NCBI GenBank assembly: GCA_011033025.1
Contig: WFMF01000538.1
Coordinates: forward strand, 48,861-112,860
Direction: 5' to 3'
DNA length: 64,000 nucleotides
Source of the DNA: Beroe forskalii
Taxonomy: Eukaryota; Ctenophora; Nuda; Beroida; Beroidae
Within the stretch, counting starts at the first letter, position 1. Each line of letters opens with the position of its first letter. A program made the position numbers and the translations under genes. Below are positions 1 to 64,000 of the stretch, in pieces. The notes under the pieces are model-generated. The model was not told the origin of the DNA and made no database searches. It saw nothing but the letters and a program-made list of their open reading frames with translations.

Positions 1-2252
1 CACCCTGTTGTCTTCACTCTTCATCGAAGTTCCTCACTGATAACGCATAAATCATAATACATGCGTTCTCAGAACTTCGATGAGGAGTGAAGAACTTCTT
101 TTATCAGAAGTGCTGGCTGCTTTAATGTGATCGACCATGTCTCCATAGAAAGGAAACAAAAACACAGTGAAATGCAAACATTTAAAAAATACATATTATT
201 GTAATTATCATGCTCATAGATTATTAAAGATTCATACTTGAATCAATTAAGTGGGAAGTAACGGTGTTAAAAATAATTTAAGGTAAAGAAACATGCTAAC
301 AAGTGCTCTGAGCTAACAATTGTTAGGCAAGGGTGATTATGTGATACGAAGTGCACTACGTATACGGTTTTTCAGCTTCCAAGCCCAAAATTTAAATGAA
401 AGTGCGATAATTATTTTTCATGTTAAATAATTATGTTCATTGTAGGTAAGAATTTTAACTTTTAAGGCATTAGTGCCACACCGGATATGACTCCCAGAAA
501 AAACAGAAAAACAAGAAATAAATACAAGGCATAATCCGGGCATACACCCGGATTATTTGTTGGAGAAATGGGTGAATTATGATTGTGATTATCATGATAA
601 TCATTCCCATACTTCTGTAACAAATAAAGATACAAAGCGTGCTCGCTAGGGGCTGCCTCCTTGTCAGTGCACGATGCTATCGGTTCAGCAGACCGAATAC
701 CGCCTGCTAAGCCACGCAGAACCATCTCGTCATGTGACAATTGCTCCCCTTGGCAGATTGCCAGACTCTTTCCTCCGAAATTGTCGTGTTCGTACACCTT
801 CCATGCGCTGCCGGTTGCTTTGATAGTGGATGTTAGGCCTTTGAAGGGCAGTCTGCTGATACTCGGAGCTGCAAAGTTGATCGTTATAGACTTCCATCCG
901 TGGTTGGAATGTTCCCACATTTCTAAACCACATGCCTTGTCCTCCCTACGTGCAGATGATATCGCTTCCAATAAATGGTGTTTTGCCAACATTTTGTAGT
1001 CGTAGGTTAGTCCTTCACAGATGGCCATGCTTGGTCCCGTGTAGTTTGCATGCTGATAGACCCTCCAGTTGCCCACTGTGCTGTGAACAGTGCCTATTCC
1101 ATGAAGTTGTCCTAAGCCTTGTTCGAAGTTGTTTGCAGCGTTATTCAGTTCCGTCATGTCTGCAGAAATTTCACGAAACACCACAAGTCCCCCTGAAATT
1201 GGAAGGAGCATGTTACTATAATGAAGCCTTTGGAATGAACGCTCATTGTTATGAGACTTGGAGTCTTAGGTTTACCATGACTTGCCTTTTGTGCTCTGGC
1301 CTGGTTTATCATAATGTCAATGAACTGACTTTAGGGGTCTAGGGCCCGCCCTCCCTGGCTTGCGTCTGGCACCTGACTGAAACGTTGGCAGCGCATGTAG
1401 CTGTAGCAGTGTAGCACAAACAGAAGCAACTGCGATGGAAAAAAGTTTAAGAAAAGTCATCAAGAAATAATTGAGAAAATTGAATGCGAAACAGGGATGC
1501 GTATTGCGTAACAATTGGCTATCTCCAATCTCCATATTTTGTTTTACGCATCTTCTGATAGAAGACAACGTCTTGCGTGATTTGAAAGTGAGTTATTGAG
1601 TTGAATCACTTAGCCCCTTTGGGCCACAATTACTTACCCTCAACAAGAGTGAAAGTTAGGGCTGCTAGAAACCAACCATGGACCATCTTGCTATTGATCC
1701 TAATCAAAATATAAACGAGGAATGACATAACCAAGTTAAATCCCTCAGACGGCAGTCGGTGAAAGGAGGTTTCCGGGGAAAATGGAGGAATGCAATTCCA
1801 CAATTAAGAATAAATAGAGTACCGCGACTTCGCAGTTATTTATTTAGAAATAGAGCCTCAGTCAATTATTTCACTACAGTATATTACGCACCGATTTAAC
1901 TATGACAAACTAGTAAACTAGAGGAGGATAGCGAGTAGTGGGTACAATCACTAGTGGGTATACTCAGTAGTTGTGGTTTTTTAATCACGTTCAATGGAGG
2001 ATTTCATGAGGTTTGAATGTCATGAGGCAGTCGTTGATCAGTACAGATGTGGCTTATAGGCAGCCTGTAATCAATACACATGTATAATTATTAACTTCAC
2101 ATGACGTGTCAACTGTCATAGTGGCCAGTCGGCATGCCGCTCTATTGCTCTCCAGTACCCATATTAAGCAGCCTTGAAGTGTGAGGATTTCTGTTCATAA
2201 TGGCTGAATGATCTGTGTGTTATGATAAATTTAGAATTTTACATCCAAACAT
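1..2252 (+). repeat. Direct repeat block, copy 1 (pairs with 22,807-25,914)
   Basis: This stretch aligns almost base for base with 22,807-25,914 in the same orientation. It begins at or before the window edge and stops just after the shared words ATGATCTGTGTGTT. It carries the crystallin-like gene and about 1 kb of its 5' flank. The second copy has an extra insertion of about 0.9 kb (23,213-24,122) and scattered small indels. Tandem duplication and misjoined haplotypes would look the same here. Confidence 0.9.
462..1211 (-). CDS. Beta/gamma-crystallin-like protein with C-terminal hydrophobic segment, copy 1
   Basis: An uninterrupted frame of 249 residues. Two Greek-key-like stretches are visible: WRVYQHANYTGPSMAIC (about residues 49-65) and WKVYEHDNFGGKSLAIC (about 137-153). 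Each has the aromatic-E/Q-H-x-N-[FY]-x-G pattern of the beta/gamma-crystallin superfamily, which suggests one two-motif domain. A hydrophobic segment of about 20 residues at the extreme C-terminus (YALYLFLVFLFFLGVISG) looks like a tail anchor or membrane helix, which is unusual for this family. The first ATG is followed at once by a good 3' splice site (CTCCTTCCAATTTCAG), so the true exon may begin there with another exon upstream. In that case the ATG is not the start. An intact second copy lies at 24,153-24,902. Calcium binding is typical of some family members but cannot be read off here. Confidence 0.75.
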   Translation of the reverse strand: MLLPISGGLVVFREISADMTELNNAANNFEQGLGQLHGIGTVHSTVGNWRVYQHANYTGPSMAICEGLTYDYKMLAKHHLLEAISSARREDKACGLEMWEHSNHGWKSITINFAAPSISRLPFKGLTSTIKATGSAWKVYEHDNFGGKSLAICQGEQLSHDEMVLRGLAGGIRSAEPIASCTDKEAAPSEHALYLYLLQKYGNDYHDNHNHNSPISPTNNPGVCPDYALYLFLVFLFFLGVISGVALMP

Positions 2253-5200
2253 GATCTAGTTATATTAATTTTATACAGAAAGTATTGGTTTGATGAGATA
2301 CAGTCGATGCCTAAGCCCTAAGATAGCATGCCTAAGATGGTCAATTACCAGACACCATGCTGCTCTCCTATGGACATGTTTCTTTAGTCATAGCACAGTT
2401 TGGGATTTTGAAAATCCTGAAAATGTACAAAAACAGCTATAAAAAGAAAGACAATTTTTTGCCCAATGGATGTGAAAATTTGGGATATATTGTCTAATGA
2501 TATTAACATATTATGCTAAATATAAGCCATTCAATTTATTGATGCGTTGATTGTGGTAAGAATTAAATGGTATCAAAACAGTGTCATTAATAATACTACG
2601 AAAGGTGTTTTCAAAACAAATTTTTTAGTATTAGTTTTTTAGTATTAATGACATATAACTAGTATTAATGACATATAACTACAAAGTGATTTGATTTCAC
2701 GGATCGGGTCGTTGAATAAGAGTCGCATGATGAAAATTGTGCACATTCTCTACATTTGTAATTGTACCATTGAGTCAAAAATATAATAAAGTACTCATTA
2801 ATTAATTAGGGCGTTTCATAATTTCCCAACTAGAGAACTGTTTATTGTTCGGGGTCAAAAGCTATCCTTTAGGACAAACAAAATAGGCAGAAAAAAGTTT
2901 CAGACGAAAAAAATAATTTTAAGCACGTGCACATGTCACAGCCATTTTTACCTGTGAAAAACATGATTTTCGATATCAAGTTACCCATCTCTGTTTCTGC
3001 TTGAGTGACATATTTCTAAGCCTTCTCATCGTGTTCCTCAGCCCAGAAAATGGGGGTATAGGTCCAAAACATTTTTGACCTACGACCTTCAGGAGCTGAG
3101 TTATCACCGATTTTCATATGCCCATATATGGGCATGCGCCTGTTTTTGGTCACGTCAAAAATACCCATGGTATCAGTTTTATTTAATTAAAAAGACATCA
3201 TATTAATATTTTTAGCTCATAAACGAATTTAATAGATTTTTCAAAAATTAAATGACGAGTAAATGAAACTGAAATGTACTGAAGCAAGTATGACTTGCTA
3301 ACAAGTCTTTGACGGCGATATAGACACCACTCTATCCCACAATATTTAACGAATCCCACAATATTTAATGAGTCATGTGGAGAAAAATATCTCAGTGATG
3401 AAGTTCTTGAAAAGCTTAAGAACAAAGATCATTTGCATCTCATGGGGTTCCCCATAAGATGCAAATGATCTCTCATTCCAATCATAATATAACATACCAT
3501 AACATGATACTATTACATGCTCTCCCATGCCCTCAGTCCTCAAAGATTTAATACAACCTCTAGACAAAGAAGAATATGGCTCTATCTTGTGTCATCAGCA
3601 GATTTAAAGGAAAATGTAGCTACTAGCTACCTACCTGAACATAGTGATAATGAAAAATATACATCCCCAATCTATCATACATAGCCTCAGTATTGGGGAT
3701 AATGCAACACTTATCCTCAGAGATAAAATCAGTTGAACAGACACTACTTGACAAAAACAAATAAAAGCATATTATGTAGAATGAGTGCAAAATCACAATT
3801 TTCCTTCACCTACCGTATTGAGCAAAACTATATCAATGAAGATAATTTATCTAGATAAAGTATCACTTTCAGGGCTATCAATCATTCTCGGTGGTAGCAA
3901 TGCTAGGCACCTTAAGTTTGGAAAAGGTAAGAATAGGTACCTTTGGTGATTCAATACCTAGAACTGTCTACCACATCCATGAAATTAATCCTGATTAATA
4001 TTGATACATAACAAATACTCCAATCCAATAATCCATTATCTAATGCCTCAAAATTTTAATTCAAGAATTTTGCCGAGGCAGGCCGCCAGTATAGATCCCA
4101 GTAGAGATGCCAAAGCGTGCGTTTAAAATGGTGAGGTTTTCAATAGCTCCTATATAGTTTTTGCACAATTGTCATGTCCACTATTCGCCACAGTGCTCCC
4201 CGATAGATTTTGCATAGGTTATGCTTCTCATATTTAGAAATTTGAGTGAGGAAATTGAACTGAAAGTACTAGCAAGCGCACCCAGGCGCGCGACACCTAG
4301 TTCATTTTCAATCAGATATCCCGCTATACCAAGCGATTGTATTGGGTTGAATTATAGAATATTGCTAAATCCAGCGGCATACATTGTAGTTTTCTTCCTT
4401 TCTTGTATATATATATATTTCTTGTATTGTCTATGATCGATGCTACCAAAATACCATCTAAACAGATACAGACCGTACAGACATGCAAATTGCCTCAGTA
4501 ACGTAGTGATTATACTGCTTTTACATCTTACATTTTTCATGTAGTAGTAACGTACAAACAATCTGTACTACAGTGTGGTGTCTGTAGGGATGGCTAGTGA
4601 AAGCACTAAGTTATTTTTGTGTATAATATCAGCAACCTGACGTTAATAAAATGCAAATCTGGCACTGGTGTCTCTTATTTGCTGCGCCTAACAGTCGGAA
4701 AAATTTAATTCGAAAATTTTTGATTTTGTCTTTATATTGAACTATCAAATCACAGGGAAAGAAAACGAGGGTAAGTGAAAATTTTGTGGAAGCGTGGATG
4801 AGTGAAAATTTTGTTTGCGCAACACTACAGTACAGATTTTATGAAAAAAAAATCGTGACTTTTCTTTCGGATGGTTGATAATGTGCATGGCGTAATGGAG
4901 CACATCTTATTATTATCAAATCTTGAAATTTTAATCGTGTGTTGAGTAAATGTAAGAGCTGCGATTTTATATCATTTTGTATAAAATATTTAACTAAAGC
5001 TTCTTTCTCTTGATTATGAAAGGATGACAGGTCAAGTTTATAAGGGACTGTACGAGATTTACCCAGGCGCTTGTGTACTGTGTGCAAGTTCATAACAACG
5101 GGTCACAACTAATTATTTGGACAAATTTAGTGCGCTTTTTTAGGGTGATTAATGTGTTATTTTAGTAGTTGGATATAAATGTTCTAGACATTATAGAAGT

Positions 5201-5706
5201 TATATTGACTTACCTATTTATATCTTGTCATTATTCATAACGTCATTGTTCCAGCATGCACATAACGTCATGTATTGCAAAAAAATCCCAACTCACAAGG
5301 AAACTATAACAATACTTGTCAACAAATACCAATCACACTCCCCAACACGCTGATATGTTGCAGACTGTATATAGTACATATCTGTTATGAATAAGATAAT
5401 GGATACTTAGAAAGCATAATGTGTTCTTAGGACACAGAAATAGGCTATGGAGTGACTGCATTTAAATTGTCCTTTTAAAGTTTTAAAGTATAAATCATGA
5501 TCAAATTTTTTCGCTGTACGTCTTATCTATCAGAATCACCTTATTCCATATTTTCGCAATTTCGAAACCCACTTTAAAATCTCAATACAACAACATCACC
5601 ATACGTTAACATAGTAACATTCCAAAAAATAACCCCAAATCTTGATCCCCAAAATTGTTGCCCCATTCATCTCGTAAGGTATTCCCTACAGTCCCCGTTC
5701 CCACAG
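2253..5706. other. Non-coding stretch, probable intron of the ADAM17-like gene
   Basis: AT-rich, with no frame longer than about 85 codons and no recognisable exon. It contains a short direct repeat of an ATTAATGACATATAACT-type word (2,640-2,682) and the hairpin listed separately at 3,426-3,472. Nothing else stands out. Confidence 0.5.
3426..3472. repeat. Near-perfect hairpin with two octamer motifs
   Basis: Arms of about 21 bases, AGATCATTTGCATCT and its complement, separated by CATGGGGTTCCCCATA. Each arm carries the octamer ATTTGCAT/ATGCAAAT known as a POU-domain (Oct) binding site. It could be a tiny foldback transposon remnant or a regulatory site. Only the symmetry is directly seen. Confidence 0.6.
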
Positions 5707-5832
5707 GAAGCTCGACCAACAACCAGAGATTCAGCCCGTGCAGCAAAACGGCAATAGCCTCGGTGCTAAAGTACAAATCATCCTGTTTTGTGGAGTCCAC
5801 CCTCTCCTTCTGTGGGAACGGCATCGTGGAAG
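5707..5832 (+). CDS. adam17: ADAM17-like exon: end of catalytic domain into disintegrin domain (copy A)
   Basis: Flanked by an acceptor (TTCCCACAG) and a donor (GAAG|GTAGG). With entry phase 1 it encodes SSTNNQRFSPCSKTAIAS..., ending CGNGIVE. This aligns with the vertebrate ADAM17 segment after the zinc-binding motif (NN-x-x-F-x-x-CSK, then CGN-x-x-V-E at the disintegrin start). The phase fits exactly onto the end of the exon at 21,500-21,604 (...YPSAVD plus one base), yet that exon lies 16 kb downstream here, so the exon order in the window is broken. Its own next exon is 7,433-7,602. Confidence 0.88.
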
Positions 5833-7432
5833 GTAGGACAACGTTGCTTAATAATGCTTATTTTATGCTCATGTTTCACTCGCGTTTCCACCCCACTCCT
5901 TTCCCCCACTCCTCTCCCCCACGCCACTCTACTCCCCACTCAACTCCATCCTCAGCCACCCCACTACTATCCCACCTCAGCCACCCAACTACTATAGTAC
6001 TATCCACCCCACTCCTCTCCACCCCCCACTCCCCCTCCTCCCTACTCCCCTTTTTGTTGGGGGTTCAGACTTTCGACAGAAAAGTTAGGTTAAGTATAGT
6101 CTTTATCATCGAGGTTCAGGGGTTAATCGCTAAATTAGCCAGAGATGATAATTCGAGACCGAAGGTCGAGGATTTAACGAGTGATTAACGCCCGAAACGG
6201 AGATGATAAGAATTTTTACAAGAACATGCAATATGAAGCATGTGAATATGCATTAGATTACATAATCAGCCGCTATTTCAGTCGGTGTGTGTACAGTAGT
6301 ACGCACGGCCCCCGTAATAATAATAATAACATCTGTCACGTGTGGTAGCCCACGTGTTTTTAATTATGCAGCATATATTCAAAGTGAGCCGAGTTGTCCT
6401 GCAGCCAACTCACTTCCCCACTCACATCCCCACTCAATTCCCCCTCTCATTTCCCCCACTCACTTCCCCCACTCACTTCCCCCACTCAATTCCCCCTCTC
6501 AATTCCTCCACTCACTTCCCACTCACTTCCCCCTCTCAATTCCCCCACTCATTTCTCTCCACTCACTTCCCTCTACTGAGGTTCCTCCTCACTTCTCCCC
6601 TCTCACTCCCCCACTCACTCCCCAAACTCACTCACCCCACACACTTCCTCCCACTCACTCCCCCTCTCACTTCCTCCCACTCACTTCCCCCTCACTTCCC
6701 CGACTCAGTACTCACTTCCCCCATTTCCCCCTCTCACTTCCCTCTTCACTTCCCTCACTAACTTCGCCCTCACTTCTCCTACTCACTCACCCCTCACTCC
6801 CCCCACCCAATCCCCCACTCACTCCCCCCACCCAATCCCCCACTCACTCACCCCCACCTCACTCCCCCACCCAATCCCCCACTCCACCCCCACTCACTCC
6901 CCCACCCAATCCCCCACTCACCTCCCCCACCCAATCCCCCACTCACTCACCCCCCACTCACTCCCCCACCCAATCCCCCACCCACTCACCCCCACCACTC
7001 CCCCACCCAATCCCCCACTCACTCACCCCCACTCCACTCACCCCTCACTCCCCCACCCAATCCCCCACCACCTCACCCCCACTTTCCCCCACTCACCCCC
7101 CCCACCCCACCCCCCCACCCAATCCCCCACTCACTCACCCCACTCACTACCCCCACCCAATCCCCCACTCACTCACCCCTCACCCAATCCCCCACCCGCC
7201 CAATCCCCCACTCACTCACCCCCACTCACTCCCCCACTCACTCCCCCACTCACTCACCCCACTCACCCCCCACCCAATCCCCCCACTCACTCACCCACAC
7301 TTCCCCCCTCACTCCTCCACTCACTCCCCCACCACTCACCCCCACTCACTCCCCCACCCACCCCCTTGCCCCACCTCACCCCCCCCCCCCACCACTCCCC
7401 CCCTCTCACTTCCCCCACTCGCTTTCCATCAG
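5833..7432 (+). repeat. Intron filled with pyrimidine-rich tandem repeat
   Basis: From about 5,880 to 6,050 and from 6,396 to 7,428 the + strand is almost only C, T and A in variants of a CCCCCACTCACTC word. The purine-rich complement has long G runs, so G-quadruplex, i-motif or triplex structure is plausible. Long proline/serine-rich open frames across it exist only because the repeat lacks stop codons. The repeat runs up to the acceptor of the next exon. Confidence 0.85.
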
Positions 7433-7602
7433 ATGACGAGGATTGCGACGCTGGTCCGTACAAGAAGTCCGACGTTTGCTGCACGGACACGTGTACGTTC
7501 CGGCCTGGCTCCGTGTGTTCGGACCACAACAGCGATTGCTGTGTCAATTGCAGCTTTGCGGGGACGGATCACGTGTGTTATGAGACAGGAGGGGATTATA
7601 CC
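7433..7602 (+). CDS. adam17: ADAM17-like exon: disintegrin domain (copy A)
   Basis: The acceptor is CTTTCCATCAG. The exon encodes DEDCDAGPYKKSDVCCTDTC, then a segment with CSDHNSDCCVNCSF and CYETGG. The cysteine spacing (C-D-x-G ... CC-x-x-x-C ... VCSD-x-N-S-x-CC-x-NC) is that of the ADAM17 disintegrin domain. No RGD-type loop is present. The exact 3' end is uncertain: GT occurs after ACC (exon end 7,602) and after GAT (7,608), both phase 0, and a phase-0 acceptor exists for the next exon at 8,560. Confidence 0.88.
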
Positions 7603-8559
7603 GTGGATGTCATCAAGTTAGTGAAATATAACATCCATTTCCACTTCCATCAAGTTAGTGAAATGCTTCCAGGCATATAACGTCCATTTCCACTTCCACT
7701 TGTTTTCCGAGCTGAACTCAAACTTCAAACTTTCACTTCCATTTCCAATTCCACTTTTTGGATGATGGAATCATCGATAGTGTTTCAGATTGTATGGCTT
7801 GTAAAGTTTGGCATCAAATTAGTAAAATTCTTATCCCTCATGAATATCTTAGTGATTTGTGGTGTGATGGAATCCAGTAATTAACGTAGTTATAGATAAT
7901 GTTATTATAGTTAGTGTCAGTGATTATTACTTTATAACGTGTCATCAAGTTAATATGTAAGCTTTGATAAGTGTTAGTGCGATCGACATTAATTAGTTAG
8001 CAGTGCAATTAGAGTTAGCATTTATGATATAACTTCTTAGCTAATGAAGATCTGATGATGTTATTGCAAATCGCTAAATATTGTCTCCGCTCTTTTTCTC
8101 AGAGGATAGAGATTCCTCATTTTAACAACACAGTTTTTTAAAGTATCAGAATTTGGCGATCATGTAATATGAGTGTCGATTTATTTGTAAGATTGTTGAC
8201 TGTTGTACCAGTGTGATAAGAAATTAGAATTCAGATGACGCAATTCACATATGGTTTTATTCAAAACTTCTCGGTGAGAACAGCGATATTTTATGAAAGT
8301 ATAAAAGGGGGGAATGTTGCGGTCTTGAAATGTTTGAGTCGACATTGATACAGCTTGCAGAGAACTAAATGTATATTTATGAGTGGCGAACGTACCTATT
8401 CCAGCCATTAATATTGTATAATATTAAGTAACGATATTCTAAAGCCTCCATACATTTTAAAACCTACATACATTTTAAAACCTTTTGCACTTTCAGCCAA
8501 GGTTGTTGAATACATATTTCATGAAATGCGGCACGTACTTTGATAGCCGCATCTAACAG
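7603..8559 (+). other. Intron between disintegrin and cysteine-rich exons
   Basis: AT-rich and without recognisable genes. A short direct repeat around ATCAAGTTAGTGAAAT lies just after the exon (about 7,612-7,665), suggesting a small local duplication next to the donor. Confidence 0.5.
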
Positions 8560-8713
8560 CCGACTTTTCACAGCGGGTGTGTGGCTGAGAAGCGTTGCAG
8601 TGCGGGAGAGGCCCGCTGCGGGATTGTCCGGAACAAACCCGCGGGGGCACCCTGCTTCGATGAGGGAACATGTGATGGATACGGCACCTGCTTGGACTTC
8701 TGCCAATCTAAAG
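8560..8713 (+). CDS. adam17: ADAM17-like exon: end of disintegrin, start of cysteine-rich region (copy A)
   Basis: Encodes CVAEKRCSAGEARCGI, then CFDEGTCDGYGTCLDFCQSK, ending AAA G|GTAACT. It matches the ADAM17 stretch C-x-x-x-x-x-C-x-x-x-x-x-x-C ... C-x-x-x-G-x-C-x-x-x-x-C-x-x-x-C. The exit phase (one base) joins cleanly to 16,317 to give the codon GAC. The acceptor is either CATCTAACAG (start 8,560, phase 0) or CTTTTCACAG (start 8,574). The first fits the phase of the preceding exon. Confidence 0.85.
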
Positions 8714-9060
8714 GTAACTTTTAACTTTACTTGAACGATATTTTGACTTTTAAGAGGGATTCGTGTGTCCGATTGATACACCTTTCATAGTCTCACTGTG
8801 AGATGTTACTGAAGTAAGTTGTAGCAGTTCGTGTATGAGTCATCAGTCATGATTCCCATATTTCATATTTCCCATGGAAATGCATGGAATTTAAATTATT
8901 TGAACCGAAATTGTCCCTCTTTTATGTAACGCGCACTACTGTTTTTGAGCATGTTGTGGCGCGCACGTACGTTTAAACATTTATTAAATTACGTACGCGC
9001 GCTTCGCTCGAGCGCTATGCTAGGCCGGCTAGCTGCGCTCTCGATTCATAAATAAAGGGT

Positions 9061-9159
9061 TTATCATCCGGATTGTATGCATTAATCAGTGCAATTAATA
9101 ATGAGGCGGCAGGCCGAATTGTTAATTGACACGATTAATGCATTAAATTCGGATGATAG
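9061..9159. mobile_element. Small foldback (MITE-like) element
   Basis: Terminal inverted repeats of about 26 bases begin TTATCATCCG and end CGGATGATA. Both arms contain TGCATTAATC in opposite orientation, around a loop of about 45 bases. No coding capacity. Family not assigned. Confidence 0.6.
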
Positions 9160-9389
9160 ACACTATTTGAATATGTTGTTTGTAAAATATGACGGGTAAC
9201 GATAGTTACCCAATATTTACCTTTAAACCTTGTAAAAAAACCTTGTAAACCTATTTAACCATGACCCAAACGCTTAGATGGACCAAAACCACAAGATTTA
9301 GATGGTGGTATTTCGGGGGAAGGGTTAAATTACGCATTATGTGTGAAGGATATAATGCATAAACTGAGAGCGAAAGAAAACGGGCTCTT

Positions 9390-9710
9390 TAAATTTTAAT
9401 GAATTCTTCTGCTTTCAATGTCATCGATTTGGTATGTGCACGTAACATTTTTCGTCATGCTCGATTAAGTGCTAAGTGGTGTCAACGTCATAGGGTTGGT
9501 ATGTGGAATGTGCAAACGTAGCTATTCGTCACGCTTAATATGGTGCAGAGTGGTGTCAACGTCATAGGGTTGGTATGCGCACGTAACGCTATTCGTCATG
9601 CTTGATTGGGTACTGAGTGGTGTCAGTGACATATATAAAGGCATGCACTGCGTCCTCTCGTCATTAGTTCTGCTCGTTTGTTTTCAATTGTGTTGCCGAA
9701 TATGTCGTTA
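9390..9710 (+). promoter_or_regulatory. Promoter-like head of a repeated element: three subrepeats plus TATA box
   Basis: Three copies of a unit of about 75 bp, each containing GGTGTCAACGTCATAGGGTT or GTGGTGTCAGTGACAT and a TTCGTCATGCTTGAT-type word, are followed by ATATATAAAGG at 9,631 and a conserved stretch CTCTCGTCATTAGTTCTGC. The same arrangement occurs inverted at 63,040-63,330. In both copies the 17-bp array starts just downstream of the putative transcription start. The embedded TGACGT-like words resemble CREB/ATF sites. Promoter activity is inference. Confidence 0.55.
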
Positions 9711-11360
9711 GTAAAGGTACCGTTGTAATAATGTACCGTTGTTAATAAGGTACCGTTGTTAATAAGGTACCGTTGTTAACAAGGTACCGTTACCAAGGTA
9801 CCGTTGTTAACGAGGTACCGTTGTTAACGAGGTACCGTTGTTTACGAGGTACGTTTGCGCCAAAAGGACCTTGTTAAAAACCGGAAAAAATTTTTTTTTT
9901 AAAAGGGGGAATTTTTTAAAAGGGGGCCCCCTTTTTTTAAAAATTTTCCCGGGGGCCCCCCCTTTTTTAAAAAATTTTTTTTTTTTTTTTAAAAAAGGGG
10001 AACCTTTTTAAAATTAAAAGGTTTTAATGGGGGGGGGGGGGGGGAAAAGGAAAAAAATTTTTGGGGGGCCCCTTAAAAAAGGGCTTTTTTTAAAAACCCC
10101 CTTTTTAAAAGGGTTTTTTTTTTGGGGGGAAAAAAAAAAAAAGGGGAAAAAAAAAAAACCCCCCCTTTTTTTAAAAACCCGGCCTTTTTTTCCTTTTTTA
10201 GGGGGTTTTTTTTGGGGGGGAAAAAAATTTTGCCCAAAGGGGTTTTTTTTTAATTTTTTAAAAGGAAAAAAATTTTTTTGGCGTTTTTTAAATAATTTTT
10301 AAAAAAAAAAAAAAAAGGGGGGGGTTTTTTAAAACAACCTTTTAAAAAATTTTTTTTTTGGGGGGTTTTTTTTAAAAAAATTTTTTTAAAAATTTTTTTT
10401 TAAAAAAAACCTTTTTAAAAAAGGGGCCTTTTTTTTTAAAGGCCCTTTAAAAAAAAACCCCCTTTTTTTTTTTTTTTTTTTGGTTTTTTAAAAAAGTTTA
10501 ACAAGGTTTTTTCCCCTTTTAAAAAAAATTTTTAAAAAACCCCAAATTTTTGGGTTTTTGGGGTTTTAAAATGGGGGGGGGAAAATTTTTTTAAATTTTT
10601 TTCCGTTAAAAAATTTTTTAAAAAATTTTTGATTTTTTGGGGTTTTTTAAGGGGGGGTTTTTAATATTTTTTTTTAAAAAAGGTTTTTTTTTTTTTTGGC
10701 CCCTTTTAAAGATTTTTTTTAAAAATTTTTTTTTTTTTGGTTTTTAAAGGCCCAAAAAACCCCTTTTTTAAATTTTTTTAAAGGTTAAAAATTTTTTTTC
10801 CCCTTTTTTCCCCCCTTTTTTTTTTTTTTTTCCCCCCTTTTTTTTTTCCCCCGTAAAGTAATAGTACCGTTGTTAATAAAGGGTACACTGTTGTTAACTA
10901 GGGTACCGTTGTTAATAGGTACTGGTAATTTAAACACTAAGAGTACCGTTGATGACAGTACCGTTATTCTGGTACCATTTAACGAGGTACCGTCGTTAAC
11001 GAGGTACCGTTGTTAATAAGGAACCGACCTTTATAAGGTACCGACCTCAATAAGGTACTGTTGTTATTAAGGTGCCGTTTTCAATAAGGTGCCGTTGTTA
11101 ACAAGGTACCGTTGTTAATAAGGTACTGTTGTTAATGAGGTACCGTTGTTAATATGGTTCCTTAGTTAATAAGGTACCGTTGTTAATAGGTTCTGTTGTT
11201 AATAGGTACTGTTGTTAATAGGCACCCTTGTCAATAGGTACCCTTGTTATTTAGGTACCGTTGTTAATATGATATTTTTGTGAATATGGTACTGTTGTTA
11301 ACATGATACCGTTGTTGCCAAGGTTCCGCTGTTAATAAGGCACCGCTGTTTATAAGGTAC
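9711..11360 (+). repeat. 17-bp tandem array with GGTACC and GTTAAC palindromes
   Basis: The unit is close to GGTACCGTTGTTAATAA. Both GGTACC and GTTAAC inside it are palindromic. Units are clear at 9,715-9,860 and 10,855-11,360. The middle (9,866-10,860) is distorted into homopolymer runs. A cleaner inverted array of the same unit occupies 61,846-63,010. Confidence 0.85.
9866..10860. other. Homopolymer-inflated segment, probable consensus artefact
   Basis: Nearly every base sits in a run of three or more, with no normal sequence texture. Fragments of the flanking 17-bp unit can still be sensed. It lies wholly inside the tandem array, which is where long-read consensus tends to fail. A lysine/phenylalanine/glycine-rich open frame here should not be taken as a gene. 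Confidence 0.8.
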
Positions 11361-11379
11361 CGATGATATTCAGGTACCG

Positions 11380-11580
11380 TTTCCTTCCCTTCCTTCCCTT
11401 CCTTCCTTCCCTTCCTTCCCTTCCTTCCCTTCCTTCCCTTCCTGCCCTTCCCTTCCTTCCTTCCTTCCTTCCTTCCTTCCTTCCCTTCCTTCCCTTCCTT
11501 CCCTCCCTTCCCTCCCTTCCCTTCCTTCCCTTCCCTTCCTTCTCTTCCTTCCCTTCCTTTCCTTCCCTTCCTTCCCAATC
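11380..11580 (+). repeat. CCTTCC polypyrimidine tract
   Basis: About 200 bases of uninterrupted C and T built on CCTTC and CCTTCC words. Such mirror-symmetric tracts can form intramolecular triplexes. Open frames across it encode only KEGRKG or LPFLPSL repeats. Confidence 0.9.
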
Positions 11581-13333
11581 TTTTAGTATCCTTACCATAA
11601 ACTTAACCCTTATCAGAACCCTAACCTTGATCCTTACCCTTAACTCTTCCTCAGCTGACACCACTCTCACTCAACTGCCAACACTCTCCTCGGCTGACAC
11701 CACTCTACTAAAAAGTATTCAATAAATTTAAATTGCATAAGATGAAATTTACGAAGGATATGTTGAGCAGCAGCACCGAGTTAGCTTTGCATGCCCAACG
11801 GGCCTGCCTGTTCCTAAAAGATAAGGCTGGAATTCACGTGCGCGTCTATTTTAATTACTGCGCACTACGCGCGCATGCAACTTAACCACGCTTTGGCGCT
11901 ACGTTAAAGGACGAGTAAAGCGAAGAAATTTTGTTCAAATATCGTTCTGAGACGTTGTACACAGAATCTAGGGCAATTCTCTAATCTAATCATTAAAAAA
12001 CGAAGATTCTACCACACCTAAAAGACGAGATATTCCCTTCCATATATTTATCATACATAACATGCAGTTGATGTCGGAATTTGGTCCCCTTCCTATCCAC
12101 GCGACCTTGCATGTTATGTATTTTGCATGTTATTAATCTTGTGTTTTGGTATAATTATCCATCCCATATGAGTGGTTAAACACTGTTTTGCTTCGTCTAG
12201 TGGAATTCTCAATTCTATGAGTCAATAATAAAAACCAACAAATCCATCTAATTAGTAATTGAGGCGTGAAAAAATCAAAAACCGTCAAAACAGTGGAATA
12301 TATACTGTGTTTACATAGTGAACTCAGGGTGTAATTTGATACTGGGGACCATAATGCATCATATTTTGCGCCTAGAATTGCTCTTTGATTTAGCTATAGC
12401 GTGCGGTAGGAAGTGAATAGAAACATCGGACTTTGACTAAAGTGCTTTTAATTATGATACCTATCATAATATGAAATATTTCGTATACCTTAAATTTCGC
12501 TTTACTCGTCCTTTAACTTTACTAAGTCACTGCGCGTTCCACGAACCAATGACTTTCAAAGGACAAGGTACGGTTGGCAGTAATATTATGTGCATATTAT
12601 GTAAACAGTATAATGTACTTCTCTAATTATTGGAACGCGCGAACTAATGGCTCATCTAAGCAATGCTGACAGCACCATTCCAAACTTGTTTGGGGATGAA
12701 ATCATCAGCTTTGTTCGCATGGAGCTATTAATCTCCAGTGCCAAATAAACGGAGGGGGATCGTTACAAATTTTTGACTTTTTTCCAACTTAAAACGCTTA
12801 TTAGGCAACCCCCGTTAACTTTTTGGATCTTTTTAAAATAGATTTTTCTTAAAGCTGGTTTAAACACAGAATTGACCAAAAATAAAATGCCTTTATGAAA
12901 TAAAGTGTCAAAGGTAATCAGGCAGCCTGGCAGCAAATCCTTTTCTCGCAGATTATTACATATCCCTTTGTTGATTTGATTATATTTTGACTGGAGTGTC
13001 ATCAACCCATCACCACCCGTTAATTCAAGACCCCACCGTTTGCATCGTTTTTGCTAATTCACTACCCAAAGAAGTTTATTTCGACCTCCCCCCCCCCTTG
13101 TATTTGGCACCGGAGAGTAGATCACAAATACCAGTATTATATCATCCTAAGTGTTCAGTACATTAGTGCAACTTCACTGCAGTTTCACTGCATTAAATGC
13201 GCGCTGATATTCAACCTCGCCTACTGGCATGCCTTAACATGTTAACACCAACCAGCTAATAAGTAATAAAACAATCGCAGTAAGTATATCAATATTATGT
13301 AACTTAAAAAAATAAGAATTGTAGGCATAAGCT

Positions 13334-13475
13334 GGCAAATGATCACATTGCAAAATCACCGACTCGACGCCGATTGGCGACACCGCGATGGAAAATCAAC
13401 CATTTTCCATCGGCTGTCGTCGGCGCCGATCGGCGCTGAGTCGGCGATTTTGCAATGTGGTCATTTGCCCATATA
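13334..13475. mobile_element. Foldback MITE present only in copy A
   Basis: Terminal inverted repeats of about 32 bases (start GGCAAATGATCACATTG, end CAATGTGGTCATTTGCC) around a GC-rich centre that is itself partly palindromic. The flanks carry ATAAGCT on both sides (13,327-13,333 and 13,476-13,482), a likely target duplication. Copy B at about 37,020-37,035 shows the uninterrupted site. Confidence 0.8.
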
Positions 13476-14533
13476 ATAAGCTTTCAAAGTTCTAAAATAA
13501 CTGTTGGCATACCAAACGTACGTATAAATAGTAAGTCCCAAAGCATGATCAAACGAAGAAAGCAGCAATCGCCTCCCTACGTCCATACTAATATCATGAG
13601 TCAAAACAACTCATAATTTAGCGTAGTGACTTCGTACTTTACTTAACAGGTCAGTTAATAGAATTGGATGCTAAGACTCATAAATGACAAAAGTACATTG
13701 GTGAGATATATCAAATTATCAGATGAAAATATGTTAAATGTTTTCCTTTTTACACCTGCCAATCAAGTATGTTATACATCACAACCTAATTCAACCTTTC
13801 GTTGCAAATGATTGTTTTTCACAAAAAACTGCAGAGCAGTTCTTAAAAATAAATAAGAATGCGAACAAAAGAACAGCCACATTTAATTGAAAATCCAACG
13901 TAGCTAAGCTCAGAGTCAATGTGAGTGGGTACTGGGCAACTACTCAAAACAAGGACTATTGAAATAGGCCTTCTGACACACGTTACCCCGTCCACTTTTT
14001 GTTGACAGGCTCTGAACAGGTTGCGCCGGGGTTTTTGAAAATTCAAAATCGGGTGTCAAACGGGTTGAGAAATGATTTAGAACAGGATTTGAATCTTCAT
14101 CATAAAATAAAATTTTCTGTAGCTTCATGTAGTGCACACAAACAGTTCGCCCGAAATAGGGCAGTGAAATTATTTATGGAACATACTAAGTACTAGTCAA
14201 TTAGTCATGCCCCGGTGTCCGAAAACTCTGGAAGCTTTTCACTTTTTCTATGCTATTTGAGAGAGGCTTGGGGAAGCGTGATGCCATCGAAGCAATCATG
14301 AAAAATGAAGATTATGCTCGGCATATTATTAGAAATTGGCGGATTGCTCCGATTTTCCATATCCTATCAGGTGATGGACCAACTTTATGGTTGTATCGAT
14401 ATCGCAAACGCCAGATACAACCATATGATTAGTCCATTTGGTTACATAGAGGTGATCTCGTGATAGGCTGTCAATCCTCCAATTTCTAATACGCCGAGTT
14501 TAGTTCACAATTGAAACGAATTAGTACTCTATA

Positions 14534-15103
14534 TTATAACATTGTACACTTCTTTCGTTTCTTAGATCTCAACCGTGCATCATATTCGAAACCAATCTTT
14601 GTAACTTCATTGAATAGCTCAGTCAGTCCTTCACCTTTCAAAGAAGAAATCTCCATGTACTTAGCAGCACCAATTTTCTCTGCCATTCTTTCGCCTTGCT
14701 CACTTGAAACTGTATTCTCATCTTCTGAACGTAAATCTATTTTAGAGCCAATCACCACTACAGGGACATCAGGGCAGTGGTGCCTAATTTCAGGAATCCA
14801 GTATTCTTCAACTTGATCGAATTCCTTAGGACGAGCCACATCGAAGAGTAGAAGGAAGACATCAGTTTGTGGGTAACTTAGAGGTCGTGTTCTGGGATAG
14901 TCTTCCCCTCCGCCCGTGTCCCATAAAGCAAGCTGAACAGATTGTCCCTCATAAGTAATGTGACATACATCATTGTCAAAAACTGTAGGGACGTATACAC
15001 CAGGAAACTTCCCAGTAGTATATGTTATTAACATAGAAGTCTTCCCAACTGCACCATTTCCAACAGTCATAAGTTTGAGAGTAACTGCACCTTCATTTGA
15101 CAT
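14534..15103 (-). CDS. Atypical Rac/Cdc42-like Rho GTPase, copy A
   Basis: A single-exon frame of 189 residues. G1 P-loop GNGAVGKTS (15-23), switch I YVPTVFDN (37-44), G3 WDTGGGEDY (61-69), G4 GSKIDL, G5 EISS. It ends in a polybasic stretch and the CAAX box CTML, with a final leucine as expected for geranylgeranylation and membrane attachment. The G3 box is unusual: canonical Rho proteins read DTAGQ, while here residues equivalent to Rac1 A59 and Q61 are both glycine. Loss of that glutamine normally impairs GTP hydrolysis, so a constitutively GTP-loaded, atypical Rho is likely. Absence of introns in a 570-bp gene lying between protease exons on the opposite strand suggests a retrocopy. An intact second copy at 37,704 differs at about ten residues. 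Confidence 0.9.
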   Translation of the reverse strand: MSNEGAVTLKLMTVGNGAVGKTSMLITYTTGKFPGVYVPTVFDNDVCHITYEGQSVQLALWDTGGGEDYPRTRPLSYPQTDVFLLLFDVARPKEFDQVEEYWIPEIRHHCPDVPVVVIGSKIDLRSEDENTVSSEQGERMAEKIGAAKYMEISSLKGEGLTELFNEVTKIGFEYDARLRSKKRKKCTML

Positions 15104-15469
15104 CCTGGATTGGTATCATGCAATGTTGGGAATGAATAACTTTGAGTATATAAAAGTATATTATAGTATCCATTATAGTATCCATTAAAGCATAAACTTA
15201 AAGGACAGAATGAAAACTGTCGACAAGGATTTGTTGATTATACGTCAACTAGAAGGCCCGTTGAGCCTTCTTGGTCACAGGGCACCCTACCATTCAATTA
15301 TACTTATACTAGCAGGCCCGTTCGGCGCTGCTACGCAGCATCACACTGTCAAATTTCAGACCTACGCAGTTCAAATTAATGAAAAAACTATTTAACGCAT
15401 CGAGAAATCCGAATCAGACCCAAAATTATTCAGGGAAATAGCGTAGCATAACCAACAAAGCAAGAAATT

Positions 15470-15745
15470 GAATTAACACTCTATACATGTTACCATAGCA
15501 ACGCAAGCACATTCCCCAATATCTGCACGTGCATGCCGACACAAACCCATACACACATCGACACAGTGCCCATACACACGGTTTTCCCATTCTAATCTAT
15601 GATGCCGACACAATGACCCATACACACGCCGACACAAAATCCACACACACGCCGACACAGTGTCCATACACACGGTTTTCCCATTCTAATCTATGATGCC
15701 GACACAATAATCCACACACACGCCGACACAAAATCCATACACTCT
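15470..15745 (+). repeat. CCGACACA minisatellite
   Basis: Irregular repeats of CACACGCCGACACAAAATCC-type units, with a longer repeated block containing GGTTTTCCCATTCTAATC twice (about 15,580 and 15,672). Copy B lacks this stretch. Confidence 0.8.
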
Positions 15746-16316
15746 TACCAAATTATAATTAAAAAAAGATAGTAATGCTTGATTAACTACTTGAGCTATT
15801 GTCGTCTCCTGATCCTACCTGAACTACTGGCGTCTCCTGATCCCACCTGACCTACTGGCGTCTCCTGTTCCTACCTGACCTATTGGCGTCTCCTGATCCT
15901 ACCTGAACTACTGGCGTCTCCTGTTCCTACGCTTTTTGTCGCTTTTTGGACGCTTTTTGTAATATAACGCGTTGGACACTTTTGGACGCGTTTTAGACGC
16001 TTTTTGGCGCGTTTATGACGCTTTTCGTGCACACTTCAACCGAAATTGACGTTTTTGTCGCCGTTCTACCGCGGCAATAAAACGATTATCGCTTTTGAAA
16101 ACTATTATCACTCGATTATCGTTTTCGAAAACGATAATCAAGCCCTTATATCATCGCTCGAGTATTTCCGCTTTTTAAAAGGATTATAGTTTTGAAATCG
16201 ATCAAAGATCGATTATCACGGATGAAAACGACAATCGAGCCCTTTTGATGAATTAGAGCCCCCTTTGACTCGCCAAGATGACCAAACATCCCCTGCTAAC
16301 TCCTTGCCCATTTCAG

Positions 16317-16395
16317 ACTACACGCTGTGTCAAGGCCACGGCAACAACTCCTGTCGCTGGATGTGCGCCGGCCCTGACGGCACCTGCTCAATCAG
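16317..16395 (+). CDS. adam17: ADAM17-like exon: cysteine-rich/membrane-proximal region (copy A)
   Basis: The acceptor is CCCATTTCAG and the donor ATCAG|GTACTA. It encodes DYTLCQGHGNNSCRWMCAGP, then DGTCSI, matching the ADAM17 pattern C-x-C/G-x-x-x-N-x-C-x-x-x-C-x-x-x-x-G-x-C. Entry phase 1 and exit phase 2 fit its neighbours. Duplicated at 38,957-39,035. Confidence 0.88.
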
Positions 16396-16855
16396 GTACT
16401 AACAAACTACCGGTTACTGTTTCTCAATAAATCCGGTTACGGTTTCTGAATAAATCTGGTTACTGTTTCACAATAAATCCGGTTACTGTTTCTGAATAAA
16501 TCCGGTTACCGTTTCTCAATAAATCCGGTTACTGTTTCTCAATAAATCCGGTCACTGTTTCTCAATAAATCCGGTTACTGTTTCTCAATAAATTCGGTTA
16601 CGATTTCTCAATAAATTCGGTTACTGTTTCTCAATAAATTCAGTTACTGTTTCTCAATAAATCCGGTTACGGTTTCTCAACAAATTTGGTTATTGTTTCT
16701 CAATAAATTCGGTTACTGTTTCTCAATAAATTCGGTTACGGTTTCTCAATGAATCGAGTTACGGTTTTTCAATAAATCCGGTTACGGTTTCGGTTGGCTG
16801 AAAGCGCCCGTTTAACCGTTATTCCGGTTCTGTTTAACCGACGGTTTCCTATCAG
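16396..16855 (+). repeat. Intron made of a 23-bp minisatellite
   Basis: About 17 copies of a unit close to CCGGTTACTGTTTCTCAATA plus AAT fill almost the whole intron. Both ends read ATCAGGTAC, that is, the donor and acceptor sides carry the same sequence. See the intron-gain finding. Confidence 0.9.
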
Positions 16856-16995
16856 GTACCACCAGTTGCCGGACGGGAAGCTGTGTCCTAACGGGGCGTG
16901 TGTTGGGGGTGTTTGTGTGGTGGAACCCCAGACGCAGGTGAAGCTGTGGCAGGTGCTGACCGGCCTGACCCCCAGCCTCTTCTGGGAGTGGATGG
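16856..16995 (+). CDS. adam17: ADAM17-like exon: membrane-proximal stalk (copy A)
   Basis: The acceptor is TTTCCTATCAG and the donor GGATGG|GTGAGT. It encodes YHQLPDGKLCPNGACVGGVC, then a linker with TQVKLWQVLTGLTP and SLFWEWM. This corresponds to the ADAM17 stretch K-x-C-x-x-x-x-C-x-x-x-x-C followed by the juxtamembrane stalk helix. Exit phase 1 joins to the membrane exon (40,811) to give E-NNVVLVV. The last 43 bases plus the donor are the unit of the tandem array that follows. In copy B this exon (39,363-39,406) lacks 96 bases. Confidence 0.88.
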
Positions 16996-18470
16996 GTGAG
17001 TTACAGGGGGTGTGACAAGTCCTCACCGGCCTGACTCCCAGCCTCTTCTGGGAGTGGATGGGTGAGTTACAGGGGGTGTGGCAGGTGCTGACCGGCCTGA
17101 CCCCCAGCCTCTTCTGGGAGTGGATGGGTGAGTTACAGGGGTGTGGCAGGTGCTGACCGGCTGACCCCCAGCCTCTTCTGGGGAGTGGATGGGTGAGTTA
17201 CAGGGGTGTGGCAGGTGCTGACCAGCCTGACCCCAGCCTCTTCTGGGAGTGGATGGGTGAGTTACAGGGGTGTGGCAGGTGCTGACCGGCCTGACCCCCA
17301 GCCTCTTCTGGGAGGTGGATGGGTGAGTTACAGGGGGGTGGCAGGTGCTGATCGGCCTGACCCCAGCCTCTTCTGGGAGTGGATGGGTGAGTTTACAGGG
17401 GGTGTGGCAGGTCCTGACCGGCCTGACCCCCCACCTCTTTTAGGGAGTGGATGGGGTGTGGCAGGTGCCGACCCCAGCCTCTTCTGGGAGTGGATGGGTG
17501 AGTTAGGTGCTGACCGGCCTGACCCCCAGCCTCTTCTGGGAGTGGATGGGTGAGTTACAACTAACAGGGGTGCTGGCAGGGTGCTGACCCCAGCCTCTTC
17601 TGGGAGTGGATGGGTGAGTTACAGGGGGTGTGGCAGATGCTGACCGGCCTGACCCCCAGCCTCTTCTGGGAGTGGATGGGTGAGTTACAGGGGGTGAGGC
17701 AGGTGCTGACCGGCCTGACCCCCAGCCTCTTCTGGGAGTGGATGGGTGAGTTACAACTAACAGGGGGTGTGGCAGGTGCTGACCCCCAGCCTCTTCTGGG
17801 AGTGGATGGGTGAGTTACAGGGGGTGTGGCAGGTGCTGACCGGCCTGACTCAGCCTCTGGGAGTGGATGGGTGATTGCAGGGGTGTGCAGGTGCTGACCG
17901 GCCTGACCCCAGCCTCTTTTGGGAGTGGATGGGTGAGTTACAGGGGTGTGGCAGGTGGATGCCTGACCCCCAGCCTTACACAGGGGATGGGTGAGTTACA
18001 GCTGGTGAGGCAGGTGCTGACTGACCCCCAGCCTCTTCTGGGAGTGGGATGGGTGAGTTACAGGGGTGGCAGGTGCTGACTGGCCTGACCCCCAGCCTCT
18101 TCTGGGGAGTGGATGGGTGAGGACAGTTACAGGGGTGGGCCGGGTGCTGACTGGCCTGACCCCAGCCTCTTCTGCAAGGTGGATGGGTGGGGACACAGGG
18201 GGTGTGGTGCTGACCGGCTGACCCCCAGCCTCTTCTGAGGTGGATGGGTGAGTTACAACTAACAGGGGTGTGGGTGCTGACCCCAGCTCTTCTACAGGAA
18301 TTGATGGAACTGAGTAACAGGGGGTGTGGCAGGTGCTGACCAGCCTCTTCTGGGAGTGGATGGGTGAGTTACACAGGGGTGTGGCAGGTGCTGACCGGCC
18401 CCCAGCCTCTTCTGGGAGTGGGTGAGTTACAGGGGTGAGGCAGTGCTGACCGGCCTGACCCCAGCCTCTT
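16996..18470 (+). repeat. 66-bp splice-donor minisatellite after the stalk exon (array A)
   Basis: About 22 copies of a 66-bp unit. Each contains GTGAGTTACAGGGGGTGTGG, then CAGGTGCTGACCGGCCTGAC and CCCAGCCTCTTCTGGGAGTG, ending GATGG. The unit is the end of the preceding exon with its GTGAGT donor and 23 intron bases. That intron piece itself ends in GGCAG|GT, a weak acceptor. Sixty-six is a multiple of three and the frame is open, giving a 22-residue repeat. Units near 17,440-18,300 carry indels. Confidence 0.92.
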
Positions 18471-19955
18471 TTTTGGGGGGGGGGGGTTTTGGGGGGTGGC
18501 AGGTCCCGGGGCCTCCCCCCCGGGGGGGGGGGGGTTTTTTGGGGGGGGGGGCCCCCCCCCCCCCTTTTTTGGGGGGGGGTGAGTTACAGGGGGTGTGTGG
18601 GCAGGTGCTCCCCCCACCTCCCCGGGGGGGGGGGGGGTTTTTTGGGGGGGAAAGGGGGGTGGGGGGTCCCCCCCGGGGGGGGAAAGGGGGGGTAAAAAGG
18701 GGGGGTTTTCGGGGGGGGCCCCTGGGGGGGGGGAGGGGGGGGTTTGGGGGGGGGGGGGGGGGCCCCCCCCCTTTTTGGGGTGGGGGGGGGGGGGGGGGGG
18801 GGGGTTTTTTTTGGGGGGGGGGGTTTTTGGGGGGGGTTGGGGGGGTTTTGGGGGGGGTTTGGGGGAAAAAAGGGGGGGGTTTAAACGGGGGAAAAACCCG
18901 GGGGGATTTGGGGGGGGTTTGGGGGGGGGGGGGGGGGCCCCCTTTTGGGGGGGGTGGGGTTGGGGGAATTGGGGGGGGGGTTTGTTGGGGGGGGGGGGGG
19001 GGGGGGGGGGGGGTAACCCCCCCCCCTTTTTAAGGGGGGATGAAAAAGGGGGGGGCCCGGGGGGCCCCGGGGGGGGGGGGAAAGGGGGGGGGGTTTGGGG
19101 GGAAAAAGGGGGGGGGGGGGGGGGGGGGGGGGTTTTTGGGGGGATTTGGGGGGGGAAGGGGGGGGGGTTAGGGGGTGGGGGGGGGGTTTGGGAAGGGGGG
19201 GTTTGGGGGGGGTTGGGGGGGGGGTTTCCCCCGGGGTGGGGGGGGGGGGGGGGTTTTGGGGGGGGGGTTTTGGGGGGGTTTGGGGGGGGGTTGGGGGGGG
19301 GGGGGGCCCCGGGGGGGAAAAGGGGGGTTAAGGGGGGGTGGGGGGGGGGGAAAAAAAATTTTTCCGGGGGGGGGGGAAAGGGGGGGGGGGTTCGGGGGGG
19401 GGGTTTGGGGGGGGGGGGGCGGGGGGGGGAAAGGGGGGGGGGGGTTAAGGGGGTTTTGGGGGGTTTTGGGGGGGGGGGGGTTTTGGGGGGGGGGTTTACG
19501 GGGGGGGAAAAAAAAGGGGGGGGGGGGGGGTTAAGGGGTGGTTCGGGGGGGGGGGGGGCCCCCTTTTTGGGGGGATTTGGGGGGGGTTTGGGGGGGGTTC
19601 GGGGGGCCCTAAACCCGGGGGTTTTAAGGGGGGGTTTGGGGGGGGGGGGGGGTTTTTTGGGGGGTTTTGGGAAGGGGGGGGGGGGAAAGGGGGCGGGGGG
19701 TTTTGGGGTTTGGGAAGGGGGGGGAAATTTGGGGGGTTGGGGGGGGGGGGAGGGGGGTGAAAAGGGGGGGGGGGGCCCCCGGGGTTTTAAAGGGGGGGGT
19801 TGGGGGGGGGGGCCCGGGGGGCCCCCGGGGGGAAGGGGGGGGGGGGGGGGGGGTTTGGGGGTGGGGGCCCGGGGGGGTTGGGGGTTCGGGGGGGGGGGAA
19901 AGGGGGGGGGGGGTTTTTGGGGGGGGGGGGGGTGGGGGGCCCCCCGGGGGGATGT
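18471..19955. other. G-run segment, probable consensus artefact and possible contig join
   Basis: About 1.5 kb of G runs with short T, A and C runs. It begins inside the 66-bp array (fragments such as GAGTTACAGGGGGTGTG survive near 18,580) and ends abruptly at the protease prodomain exon. The glycine-rich and proline-rich frames here are not credible genes. The jump from the stalk array to the prodomain is the likeliest point of an assembly join. Confidence 0.8.
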
Positions 19956-20850
19956 GATAATCAGACAATTCTCAGAATCCGACAGCCTCGTTCTGTCCCT
20001 TAAGTTTGATGATGTCATACATGTAGTTACCTTATCTCCATATAGAGATATATTCCATAAACACTTTAAAACAGTAGTTGTTGATGGCAATTCAAGTACT
20101 CAATTAAATGACCCTCTAAAGGGCATTGTGGGTCAGTTAGATAGAAACAATAATTCTAGGGTTGTAATTCATATTGAAGATGATGGTTTAATAACTGGAA
20201 ATTTAGAGTTTGAAAACGAAACCTTTTATATAGAACCATCTTGGAGGCATATATCAGAGCCACACGAATTTCATATGATAGTCTATAAAAAATCAGATGT
20301 AATTGACAACTTAGGTCATCTTGGTCAGATTTGTACTGGTTTAGACAGTTTAGATGATGTATTTCATATTCCTAAAAAAGAAGTTACTAATTCCAATGGC
20401 AACCAGAAAGTCGAATATGGAAATCGTTTTAAGCGATCTTCAAAATCAAGACCAAAAGACACTTGTGAGGTCATATTAATTGCTGACTACAAATTTTATT
20501 CCGAAATTGGTGGAAGCAACGAATTCAAGACCAAAACATTCCTCATTGCTATATTTGAACGCATCAACCGAATATTCAAAAACACTGTCTTTGAAACGTC
20601 AGATAGACAGTTCTCTGGATTTGGCATGCAGATAAAACCATGCTCATCCACAAAAGTCCGAGCTCAGATCCAAGTAATTACAACCACAATTCGCGTTGGT
20701 TTGGTCTCTTCCGGAAATGCTCAATGCTTTCGGGTATGGGATTTAGTATCTCGGGAAAACTTGGTCCAACTATTGTCTCGCACATCTCTACACGAACTAC
20801 GACTTTGCTTTAGGAGTGCTGGGTTTAGCATACGTGGCAAGTCCTATCAG
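19956..20850 (+). pseudogene. adam17: ADAM17-like exon: prodomain and first half of metalloprotease domain, frame broken
   Basis: The first frame encodes a prodomain with LKFDDVIHVVTLSP, IEDDGLITGNLE and IEPSWRHISEP. A lone cysteine (LGQICTG) sits at the usual cysteine-switch position, and RFKR is a furin-type cleavage site before SSKSRPKDTCEVILIADYKF, the mature N-terminus. Near 20,635, at an AAAA run, the match moves to another frame (IHKSPSSDPSNYN). From about 20,720 it moves to a third (NYCLAHLYTNYDFALGVLGL), with an in-frame TAG at 20,744-20,746. It ends AGTCCTATCAG|GTGGGT in phase 2. All this is one exon, unlike the split vertebrate gene. Either a decayed copy or uncorrected homopolymer indels. 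A similar one-base excess occurs in the NELF-C/D gene, so error is possible. No signal peptide exon is visible upstream. Confidence 0.8.
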
Positions 20851-20978
20851 GTGGGTCTGTTTAGTGTTTACTTGAGCGTGATTAGAGTAGATCAAATGCT
20901 GAACATTGAGAGTTGACACCAATGATTCTGCCCTGTTTGCATCGTTCTATCATGTGCAATGGTGTGGTTTACTTTCAG

Positions 20979-21115
20979 TAACAAGGTCGGAGGTATCTGC
21001 TCCCCACCCTACCACAGCTATAAAACAGATAAGCTCCGGATGCTAAACGTTGGCCTCACCACTTCACGGAACTATGGCAGAACTCTACTCTCCAGTGAAC
21101 TCGAGTTAGTCAGCG
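20979..21115 (+). CDS. adam17: ADAM17-like exon: metalloprotease domain before the zinc site
   Basis: The acceptor is GTTTACTTTCAG and the donor GTCAGCG|GTGAGT. It encodes NKVGGICSPPYHSYKTDK, then NVGLTTSRNYGRTLLSSELE. This matches ADAM17 HGGVCPKAYY ... [20 protein letters not shown]. Phases fit both 20,850 and 21,500. Confidence 0.9.
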
Positions 21116-21499
21116 GTGAGTTGAACTATAGCATGATAGGATAATTATGAAAATTGCAATGGATTAGGGTTTCAATTCAACGTAAGATTCGGGTTCGATT
21201 GAGGAATTTCTGTAGTGTTACTTTACATTTCTCATATTGAATAACTCATATTGAATTCATGCCTGGTAGGTTTAGCTTCCTGGGATAAATTAAGTGGTAA
21301 ATTTTTCAGGTATTAATATGTTTAAAGAGATTTATCATCAATAGAACAATTATAAGTTCATGAAATCATGAACAGAGGGACCTTTCCGAAACAGATTTAA
21401 GTAAAAAACGGACTCAAGTCAAAATTGTAGTGTAGGTTTTCATTTACCTTTTTGATTTAATTTAAGAACTTATTCCAAATTTAAATTGTCTCATCCCAG

Positions 21500-21604
21500 C
21501 TCACGAGATCGGGCACAACTGGGGCAGCTCCCATGACCCTGACAATACGGATACCTGTGCTCCTCCAGGCAACCGGTTCATAATGTACCCATCTGCTGTG
21601 GATG
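21500..21604 (+). CDS. adam17: ADAM17-like exon: zinc-binding active site
   Basis: The acceptor is TCTCATCCCAG and the donor GGATG|GTGAGT. It encodes AHEIGHNWGSSHDPDNTD, then CAPPGNRFIMYPSAVD. HEIGHNWGSSHD is the HExxHxxGxxHD zinc motif with the catalytic glutamate, and MYPSA contains the Met-turn, so the catalytic core is intact here. The exon's last 28 bases plus the donor and intron start are amplified in the following array. Confidence 0.93.
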
Positions 21605-22680
21605 GTGAGTTACCATGACAACCATAACAATCTGTAGATGGTGAGTTACCATGACAAATTGGTTCATAATGTAAACCCATCTGCTGTGGAACTCCACTTA
21701 TGACAACCAGTTTATTATGTAACAATCTGCTGTAGATGATGAGTTACCATGACAACCGGTTCATAATGTACCCATCTGCTGTAGATGGTGAGTTACCATG
21801 ACAAGCGGTTTATAATTTACCCATCTGATGTGGATGGTGAGTTACCATGACAACCGGTTCATAATGTACCCATCTGCTGTGGATGGTGAGTTACCATGAC
21901 AACCGGTTTATAATGTACCCATCTGCTGTAGATGGTGAGTTACCATGACAACCGGTTTATAATGTACCCATCTGCTGTAGATGGTGAGTTACCATGACAA
22001 CCGGTTCATAATGTACCCATCTGCTGTAGATGGTAGTTACCATGACAACCGGTTCATAATGTACCCATCTGCTGTGGATGGTGAGTTACCAAGACAACCG
22101 GTTTATTATGTAACAATCTGCTGTAGATGGTAAGTTACCATGACAACCGGTTCATAATGTACCCACTACCCATCTGCTGTGGATGGTGAGTTACCATAAA
22201 AAACCAGTTTATTATGTACCCATCTGCTGTGGATGGTGAGTTACCAAGACAACCGGTTTATAATGTACTCATCTGCTGAAGATGGCGAGTTATCATGACA
22301 ACCGGTTTATAATGTACCCATCTGCTGTAGATGGTGAGTTACCATAACAACCGGTTTATTATGTAACAATCTGCTGTAGATGGTGAGTTACCATGACAAC
22401 CGGTTCATAATGTACCCACTACCCATCTGCTGTGGATGGTGATTTACCATGACAACCGGTTTTTAATGTACCCATCTGCTGTGGATGGTGAGTTACCATG
22501 ACAACCGGTTCATAATGTACCCATCTGCTGTGGATGGTGAGTTACCATGACAACCGGTTTATAATGTACCAATCTGTAGTAGATGGTGAGTTACCATGAC
22601 AACCGGTTTATAATGTACCAATCTGCTGTAGATGGTGAGTAACCATGACAACTGGTTCATAATGTGCCTATTTAAGCATC
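21605..22680 (+). repeat. 49-bp splice-donor minisatellite after the active-site exon
   Basis: About 22 copies of a 49-bp unit: GTGAGTTACCATGACAACCG followed by GTTCATAATGTACCCATCTG and CTGTGGATG. The second half is the end of the upstream exon (encoding FIMYPSAVD). Nearly every unit keeps GTGAGT. A few read GTAAGT, GCGAGT or GTGATT. Readthrough meets a TGA in the first unit, so only the first donor gives the full protein. Confidence 0.93.
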
Positions 22681-23212
22681 TGTGGTTTACAAATGGTTTG
22701 TGCTGTTAATAATGATTGCCTTCCATGGAAACGATTTCTTGTATCAATTGAAATTGATGAGGTGCGTCTGCTTGTATTTCAGTTATTTATGTAAAAGTAC
22801 AATCTTCACCCTGTTGTCTTTACTCTTCATCGAAGTTCTGCACTGATAACGCATAAATCATAATATATGTATTCTCAGAACTTCGATGAGGAGTGAAGAA
22901 CTTCTTTTATCAGAAGTGCTGACTGCTTTAATATGATCGACCATGTCTCCATAGAAGGGAAACAAAAACACAGTGAAATGCAAACATTTAAAAAATACAT
23001 ATTATTGTAATTATCATGCTCATAGAATTATTAAATTTTCATAATTGAATCAATTAAGTGGGAAATAATAATCTAAGGTAAAGAAACATGCTAACAAGTG
23101 CTCTGAGCTAACAATTGTTAGGCGAGGGTGATTATGTGATACAAAATGCACTACGCATACGGTTTTTCAGCTTCCAAGCCCAAAATTTAAATGAAAGTGC
23201 GATAATTATTTT

Positions 23213-24122
23213 TTCCCTCCCCATTGGCCTTTTTGTGAATACAAAAAGGCAAATGAGAGGGTTAGCAGAGATCGTGTTTGGGAAGGTGAGAAATAGGATA
23301 TGTGCATAGCAGGTCCAGATTTGCAATACAACTACTGTAATTTCTGGAAAGTGCCCGGAAAGTCCGAGGGAGATATGTCCACAAAATTTTTGAGGGAGAT
23401 GTCCACAAATTTGAGGGAGATGTCCACATATTTGAGGGAGATTACGTCAACAATGGTACCATCATCAGGTGGAGTCGCGTAGCAAGCCTTAATTGCGCGC
23501 AGTTGCGCGCAATTCACTCCGCAAGATCAGGATGGATGTACATATCGAACAGTTTTGTGCGCGGCGCTGCGGCTCATCATCATGAGTTGCGCGCTCATAT
23601 TAATAAGCTTTAGTTAGCCTATCAAATTTTAGCGAAAATTCAAGCGCCGAGTCAACACTTTACCTATGTTTGAAATTCTAGCAATTTTGAACAATTTATG
23701 GTGGAAAAACTAATTACTGTATCATGAAATTGTATATCATGAAATTCGTAGGATGTTACCCTACCCACGCGCGCGGCGCAACGTTCCACATTTGGACGTC
23801 ACTTTTAATAGCCATCCTGTTCCAGTCAGAAGAAATAGACGTAGACGGGCAACGTCCGTCGACATGAAATTGAATCATCAATGCTATAGTAATAGTTGCT
23901 TGCGTGAAAACCATGGCAAAACTACGGAGTTTATGAAATAAATAACTTCGTGAAATAATGCAATTGCGTTGTTAAAAAGCTCATCAACGTGGATCGTCGG
24001 ATCGAAGCTGCCCATGTCCCACATGCATTTAGAATTGCGCGTTTCTATCAATATTTTCTTCAAGCTCGGGGGAGGGAAATTAAGCGCCCGCAAATGGGTA
24101 ACGGGCGCAATTCTTGTTATAC
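23213..24122. mobile_element. Insertion of about 0.9 kb present only in copy 2
   Basis: Copy 1 reads continuously across about 412-436, while copy 2 carries 0.9 kb of unrelated sequence between TTATTTTT and TAATTATGTTC. Inside are three tandem GAGGGAGATGTCCACA-type words (23,365-23,440) and GC-rich GCGCGC stretches. I see no terminal repeat or coding region, so element type is unknown. Confidence 0.6.
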
Positions 24123-24152
24123 TTTAATTATGTTCATTGTAGATAAGAATCT

Positions 24153-24902
24153 TTAAGGCATTAGTGCCACACCGGATATGACTCCCAGAAAAAACAGAAA
24201 AACAAGAAATAAATACATGGCATAATCCGGGCATACACCCGGATTATTTGTCGGAGAAATGGGTGAATTATGATCATGATTATCATGATAATCATTCCCA
24301 TACTTCTGTAACAAATAAAGATACAAAGCGTTCTCGCTAGGGGCTGCCTCCTTGTCAGTGCACGATGCTATCGGTTCAGCAGACCCAATACCGCCTGCTA
24401 AGCCACGCAGAACCATCTCGTCACGTGACAATTGCTCCCCTTGGCAGATTGCCAGACTCTTTCCTCCAAAGTTGTCGTGTTCGTACACCCTCCATGCGCT
24501 GCCGGTTGCTTTGATAGTGGATGTTAGGCCTTTGAAGGGAAGTCTGCTGATACTCGGAGCTGCAAAGTTGATCGTTATAGACTTCCATCCGTGGTTAAAA
24601 TGTTCCCACATTTCCAAACCACATGCCTTGTCCTCCCTACGTGCAGATGATATCACTTCCAATAAATGGTGTTTTGCCAACATTTTGTAGTCGTAGGTTA
24701 GTCCTTCACAGATGGCCATGCTTGGTCCCGTGTAGTTTGCATGCTGAAAGACCCTCCAGTTGCCCACTGTGCTGTGAACAGTGCCTATTCCATGACGTTG
24801 TCCTAAGCCTTGTTCGAAGTTGTTTGCAGCGTTATTCAGTTCCGTCATGTCTGCAGAAATTTCACGAAACACCACAAGTCCCCCTGAAATGGGAAGGAGC
24901 AT
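24153..24902 (-). CDS. Beta/gamma-crystallin-like protein with C-terminal hydrophobic segment, copy 2
   Basis: An intact 249-residue frame differing from copy 1 at about ten positions (for example WRVFQHANYTG for WRVYQHANYTG, WEHFNHG for WEHSNHG, IGSAEP for IRSAEP). Greek-key motifs and the hydrophobic C-terminus are conserved, as is the internal 3' splice-site-like sequence just after the ATG. Preservation of both frames suggests function, or very recent divergence. Confidence 0.75.
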   Translation of the reverse strand: MLLPISGGLVVFREISADMTELNNAANNFEQGLGQRHGIGTVHSTVGNWRVFQHANYTGPSMAICEGLTYDYKMLAKHHLLEVISSARREDKACGLEMWEHFNHGWKSITINFAAPSISRLPFKGLTSTIKATGSAWRVYEHDNFGGKSLAICQGEQLSRDEMVLRGLAGGIGSAEPIASCTDKEAAPSENALYLYLLQKYGNDYHDNHDHNSPISPTNNPGVCPDYAMYLFLVFLFFLGVISGVALMP

Positions 24903-25914
24903 GTTACTATAATCTTATAATGAAGTGTTTGGAATGAACGCTCATTGTTATGAGACTTGGAAGTTGGAGTCTTAGGTTTACCATGACTTGTCTCTTGTGC
25001 TCTGGCCTGGTTTATCATAATGTCAATGAACTGACTCTTGGAGTCTAGGGCCCGCCCTCCGGGGCTTGAGTCTGGCACCTGACTGAAACGTTTGCAACGC
25101 ATGTAGCAGGGTAGCACAAACAGGAGCAACTTCGATGGAAAAAAGTTTAAGAAAAGTCATCAAGAAATAATGGAGAAAATTGCATGCGAAACAGGGATGC
25201 GTAACAATTGGCCATGTCCATATTTTGTTTTACGCATCTTCTGATAGAAGACAACGTCTTGTGTGATTTGAAAGTGAGTTATTAAGTTGAATCACTTAGC
25301 CCCTTTGGGCCACAATTACTTACCCTCTACAAGACTGAAAGTTAGAGCTGCTAGAAACCAACCATGAACCATCTTGCTATTGATCCTAATCAAAATATAA
25401 ACGAGGAATGAAATAACCAAGTTACATCCCTCAGACGGCAGTCCGTGAAAAATGGTTTCCGGGGAAAATGGAGGAATGCAATTCCACAATTAAGAATGAA
25501 TAGAGTACCGCGACTTCGCAGTTATTTAGAAATAGATTCTCACTATATTACGCACCGATTTAACTATGACAAACTAGTAAACTGGAGGAGGATAGCGAGT
25601 AGTGGGTACAATCACTAGTGGGTATACTCAGTAGTTGTGGTTTTTTAATCACGTTCAATGGAGGATTTCATGTGGTTTGAATGTCATGAGGCAGTCGTTG
25701 ATCAGTTCAGATGTGGCTTATAGGCAGCCTATAATCAATACACATGTATAATTATTAACTTCACATGACGTGTCAACTGTCATAGTGGCCAGTCGGCATG
25801 CCGCTCTATTGCTCTCCAGTACCCATATTAAGCAGCCTTGAAGTGTGAGGTTTTCTGTTAATAATGGCTTAATGATCTGTGTGTTGTGTTTAATTTAGAT
25901 TTTTACATCCAAAC

Positions 25915-28065
25915 AATAAAAAATATGTTCCAAGGCTTTAAAATGTATGCTTTTCATGTGCACTTTCTCAATTTGAGTAATTTATTTCGCTTCAAATTTT
26001 AGATTTAATTTCTAAGAATTTCCTAATACTATGAGTAACACAAAATTCATAGACACGCGCGGGGTCGGGCCCATTTTGGGATAGCTCCGAGGCGCAGCCC
26101 GAGATCTATCTGTTTTGACCCGCAGCCCGTGGGGCGAGTTCTAAACAAATATGGGCCCGATCAGGCAAGTCTCTATGTACTCAGAACCGCATGAAAATCA
26201 GAATATCCACAGAGCATTATAATGCGAGTAACTGCATTTTGAAATTTTGGAGCCCGACCATCACGTGAATAAGTGGGCATAAGGTCTCTGATATCCCCCG
26301 CCTATTCAGAAACTCATAAGCACTAATTCTTAGTTATATACCTATACCTTAGGGATCCGTTTCAAATATGACAAATGAATTGATCAGTACCAATTATGAT
26401 CGAGAAATCCCCCTCGATTTAAAACGCAAACAAAGTCCAACCTCGGCCTCGGCTTCGGTCAAAAATCGACCTTTTTTCAAACTCGGCCCCGGCAGTTTTT
26501 TTTGAGTAGAAAATGTTCGAAAATAGGACAGTCTAAATACTTTAAAATTGATTATGTTTCAACTTTGGAAAAATTTATGAAAATATTGAGGTAAGTTTCA
26601 GAAAATGGTGCTGAAAAATGGAGCTTTTGAGTTGGTTTTCTGAAAATTTTGCTAAAATACCGAAATTTGTATAAAACTTGGCAAAAAGATTCTTTTTAAA
26701 TAGTGATTACGAAAATCAATCACCATATAATTGTAGCTCCCCGTAATCAAACGTGAATCATTTGTTAAGAACCTGAACTCTGGTGATTACGTAATTTTCA
26801 CTATTTTAGTACTATAATGATAGTATGAAATTACAGATTGTTTTTAACGGAGTGACAATTTGAAATTATGATCATTATTCGAGATTATGGCGTACGCCCG
26901 AAATTTTGAGCGATTTTCAATTGTTAAACGACCAAGTACTGGCCTCGACTTTCAAATGTCCAAATCGGACCCCTTCATCCTTCCGTCAAAACTCGGCAAA
27001 ATTTTCTTCATTTTGCGATTTTTTGTGAGCATAAATTAGGTAATTGCCAGAATTTCATGTGTTATGTTGAATTTTTGGGTGTTGAATTTTAAAGTTGAAT
27101 TTTGGGTTTGAATTTGGGTATTGAATTTTGCGTAACAAACTGAAATTTTCTGGATTAATATTTAACTTATGTTAATAAATTTATCAAATTTCTAGATGTT
27201 AAATTGGCGTATTCTTTCAAATCTTCTTACAGAAAATCACGGCAAAATATAATTTCACCCTTAGGAATGTTATATGAACTATGGCTGATGTTTGTAGGCT
27301 CAGTTGAAGAACCTTCCCAATCGTTTGACAAGAATCGTTTGCTGATATAATATTTATGTACAGATTAATGATAGTGTTGATATTAAACTTTGTCATTCAC
27401 GGAAGTTCGGCAATTTTAATCTCGCCTGCGTACTGACATCGAGAATATGGCGTACGCCTAATCGTGACGTTAACCGATTAGGGTTAATTTTCTACCCCTC
27501 TGTCCTTACTTTTAAATGTCCACATTATCACTATGGACCAATGACCATAAACCATCGATCATCCTTGCCTTAACGTACCTGTATCTAAAAATAGCTGATT
27601 TTTGTGAGTGCATAAATTATGACCTGTAGATATTATGATGTGTAGAATTTATGATGCGTACCTAATAATTATGATCATTTTGTTAAAATTATCATGTTAT
27701 TAGTACGCATCATAATCTTTACCACTAAGGTGCTCACACATGTTGCCATTCACAAAGGAATCATTCATGATCTTTGTGACCAATAATCGGTATATGAAGT
27801 ATGAAATTCAGAGCTTATTACATTTGCCTAAGCTTGATACTGCACTTCACCCTTACTGCATTTCAAAGTATTTTTTTATGTTTGTAGTATACCCATACAC
27901 TGAATACATAAATTCCCAATCGCTCTGACAAGAATGAAATGCTGATATACTGAATTAAACTCTCATCAATATGAGGCAGAAATCTTTCGTTTTACACATC
28001 ATCAGTGCCTATAATGAGAATAAGCTAGGTTAGGAAAAAAGCAAAGCAAATGTATAGAAAACCAC
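25915..28065. other. Non-coding stretch, AT-rich
   Basis: No exon recognised. Contains the foldback element at 26,048-26,178, two copies of ATGGCGTACGCC (about 26,886 and 27,448) and a weak inverted repeat near 27,620-27,720 (TGATGCGTACCTAATAAT and its partner). The disintegrin exons expected here by comparison with copy A are absent. Confidence 0.5.
26048..26178. mobile_element. Foldback MITE-like element
   Basis: Imperfect inverted ends CATAGACACGCG ... CTCTATG, with GGTCGGGCCCAT on the left and ATGGGCCCGATC on the right. About 130 bp, GC-rich, non-coding, set in AT-rich DNA. Confidence 0.6.
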
Positions 28066-28441
28066 CTAAGTCTTCAATGAGAGTAGAGGTATCCCAAAGG
28101 GGTCATTTGAATCAATTCCAAAAGGTTTAATTGATCTTAATTTTTGAATACATTTATGTTCATTGGTTTCTAAATTTTTGGGACTAGAATTCATTAAGAT
28201 AAAAATTGCATAAGAGGTCTTAAAATTAGTTTTATCTAGAAGGCCATGGTCATCGACCAAGTGAGCTCCTAGGCTATAAATATGGGAAGTTTCAAAATTA
28301 TCTGAAAACGAACATTCGGTTTGTCTAACAGTTCATAGAATTTCCTTCGATGTTCTGATACTCGTTCGTGGAGATGTCGGACTGTTCTACCAACATAACA
28401 CTTTGGGCAATGCTTGCACACAAAACAATAAATACCCATAC
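28066..28441 (-). pseudogene. Penelope-like retroelement fragment: GIY-YIG endonuclease end
   Basis: The upstream half encodes GIYCFVCKHCPKCYVGRTVR, then HERVSEHRRKFYELLD. This is the GIY...YVG core with a CxxC pair in the insert and the downstream R-x-x-EH of the nuclease domain at the C-terminus of Penelope-like elements. After a TAG/frameshift near 28,265 the other frame continues with SYAIFILMNSSPKNLETNEH and IQKLRSIKPFGID, the family's terminal E...WI..L.P.G-type block. No reverse transcriptase part is visible upstream. A degenerate fragment, - strand. Confidence 0.72.
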
Positions 28442-28562
28442 ACCTCTAAAGATAAGACATTGGACTCCATTTATTTTATCTTATACTTACATAATGGTCT
28501 GATTGGAAAATTCGAAAACAAAATTTATTTACGAAGACAAATTATATTTTGAACTTTATTAT

Positions 28563-29460
28563 ATTTTGTGTACTCTGTAGGAATTTGAGGCTTCTTCAAA
28601 ACATCCAAAACAGAGCTTGTGCAGTAGTAGCAGGATTGAAAAGGAGGGATCCCAAAACCGAACATCTTCAGGAGCTACACTGGTTGAAAGTGGCCATGAA
28701 TTGAATTCAAGATCCTTCTGACTGTTTTCAAGGCACTGAACGGCATAACCCGAATATTTGTCTTCATTGGTGAACTACAACAATATCAGCGGGAGCAGGG
28801 CTCCAACACTTCAGACATGCATCCCCAAGTCAAGAATGGGTTGTAGGGCCTTTAAATATGTTGCAGCTATACTATGGAACAAATTGCCAATCAATATTAG
28901 ATCATGTGATGATATACAGTCTTTCAAAAGCTGCTTGAAAACTTTCTTATTTAAGAGGTGTTACGGGTAAATTTTGTTTAATCTATTATTGTTAATGAAT
29001 TGTCAATTTGATTGCTGTTATTTTTCTTATCTGACGTTCATGCACTCTTAAATTATTTTTCATGCTGACAACTTCTAGTTTTTGAAGTATTCCACACAGT
29101 TGTGCATAGGGTTAAAGTATTTGTTATTTTATCACCTCGTTACTGTGTATAAGCAACCATATTTTATTATTATTATTATTATTTTAATTATTATATTTTG
29201 AACAGATTACATTTTGTACTGTGTACACCCGAAATGTCCGGCCAAACGGCTCCCAGACTACACAACGCACTCGTCCGATCCTTTATCGATCGGGTTTATC
29301 TAGCCTTCTTTAAATTCAAATGGTACGCTTACATTATCCACAAGGATTACTTTGCACTGCTCAGCATACATAAATTCAATAAATCATTATCTTGAAATCT
29401 TGTACTCGAGAATAAGTTCTGAAGCCTGAAAAGGGCGATATATAAAGGAAATTCTGTTGA
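28563..29460 (+). pseudogene. LINE fragment (CR1/L2/Jockey-type), 3' end
   Basis: LLQNIQNRACAVVAGLKR ... LQELHWLKVA, then in another frame RAFKYVAAILWNKLPINIRS and FKSCLKTFLF. These are the conserved C-terminal blocks of non-LTR reverse transcriptase ORFs (IQN.A.R, LHWLPV, LWN.LP..IR, FK..LK..LF). Frameshifts and stops separate the blocks. The far end AAAGGGCGATATATAAAG resembles the 3' tail of CR1/L2 elements, and an ATT microsatellite lies at 29,163-29,195. Confidence 0.8.
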
Positions 29461-31647
29461 ACTGGTGCACCTTTTTATTGCGTCATCACATTCAGAATAG
29501 ATGTCATTATTTGACTATTTAGGTTCAAATTCAAAAGTAAAAATTGAAAGTAAATTCATTTCTAAAATCGCACAAATTTGTAATGTTCAATGAAGATCAA
29601 GAGCTCTAGTATATTGATTCGCATTTTTATACCTCCGAACCAGAAAGGCAATAAAGTTACCTAAATACCTACTGTTGTCTGTTATGTAATACATTGAATC
29701 AATATGCTTATCATGTGCTCAGATTGTGCTTTGATTTAATGAAATATGCCCGTTCAAATGATTTGTATTTTTTTAATTTTTTTTGGTATTATAACATTTC
29801 TAATTTCCCTTCCTCAGATTTCCGTGATGGTGCAATCGGTGACTCATGAGTCATGACTATTCTACGCTTTCTATTTCTACGCAAATGATTTTGGAGTGTA
29901 CCTTGGTAGCTTTGTCCTACAGATGAATGAACTAATCACTGCTTCACTGGATATTCTGATAGGAGTATGAACAGTGGATACATTGCTATTTCATCTATTT
30001 GCTTGGCAATAGATAAGTCGTAGTGCGAATTTAACTGCATGACAAATTATGTAAAGTGGACATTGAGTAGTCAGACTTAATAAAAGATTATAATTCCTTC
30101 AAAAGTAAATGGTTCAACATAAAGTTTTATACTTTTACAGTATTTATCATTAATTGTCTTCAAGTCAAATATTAGAAATTCATTAATAAGAATTTAGCCG
30201 TTTAATATTACGTTATAATGCATGGCCTGGCTAACTGCTTAGTGTATCTCTCCACTTTTTATGTACCTAACGCGCAGAGAATACATTATTTAAAGCCAAC
30301 AGCCCATTTTGATTAGAGTGCAAAGAGAGGCAGTACCATGGTAGCCGAACGTAACTAGAAATTACTAACTTGAAATTATTGTCGTGAGGCTACTATAATA
30401 AGCAGTTAAGTGGCGAAAATTGCGTTTCTTAAGCAGAAGATTTAGCTTAGGTATATATTGACATTTCATACTATCCTATCGTTACAGCTAAATTTTGAAA
30501 GAAAATTTATTTCTAAGTTCAATATTTCTTTCAAAGTTTGATGTTGCTATTTTTTGTTAACATTATAATATTAAATAGCAACTGTGATAAGGGAATGATT
30601 TAGAATTTTCTTGAACCTATGCCGACTTATGTGCTTATAACAGCATTGCATAATCTTCCAAATTAGTCAATAATATCGTTCATTCTAATTAGCTAAACTT
30701 TCTAGATACTTGAGTATCTCATGCCGCTCAGAGACATTTTATTATTACCTACTAATTGTATTTTGTTGTAAACATCAACCTGATATTCGAAAATTACAGC
30801 CATAACTGTGTTTCTTTTTGTTCAATTTGTTTGATGAGACTTACTCAATTCTACTCTCGAGCTTCTTCATGTGCGATGCGTGCTCCAAATGTTGATTAAT
30901 AGACACAGAAGTTTAAGTATCAACTTCTAACTTGGTGACCCCTTTTGCGCCTTTACTCATATTTCTACCCTTAATATACGTCCACATAATTGGGTACACT
31001 TCCTTGGTCAAATTTCCCGGCCTTTTCCCAAGTAGTTCCAATGTGCTTAAATCTGCACTTTTGTGGTAGTTTTGCACGCTTACTATAATAACGGTGGAGC
31101 ATAACTTGAATAAAGGCGAAGAGGGCAACCTTGCTTGGGGCACGCAAAGTGCAAAAATAGACTATCAGACGTTCCGGCTATGTGTGCTCATCAGTGAAAA
31201 GTCATGGAAAATACGTTGGTATAAACTATAAAGGGTTCTTTGGATACGATGTTATTTCCGCCATGGAAGGCTTCGGGACCTAACTGACTCATTTTATTAC
31301 CCATTGGATGCTTTTGACTGATGAGTACATACAGGCGGTTGAAATGAGCTCACTTCCCATACACGCAGAAGTTAATGAGAAGTGTGGTTTTATGAGTTTG
31401 GATGGATGATATGGTTAGGGTTTGGTGAGTGGGATGAAATCGTGGTCAACCGAAAGCAAGGCGGCTTTCTGGCTCGGAAGAGGATCGATACCCTCCTCGT
31501 TGAGTGCTGGTTCCAGATTATACGGTTCTGTCAATCTGTGAATGCGCGTCAAAATTTGCCACAATATTAACTGAAAATTACTGATGTATGTACGGCGCGA
31601 AAGCGTTTTAATATACCACGTACGTATGAAACGCGCATTTGTTGCTC
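29461..31647. other. Non-coding stretch, nothing recognised
   Basis: AT-rich sequence without convincing exons, RNA genes or long repeats on either strand. The frames at 30,913-31,143 and 31,382-31,570 are short, have no splice context and show no recognisable domain. Confidence 0.45.
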
Positions 31648-31998
31648 TTCAAATGAGCCAGTTCGGCCACGCGGTGGCCGGCGTGGCTCACTTTGAAGAC
31701 TGAAACTACAAGTGAGCCAATTCGGCCACCGCGTGGCCGAGGCGTCCCACTTTTTTGGAGCGCTATAACTCCGCCATTTTGGGTCCGTTGGTTCTCATCT
31801 TTACACCGTTGGAAAGAGCAACTTTTCTAGTTTCAGATACATGCCGAACTTTGTCTTTTCGAATTAGAATTGGCATTGAAATTTTGCATCAAAGTTGGAA
31901 AAATATAGGTGAGCCAGCTCGGCCACGCGGTGGCCGAAATGGCTCACTTTTTCAAAAACATGAAAAATTATTTTCAAGTGAGCCACCTCGGCCACCAT
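31648..31998. repeat. Cluster of four related palindromes (GTGAGCCA...CGGCCACGCGGTGGCC)
   Basis: Units at about 31,648-31,699, 31,710-31,757, 31,909-31,955 and a truncated one at 31,975-31,998. Each has the form GAGCCA-x-YTCGGCCAC then GCGGTGGCCG and GGCTCAC, able to fold into a hairpin. The first is a 52-bp near-perfect palindrome starting CTTCAAATGAGCCA. The last unit is cut off where the inverted-repeat arm begins. Confidence 0.75.
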
Positions 31999-33290
31999 AG
32001 GACATCAATATAGAAAGTATCACATCATATACAATTACAAAGTCACCTTATCATTTTCAATATCATTAAATTAAAACAATAATGTCGTGAAAATTAAAGT
32101 AAAATATATGTACGCTGATGATTTGAACGAAAGTAACATCAACAATGAGAAAAAAGAACGCTACCTTTAAGTTAATCTAATTCTACCCACAATGATAAAC
32201 CACAAAAATTAAATTTCCCTTTGCCTGCTTTGATACCCATCTGGGAGTTTAATGTTCGAAATTTGAAACCAAAAAAGGTTTTTAGGCTAAAATTCTTCAT
32301 GAAAATGGTACCACTTCGGAAAAGGCTGAAAATAGTACAAGGGTTTCATATATTATCTTATTGTTTCAGAAAAGCCTCATTATTCAAAAAAAATTAAGCC
32401 CGTCGAAATCACCATGAACCCCAAAATTTAATGTAATTAATTGATAATTACTATTTAAATAAAGTAAAAGTTTTCACTTATAGTATTAGTATATTGATAT
32501 AGATCATAATATCATAAATATAATAATATAGCAAAAATAACAATAACTATTTGATAGAAAAATAATCGATAATAACATAAATTGAAACACTGACATCAAA
32601 CATAAAACTTAATTAACATATTTAACTTTCATAGTTAGTAGCTATTTTCGAAAACAAATGCTGTGGTAATAGGAAAAGTAGAAACGGACTAGCAGATACT
32701 TTTCATACTTATTAAAAATTAGTACTATTATCAGTCTACTATTTTTGAAACAAAAAACTGTAAAAACGCAGTTACAAAATATAAATGTTCGTGTATGATT
32801 CGCTTTTGATTTAAGTAAATACGATGATAGGATTTATTAAGGGTCACTAAAATGGCATAGACCAGAGCTTCACAACTGTAACTGCATAGATATAAAGATT
32901 TATTGATTTGGGACATTTGGATAATTTCGTCTGTGAGTGACAGACCCTTCCGGGAATGACACTTACAGGCTGAATGGGTCAGAAAACGTCATATCAACTT
33001 CAAGGACACTTATCATACTAAACGGATCTGTGAGTGATCCAAGCAATACGGCACAGGTGATCCAAGTCGTCAGGGCTGCTATGGAGCAAGTATCGCACTT
33101 CCCCAGGACACACATCATCATAGTCCATTCTTATCCGAAAATATGTCGAAGAAAATGCAAAACGAAGTCACCTTCAGAGCAAAATTGCCAGTTTCGGTCC
33201 GAAACTGCAGGCTTAATTCTGCCGACACTATGTTAATCGGTGCCATTTTTAGATGACTATTTATTGATTTTTACACATCCTAATTCATCC

Positions 33291-33419
33291 TCAGAACCTC
33301 TCGCCCGTCAGGGAGAAGACGCACTCCTCGTCTGTCCCACCGGGCCTTAGAATGGGTTTCATCTCAAAGCTCCGGGAGCTGACAGTGGACATCTGTGTCT
33401 TGATGAGGTCCCGGTTCCG
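33291..33419 (-). CDS. adam17: ADAM17-like last exon, inverted copy: cytoplasmic tail
   Basis: Mirror of 41,143-41,271 with the same length (129 nt), acceptor CCCTCTTTCAG and stop. Encodes RNRDLIKTQMSTVSSRSFEM, then KPILRPGGTDEECVFSLTG, ending ERF. It lacks the 39-bp duplication of the stop region seen in the + copy. It lies on the strand opposite to the protease exons upstream, so it cannot be joined to them as assembled. Confidence 0.85.
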   Translation of the reverse strand, partial: RNRDLIKTQMSTVSSRSFEMKPILRPGGTDEECVFSLTGERF

Positions 33420-33606
33420 CTGAAAGAGGGAGTGTAATTCCAGAGAAACGAGCTATCCATTGACGAGGTAACTGAATCTAGGCAAATGACTGGGCATCGA
33501 ATAATGATGTCCAATGATCAATGGCATAAGATACGAGGCCCGACAATTTGCATCAATATTAGATTCTGATTGTAACAGCAAACTGAAACAAATATCCCCA
33601 TAATAC

Positions 33607-33728
33607 CTGTAAAGTTGTGGTGTAGTGTTCGATCTCGTCGTGTCCTTGGTCAAGCCAGTTGACAAAGACTGCCAGGGGAACCCAGAAAAGCGATGTTATC
33701 ACGATAACCACCAACACAACGTTATTTT
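33607..33728 (-). CDS. adam17: ADAM17-like transmembrane exon, inverted copy
   Basis: Mirror of 40,811-40,932 (122 nt) with acceptor GGTGTTTTTCAG and donor ACAG|GTATTA. Encodes ENNVVLVVIVITSLFWVPLA, then VFVNWLDQGHDEIEHYTTT, a single membrane helix followed by the cytosolic start, as in ADAM17. Confidence 0.87.
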
Positions 33729-34084
33729 CTGAAAAACACCGATGTCAAATAGTTAGTACGATGAAGGATAAAGGGGTTTAATGTTTATCTAATTAGCTTG
33801 GCCAATGGCCATGAATATATGAATAGAGTTAATTCATACTCAATGACCATATACGTTAGATCTTCATCAATATGACATTTCACATTCAAACTGTATGATA
33901 GAAAGAGTAAGTTCAACTGGTATGGTGCTCAAAGCGTGCAAACATTGACAATTCGAACTTTCTGCAGCTGTAACAAGTAATTGAGTTCCATTGGAGTAGA
34001 CGTTTTTTGTGATTCATTCACTGAACATTCTATACAATAATGTCTCAAGGACCTAATAGTGCATCTCTAGTGATTTTAACGATA

Positions 34085-35123
34085 CCAATCCCCTGTAACT
34101 CACCCATCCACTCCCAGAAGAGGCTGGGGTCAGGCCGGTGAGGACCTGCCACACCCCCTGTAACTCACCCATCCACTCCCAGAAGAGGCTGGGGGTCAGG
34201 CCGGTCAGCACCTGCCACACCCCCTGTAACTCACCCATCCACTCCCAGAAGAGGCTGGGGGTCAGGCCGGTCAGCACCTGCCACACCCCTGTAACTCACC
34301 CATCCACTCCCAGAAGAGGCTGGGGTCAGCACCTGCCACACCCCTGTAACTCACCCATCCACTCCCAGAAGAGGCTGGGAGTCAGGCCGGTGAGGACCTG
34401 CCACACCCCCTGTAACTCACCCATCCACTCCCAGAAGAGGCTGGGGGTCAGGCCGGTCAGCACCTGCCACACCCCCTGTAACTCATCCATCCACTCCCAG
34501 AAGAGGCTGGGGTCAGGCCGGTTGCTTCCTGCCACACCCCTGTAACTCACCATCCTCCCAGAAGAGGCTGGGGGTCAGGCCAGTCAGCACCTGCCACACC
34601 CCCTGTAACTCACCCATCCACTCCCAGAAGAGGCTGGGGTCAGGCCAGTCAGCACCTGCCACACCCTGTAACTCACCCATCCACTCCCAGAAGAGGCTGG
34701 GGTCAGGCCGGTCAGCACCTGCCACACCCCTGTAACTCACCCATCCACTCCCAGAAGAGGCTGGGGTCAGGCCGAGCACCTGCCACACCCCTGTAACTCA
34801 CCCATCCACTCCCAGAAGAGGCTGGGTCAGGCCAGTCAGCACTGCCACACCCCCTGTAACTCACCCATCCACTCCCAGAAGAGGCTGGGGTCAGGCCGGT
34901 CGCTGCCACACCCCTGTAACTCACCCATCCACTCCCAGAAGAGGCTGGGGGTCAGGCCGGTCAGCACCTGCCACACCCCTGTAACTCACCCATCCACTCC
35001 CAGAAGAGGCTGGGGTCAGGCCGGTCAGCACCTGCCACACCCCAACTCACCCATCCACTCCCAGAAGAGGCTGGGGTCAGGCCAGTCAGCACCTGCCACA
35101 CCCCTGTAACTCACCCATCCACT
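34085..35123 (-). repeat. 66-bp splice-donor minisatellite, inverted copy (array C)
   Basis: About 16 units of the same 66-bp repeat as arrays A and B, on the opposite strand (ACTCACCCATCCACTCCCAG is the donor side). It breaks off at 35,123 directly into the degraded 17-bp array. Confidence 0.92.
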
Positions 35124-36239
35124 AAAGGGTTAATAAAAGGTTGGTATTTGAATGGAAATTTGAAAAACTTTCCAAAAAGGTTGTTAAAGGATTTTTAACA
35201 GGGAGTTGTTTCCCTTCCTTTTTAACGAGGTACCCCAAAGGGGCTTTAAAAGGCCCCTTTTTAAAAAGGGTCCCTTTTTCCGCCCGCGAAAGCGTAAAGA
35301 CCGTTAAAAATCCGGGTTTTGTTTTTTGAAAGGATTTCCCTAAAGTACGTAAAAACGTACCGTTTTTAAAAACCTTTTAAAAAGGCCCAACGGGTTTTTA
35401 AAAAAGGGTTAAAAACCCCCTTTAAAAAACCTCAACCGGGGTTTTAAGGGTCCGTGTTCAGGGACCTTTTAAAGGTATTTTAAAAAAAGTTAAAAGGTTT
35501 TTTAAAAAGGTAGTTTTTAAACAGGTCCGTTGTTAAAAACCCGTTTTAAAAGGACCTTTAAAGTCCCCTTTTTTTAAAGGTCCCTTTTAAAATTAAAAAG
35601 GTCTGTTTTTTAATTTTTGGTTTGGGGCCGTTTAATAGGCGGTTTAAAAGGGGCCCGAAACGGTACCGTCGTTTTTCCTTTTCTCCGTTCCCTTTTTCCC
35701 CCCCCCCTTTTTTCTTTTTTGGCCCTTTTTTCCCCCTTTTTTTTTCCTTGAAATTTTCCTTTTTTTTTCCCCTTTTTCTTTTCCTTTTAAATATTTCCTT
35801 TTTAAAATTAGGGGAAAATTGGCCCCTTTTAACTTTTTTGGAAATATTTTTCCAACTCTAGGTTTTGTAATTCAAATTATTTTTGCTTAATAAAATTTTA
35901 AAGTTTGTTAAGGGACCGTTGTTAAAAAACCCCTTTAAAAGTATTTTTAAATTTGGTGGGTTTTTAAATTAAATTTTTTGGAATAGGACATGAACAAACG
36001 TTTTGCCGGTACGAAAAAAGGGAAAACCCGGTTTTTGGTCCATGTTTCAGGACGTTTCCTTTTTTCCTTCCCTTTTTTTTTTTCCCCCCTTCCCCCTTTT
36101 TCCCCTTCTTCCCTTTTTTTTTTTTCCCCCTCCCTCTTGCCCGTTTCCCCCCTTCCTTCCCCCTTAAATTTTTATTTAAAAATTCCCCCTTTTTTTTATC
36201 CTATTTAAACCTTTTTTTTTCCCTAAATTGAAAAATAAA
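35124..36239. other. Homopolymer-inflated remnant of the 17-bp array
   Basis: Run-rich sequence in which pieces of the 17-bp unit remain (GGTCCGTTGTTAA near 35,523, GGACCGTTGTTAA near 35,913), followed by a C/T-rich part (36,055-36,140) that mirrors the CCTTCC tract of copy A. Likely the copy-B equivalent of 9.7-11.6 kb with a poor consensus. Open frames here are unreliable. Confidence 0.7.
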
Positions 36240-37204
36240 CCCCACAATTTGGCAGTAATATTATGTGCATATTATAAACAGTATAATGTACTTCTCCAAT
36301 TATTGGAACGCGCGAACTAATGGCTCATCTAAGCAATGCTGACAGCACCATTCCAAACTTGTTTGGGGATGAAATCATCAAAATATCAGCTTTGTTCACA
36401 TAGTGCTATTAATCTCCAGTGTCAAATAAACGGAGGGGTATCGTTACAAATTTTTGACTTTTCTCCAGCGTAAGACGCTTATTGGGCAACCCCCCGTTTA
36501 ATTTTTTTTTTGGATCTTTTTAAAATAACTTTTTCTAAAAGCTGGTTTAAACACAGAATTGACCAGAAAATAAAATACCTGTATGAAATAAAGTGTCAAA
36601 GGTAACCAGGCAGCCTGGCAGCAAATCCTTTTCTCGCAGATTATTACATATCGCTTTGTTTTGATTTGATAATATTTTGACTCGAGTGTCATCAACCCAT
36701 CACCACCCGCTAATTCGAGACCCCACCGTTTGCATCGGTTTTGCTAATTCACTACCCAAAGAAGTTTATTTTGACCCCCCCCCCTCCTTGGATTTGGCAC
36801 TGGAGAGTAGATCACAAATACCAGTATTATATCATCGGATCATCCTATGTGTTCAGTACATTAGTGCAACTTCACTGCAGTTTCACTGCACTTAATGCGC
36901 GCTGATATTCAACCTCGCCTACTGGCATGCCTTAACATGTTAAAATCAACGAGCTAATAAGTAATAAAACAGTCGCAGTAAGTATATCAATATTATACAA
37001 CTTAAGAAAGTAAGAATTGTTGGCATAAGCTTTTAGAGTTCTAAAATAACTGTTGGCATACCAAACGTACGTATAAATAGTAAGTCCCAAAGCATGATCA
37101 AACGAAGAAAGCAGCAATCGCCTCCCTACGTCCATACCAATATCATCAGTCAAAACTACCCATAAGCAGATAGGTAAATAGAAATGGATGCTTAGACTCA
37201 AAAA

Positions 37205-37319
37205 CGAAAGACCCGTCGAGAGAACGCGCAAATTACACTTACAGTGCGCGCGCAAGGTTTCAATTTGCTCTTAATTGAATTTTTGCTGAAATTTGCGCAT
37301 TCTTTCAACGGGTCTTTCG
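37205..37319. mobile_element. Foldback MITE present only in copy B
   Basis: Inverted ends CGAAAGACCCGTCGAGAGAA and its complement (ending CGGGTCTTTCG), with GCGCAAAT/ATTTGCGC further in. About 115 bp. Copy A shows no such sequence at the corresponding place. Confidence 0.78.
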
Positions 37320-37703
37320 ATCGATCCATGTGCACACATACGCGTTAGCCATGCCCCGGTGTCCGAAAACTCTGGATGGAAGCTTTTCACTTTTTCTATT
37401 CTATTTGAGAGAGGCTTGGGAAGCGTGATGCCATCATGCTAAGCAATCATGAAAAAATAAAGATTATGCTCGGCATATTATTAGAAATTGGCGGATTGCT
37501 CCGATTTTCCATATCCTATCAGGTCATGGACCAACTTTATGGTTGTATCGATATCGTAAACGCCAGATACAACCATATGATTAGTCCATTTGGTATCATA
37601 CATATAGAGGAGATCTCGTGATAGGCTGTCAAAAATTACATCAATCCGCCTATTTCTAATACGCCGAGTTTATTTCACAATTGAAACGAATAAGTACTGT
37701 ATA

Positions 37704-38273
37704 TTATAACATTGTACACTTCTTTCGTTTCTTAGATCTCAACCGTGCATCATATTCCAAACCAATCATTGTAACTTCATTGAATAGCTCAGTCAGCCCT
37801 TCACTTTTCATGGAAGAAATCTCCATGTACTCAGCAGCACCAATTTTCTCTGCCATTCTTTCGCCTTGCTCACTTGAAACTGTATTCTCATCTTCTGAAC
37901 GTAAATCTATTTTAGAGCCAATCACCACTACAGGGACATCAGGGCAGTGGTGCCTAATTTCAGGAATCCAGTATTCTTCAATTTGATCGAATTCCTTAGG
38001 ACGAGCCACATCGAAGAGTAGAAGGAAGACATCAGTTTGTGGGTAACTTAGAGGTCGTGTTCTGGGATAGTCTTCCCCTCCGCCCGTGTCCCATAAAGCA
38101 AGCTGAACAGATTGTCCCTCATAAGTAATGTGACGTACATCATTGTCAAAAACTGTAGGGACGTATACACCAGGAAACTTCCCAGAAGCATATGTTATTA
38201 ACATAGAGGTCTTCCCAACTGCACCATTTCCAACAGTCATAAGTTTGAGAGTAACTGCACCTTCATTTGACAT
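37704..38273 (-). CDS. Atypical Rac/Cdc42-like Rho GTPase, copy B
   Basis: A 189-residue single-exon frame, intact, with the same P-loop (GNGAVGKTS), the same unusual G3 box (DTGGGEDY), SKID and CTML CAAX motif as copy A. Differences are mild and mainly outside the nucleotide pocket (YASGKFPG for YTTGKFPG, DVRHIT for DVCHIT, and four near the C-terminal helix). Both copies keep the glycine replacing the catalytic glutamine, so it is a fixed feature and not a sequencing error. It lies on the strand opposite to the flanking protease exons. Confidence 0.9.
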   Translation of the reverse strand: MSNEGAVTLKLMTVGNGAVGKTSMLITYASGKFPGVYVPTVFDNDVRHITYEGQSVQLALWDTGGGEDYPRTRPLSYPQTDVFLLLFDVARPKEFDQIEEYWIPEIRHHCPDVPVVVIGSKIDLRSEDENTVSSEQGERMAEKIGAAEYMEISSMKSEGLTELFNEVTMIGLEYDARLRSKKRKKCTML

Positions 38274-38956
38274 CCTGGATTGGTATCATGCAATGTTGGC
38301 AATGAATAACTTTGAGAATATAAAAGTATATTATAGTATCCATTATAGTATCCATTATAGTATCCATTAAAGGATAAACTTAAAGGACAGAATGAAAACT
38401 GTCGACAAGGATTTGTTGATTATAAGTCAACTAGAAGGCCCGTTGAGCCTTCTTGGTCACAGGGCACCCCAACCATTCAATTATAGTAATGCTTGATTAA
38501 CTATTTGAGCTATTGTCGTCTCCTGATCCTACCTGGACTACTGGCGTCTCCTGATCCCACCTGACCTACTGCCGTCTCCTGTTCCTACGCTTTTTGGACG
38601 CTTTTTGGACGCTTTTTGTAATATAACGCGTTTTAGACGCTTTTTGGCGCGTTTATGACGCTTTTCGTGCACACTTCAATCGAAATTGACGGTTTTGTCG
38701 CTGTTCTACCCCGACAATAAAACGATTATCGCTTTTGAAAACTATTATCACTCGATTATCGTTTTCGAAAACGATAATCAAGCCCTTATATCATCGCTCG
38801 AGCATAGTCGCTTTTTAAAAAAATTATAGTTTTGAAATCGATCATAGATCGATTATCGCTGATAAAAACGATAATCGAGCCCTTTTGATGAATTAGAGCC
38901 CCCTTTGATTCGCCAAGATGAACAAACATCCCCTGCAAACTCCTTGCCCATTTCAG

Positions 38957-39035
38957 ACTACACGCTGTGTCAAGGTCACGGCAACAACTCCTGCCGCTGG
39001 ATGTGCGCCGGCCCTGACGGCACCTGCTCAATCAG
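38957..39035 (+). CDS. adam17: ADAM17-like cysteine-rich exon (copy B)
   Basis: Same length, splice sites and protein as 16,317-16,395 (DYTLCQGHGNNSCRWMCAGP, then DGTCSI). Its donor side reads ATCAG|GTACCACCA, identical to the start of the next exon. Confidence 0.88.
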
Positions 39036-39362
39036 GTACCACCAAACTACCGGTTACTGTTTCTCAATAAATCCGGTTACTGTTTCTCAATAAATCCGGT
39101 TACTGTTTCTCAATAAATCCGGTTACCGTTTCTCAATAAATCCGGTTACTGTTTCTCAATAAATCCGGTTACTGTTTATTAATAAATCCGGTTACTGTTT
39201 CTCAATAAATCCGGTTACTGTTTCTCAATAAATCCGGTTACCGTTTCTCAATAAATCCGGTTACCGTTTCTCAATAAATTCGGTTACGGTTACAGTTTCG
39301 GTTGGCAAAAGCGCCCGTTTAACCGGTATTCCGGTTCTGGTTAACCGACGGTTTCCTATCAG
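39036..39362 (+). repeat. Intron made of the 23-bp minisatellite (copy B)
   Basis: About 10 units of the CCGGTTACTGTTTCTCAATA-type repeat, against about 17 in copy A. The intron begins GTACCACCAAACTACCGG, and the following exon begins GTACCACCAGTTGCCGG. Confidence 0.9.
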
Positions 39363-39406
39363 GTACCACCAGTTGCCGGACGGAAGCCTCTTCTGGGAGT
39401 GGATGG
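39363..39406 (+). CDS. adam17: ADAM17-like stalk exon, shortened by an in-frame 96-nt deletion (copy B)
   Basis: Encodes YHQLPDGSLFWEWM in 44 nt, against 140 nt in copy A. The missing 32 codons include the cysteine cluster LCPNGACVGGVC and the VKLWQVLTGLTP stretch. Frame, acceptor and donor (GGATGG|GTGAGT) are kept. Loss of an odd number of cysteines would disturb disulphide pairing. It could be a real allele or a collapse of repeat-like sequence during assembly. Confidence 0.75.
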
Positions 39407-40745
39407 GTGAGTTACAGGGGGTGGCAGGTGCTGACCGGCCTGACCCCAGCCTCTTCTGGGAGTGGATGGGTGAGTTACAGGGGTGTGGCAGGTGCTGACC
39501 GGCCTGACCCCCAGCCTCTTCTGGGAGTGGATGGGTGAGTTACAGGGGGTGTGGCAGGTGCTGACCGGCCTGACCCCAGCCTCTTCTGGGAGTGGATGGG
39601 TGAGTTACAGGGGGTGTGGCAGGTGCTGACCGGCCTGACCCCCAGCCTCTTCTGGGAGTGGATGGGTGAGTTACAGGGGGTGTGGCCTCTTCTGGGAGTG
39701 GATGGGTGAGTTACAGGGGGTGTGGCAGGTGCTGACCGGCCTGACCCCAGCCTCTTCTGGGAGTGGATGGGTGAGTTACAGGGGGTGTGGCAGGTGGCCT
39801 GACCCCAGACCGGGGGTGTGGCACCCCCTGACCCCCCTCTTCTGGGAGTGGATGGGTGAGTTACAGGAGAGTTACAGGGGGTGTGGCAGGTGCTGACCGG
39901 CCTGACCCCCAGCCTCTTCTGGGAGTGGATGGGTGAGTTACAGGGGGTGTGGCAGGTGCTGACCCCCAGCCTCTTCTGGGAGTGGATGGGTGAGTTACAG
40001 GGGGTGTGGCAGGTGCTGACCGGCCTGACCCCCAGCCTCTTCTGGGAGTGGATGGGTGAGTTACAGGGGTGTGGCAGGTGCTGACCCCCAGCCTCTTCTG
40101 GGAGTGGATGGGTGAGTTACAGGGGTGGGCAGGTGCTGACCGGCCTGACCCCCAGCCTCTTCTGGGAGTGGATGGGTGAGTTACAGGGGGTGTGGCAGGT
40201 GCTGACCGGCCTGACCCCCAGCCTCTTCTGGGAGTGGATGGGTGAGTTACAGGGGGTGTGGCAGGTGCTGACCGGCCTGACCCCCAGCCTCTTCTGGGAG
40301 TGGATGGGTGAGTTACAGGGGGTGTGGCAGGTGCTGACCCCTGACCCCCAGCCTCTTCTGGGAGTGGATGGGTGAGTTACAGGGGGTGTGGCAGGTGCTG
40401 ACCGGCCTGACCCCCAGCCTCTTCTGGGAGTGGATGGGTGAGTTACAGGGGGTGTGGCAGGTGCTGACCGGCCTGACCCCAGCCTCTTCTGGGAGTGGAT
40501 GGGTGAGTTACAGGGGGTGTGGCAGGTGCTGACCCCCAGCCTCTTCTGGGAGTGGATGGGTGAGTTACAGGGGGTGTGGCAGGTGCTGACCCCCAGCCTC
40601 TTCTGGGAGTGGATGGGTGAGTTACAGGGGGTGTGGCAGGTGCTGACCGGCCTGACCCCCAGCCTCTTCTGGGAGTGGATGGGTGAGTTACAGGGGGTGT
40701 GGCAGGTGTTGACCCCAGCCTCTTCTGGGAGTGGATGGGTGAATT
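39407..40745 (+). repeat. 66-bp splice-donor minisatellite (array B)
   Basis: About 21 units, cleaner than array A, each with GGATGG|GTGAGT. Long stretches read without stop as a 22-residue repeat (LTGLTPSLFWEWMGELQGVW). Some units have exact internal loss of ACCGGCCTG-type segments. The array ends about 70 bp before the membrane exon. Confidence 0.93.
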
Positions 40746-40810
40746 AAAACTAATTAGATAAACCCCTTTATCCTTCATCGTACTAACTATTTGACATCGG
40801 TGTTTTTCAG

Positions 40811-40932
40811 AAAATAACGTTGTTTTGGTGGTTATCGTGATAACATCGCTTTTCTGGGTTCCCCTGGCCGTCTTTGTCAACTGGCTTGACCAAGGACACG
40901 ACGAGATCGAACACTACACCACAACTTTACAG
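40811..40932 (+). CDS. adam17: ADAM17-like transmembrane exon
   Basis: The acceptor is TCGGTGTTTTTCAG and the donor TTTACAG|GTAGTA. It enters in phase 2 so that G from the stalk exon plus AA gives E, then NNVVLVVIVITSLFWVPLAV and FVNWLDQGHDEIEHYTTTLQ. A single helix of about 23 hydrophobic residues is followed by charged cytosol-facing sequence. Position and phase match the ADAM17 juxtamembrane order (stalk, helix, tail). Confidence 0.9.
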
Positions 40933-41142
40933 GTAGTATGGGGATACTTGTATTATTTGTTTCAGTTCGCTATTAGAATCAGAATCTAATATTTATGCAA
41001 ACTCTCGGGCCTCGTATCTTATGCCATTGATCATTGGACATCATCATTCGATGCCAGGTCATTTGCCTAGATTCAGTTAAACAGTTACCTCTTCAATGGA
41101 ATTGGATAGCTCGTTTCTCTGGAATTACACTCCCTCTTTCAG

Positions 41143-41271
41143 CGGAACCGGGACCTCATCAAGACACAGATGTCCACTGTCAGCTCCCGGAGCTTTGAGA
41201 TGAAGCCCATTCTAAGGCCCGGTGGGACAGACGAGGAGTGCGTCTTCTCCCTGACGGGCGAGAGGTTCTGA
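41143..41271 (+). CDS. adam17: ADAM17-like last exon: short cytoplasmic tail and stop
   Basis: The acceptor is CCCTCTTTCAG. Encodes RNRDLIKTQMSTVSSRSFEM, then KPILRPGGTDEECVFSLTG, ending ERF and TGA. The cytosolic tail totals about 60 residues, far shorter than the vertebrate ADAM17 tail of well over 100. The last 39 bases (13 codons including the stop) are repeated exactly at 41,272-41,310. Phase 0 entry fits 40,932. Confidence 0.87.
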   Translation, partial: RNRDLIKTQMSTVSSRSFEMKPILRPGGTDEECVFSLTGERF

Positions 41272-42842
41272 GAGGAGTGCGTCTTCTCCCTGACGGGCGA
41301 GAGGTTCTGAGATGATTTAGGATGTGTAAAAATCAATAAACAGTCATCTAAAAATGACAACGATTAACATAGTGCTGGCAGAATTAAGCCTGCAGTTTCG
41401 GACCGAAACTGGCAATTTTGCTCTGAAGGTGACTTCGTTTTGCATTTTCTTCGACATATTTTCGGATAAAAATGGACTTTGATCAATGATGTGCATGTCT
41501 TGGGGAAGTTCAATACTTGCTCCATAGCAGCCCTGACGACTTGAATCACTTGTGCCGTATTGCCTGGATCTCTTACAGGTCCGTTTAGTATGATATGTGT
41601 CCTTGATATGACGTTATCTGGCCCATTCAGCCTGTAAGTGTCATTCCCGGAAGGGTCTGTCACTCACAGACGAAATTATCCAAATGCCCCAAATCAATAA
41701 ATCTTTATCTATGCGCTTAAGCGCCCGTAACGTTAGTCGGTCGATCGAATGGAATTGGTCGATCGATCAACTCCATTGGAACGAATGGTGTGTTTTACTG
41801 GTGCCTAATGACTTCAATCGTGTTAAAGTAGCAATACTTAGTTGTTTCCCCACAAGCTCAAAGATTTTCTATTTAAAACACATCAGTCGATCAAATGAAG
41901 TTGATCGGTCGACCAATTCCATTCGATCGACCGACGAACGTCACGGGCGTCTAACAATTGTGAAGCTCTGGTCTATGCCATTTTAGTGACCCTTTAAATA
42001 AATCCTATCAGCGAATCATACACGAACATTTATATTTTGTAACTGCGTTTTTACAGTTTTTGTTTCAAAAATAGTAGACTGATAATAGTACTAATTTTTA
42101 ATAAGTATTAAATTTAAAAGTATCTGTGAGTCCGTTTCTACTTTTCCACTTAGTACTTACCACAGTATTTGTTTTCGAAAATAGCTACTAACTATGAAAT
42201 GACGAATAAAGTTAGATATGTTAATTAAGTTTTATTTTTGATGTCAGTGTTTCAATTTATGTTATTATCGATTATTTTTCTATCAAATAGTTATTGTTAT
42301 TTTTGCTATATTATTATATTTATGATATTATGATCTATATCAATATACTAATACTATAAGTGAAAACTTTTACTTTATTTAAATAGTAATTATCAATTAA
42401 TTACATTAAATTTTGGGGTTCATGGTGATTTCGACGGGCTTAATTTTTTTAGGCTTTTCTGAAACAATAAAATAATATATGAAACCCTTGTACTATTTTC
42501 AGCCTTTTCCGAAGTGGTACCATTTTCATGAAGAATTTTAGCCTAAAAACTTTTTTTTGTTTCAAATTCTGAACATTTAAACTCCCAGATGGGTATCAAA
42601 GCAGGCAAAGGGAAATTTAATTTTTGTGGTTTATCATTGTGGGTAAAATTAGATCACCTTAAACTTTAAGGTAGCGTTCTTTTTTCTCATTCTTGATGTT
42701 ACTTTTTGTTCAAATCATCAGCGTACATATATTATACTTTTACTTTAATTTCCACGACGTTATTGTTTTAATTTAATGATATTGAAAATGATAAGGTGAC
42801 TTTGTAATTGTATATGATGTGATACTTTCTATATTGATGTCC
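41272..42842 (+). repeat. Outer part of the inverted-repeat arm (partner 31,999-33,290)
   Basis: 3' flank of the protease tail and AT-rich DNA matching 31,999-33,290 in reverse complement. It ends at TATTGATGTCC, where its partner runs into the palindrome cluster. Contains one foldback element absent from the partner. Confidence 0.88.
41719..41952. mobile_element. Foldback MITE inserted in only one inverted arm (PIF/Harbinger-like)
   Basis: Inverted ends GCGCCCGTAACGTT and AACGTCACGGGCGTC, with inner arms GTCGGTCGATCGAATGGAAT and complement. TAA flanks both sides. The partner arm shows the uninterrupted site near 32,895. A 3-bp TAA/TTA target duplication is typical of PIF/Harbinger elements, so the superfamily assignment is inference. 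Confidence 0.78.
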
Positions 42843-44356
42843 ATGTACCTCTAAATCTAAGTTGTTGTTTTCCTCTTACTTTCCTGCTGTAACTATTCCT
42901 GCAGTACATAACTATTCCTGCATTCAGGAAGGAAAAATGTACAACGCCCGTCTGCAGCATGAACAATGAACATGCCAAGCAGGCCGGTGAGGCCGCTGGC
43001 CAGTTTTATTTTAGTTTAGCACCGCACCAGACGCTTTTGTGCTTAAATTCAGAAGTGATACATGTACTGGATCGGCCATCTTGAATGAATAGCGAAATAG
43101 CGCTCGATTTTTCAGTGAGAAATTAAAATCGAGCCTCGCGCGGCGTGAAACAATTTGGCAACCATATATAGGTTGCTTGCCAGAAGTTGTCTGTCAAACT
43201 CTTCGAGTCCGAGCGCGCGGAGGGGCCAGGCAACGCCTGGTCGACCGACGTTGCTCGTCTATTTCTTCTGACTAGACTGATAGTAGGTCAGTAGGATTTT
43301 ACCCTACTCTCCGCTGCGCGCCATTTTTACGCAACACGACACTCGCTCCAAATTTCCGAGTGCTGCGCGCTAAGGATGGGTGAAATCCGATCGCGCGTGG
43401 CGCGGCTAACGCGCTTCTCTGTAGGGAAGCACGCGGCGCGCTCACACACGGCCTTAGGAACTTTTTAGAAATGATACTGGGACATATTTTGTTTTTGATA
43501 TATCAAATCTACTAAAATATTTTTGTTTTGAATTATTTCCATTATAATTTCTGGCTTGCTTTTTGACCGTTTTCATTTGCCCTAACCAGGACCCTGGTTA
43601 CGCGCACGGAGTTCGCGGCGCGGCACCCCTGGTTATGGGGAACGTTTTCATGATGATTGGTGTCTTTGATGAAACTCTTTTAATTTGTTATTTGAATAGT
43701 ACCAGGGGTGACTGCTGGGGGACCGGACCTACCTCATGAAAAGCTCTCGCAATTTAAACACCCCAAAGCTGAAGTAGGTATCGGACTGAAGATGCCTTTA
43801 TACCACTTGCACTCATCTAGGTGTGACTCATTGGGATTTGGCTGTTCTTACATAGAATTTCTCAATAAATCCTGTCAAAGTTCAAGTCCAGAGTTGGAGA
43901 TAAGTCTTGCAGATCAGTGTGTTTCAAAAGAATTATTCTTTAATTGTTGATATAATTTAAAATATTAGGTAATCCGTAATAATGTAATATTCAGGATTTC
44001 ATTTTTATGCAGCCAATGATAATACCTTTTTAACTCTTTTAATTATTATTTCATAAGTTTGTGAGTTCCATAATGAATCTGGTACCTATAATAGCTATAG
44101 GTTTGCCCTTTTTTCTTAATAATTAATTTTGGTACTTGATGAGGGTTGGAAGATCCAGGTGAATGCTAAGTGAATCATAAATACATGATACAAATTTTGT
44201 TGCAGATTGATGTCTTGAAGAAAGTTTTCTTTTTAATTCAAATATATTTTATTGATGTAATATCAAAAATTCAAAATTGTTTATTTCATTTTATTTATTT
44301 TGTTGAAGGCGTGTTTTTTAGAAAAAGTTAATGTTTACCAATGGACTGAAGTGTGA
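42843..44356. other. Intergenic stretch, GC-rich then AT-rich
   Basis: From about 42,950 to 43,650 there are many CG dinucleotides and GCGCGC words, unlike the surroundings, possibly foldback remnants or a CpG-rich promoter zone before the NELF-C/D gene. An open frame of 80 codons at 43,708-43,950 preceded by TAGTACCAG could be an exon, but I do not recognise it. The rest is AT-rich with nothing seen. Confidence 0.4.
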
Positions 44357-45685
44357 TCTATTTGCATTGAATAATGAGATTTGCTGCCTGCCTGTAGAAC
44401 TGTTTAAATGATTTTGTCCTATAATAGTGGCAGTTTGAACTGCAGTGTGTGTGTCTTTTGTGTGCATGGCACTAGTTTGCGCAGCATACAGACATATAAA
44501 TAGTATTTATTTTGTCTGTACACCAAACAAACTCAACTGCACACACAAAAAACATGTACACTGCAGTTGGACCTGTCACTATAACTCAATAATGAAACAG
44601 ACAATGAATTTACTTATAAAGTTGTTCTGTGATGATGATTTAGACTGATGGAAGATTAGTATGTGGTAAGGTTATAATCTAGCACATGTGTGGTGAAAGT
44701 GCTTTTACAGAATTTCAATTCATGGGTCTCAATTTGTATTTTGTTGATAAAACATTTTCAATGGCATGAAATCATTTTTCATTGTACTGTTTATACGGTC
44801 CCTCTATAAAGTGTCATAATGTCTTCACAGCTTGAATTATGGAAGATTCTTCCCAAGAAGATGAACAAATACTGCCAGAGGAAGATGAAAATACTAAGGT
44901 ATCAATCAAGATTTCTCATGAGGTTGTGGTTGTGTAATTTAATGATATCAATACAACTGGAAAATGGTGTATATCCGTGGTGTTTCCACATGATAAAAAC
45001 GGCGCGCACTGAGTGCGCGCCGTCTTTTATGTGGAAACACCACGGTAAATGGTGTTCAATGAACACCATTATTAGGCATATTAAAATGATATTTTTCAGG
45101 TAATCAAAGAGTGCCTAGAAGCATTCCACAGCAAAGATAGCATTTGTGAAGCTAGTATATTTAAAACTGTTAAGAAGTACTTCAATGCTGGGGGTACACC
45201 AGAAGAGGTAAGTTTCCATGATTTCGGTGACAATACAATGGACCAATGACCATGTTTATCAATTACTGTGGCTATAGCTTCTACTGTAATCTATAAAATA
45301 TTTTGATGCAGTAATATGGTGCACAGTCTAGTTGCTGCTATGTGCTCCAACCACCAAAATATTGATTACTATCAGGAATAATGACCAAAACACATTCAGG
45401 TTGTGAATGTTCTTGCTGAAAGTTTCCAAGGGATTGGTAACCTAGCCAGACAGTTGGTTTTGTGGCTAGAGTTTTGTGGAGAAAACCAGAATGAGACTGA
45501 GAAAATGGTTGAAGACCATGTAAAGGAACTACTTGAGGAGCACTTTGACCCCAGAAAAGCAGACACCATCTTCTCTGATGAAGGTAAAGGTTTCTGTTCA
45601 AACTGTGCTAGAGTAGATTACAGATCTTTAGAAAGCAAGTATGTAAATTCCAGGGAAACTGTTAAAGTTTTATACTTAGAATTTT
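44357..45685 (+). pseudogene. nelfcd: Extra copy of the first three NELF-C/D coding exons
   Basis: Three exons (44,839-44,898; 45,100-45,207; 45,400-45,583) match the later gene copy exon by exon in length and splice site. They encode [16 protein letters not shown], then [20 protein letters not shown] and [20 protein letters not shown] up to [14 protein letters not shown]. The next exon does not follow. Homology ends at about 45,685 and a LINE fragment intervenes. Exon 3 leaves phase 1 while exon 2 of the second copy enters in phase 0, so splicing across the two copies would break the frame. It may be an alternative start, a dead duplicate or an unresolved haplotype segment. Confidence 0.82.
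44975..45045. mobile_element. 71-bp palindromic insertion in a NELF-C/D intron
   Basis: CCGTGGTGTTTCCACAT, then AAACGGCGCGCACTGAGTGC and mirror, ending ATGTGGAAACACCACGG. A single near-perfect hairpin, absent from the same intron of the second copy (about 47,843). Confidence 0.8.
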
Positions 45686-46039
45686 AGAATCAGGGTATTG
45701 TTGTTTCTTTAATGAACCATCATTTAAAAGCAAGGATAATTTTATAAATCAAGAGTATATTCAGGGTGAAGGTGTTACAGTTATATATATTGAACTGAAC
45801 CTAGTTATTGACTGCCTTTTGTTCATAAAAAGATTGCCAATAGTGAGTTTTAAAACAAAAATTATATATAAACAAATTATAATATATAACCAAAATAAGT
45901 TTTATTGAATAAATAAAAAGCATAATTCGATTAGAATATTAGAAACATATTCTAGTTTTCCTTTGTAACAAGGGCAACCCATAAATCCAGAGAATGGTTT
46001 TGATTATTTGAGGATCTGTGAATGCGACTACTGCTTGAA
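45686..46039. other. AT-rich spacer before the LINE fragment
   Basis: Nothing recognised. No exon corresponding to NELF-C/D exon 4. Confidence 0.4.
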
Positions 46040-47127
46040 ATCAACTAAATATGATAGAGGATTAACTCAATGCTATTCCAACAAGATCTGTCCCATTCAT
46101 GTGGATCACCATCTGCCTGGATCTCCAACAATTTCTTTTGAGCTCAGATTTTATTGAGAGGGATTTGGTATTAAGATCATACATTTTGACAAGGTCACGG
46201 AAAACATTCCAGATTATGCTTCCACGATATCTAAAAAGTTTTTCGTGGGCATTGGTGTCAGTAAATAGGTGTCTTTCCCAGCCCTTTTAGAAAGTTCAAA
46301 TTTGCTGTAAATTCCCATTGGTGATCTAAATTTGAGAATTTTAAACATTTCGTTTCCACAGTGATATACATATAGGTTTTTGATGTTCATTATCAACTGT
46401 GAGTTGAAAAGTGGCTTGGTGTGCTCACGCCTGTAAAATTTCTCATCTAGATGTTGCTCCCCATATGGGCGAACTCGTGCACATGTTCTGAATTTATCAA
46501 GATATTTTTCTTTATTGCCAAATAAGATCCGAATGCACTTTTTCTGCATTCTAAATAGAGGTTCGAGTTTTGTGTTACTGATACCACCCCATACTGTTAT
46601 ACCATAAGTGAGATGACTTTCAAATAATGTATAGTAGATGTTTTTAAGAAGCTCATCTGGCATGTTGTCTTTGATGACATTTATAACCCCAGTACTACAT
46701 GATAGCTTTTTAGTTAGGTTCCTTATGTGAGCATTCCAATTAAGTTTCTCATCAATTGTCACCCCAAAATTTTGTTTCTAAAACTCTATCAATTTCATTT
46801 TCATCAATTTTCAATACATAATCTGCAGTGTCATTTTCTTTGGAGTTCAGTGGGTTTGAAGTCAATGTAACAGCATTTAGACATGTTTATGTGCAATCTA
46901 TTCAGGAGCATATAGTAACTAACAGATTTAAGAATTTCATTTGCTTTTTTGTTGACTTCTATTTTATCTTTACCACTAACAAATATATTTGTGTCATCTG
47001 CAAAGAGGACAAATTCAGCATCAATTTGGGCATTTGAAATATCATTAATGTACATTAAGAAGAGTAGGGGACCAAGGCAGCTACCTTGTTTACCAAGTAC
47101 CAACAGACTGAAGTGTGATGGTCTCAT
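46040..47127 (-). pseudogene. LINE reverse transcriptase fragment (Jockey/CR1-type)
   Basis: Read on -, the 5' part encodes QGSCLGPLLFLMYINDIS ... FVLFADDTNIFVSGKD, the reverse transcriptase core with the catalytic F-A-D-D box. It is followed after a frameshift by VTIDEKLNWNAHIRNL-type thumb sequence, HLTYGITVWGG and RMQKKCIRILFG, then FRYRGSIIWN-like C-terminus. It is truncated upstream of the palm domain and broken by frameshifts. It sits exactly between the two copies of NELF-C/D exons 1-3. Confidence 0.88.
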
Positions 47128-47715
47128 AAAATTATTTTTACACTCATTTATATTATTTTCTCATCTTCTAACAACAGCATTCGCAGCATTCTGCCCAAAA
47201 AACATTTTGTTGTTCAGTAGTTTATGACATTAGTTGTCTAGGAATTTAGTAGCATTAGCCTAGTATTATCTATTTGCATTGAATAATGAGATTTGTTGCC
47301 TGCCTGCAGAACTGTTTAAATGATTTTGTCCTATAACAGTGGCAGTTTGAACTGCAGTGTGTGTGTCTTTTGTGTGCATGGCACTTGTTTGCACAGCATA
47401 TAGACATATAAATAGCATTTATTTTGTCTGTAAACCGAACAGGTTGGACCTGTCACTATAACTCAATAATGAAACAGATAATGAATTTACTGATAAAGTT
47501 GTTCTGTGATGATGATTTAGACTGATGGTAGATTAGTATGTGGTAAGGTTATAATCTAGCACATGTGTAGTGAAAGTGCTTTTAAAGAATTTCAATTCAT
47601 GGGTCTCAATTTGTATTTTGTTGATAAAACATTTTCGACGGCATGAAATTATTTTTCATTGTATTGTTTATATGGTCCCTCTATTAAGTGTCATAATGTC
47701 TTCACAGCTTGAATT

Positions 47716-50055
47716 ATGGAAGATTCTTCCCAAGAAGATGAACAAATACTGCCAGAGGAAGATGAAAATACTAAGGTATCAATCAAAATTTCTCATTTGT
47801 GGTTGTGTAATTTAATGATATCAATACTACTGGAAAATGGTGTATATATGGTGTTAAATGAGCACCATTATTAGGTACCTTATTGGCCTTTATTTAACCG
47901 GCCCTTAAGGACAAAAACGACTTTGAGATTTTTGTCCAAAGGGCCGGTTAAAAAAAGGCCGGTTAAAGAGGGGCCGGTCAAATTAAAGGCCAGTTAATTT
48001 AGGTCAAATGAAACTTTTATGAGTCGGCTAATATAGTGTAAAATTCACTGGAACGTCATTACATAACACGATCATGACCTAAATAATAATATTAGACCGG
48101 GATTGGGGTCTTTTGATGCAATGTATCTAGTATAAAGGGGTTTTATTGGCCATTTTAGAGCAAAAAATCCTTGATCTGGCAACCACCAGAAAAATTTTTG
48201 TCCAAGGGGCCGGTTAAAACGGTTCAAAAATGATTTGATTTTTGTCCATGGGGCCGGTTAAAAAAATGGCCGGTTAAAAAAAAGGCCGGCTAAATAAAGG
48301 CCAATAAGGTATATTAAAATGATATTTTTCAGGTAATCAAAGAGTGCCTAGAAGCATTCCACAGCAAAGATAGCATTTGTGAAGCTAGTATATTTAAAAC
48401 TGTTAAGAAGTACTTCAATGCTGGGGGTACACCAGAAGAGGTAAGTTTCCATGATTTCAGTGACATAAAAACAATACAATAGACCAATGACCATGTTTAT
48501 AAATTACTGTGGCTATAGCTTCTATTGTAATGATATTTTGATGCAGTAATATGGTACACAGTCTAGTTGCTGCTATGTGTTCCAACCACCAAAATATTAA
48601 TAACTATTGAGAACAATGACGAAAGAACATTCAGGTTGTGAATGTTCTTGCTGAAAGTTTCCAAGGGATTGGTAATCTAGCCAGACAGTTGGTTTTGTGG
48701 CTAGAGTTTTGTGGAGAAAACCAGAATGAGACTGAGAAAATGGTTGAAGACCATGTAAAGGAACTGCTTGAGGAGCACTTTGATCCCAGAAAAGCAGACA
48801 CCATCTTCTCTGACGAAGGTAAAAGGTTTCTGTTCAAACTGTGCTAGAGTAGATTACAGATCTTTAGAAAGCAAGTATGTAAATTCCAGGGAGACTGTTA
48901 AGAGTTTTCTACTTAGAATTTTGTTGACCCAAGATTGGTATTTTGTGCCAGTAAACCTGAGGTCTGCCCCACTAGGTGATCTGCCAGGATGGTTAGGGGA
49001 GATGATTAGCTATCCAACTTGGAGGAACCTGTTCTACTCCCTTGCTGACAAGCACCCAGACTGCATCATGCTCAACTTCACCATCAAGCTCATCAGTGAT
49101 GCTGGTTTCACTGATGAGATCAGCAGGTACAATCACATTTAGATTATCAGTGATGGAATTAGCAGGTTACATTGGGAATTCATGTTTGTAATGTTACAAG
49201 GTGCAATTCTGTTAGGAATCTCTTCGATTTAAAATTCACCATGAGAATTTGAATGATGATGTTTTGGTAAACCCCCACTTTACAGCGTCAGTACGGCATC
49301 TCAACAGATAGACGTGTTCTCCAGAATCCTTAAGACCAGCATTGCCAGCATACTGACTTTCCGGGGAACCAGTCTTCAGGATATTATCTCAGATTTAGTT
49401 AAAATTGGTACGTGAAGATTCGAGGGAATTTGATGATTGATATTCATACCTATCTCTATGAATCTACCATTTTCCTATCCTTCCTAAGTTATATACCTAT
49501 TTTCTGAGACTTATGTTTTAGTATGAAAAAATCCGACACATTTGAAACCTCCACGCCTTAGGTGTGTAGTAGCAAGCACACCTACTTCTACACCATCGCT
49601 CTCCTACACCAAGCTGCTAAGGATAAGGGCACGGGTTACAAGCTGAGGTATTTGAGCCAGGTCAGTAGTATAAGCCTGTATTATCTAGTGTCAAGGTGTT
49701 TTAAATCTGATGATACTCTTTTTACATCATCAAATGACTTGGGCATCATCATAAGACATAATATGACATGATTGATACTGTATTCATATTTTGTTCTTGA
49801 ATGTTATTAACAATTGCTCAGTTGGAGTCTATTTGCAACAAATTACACATAAAAACTAGGGGTATATTTGCTTTTTTATAAAATCTGTAGCTATTCAGAA
49901 TCTTGATACAATTCTCAGGACACCCTATAGACTTCCCTAAATCACAAGATTATCCCTGCAGGAGTTGGAGCGAAGGGCTCGCCTGATGGGTCGGGACACC
50001 TGCAACATCACCCTCGGTATGAACGGTGCTGCCGCCTACCCCGTCATCTACCAGT
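47716..50055 (+). CDS. nelfcd: NELF-C/D (TH1-like) subunit of negative elongation factor, 5' part
   Basis: Seven exons with GT-AG borders: 47,716-47,775; 48,333-48,440; 48,635-48,818; 48,976-49,126; 49,286-49,407; 49,562-49,660; 49,962-50,055. NELF-C/D belongs to the nuclear complex that holds RNA polymerase II in promoter-proximal pausing. Diagnostic blocks: [105 protein letters not shown] and [18 protein letters not shown], all collinear with the vertebrate protein's N-terminal third or more. One fault: the junction 49,407/49,562 is out of frame by one base, and one A too many in the AAAA run at 49,401-49,404 would explain it. An acceptor (TTCACAG) lies 8 bases before the ATG, so an upstream non-coding exon is likely. 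Exons for the remaining C-terminal part are not found in the window. Confidence 0.9.
47876..48311. mobile_element. Foldback MITE in NELF-C/D intron (second copy only)
   Basis: Inverted ends TACCTTATTGGCCTTTATTT and complement (CCAATAAGGTA), internal repeats of GGCCGGTTAAA in both orientations, 436 bp. The first gene copy has the plain site ATTATTAGGCATATT (45,071). The target duplication appears to be TA. Confidence 0.82.
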
Positions 50056-51195
50056 GTAAGTGAGGGATTGTTCGTGGTTTAGGGAGGTAGTCATCTACTA
50101 GTGTACGTGAGGATTGTTCGTGGTTTAGGGAGGTAGTCATCTAACAGTGTACGTGTAACGTGAGGGAATGTTCGTGGTTTAGGGAGGTAGTCATCTACCA
50201 GTGTAAGTGGGGGAATGTTCGTGGTTTAGGGAGGTATTCATCTACCAGTGTAAGTGAGGGAATGTTCGTGGTTAAGGGAGGTATTCATCTACCAGTGTAA
50301 GTGAAGGATTGTTCGTGGTTTAGGGAGGTAGTGATCTACCAGTGTACGTGAGGGAATGTTCGTGGTTTAGGGAGGTAGTCATCTACCAGTGTAAGTGAGG
50401 GAATGTTCGTGGTTTAGGGAGGTAGTCATCTACCAATGTACGTGAGGGATTGTTCGTGGTTTAGGGAGGTAGTCATCTACCAGGGTACGTGAGGGAATGT
50501 ACGTGGTTTAGGGAGGTAGTGATCTACCAGTGTAAGTGAGGGAATGTTCGTGGTTTAGGGAGGTAGTCATCTACCAGTGTACGTGAGGGAATGTTCGTGG
50601 TTTAGGGAGGTAGTCATCTACTAGTGTAAGTGAGGGAATGTTCGTGGTTTAGGGAGGTAGTCATCTACCAATGTACGTGAGGGATTGTTCGTGGTTTAGG
50701 GAGGTAGTCATCTACCAGGGTACGTGAGGGATTGTTCGTGGTTTAGGAAGGTAGTCATCTACCAGTGTAAGTGAGGTAATGTTCGTGGTTTAGGGAGGTA
50801 GTCATCTACCAATGTACGTGAGGTAATGTTCGTGGTTTAGGGAGGTAGTCATCTACCAATGTACGTGAGGGATTGTTCGTGGTTTAGGGAGGTAGTCATC
50901 TACCAGGGTACGTGAGGGAATGTACGTGGTTTAGGGAGGTAGTCATCTACCAGTGTACGTGGGGGAATGTACGTGGTTTAGGGAGGTAGTCATCTACTAG
51001 TGTACGTGAGGGAATGTTCGTGGTTTAGGGAGGTAGTGATCTACCAGTGTACGTGAGGGATTGTTCGTGGTTTAGGGAGGTAGTGATCTACTAGTGTAAG
51101 TGAGGGATTGTTCGTGGTTTAGGGAGGTAGTGATCTACTAGTGTAAGTGAGGGAATGTTCGTGGTTTAGGGAGGTAGTCATCTACCAGTGTACGT
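50042..51195 (+). repeat. 47-bp splice-donor minisatellite at the NELF-C/D exon end
   Basis: About 24 copies of a 47-bp unit: GTAAGTGAGGGATTGTTCGT, GGTTTAGGGAGGTAGTCATC, TACCAGT. The TCATCTACCAGT part repeats the exon's 3' end (encoding VIYQ) and is followed in each unit by GTAAGT or the weaker GTACGT. Readthrough meets TGA at once. Confidence 0.93.
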
Positions 51196-51370
51196 GGGGG
51201 AGTCAGAGTATGTATTTTAGGGAGTTAGTGTATGTGTTTAGGGAGTTAGTGTTTGTGTTTAGGGAGTTAGTGTATGTGTTTAGGAGTTAGTGTATGTGTT
51301 TAGGGAGTTAGTGTTTGTGTTTAGGGAGTTAGTGTATGTGTTTAGGGAGTTAGTCAGTATACGATTTATA
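51196..51370 (+). repeat. 20-bp minisatellite
   Basis: Units of about 20 bp, AGGGAGTTAGTGTATGTGTT, sharing the AGGGAG core with the preceding 47-bp array, from which it may derive. Confidence 0.8.
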
Positions 51371-51568
51371 AGAGAGTACGCGTTTTGGAGAGTATGTGGC
51401 TTCAGGGAGGGTACGTGGTTTTAGAGAGTTATTAAAACTGCGGATTCAAGAAAAAGAAAGAATAATTAACGTCAGTTGAATTATAAAATTAAATGTTTTC
51501 TACAAACAATCAGGTTAATAACAACTGTTGAAATCATGAATACTACAGTTCAAAAAATATCTGTCTAG

Positions 51569-53765
51569 TTACTTTATAGAATACTTTTCTCGTAAGAAAG
51601 CGCTAAGCACTTGAGCGCCCGACGTTGGAAAGTAAGGCTGCGTGACGGCATGTGACAGCAAAATGCACATTTTACCGGGATTACACGCCCCAATACCGCA
51701 CACCTCGCATACCTCACACCGACACACCTCACACACTTCAGCGCTTCTGCGCACCTCAGCGCTTCTGCGCACCTCAGCACTGCTGCGCACCTCAGCACTG
51801 CTGCGCACATCAGCACTGCTGCGCACCTCAGCACTACTGCGCACCTCAGCACTACTGCGCACCTCAGCACTACTGCTCACCTCAGCACTGCTGCGCACCT
51901 CAGCACTGGTGCGCACCTCAGCACTACTGCGCACCTCAGCACTGCTGCGCACCTCAGCACTGCTGTGCACCTCAGCACTGCTGCGCACCTCAGCACTGCC
52001 GCACACCGCACTGCCGGGTTGCATGCGGAGTTTAGTCTCACTGTGGAAACCCTCAGTTCGCTTCAGATCCCTGTCTCTTCCCCCGCAGAACGCACAGCTC
52101 CCGCCCTCGCACTCCGCGCACCGCACGCCGCGGCAGTGCTCGCACTTCATGAGCCGCATCACCACCAGGACCTCGTTTATCACGTACCCCGAGTCCATGG
52201 TCCGGAATGCGTGACCCATCACGCGGTCGATGACGTCACGGAACTCGTGGAGTCCGGCCTGCGTGACCACGTGGCTCAGCCCACCGAGGAACAGCGCTAC
52301 TCTCGTGGGTCCGCTCAGCGTACGGTTATCCCTCTTCTTGACTCCTTGCTGATTACCCCACTTGTGGTAACCCAACTTCTTGCTGAGTCCTCCATCCTCC
52401 GGGGGAAGGGTTTCGTTCTGATGATCACCCCATCGCTCACATTCGCTGTATGTTCGTTTACGTTTATTGAAAGTTCCGGGTTCCTGTTTCACATCCGCTA
52501 TCACCGTGACCCTTTCGTCAAACGTAACGTGCTTCTTAGTCCTGATGAAGTATTCCGTTATCGAGAATCTTGAAATCGTAAAACCTTGAAAGCCCCTTGA
52601 ATCTAACCTGCACAGTGCCCTCATACCCGCTAAAATTGTAATTTCAAATAAATCCTTATTTAGTTATTTCAAAAAGTCACTAGGTACTGTATGTTGAAAG
52701 TTACCTGCCGTAATCGGTTGCTGTGGAAATGAATTCGGCGTGAATGGCACTGCAAATTCCTGCTACTAGTCCCCAGAAGATCAGTATACCCAGAACGCCT
52801 GGATGATTGGTATAATTGTTAGGTCTACTGAAAGATCCAATAAATAAGAGAAAAGGATTAAAGGGTCGCTCATACTTCATATTATACGCAGTCGCCAGTC
52901 AGCTGTGGTGTTGTCGGAACTTTCCTAGTTCCTACAGCTCTACTAAAACAATGGAAGCCATTCAGTACATAATTGGTCCATTTCCGCATTCAACTTACAA
53001 CGCTGAGTAATCTGCGTGTCCGAAGATGTTCTCTCCACTGTTGTTGAACTGGTTCAACAGTAAAACTGTGACATTTTTCAAAACAATGTAATGTTTCAAT
53101 GTATCAAGTAAATCCTTGAACGGTCTATACATCCCAGGTCTATTAGTATTTTAATAGAGCACAGTGCCAAAAAGTCCACCAGGACTTCGGGGGCGCGTTT
53201 GCTCGATGTACCAAAAAAATACAGTATACCTGTATCACAGTTTGCCCCTGCTATATGTTCCGTAGTTGTGTTCAGCTCTATAACACCACTCCTTCTCTCC
53301 CAACTAGAAGTAGCACTGTGACTTCTCTCCCAACTAGCACCGTAACTCCTCTTCCAAGTTGTTGTAGGATGTGTGTCTGTCTGTTTGTAGGGGGTCACTG
53401 AGTCGAAACACCCGCCTACTCCATCCCACCATTTCACTTTATCGGATCCTGAAATAATCTGCTATTAGTGGATAACTACATGATGACGTCATCTTCTGCA
53501 GCGCGCGGCAGTGCTTGGTGACGTCACATGGCCAGCAGATTACCGATTACTAAATCCGATGTTCACCATTACGGGAAGTTTGGTTACAGTAAATGGAATA
53601 AAGATAGTCGAGCACTCCTTTAGTCCAGGCAAATAAGCAAATAGACAGGAGGCTGTATTCCACTAAGGTAAGATCAGAGAATCTTGAACTTCTCTCCCGC
53701 CAGTCTATGATCCGGGACCGAAGATAACCGAGAAATTTATCTCCATAGTCCTCAGATAGTGACAT
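51569..53765 (-). CDS. Complete five-exon gene, unknown family, probable two-pass membrane protein
   Basis: On -, exons 53,765-53,567, 53,448-53,230, 53,065-52,999, 52,827-52,705 and 52,607-51,569 all have GT-AG borders. Their phases (1, 1, 2, 2) agree throughout, giving exactly 549 codons including the stop. The N-terminus [18 protein letters not shown] is followed by a moderately hydrophobic segment (about 38-60). A region of about 105 residues carries four N-glycosylation sequons (NQT, NTT, NNS, NYT). A clear helix [20 protein letters not shown] (about 170-192) follows. The last exon encodes a basic linker and a C-x2-C-x4-C-x2-C-x4-C-x2-C cluster ([20 protein letters not shown]), likely metal-binding, and ends in a hexapeptide repeat. 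All sequons between the two helices argue for a luminal or extracellular loop and cytosolic ends. I do not recognise the family. It is convergent with NELF-C/D. Confidence 0.82.
51736..52010 (-). repeat. 18-bp coding repeat in the unknown gene
   Basis: About 15 copies of an 18-bp unit (on -, GAGGTGCGCAGCAGTGCT) encode SAEVRS hexapeptides in the C-terminal region. Unit length is a multiple of three and the frame is kept. Copy-number variation would change the tail length without a frameshift. Confidence 0.88.
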
Positions 53766-54299
53766 GACATATTAGTTATTCATTATCTGATTATCAGAAG
53801 ATATAATGTTCAATAATTACTTATTACGTATACACTATACACTATACATCCTTGTGATCGGAAATGAAATAACTCAACAGTTTATCAATTGTTGAAAATG
53901 AATTTGAAATTAGGGAACTTACTGAAGTATGGGAACCGATAAGAATAGATTGTAACCAAGAATACAACTAGACATTTAGTTCTGTGGTTCACCATTGAAA
54001 ACAAACAAGAAACAAAAGTATCGTCGAACTGAATGTGTTTTCGAGAGATAAAGATTTCAAGATAAAAAGGTCAAATCTAATTATTGTATTGAAGTATTGA
54101 TAGCTCTGTACTTATGCATCAATATTTACATGTTCAATGATTTACTCTCCTTCAGTGCATTATATAGAAACGCTCAATTAATCCAATTGATGGGATTGAT
54201 AGCTTGCATAATATAATGATAATCATCTTCTAATTGCATTTTTTCCTTTTCAGATAGATCCAAGTTCCAATACCTTTAACATGCTGTTAAAAACTGTCT
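53766..54299. other. AT-rich stretch upstream of the unknown gene
   Basis: Presumed promoter and 5' region of the - strand gene. No TATA box or other site I can support. Confidence 0.4.
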
Positions 54300-54810
54300 T
54301 TCATCCCATATCTCATGTTTCAGCACTGACCTCCATGCTGACTCTATCTCATGTTTCAGCACTGACCTACATGCTGACCTCCATCTCATGTTTCAGCGCT
54401 GACCTCCATGCTGACTCTATCTCATTTCAGCGCTGACCTCCATGCTGACTCTATCTCATGTTTCAGCGCTGACCTCCATGCTGATATTATCTCATTTCAG
54501 CGCTGACCTTCATGCTGACTTTATCTCATTTTTTAGCGCTGACCTCCATACTGACTCTATCTCATTTTTTAGCGCTGACCTCCATGCTGACTCTATCTCA
54601 TTTCAGCGCTGACCTCCATGCTGACTCTATCTCATTTCAGCGCTGACCTCCATGCTGACTCTATCTCATGTTTCACGCTGACCTCCATGCTGACATTATC
54701 TCATTTCAGCGCTGACCTTCATGCTGACTTTATCTCATTTTTTAGCGTTGACCTCCATACTGACTCTATCTCATTTTTAGCGCTGACCTCCATGCTGACA
54801 CCATAGTTGC
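54300..54810 (+). repeat. 34-bp minisatellite with an acceptor-like unit
   Basis: About 14 units of CGCTGACCTCCATGCTGACT plus CTATCTCATTTCAG. Each unit has CTGAC branch-point-like words, a pyrimidine-leaning stretch and TTTCAG, so on + it resembles a repeated 3' splice site. Variants include TGTTTCAG and TTTTTAG. No exon is recognised next to it. Confidence 0.85.
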
Positions 54811-55214
54811 CAATTTGCCCTTCTTTCGCAGGGTGCCCTGCTTTGCCCTGCTTTTTGCCCTGCTTTGCAAACCGAGCCCTGCTTTAGCAGGGCAAATCAG
54901 TCCGAAAGGTACCCATATTTTCATTGGAATAAGATAATCAAATCCATGAGTTGGAAAGATAAATGCACACTTGATTATTATACCTGTAAGCTGATTCAGT
55001 GATTCATTAATCAATCATTGCTTCATTAGGATTACAAGCATCTTCATTGATAGCTTCATTGAATTTATGCAAAGTTGTGTATTTTTAAACAAGGAAATGT
55101 TGAAGATTCTTGAAGAGGTTGGTATCGGCACTATTTCAATTTTTAAAAAGTACTTATATTGGTATGGAAGTTAGTAGAGTTAAAAAGTATTCTTAGCAGG
55201 ATGAGCATAAGTGT
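54811..55214. other. Spacer with GCCCTGCTTT repeats
   Basis: Four short copies of GCCCTGCTTT (54,834-54,890) with the inverted form AGCAGGGC, able to fold. The rest is AT-rich with nothing seen. Confidence 0.45.
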
Positions 55215-56695
55215 CTTTTCAAAAACATACCTAATGCCCAAAGTGGTTGGTGTAACTGGTGGTTCAGAAAGGTACCCATAATTGATAAGTGTAACTGGTG
55301 GTTCAGAAAGGTACTCATAATTGGTTGGCGTAACTGGTTGTTCAGAAAGGTACCCATAATTGGTTAGTGTAACTGGTGGTTCAGAAAGGTACCCATAATT
55401 GTTTAGTGTAACTGGTGGTTCAGAAAAGTACCCATGATTGCTTGGTGTAACTGGTTGTTCGAAAAGGTACCCATAATTGGTTGGCGAAACTGGTGGTTCA
55501 GAAAGGTACCCATAATTGGTAAGTGTAACTGGTGATTAGGAAAGGTACCCATAATTGGTTGGTGTAACTGGTGGTTCAGAAAGGTACCCATAATTGGTAA
55601 CTGGTGTAACTGGTTATTGAAAGGTACCCATAATTGCTTAGTGTAACTGGTGGTTCAGAAGGGTACCCATAATTGGTTGGTGTAACTGGTGGTTCAAAAA
55701 GGTACCCATAATGTTTGGTATAACAGGTGGTTCAGAAAGGTACCCATAATCGGTAACTGGTGTAACTGGTTATTGAAAGGTACCCATAATTGGTAGGTGT
55801 AACTGGTGGATCAAAAAGGTACCCATAATTGGTTGGTGTAACTGGTGGTTCAAAAAGGTACCCATAATTGGTTGGTGTAACTGGTGGTTCAGAAAAGTAC
55901 CCATTATTGGTAACTGGTGTAACTGGTTATTGAAAGGTACCCATAATTGGTTGGTGTAACTGGTGGTTCAAAAAGGTACCCATAATTGTTTGGTGTAACT
56001 GGTGGTTCAAAAAGGTACCCATAATTGGTTGGTGTAACTGGTGGTTCAGAAAAGTATCTATAATTGGTAACTGGTGTAACTGGTTATTGAAAGGTACCCA
56101 TAATTGCTGGTGGTTCAGAAGGGTACCCATAATTGGTTGTTGTAACTGGTGGTTCAAAAAGGTACCCATAATTGGTTGGTGTAACAGGTGGTTCAGAAAG
56201 GTACCCATAATTAGTAACTGGTGTAACTGGTGGATCAAAAAGGTACCCATAATTGGTTGGTGTAACTAGTGGTTCAGAAAGGTACCTATATTGTTTAGTG
56301 TAACTGGTGGTTCAAAGGGTACCTATAATTTGTTAGTAACTGGTGGTCAGAAAGGTACCAATAATTGTTAGTAACTGGTGGTTCAGAAAGGTTCAAGGTA
56401 CCCACAAAGGGTGTAACTGGTGGCTCAGAAAGGTACCCATATTGGTGAGTGTAACTGGTGGTTCAGAAAGGTACCCATAATTGATTAGTAGCCTGGCTCA
56501 GAAAGGTACCTATAATTGGTTAGTATAAGTGGTGGTCTCAGAAAGGTACCTATAATTAGTTGTAACTGGTGGTTCAGAAAGACACATAATGGTTGGTAAC
56601 TGTTTGTTCGAAAAGGTACTCATAATTTGTTGGTGTAACTGGTGGTTGAAAGGTACCATATTGGTTGTGAAGGGTGTTCAAAAGGTACTCTAAAA
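55215..56695 (+). repeat. 39-bp minisatellite with GGTACCCATAATTGG
   Basis: About 38 variant units of GGTACCCATAATTGGTTGGT, GTAACTGGTGGTTCAGAAA. Becomes irregular after 56,290. Open frames through it are repeat shadows. Confidence 0.9.
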
Positions 56696-56764
56696 GCCTA
56701 GTAGCATGCATTCATCAGGTGATCTGCCTGCTAAATTGACCAATTTTGCCCGCAAAAGGGTACC

Positions 56765-57786
56765 TATTGCTTAGTTTAAATAACTCACGGCTAGAAGGGA
56801 GGTTAGGGGTGTGAGGTTTGAGTAGCAGGGGAGGAGTAATAGTTTAAATAACTCACGGCTAGAAGGGAGGTTAGGTGTGAGGTTTTAGGAGTGGGAGGAA
56901 ATAACTCACGGCTAGAAGGAGGTTAGGGTGTGAGGTTTGAGAGCAGGGGAGAGTAATAGTTTAAATAACTCACGGCTAGAAGGGAGGTTAGGGGTGTGAG
57001 GTTTGAGTAGCAGGGGAGGAGTAATAGTTTAAATAACTCACGGCTAGAAGGGAGGTTAGGGGTGTGAGGTTTGAGGAGCAGGGGAGGAGAAATAGTTTAA
57101 ATAACTCACGGCTAGAAGGTAGGTTAGGGGTGTGAGGTTTGAGTAGCAGGGGAGGAGTAATAGTTTAAATAACTCACGGCTAGAAGGGAGGTTAGATGTG
57201 TGAGGTTTGAGGAGTAGGGGAGGAGTAATAGTTTAAATAACTCACGGCTAGAAGGAGGTTAGGGGTGTGAGGTTTGAGGAGCAGGGGAGGAGAAATAGTT
57301 TAAATAACTCACGGCTAGAAGGGAGGTTAGGTGTGTGAGGTTTGAGTAGTAGGGGAGGAGTAATATTTTAAATAACTCACGGCTAGAAGGGAGGTTAGGT
57401 GTGTGAGGTTTGAGTAGCAGGGGAGGAGAAATAGTTTAAATAACTCACTGCTAGAAATCAGGTTAGGGGTGGGAGGTTTAGTAGAAGGGAGGAGTAATAG
57501 TTTAAATAACTCACGGCTAGAAGGGAGGTTAGGTGTGTGAGGTTTGAGTAGTAGGGGAGGAGTAATAGTTTAAATAACTCACGGCTAGAAATCAGGTTAG
57601 GGGTGTGAGGTTTGAGTAGCAGGGGAGGAGAAATAGTTTAAATAACTCACGGCTAGAAGGGAGGTTAGGTGTGTGAGGTTTGAGTAGTAGGGGAGGAGAA
57701 ATAGTTTAAATAACTCACTGCTAGAAATCAGGTTAGGGGTGTGAGGTTTGAGTAGCAGGGGAGGAGAAATAGTTTAAATAACTCAC
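56765..57786 (-). repeat. 68-bp splice-donor minisatellite after the 57.8 kb exon
   Basis: About 15 units. On -, each reads GTGAGTTATTTAAACTATTT, CTCCTCCCCTGCTCCTCAAA, CCTCACACCCCTAACCTCCC, TTCTAGCC. From CTCCCCTGCTCC to AGCC it repeats the 3' end of the adjacent exon, and GTGAGT is that exon's donor. GTGAGT is kept in essentially every unit. Confidence 0.92.
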
Positions 57787-58171
57787 GGCTAGAAGGGAGG
57801 TTAGGGGTGTGAGGTTTGAGGAGCAGGGGAGGTAGGTGTCTACAACACGCTCCACAGGACATTGAGCAGTCAGGAGGAGACAGTGTCTGTGTGCCCACAG
57901 TGACAGGGGAGCCAGGCGAGGAGGTTTGGCTGCCCACATCCACCCCCAATGTCTCCATCTGTGTGCCCGTTGATACCCGCGCCAAATCAGGGCTCTGGAT
58001 TCCGATGGATTTGGATGGGATAGGGCTCTTCTCAGCTGCTGTCTTATTCTGACTCCTCTTACGGACCCTTTCTTTGCGTTTAGGCCCTTTCTTGGGACTT
58101 GGGGTCTTAGAGCGAGGTCGTGGGTTGAGGTCCAGGGGTTTGATGGTCGGTGGGGCCTGGAGCGCTGCGAC
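57787..58171 (-). CDS. Internal exon of an unidentified gene: basic, disordered, with TQT motifs
   Basis: On - the acceptor is TTATGCTCGTCAG and the donor AGCC|GTGAGT. 385 nt open in phase 0, exit phase 1. Encodes VAALQAPPTIKPLDLNPRPR, a lysine/arginine-rich run with PSPKKGPKRKERVRKRSQNK (nuclear-localisation-like), then STGTQMET, DVGSQTSS and TVGTQTLSP. These three spaced (T/S)Q(T/M) motifs resemble dynein light chain LC8 anchors. The end is CSMSCGACCRHLPPLLLKPH and proline-rich sequence. It does not join in frame to the 53,765 gene, whose first exon begins with its own ATG. Partner exons were not identified, although 63,614-63,714 has similar composition. Confidence 0.7.
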
Positions 58172-58275
58172 CTGACGAGCATAAATTGTTATTTGAGCGT
58201 GAAGGTCTTATAACGATCGGGACCCCCGTAAATAATGTCCTTCGAAACTACTGAACATGTCTTAGAGTCTACTTT

Positions 58276-61200
58276 TATACTGGGCCCCCAGGGGCGTTCA
58301 CCGGCAAAGTGTGCCCCCGGCCATTTTATGATTGGATCGTGCAGATGAGACCTAGAACTAAAAAATTAGCTGGGGTTATTTTTTGGTCAGATCATATTTT
58401 GGGCGTGGCCGGCCACGCCCTTTTTCGAAAATCTGTATCTTGGCCCAGGAAGGTCGTAGAGACTTTGTTTTGGGCTTAAAAGAACCGCAATGGCCATGTT
58501 TATATCAGACTTGTTAATAAACATATGCTCTAAAATGCTCAGGAACCGAGTTATAGGCCAAAAACTGATTTGAGGCGATGCGAGGGTTTAAATTTTACGA
58601 TATTTCATAACTCCGGCCAGGAAGGTCGTAGCAACTTCGTTTTGGGCTCAAAAGAAGCGCAATGGCCATGTTTATATACGACTTGTGAATAAACATATGT
58701 CTTAAAATGCTCACAAAAACAAGTTATGAGCGAAAACTGATTTTGACAATTTGCGCTGCGCTATATTTGGACATATATGTATCAATCATTCAAATTTCTA
58801 CGTAAAAATCACAAAATCAGCCCATTTTAGGGGTTCTTCCATCATCTGTTGTGCCGCAAAATGGATCATCAGACATTTTACGACCTCTTCCAAGCTTCAA
58901 TTCATCCCCAAATGTTGGCCAAGGCCCATTTTGATGAAGCGCACAGACATAAATTGGTCACATATCAGCTTAGATTGACTTATCTCAGCTTTGCTGCTTC
59001 AACTAGTTTATCTGAATATCTGAATGGCAGTTTATATAGATTTTAAAATGGTTTTAATGTTTCTACCCCCATGCCAACACCATGATAATCTTCACTTCAT
59101 CAATACAATTATGTTACCCAATTATGCTACCCATTAGGTTAAAATTACATATACAGAATATTCCAATGACAAAAAAAATGAAAAAACGCGAATATTGCTA
59201 TAAATAATTGGTTCAATGGTTGGTATTTTTAGACTACTGCTTGGCAAATGGGGGAAGATTCTGACAGGTCATAGGGATGCAGTCAGCTTTGTTAGGCATG
59301 ACTGGCTTCCTTCACTGCTGCACATTACAGCTTGACTGGGCAGCCAGTACAGTGGTACATGGGCCATAGGATACCGACTTACAACTGTCACAATTCGCAT
59401 GGATGCTGAGCAAATCCAGTGAAAAGCATTTCAGTGCAGTGGCTTGATGACCTCACTACTGACCTGTTGTCTTAACAATGACAGTCCGGTTGTTAGACAA
59501 CTGGTTGTTAGGAAGTCTTGTTGTTTTGCTTCCTTAACTGCTGCACAATGCAGTTTGATTCAACTTCATCTCTGTCCAACGAAGGTCCCCATTATTATCG
59601 CCCATCTGGCTTGAGTTTAACATGGAATCTCCACATGGACTGCAGATTTTGGAACCCACTAGCATTGATTAAATATACTCGTTATGCTGGTATGTCAAAA
59701 TACTGCCAGAAGACAGAAGGGAAACAACATAATAATGAAATTTCAACTTGGGGGTGAACACCAGTTATATTCGAGAATCGAGGTTTTTATATTTATGCTC
59801 TAGTCGGTCCCTTACTGAGATATTGAGTCTACAAGCCTGTTAGACTGAAATTATGTAAGGAACGAAAATGAAGAAGGTCGTAGAACTACAAGGTGGGAGC
59901 CATGATGCCAGTATTTCAAATGTTGTCATTTTTGAGTACCTACTGGCACCCAAGAACCAATTCAGGATGGGCAATAGTATCCTCTACGATACTATTGTGT
60001 GCATACGAGGGCAAGCCAAAATGGCAATCTTTGGGACATACGACTTAGTGGACTATCTTTGAACAGAAATGAAGCTGAATCCAACTACACTGGTCAGCAG
60101 TAAAGAAAATTGCCAAATACAACCAGCTGCCTCACAGTAACTACCATACTGTGGTTTCTAAATAAAAGTGATTCCATCAAGCCCTGGACTGAAAAAATGA
60201 TTTCGACATGAAATCGTCAATCAAGGGTATCTCTGGTATGAATGCACATTGCACAAAGGGTATCTCTGGTATAAATGTACATTGTTGCAACTGCTACGAG
60301 CTGTTTTTTCCTATGGGTGTGTTGACAGTGCTCTTTCCTGAGGAACAGTCACCCCTCATTTGCTCATTTGGAATGACAATCATGATATGGCGCAGCCAAC
60401 ATGGAAATATTGGGGACTATCTAATAATAAATGGTATTATGAGATGGATCATTTGATATATCCCCATTACCTTAGCAATAGTTCATCAATGGCCATATTG
60501 TATTGAAGATTATCGTGGAGTTGGGATGAGATAGAGCATAAAAACCATTTTACAATCTATATAAACTGCTAATTGCCATTCAGATATTCAGATAAACTTG
60601 TTAAAGCAGCAAAGCTGAGATAAGGTCAATCTAAGCTGATATGTGACCAATTTATGCCTGTGCGCTTCGCTCAAAATGGGCCTTGGCCAACATTTGGGGA
60701 TGAATTGAAGCTTGGAAGAGGTCGTAAAATGTCTGATGATCCCATTTGCGGCACAACTGATGATGGAAGAACCCCTGAAATGGGCTGATTAGCGATTTTA
60801 CGCGAAAATTTGAATGATTGATACATATATGTCCAAATTTAGCGCAGCGCAAATTGTCAAAAATCAGTTTTTCGCTCATAACTTGTTTTGTGAGCATTTT
60901 AAGACATATGTTTATTCACAAGTCGTATATAAACATGGCCATTGCGCTTCTTTTGAGCCCAAAACGAAGTTGCTACGACCTTCCTGGCCGGAGTTATGAA
61001 ATATCGTAAAATTTAAACCCTCACGTCTCCTCAAATCAGTTTTTGGCCTATAACTCGGTTCCTGAGCATTTTAGAGCATATGTTTATTAACAAGTCTAAT
61101 ATAAACATGGCCATTGCGGTTCTTTTAAGCCCAAAACGAAGTCTCTACGACCTTCCTGGGCCAAGATACAGATTTTCGAAAAAGGGCGTGGCCGGCCACG

Positions 61201-61328
61201 CCCAAAATATGATCTGACTAAAAAATAACCCCAGCTAATTTTTTAGTTCTAGGTCTCATCTGCACGATCCAATCATAAAATGGCCGGGGGCACACTTTGC
61301 CGGTGAACGCCCCTGGGGGCCCAGTATA
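58276..61328. mobile_element. 3-kb foldback transposon with terminal inverted repeats of about 0.8 kb
   Basis: The left arm (58,276-59,090) and right arm (60,510-61,328) are near-identical reverse complements beginning TATACTGGGCCCCCAGGGGC. TA is the likely target duplication. The arms contain smaller repeats: GGCGTGGCCGGCCACGCC and two parallel blocks with AGGAAGGTCGTAG and AATGGCCATGTTTATAT. The 1.4-kb centre has only short frames (for example 59,868-60,062) and no transposase I can recognise, so it is probably non-autonomous or carries an unfamiliar enzyme in decay. Confidence 0.88.
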
Positions 61329-61845
61329 TTTCAACCTATCAATAACGTGTTGTCAACCCTGCCATCTAATGATGGCTGGGGTTTTACTGGTGAAAATACT
61401 TTCAGTCAACAATTTATATTCAAAGGACTCTTTTCTGTTGAATGTTACCTTATTTCTCAGTCTCGGCGATTGCCTCAGAGGCGAGGGTTTCTTTTCGGTA
61501 GATAGCATCCCATTAGATTTGAAGTAGGCTGATATTTTTCCGGGTGTCCTTGGTGAGTGTCGAAGTGGAGAGCTAGCAGGGGAAACGCCTGAAGTTTTAC
61601 ATTGTTACATAAGGTACGACGAACGTGAACATTGGCGGTGGCTTGTTCTGTGCAAAACATAGACCAGTTTGCTAAAAAAAATCGCACGATCATCACTTTT
61701 TAAAACAATTGCGCGCTATTGCAGGTTTGAAAACGATATTTTTATCAGAAAAATTTCAAAAACTTTTCTTTTTGGCCATAAGTTGGTCAGTCTCCCAGAT
61801 ATACGAAAGCCTTCATTATCTATGACAATGGCGCATCTTAATAAA
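61329..61845. other. Spacer, nothing recognised
   Basis: Single-copy-looking sequence with short frames only and no splice context. Confidence 0.4.
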
Positions 61846-63010
61846 GTCGGTACCTTATTAACAATGGTACTTTATTCACAACGGTACTTTATTAACAACG
61901 GTACTTAATTAACAACGGTACCTTATTAACAACGGTACCTTATTGACAGCGGTACCTTATTAACAAAGGTACCTTGTTAACAACGGTACCTTATTAACAA
62001 CGATACCTTATTAACAACGGTACCCTACTAACAACAGTACCTTATTAACAACGGTACTTTATTAACAACGGTACCTTATTAACAACGGTACCTTGTTAAC
62101 AACAGTACCTAATTAACAAGGGTACCTTATTAACAACGGTGACTTGTCAACAACGGTACCTTGTCAACAACGGTACCTTGTCAACAACGGTACCTTGTCA
62201 ACAACGGTACCTTATTAACAACGGTACCTTATTAACAACGATACCTTATTAACAACGGTACCTTATTAACAACGGTACCTTATTAACAACGGTACCTTGT
62301 TAACAACGGTACCTTGTTAACAACGGTACCTTGTTAACAACGGTACCTTATCAACAACGGTACCTTATCAACAACGGTACCTTATCAACAACGGTACCTT
62401 ATCAACAACGGTACCTTATTAACAACGGTACCTTATTAACAACGGTACCTTATTAACATCAGTACCTTGTTAACAACGGTACCTTGTTAACAACGGTACC
62501 TTGTCAACAACGGTACCTTGTTAACAACGGTACCTTGTTAACAACGGTACCTTATCAACAACGGTACCTTATCAACAACGGTACCTTATCAACAACGGTA
62601 CCTTATTAACAACGGTACCTTATTAACAACGGTACCTTATTAACAACGGTACCTTATTAACAACGGTACCTCATACCAACGGCACCTTGTTAACAACGGC
62701 ACCTTATTAACAACGTTACCTTGTTAACAACGGTACCTTGTTAACAACGGTACCTTATTAACAACGGTACCTTATTAACAATGGTACCTTATTAACAATG
62801 GTACCTTATTAACAACGGTACCTTATTACCAACGGCACCTTATTGACAACGGCACCTTATTAACAACGGCACCAAATTAACAACGTTACCTTATTAACAA
62901 CGGTACCTTATTAACAACGGTACCTCATTAACAACGGTACCTTATTAACAACGGTACCTCATTAACAACGGTACCTCATTAACAACGGTACTTCATTAAC
63001 AACGGTAACT
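61846..63010 (-). repeat. 17-bp tandem array, inverted copy of the 9.7 kb array
   Basis: About 68 units, very regular. On + the unit is GGTACCTTATTAACAAC. Variants occur in runs (TTGTCAAC four times in a row near 62,145; TTATCAAC runs near 62,340 and 62,560), which points to recent local amplification. GGTACC and GTTAAC palindromes recur throughout. Confidence 0.95.
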
Positions 63011-63029
63011 TATTACTTTATTAACGACA

Positions 63030-63330
63030 TATTAAACAACACAACTTGAAAAACAACGAGCAGAACTAATGACGAGAGGGCGCAGCACATGCCTTTATAT
63101 ATGCCACTGACACCACTCTGTACCCAATCAAGCATGACGAATAGCGTTACGTGCACATACCAACTCTATGACGTTGACACCACTCTGCACCATATTAAGC
63201 GTGACGAATAGCTACGTTTGCACATTCCACATTCCAACCCTATGACGTTGACACCACTTAGCACACAATCGACCATGACGAAAAATGTTACGTGCACATA
63301 CCAAATCGATGACATTGAAAGCACACAAGT
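63030..63330 (-). promoter_or_regulatory. Promoter-like head of the 17-bp array element, inverted copy
   Basis: On -, the same three subrepeats with GGTGTCAACGTCATAG, then ATATATAAAGGCATG (TATA box at 63,094-63,102) and CTCTCGTCATTAGTTCTGC, followed by the array. Similarity to 9,390-9,710 continues up to about 63,360 (AGGGCTCTT). Confidence 0.55.
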
Positions 63331-63613
63331 TTAATACGATAACAAGAGCCCTTGTTCGTTCTCTCTCATTCCATGCAACTGTCATTCATTAATAATGCAT
63401 AATTCATGAAAATAAATATTTCCGTTCCCTCTATTTTTGCGCGGCGTATTGCGCGCTGCACGCCCTCATTTAATTAGAAATTTGCGCTAGCGTAGGTTAA
63501 CGATTGCAATGCGCGTGCCAACAATTCCTGCCGTTTACGGTATGTTGCCACTTTGTGACAATTTCGGGAATGTTAGAATGAAGGTAAATATCTGACCCTG
63601 CATGCTTTAGTAC
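63331..63613. other. Spacer with CG-rich patch
   Basis: GCGCGGCGTATTGCGCGC near 63,438. No gene recognised. Confidence 0.4.
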
Positions 63614-63714
63614 CTGGTGTGCCTCTTTGCTTTGAGGACGAGGGCCGTTCTGCCAGCGATCCAGCGTTCTGTTTCCTGACATGCTTCCGTTTTGGAGTGG
63701 CAACTACACTATCA
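63614..63714 (-). CDS. Internal exon of an unidentified gene, basic
   Basis: On - the acceptor is TTTCAACGTTCAG and the donor ACACCAG|GTACTA. 101 nt encode DSVVATPKRKHVRKQNAGSL, then AERPSSSKQRGTP, with a PKRKHVRK nuclear-localisation-like run. Composition is similar to the exon at 57,787-58,171 but the phases do not join directly, so either an intermediate exon is missing or they are separate genes. Only the splice borders and open frame support it. Confidence 0.5.
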
Positions 63715-64000
63715 CTGAACGTTGAAAGTTGCTTTAAGTTATAAGGGAATCAAACGTGTTAAAAGTGAAACAATCACTTCTATTCTAAATAGTGATTCAG
63801 ATCCATTATCCAAGTCAAGATGAATTGATCTCGAGCGAAAGAATACAATTCATTTGTTTACTGTAAACTCATTCATTTACTTAGACTGTTTGTCCATTGA
63901 GTCACCTGACATTAGACGTCTGACTAGCCTCCCCATTGGTTACAGGGTGCTCTAACAATTGACTTGTAACTGAATCTGTCTGCCCCTACAGGTTGGGGGT
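63715..64000. other. Window end
   Basis: The last bases read CTGTCTGCCCCTACAG followed by GTTGGGGGT, a plausible 3' splice site with an exon continuing past the window edge on +. Too little sequence to judge. Confidence 0.3.

Follow-up and report, generated by a model that had tools for sequence, protein, structure and literature searches.

Minisatellites that span exon/intron boundaries, clustered on one contig of the ctenophore Beroe forskalii

We identified a set of tandem arrays in Beroe forskalii in which the repeated unit joins the edge of an exon, its splice site, and the neighboring intron sequence. These junction-spanning arrays are real and are clustered on one contig; their targeting to such boundaries across the genome is unproven. 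The most likely explanation, in our judgment, is that they are minisatellites of the "mirage" type and a tolerated by-product of tandem duplication over a boundary, not a splicing device. The window, the whole stretch of DNA that was analyzed, is the right-hand end, 64,000 bases long, of a contig of 112,860 bases. Plain coordinates refer to the window, and those preceded by "C623:" refer to the whole contig.

Four exon-end arrays, with units of 66, 49, 47, and 68 bp, had been reported in a preliminary description, and Tandem Repeats Finder recovered all four at the positions given there, with the 66-bp array at 16,945-18,470 returned in pieces. The exon ends at 16,995, 21,604, and 50,055 on the + strand and at 57,787 on the - strand are exact in the sequence, and an array of exon end, donor, and intron follows each of them.

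16,856..16,995, + strand: ADAM17-like membrane-proximal exon (...LFWEWM), an open frame between ag and gt, with the donor GTGAGT at 16,996
16,945..18,470, + strand: 66-bp donor-spanning array of about 24 units, leading from the exon interior through the intron to low-complexity sequence
21,500..21,604, + strand: ADAM17-like exon with the HEIGHNWG zinc site and the donor GTGAGT (Pfam Reprolysin_5, E 6.3e-10 for the exon by itself)
21,570..22,665, + strand: 49-bp donor-spanning array of about 21 units (Tandem Repeats Finder start, 21,632; irregular first units read by eye)
49,962..50,055, + strand: NELF-C/D exon, here exon 6 (...AAAYPVIYQ), between ag and gt, phase 1, with the donor GTAAGT
50,043..51,201, + strand: 47-bp donor-spanning array of 24.5 units
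56,776..57,832, - strand: 68-bp donor-spanning array of about 15 units, with an approximate lower end (Tandem Repeats Finder, 56,899-57,832)
57,787..58,207, - strand: exon from the 3' end of one Denticleless (DTL/CDT2) copy, ending at 57,787 with the donor GTGAGT at 57,786; its frame is open as far as 58,207, where the exon start is only approximate

The arrays had been placed in three host genes, and we could put names to them: an ADAM17-like gene, NELF-C/D, and Denticleless/CDT2. By its sequence matches, the identity of NELF-C/D is certain (E 1.7e-62 to the PDB and E 1.9e-73 to the TH1 family). The gene with the exons ending at 16,995 and 21,604 looks like ADAM17; the ADAM17_MPD match of the 16,856..16,995 exon is weak (E 0.088), and the reprolysin exon in the neighboring copy is a further basis for the name. 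The name Denticleless comes from a sister copy at C623:30.3-38.5 kb, where the joined WD40 exons match PDB 9c5t (E 1.9e-61), and the open frame at 57,787..58,207 is conserved in that copy at C623:37,102-37,641.

Each unit divides into an exon part and a donor-led intron part: 52 plus 14 bases in the 66-bp unit, 35 plus 14 in the 49-bp unit, 13 plus 34 in the 47-bp unit, and 46 plus 22 in the 68-bp unit. The units therefore hold the donor and the start of the intron, as had been described, and the exon share of 13 to 52 bases is slightly larger than the 12 to 43 first given. Many units still carry the splice signal, with GT present in 20 of the 24 later units found in the 66-bp array at 16,945 and in 16/19, 24/24, and 13/14 of those in the 49-, 47-, and 68-bp arrays; over eight arrays, the fractions are 20/24, 21/21, 13/15, 16/19, 24/24, 13/14, 6/6, and 7/7. 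GTACGT replaces GTAAGT in 15 of the 24 later units of the 47-bp NELF array. The units had been described as unrelated in sequence, and six donor units that we compared bear this out: the longest word common to them has 10 bases and is the donor stretch GGTGAGTTAC. Since they have no longer word in common, the donor arrays arose separately.

In the arrays read, the copies sit between the exon body and the rest of the intron, and the unit length is a multiple of 3 bp in just 2 of the 11 arrays tabulated (9 are not; the 36-bp array was entered as 34 bases, and the 205-bp array was omitted). At the first three of the four junctions, stops are soon met on reading beyond the first donor. These properties are in line with arrays that are tolerated. 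The mean column identity among units is 0.88 to 0.955 (six arrays).

The 66-bp array is present again in two partial gene copies that the preliminary description had not included.

34,090..35,123, - strand: 66-bp array in inverted orientation, with 16 units, lying upstream of a second version of the last two ADAM exons
39,385..40,746, + strand: 66-bp array for the third time, with about 21 units
40,811..41,271, + strand: the next ADAM exons, one transmembrane-like (40,811-40,932) and the last one (41,143-41,271)

Because these two further exons come after it, the 66-bp array is intronic. The exon of the third copy (39,363-39,406) is missing 96 bp in frame at the array edge; with coding bases lost there, arrays may at times do harm. 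Length also differs between sister copies, and the 49-bp array has 20.8 units in the window versus 9.3 in the sister copy to the left of it.

A pair of Denticleless copies shows the same boundary with and without an array. The start of the gene occurs twice on the contig, at C623:4.05-4.7 kb and C623:30.3-31.4 kb. In the latter copy, an exon carries a donor array of 7.5 units of 55 bp (C623:30,471-30,880), and intron sequence follows as in the sister copy; in the former, a single exon-donor junction leads to the matching intron with no array. The next exon is identical in both copies but the introns are not, and this contrast supports the exons being coding. The exon-proximal unit of the 55-bp array reads CACGTGG, versus ACTTGG in the inner units. 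The pair thus shows an array added to, or lost from, an otherwise ordinary boundary, and either direction is possible. Another donor array (70 bp) is found at a Denticleless WD40 exon left of the window. Beside the shorter Denticleless copy, at C623:5,147-7,608 on the - strand, lie open frames that by eye resemble a retroelement, with one part that is GIY-YIG-like in appearance.

At the NELF-C/D gene, arrays probably mark both ends of a single intron.

51,572..52,663, - strand: open frame inside the NELF intron between both arrays, a candidate nested gene
54,309..54,799, + strand: 36-bp array of tatctcatttcag (polypyrimidine-CAG) and CGCTGACCTCCATGCTGAC, the latter agreeing with the first bases of NELF-C/D exon 7

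The translation of the 36-bp array continues the exon that ends at 50,055 in phase (YPVIYQ-SLTSML, to compare with YPTLYS-AITSMLSR in the relative P0028), and the array is in frame with QALGAML of the NELF-C/D PDB chain. It is probably an acceptor-spanning array at the far end of the NELF intron that starts at 50,055. We graded it as probable and not as proven because the contig did not yield the remainder of its exon; a search confined to the contig for five short protein motifs from the main part of the following NELF-C/D exon found none of them (there was one chance match elsewhere on it). Numerous genes nested in introns are reported for the ctenophore Hormiphora in the available text of PMC8527503. 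Farther along, at 55,237-56,665, a 39-bp array has TTCAG-AAAG-GTACC in many units, and a six-frame reading of its edges ties it clearly to no exon.

We extended the reading to the 48,860 bases left of the window and to fifteen 10-kb stretches from eleven other contigs. The left part of the contig added the two donor-spanning arrays already named (55 and 70 bp) and three acceptor-spanning arrays; two more of the latter kind were on other contigs.

C623:10,407-10,933: acceptor-spanning array, 51 bp
C623:14,650-15,142: acceptor-spanning array, 205 bp
C623:19,289-19,685: acceptor-spanning array, 32 bp
L020:1,494-2,408 (another contig): acceptor-spanning array, about 74 bp
L025:9,027-9,915 (another contig): acceptor-spanning array, 25 bp

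The exons at these five acceptors have no Pfam match and were recognized by open frames and splice signals. By eye, the junction-spanning arrays number 12, six at donors and six at acceptors, the latter including the probable one at 54,309 of the window. The preference for donors suggested in the preliminary description is not supported, given this even division and the 2 donor versus 6 acceptor arrays outside the ones it had picked (n = 8). Five sites were left out of the by-eye count (C623:24,927, 30,254, 31,515/4,810, and 32,842 and L029:3,359). At the first of these, C623:24,927-25,127, a 29-bp array begins where a long open frame (C623:25,121-26,086, - strand; MACPF-like by eye) ends in GTAAGT, and it is a possible donor array. 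We rejected the idea that the gene at C623:14.6-19.8 kb is a ZIP transporter, as it has no Pfam match and only weak, unrelated matches in the PDB. Repeats with units that are multiples of 3 bp lie in frame at 51,734-52,007 (18 bp, inside the nested candidate frame), C623:34,483-34,682 (57 bp), and L017:2,783-2,897 (42 bp), and such repeats inside open frames are likely protein repeats rather than junction arrays.

Taken together, these features are those expected of a local tandem duplication, probably through end joining, that by accident took in an exon/intron boundary, after which unequal exchange or replication slippage raised the copy number and carried the array on into the intron. Of the splice sites, the one beside the exon body would stay in use, that is, the first donor of a donor array and the last acceptor of an acceptor array. 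We infer that an array is tolerated because this exon-body-proximal site keeps working, and the added copies would then be neutral.

We asked how often arrays would meet junctions by chance. Arrays with a period of at least 18, at least 2.5 units, a score of at least 100, and an entropy of at least 1.6 numbered 59, or 47 after 12 duplicates were removed by hand. On the contig, 10 of 31 independent arrays were at junctions by eye, versus about 2 expected (P = 4e-5), in calls that were not blind, as the caller knew the hypothesis, and with about 150 junctions assumed, an estimate derived from the 47 internal exons predicted in excess of a reversed-sequence decoy. Without the four arrays of the preliminary description, the count was 6 of 27, versus 1.7 expected (P = 0.0085); assuming 300 junctions, the two P values become 0.0076 and 0.14. 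An ab initio detector, which calls an exon straddling an array edge, also placed 10 of 31 arrays on the contig at junctions, versus 3.0 expected at random places (p = 5e-4 at threshold 20; 7e-5 to 0.004 across six score thresholds). The detector and the eye agreed on 6 of their 10 arrays on the contig and on neither of their 2 elsewhere, which shows the detector to be noisy.

Ten of 31 arrays is hard to get by chance placement, and this result speaks against a purely accidental meeting of arrays and boundaries. An alternative is that tandem duplication in this genome favors junctions, with nucleosome edges and transcription-coupled breaks as examples of a cause. Besides the excess in both counts, this alternative is favored by the fact that six of the ten curated arrays on the contig lie outside those first described, and by an exon density no higher there than in the other stretches (0.42 versus 0.49 predicted exons per kb). 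However, over 150 kb of other contigs, 2 of 16 arrays were at junctions, versus 0.9 expected by eye (P = 0.22) or 1.8 for the detector, which is no significant excess. Moreover, across the 216-Mb assembly (1,134 contigs), pairs of AGGTRAGT 41 to 71 bases apart numbered 1,091 plus 901, versus 2,733 plus 2,733 in a backward control that was itself strangely high and equal on the two strands. The best donor score of the units, compared with unit shuffles, had p < 0.05 in just 5 of 59 arrays, with no clear signal. The dense cluster that had been noted therefore stands for this contig, 15.7% of which consists of arrays, versus 4.4% on average in the fifteen other stretches, and it did not extend to a significant excess in the 150 kb elsewhere or to a genome-wide pair count above the control. 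We regard a general preference for junctions as unlikely.

The preliminary description had offered R-loops and selection for donor redundancy as possible causes. An R-loop origin predicts G-rich coding strands. Over the six donor arrays, the GC skew of the unit on the coding strand is 0.21, 0.04, 0.55, -0.69, 0.27, and 0.00; its sign changes, from +0.55 to -0.69, which gives that origin no support, and it is negative in 5 of 5 tabulated acceptor units. If instead the arrays were kept by selection, as spare donors or for an effect on splicing or transcription, the splice site should be better preserved than the rest of the unit. The GT is indeed retained in most later units (20/24 to 24/24 in eight arrays), but the nine columns of the donor are ordinary in conservation, ranking 14/66, 23/66, 21/66, 25/49, 43/47, and 17/68 among the circular 9-column windows of their own unit (six arrays: the 66-bp array in its three copies and the 49-, 47-, and 68-bp arrays). 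Because the donor columns do not stand out, the GT is retained only as well as the rest of the unit. Acceptor arrays are also as frequent as donor arrays, and one sister copy of the Denticleless exon does without its array. Selection for donor redundancy is thus not seen, and we give retention by selection very little credence.

We find it equally hard to believe that the arrays are assembly artifacts of a disordered contig in which haplotypes were collapsed or scrambled, a reading favored by the many partial copies, direct and inverted and mostly 88 to 95% identical, by meaningless homopolymer stretches, and by a NELF gene that cannot be followed past the 36-bp array, but opposed by the variation among units (mean column identity as given above), by the similar arrays on two other contigs (L020 and L025), and by the fact that, although the copies could be haplotypes, the unit variants are mixed differently in each array.

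A tolerated by-product of tandem duplication also has a precedent. The likeness to the mirage minisatellites of amphioxus that had been pointed out earlier is borne out by the available parts of PMC3087553 and PMC3902484. As far as the accessible text of the sources goes, mirages occur in the globins BflGb6 and BflGb9 (PMC3087553), in troponin C and PGBD5 (PMC3902484), and in Adh3 (Canestro et al. 2002). They lie at 5' and 3' boundaries, carry AG/GT in many units, differ in length between haplotypes, and reportedly leave regular splicing undisturbed, and they have been proposed as a route to intron gain (PMC3087553 and PMC3902484). The arrays described here are similar in that the unit spans the boundary, as the exon and intron parts of the first four arrays show, in that both 5' and 3' boundaries are affected (six donor arrays and six acceptor arrays, one of them probable), and in that length is unstable between sister copies, whether paralogues or haplotypes (9.3 versus 20.8 units and 7.5 versus none). 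They differ in their ctenophore host, in unit number (about 2.5 to 35 per array, versus 6 and 3 in the BflGb6 haplotypes in the available part of PMC3087553), and in that a single gene has them at several of its junctions and, probably, a single intron at both of its ends. The trait is not bound to cephalochordates: the INTS9 frame of the contig is 80% identical to that of Mnemiopsis leidyi over its full length and at most 36% identical to the named non-ctenophore matches.

Two other systems are related. In the Rogers model, introns are gained through tandem duplication of AG/GT proto-splice sites (cited in PMC3087553; PMC4974935; both available in part). Tandem duplication that carries splice signals is common to both, but here the copies extend an existing intron and no new intron is seen. 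The 38-bp variable-number repeat in TERT intron 6 (PMC11830802, in its available part) is also an intronic minisatellite of variable length, whereas the unit here includes exon sequence and a splice site. Minisatellites or tandem repeats and exon boundaries are both mentioned in the accessible portions of PMC12783039 and PMC2812944. No ctenophore minisatellite of the junction-spanning kind stood out in the open-licence literature, and the literature examined, in the parts available, places such minisatellites in amphioxus only; earlier cases elsewhere are possible. What is new here is a dense example of the mirage type in a phylum distant from amphioxus; the kind itself was already known. A link to ctenophore chromatin-loop anchors (PMC12221973) was rejected, as words starting with "tandem" are absent from the portion of text available and the anchor motif is GC-rich.

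The occurrence in a ctenophore means that mirages either are very old or arise repeatedly in heterozygous, repeat-rich genomes. Together with the ten cases on one contig, the Denticleless pair with and without an array makes the published idea of a path from mirage to intron gain directly testable. We raise, as a speculative and rather doubtful possibility, that exon/intron boundaries are a main source of new genic minisatellites in ctenophores, at both intron ends, and that much intronic repeat DNA is fossil exon edge; if so, spare splice sites would be supplied continually, and introns could shift or be born from them. Since many of their units offer a plausible false splice site, mirage arrays can also mislead gene predictors and assemblers.

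We made several minor observations on the contig and the assembly. Stuttering homopolymers at 18,470-19,950 and 35,130-36,240 adjoin 66-bp arrays and resemble unpolished or failed long-read consensus, and repeat reports point to what is probably another such stretch at about 9,900-10,850. The partial gene copies, in direct and inverted order, could be interleaved haplotypes, a misassembly, or a real complex duplication. A 17-bp satellite, AAGGTACCGTTGTTAAC, occurs with variants in both orientations at 9,714-9,852, 10,985-11,381, and 61,848-63,015 and at C623:35,660-36,353. Two open-frame copies on the - strand (465-1,265 and 24,156-24,914) are of the beta/gamma-crystallin type by eye. Elsewhere in the assembly, G000:C1134:40-1344 matches COX1 with four in-frame TGA codons, which fits a mitochondrial code that reads TGA as an amino acid.
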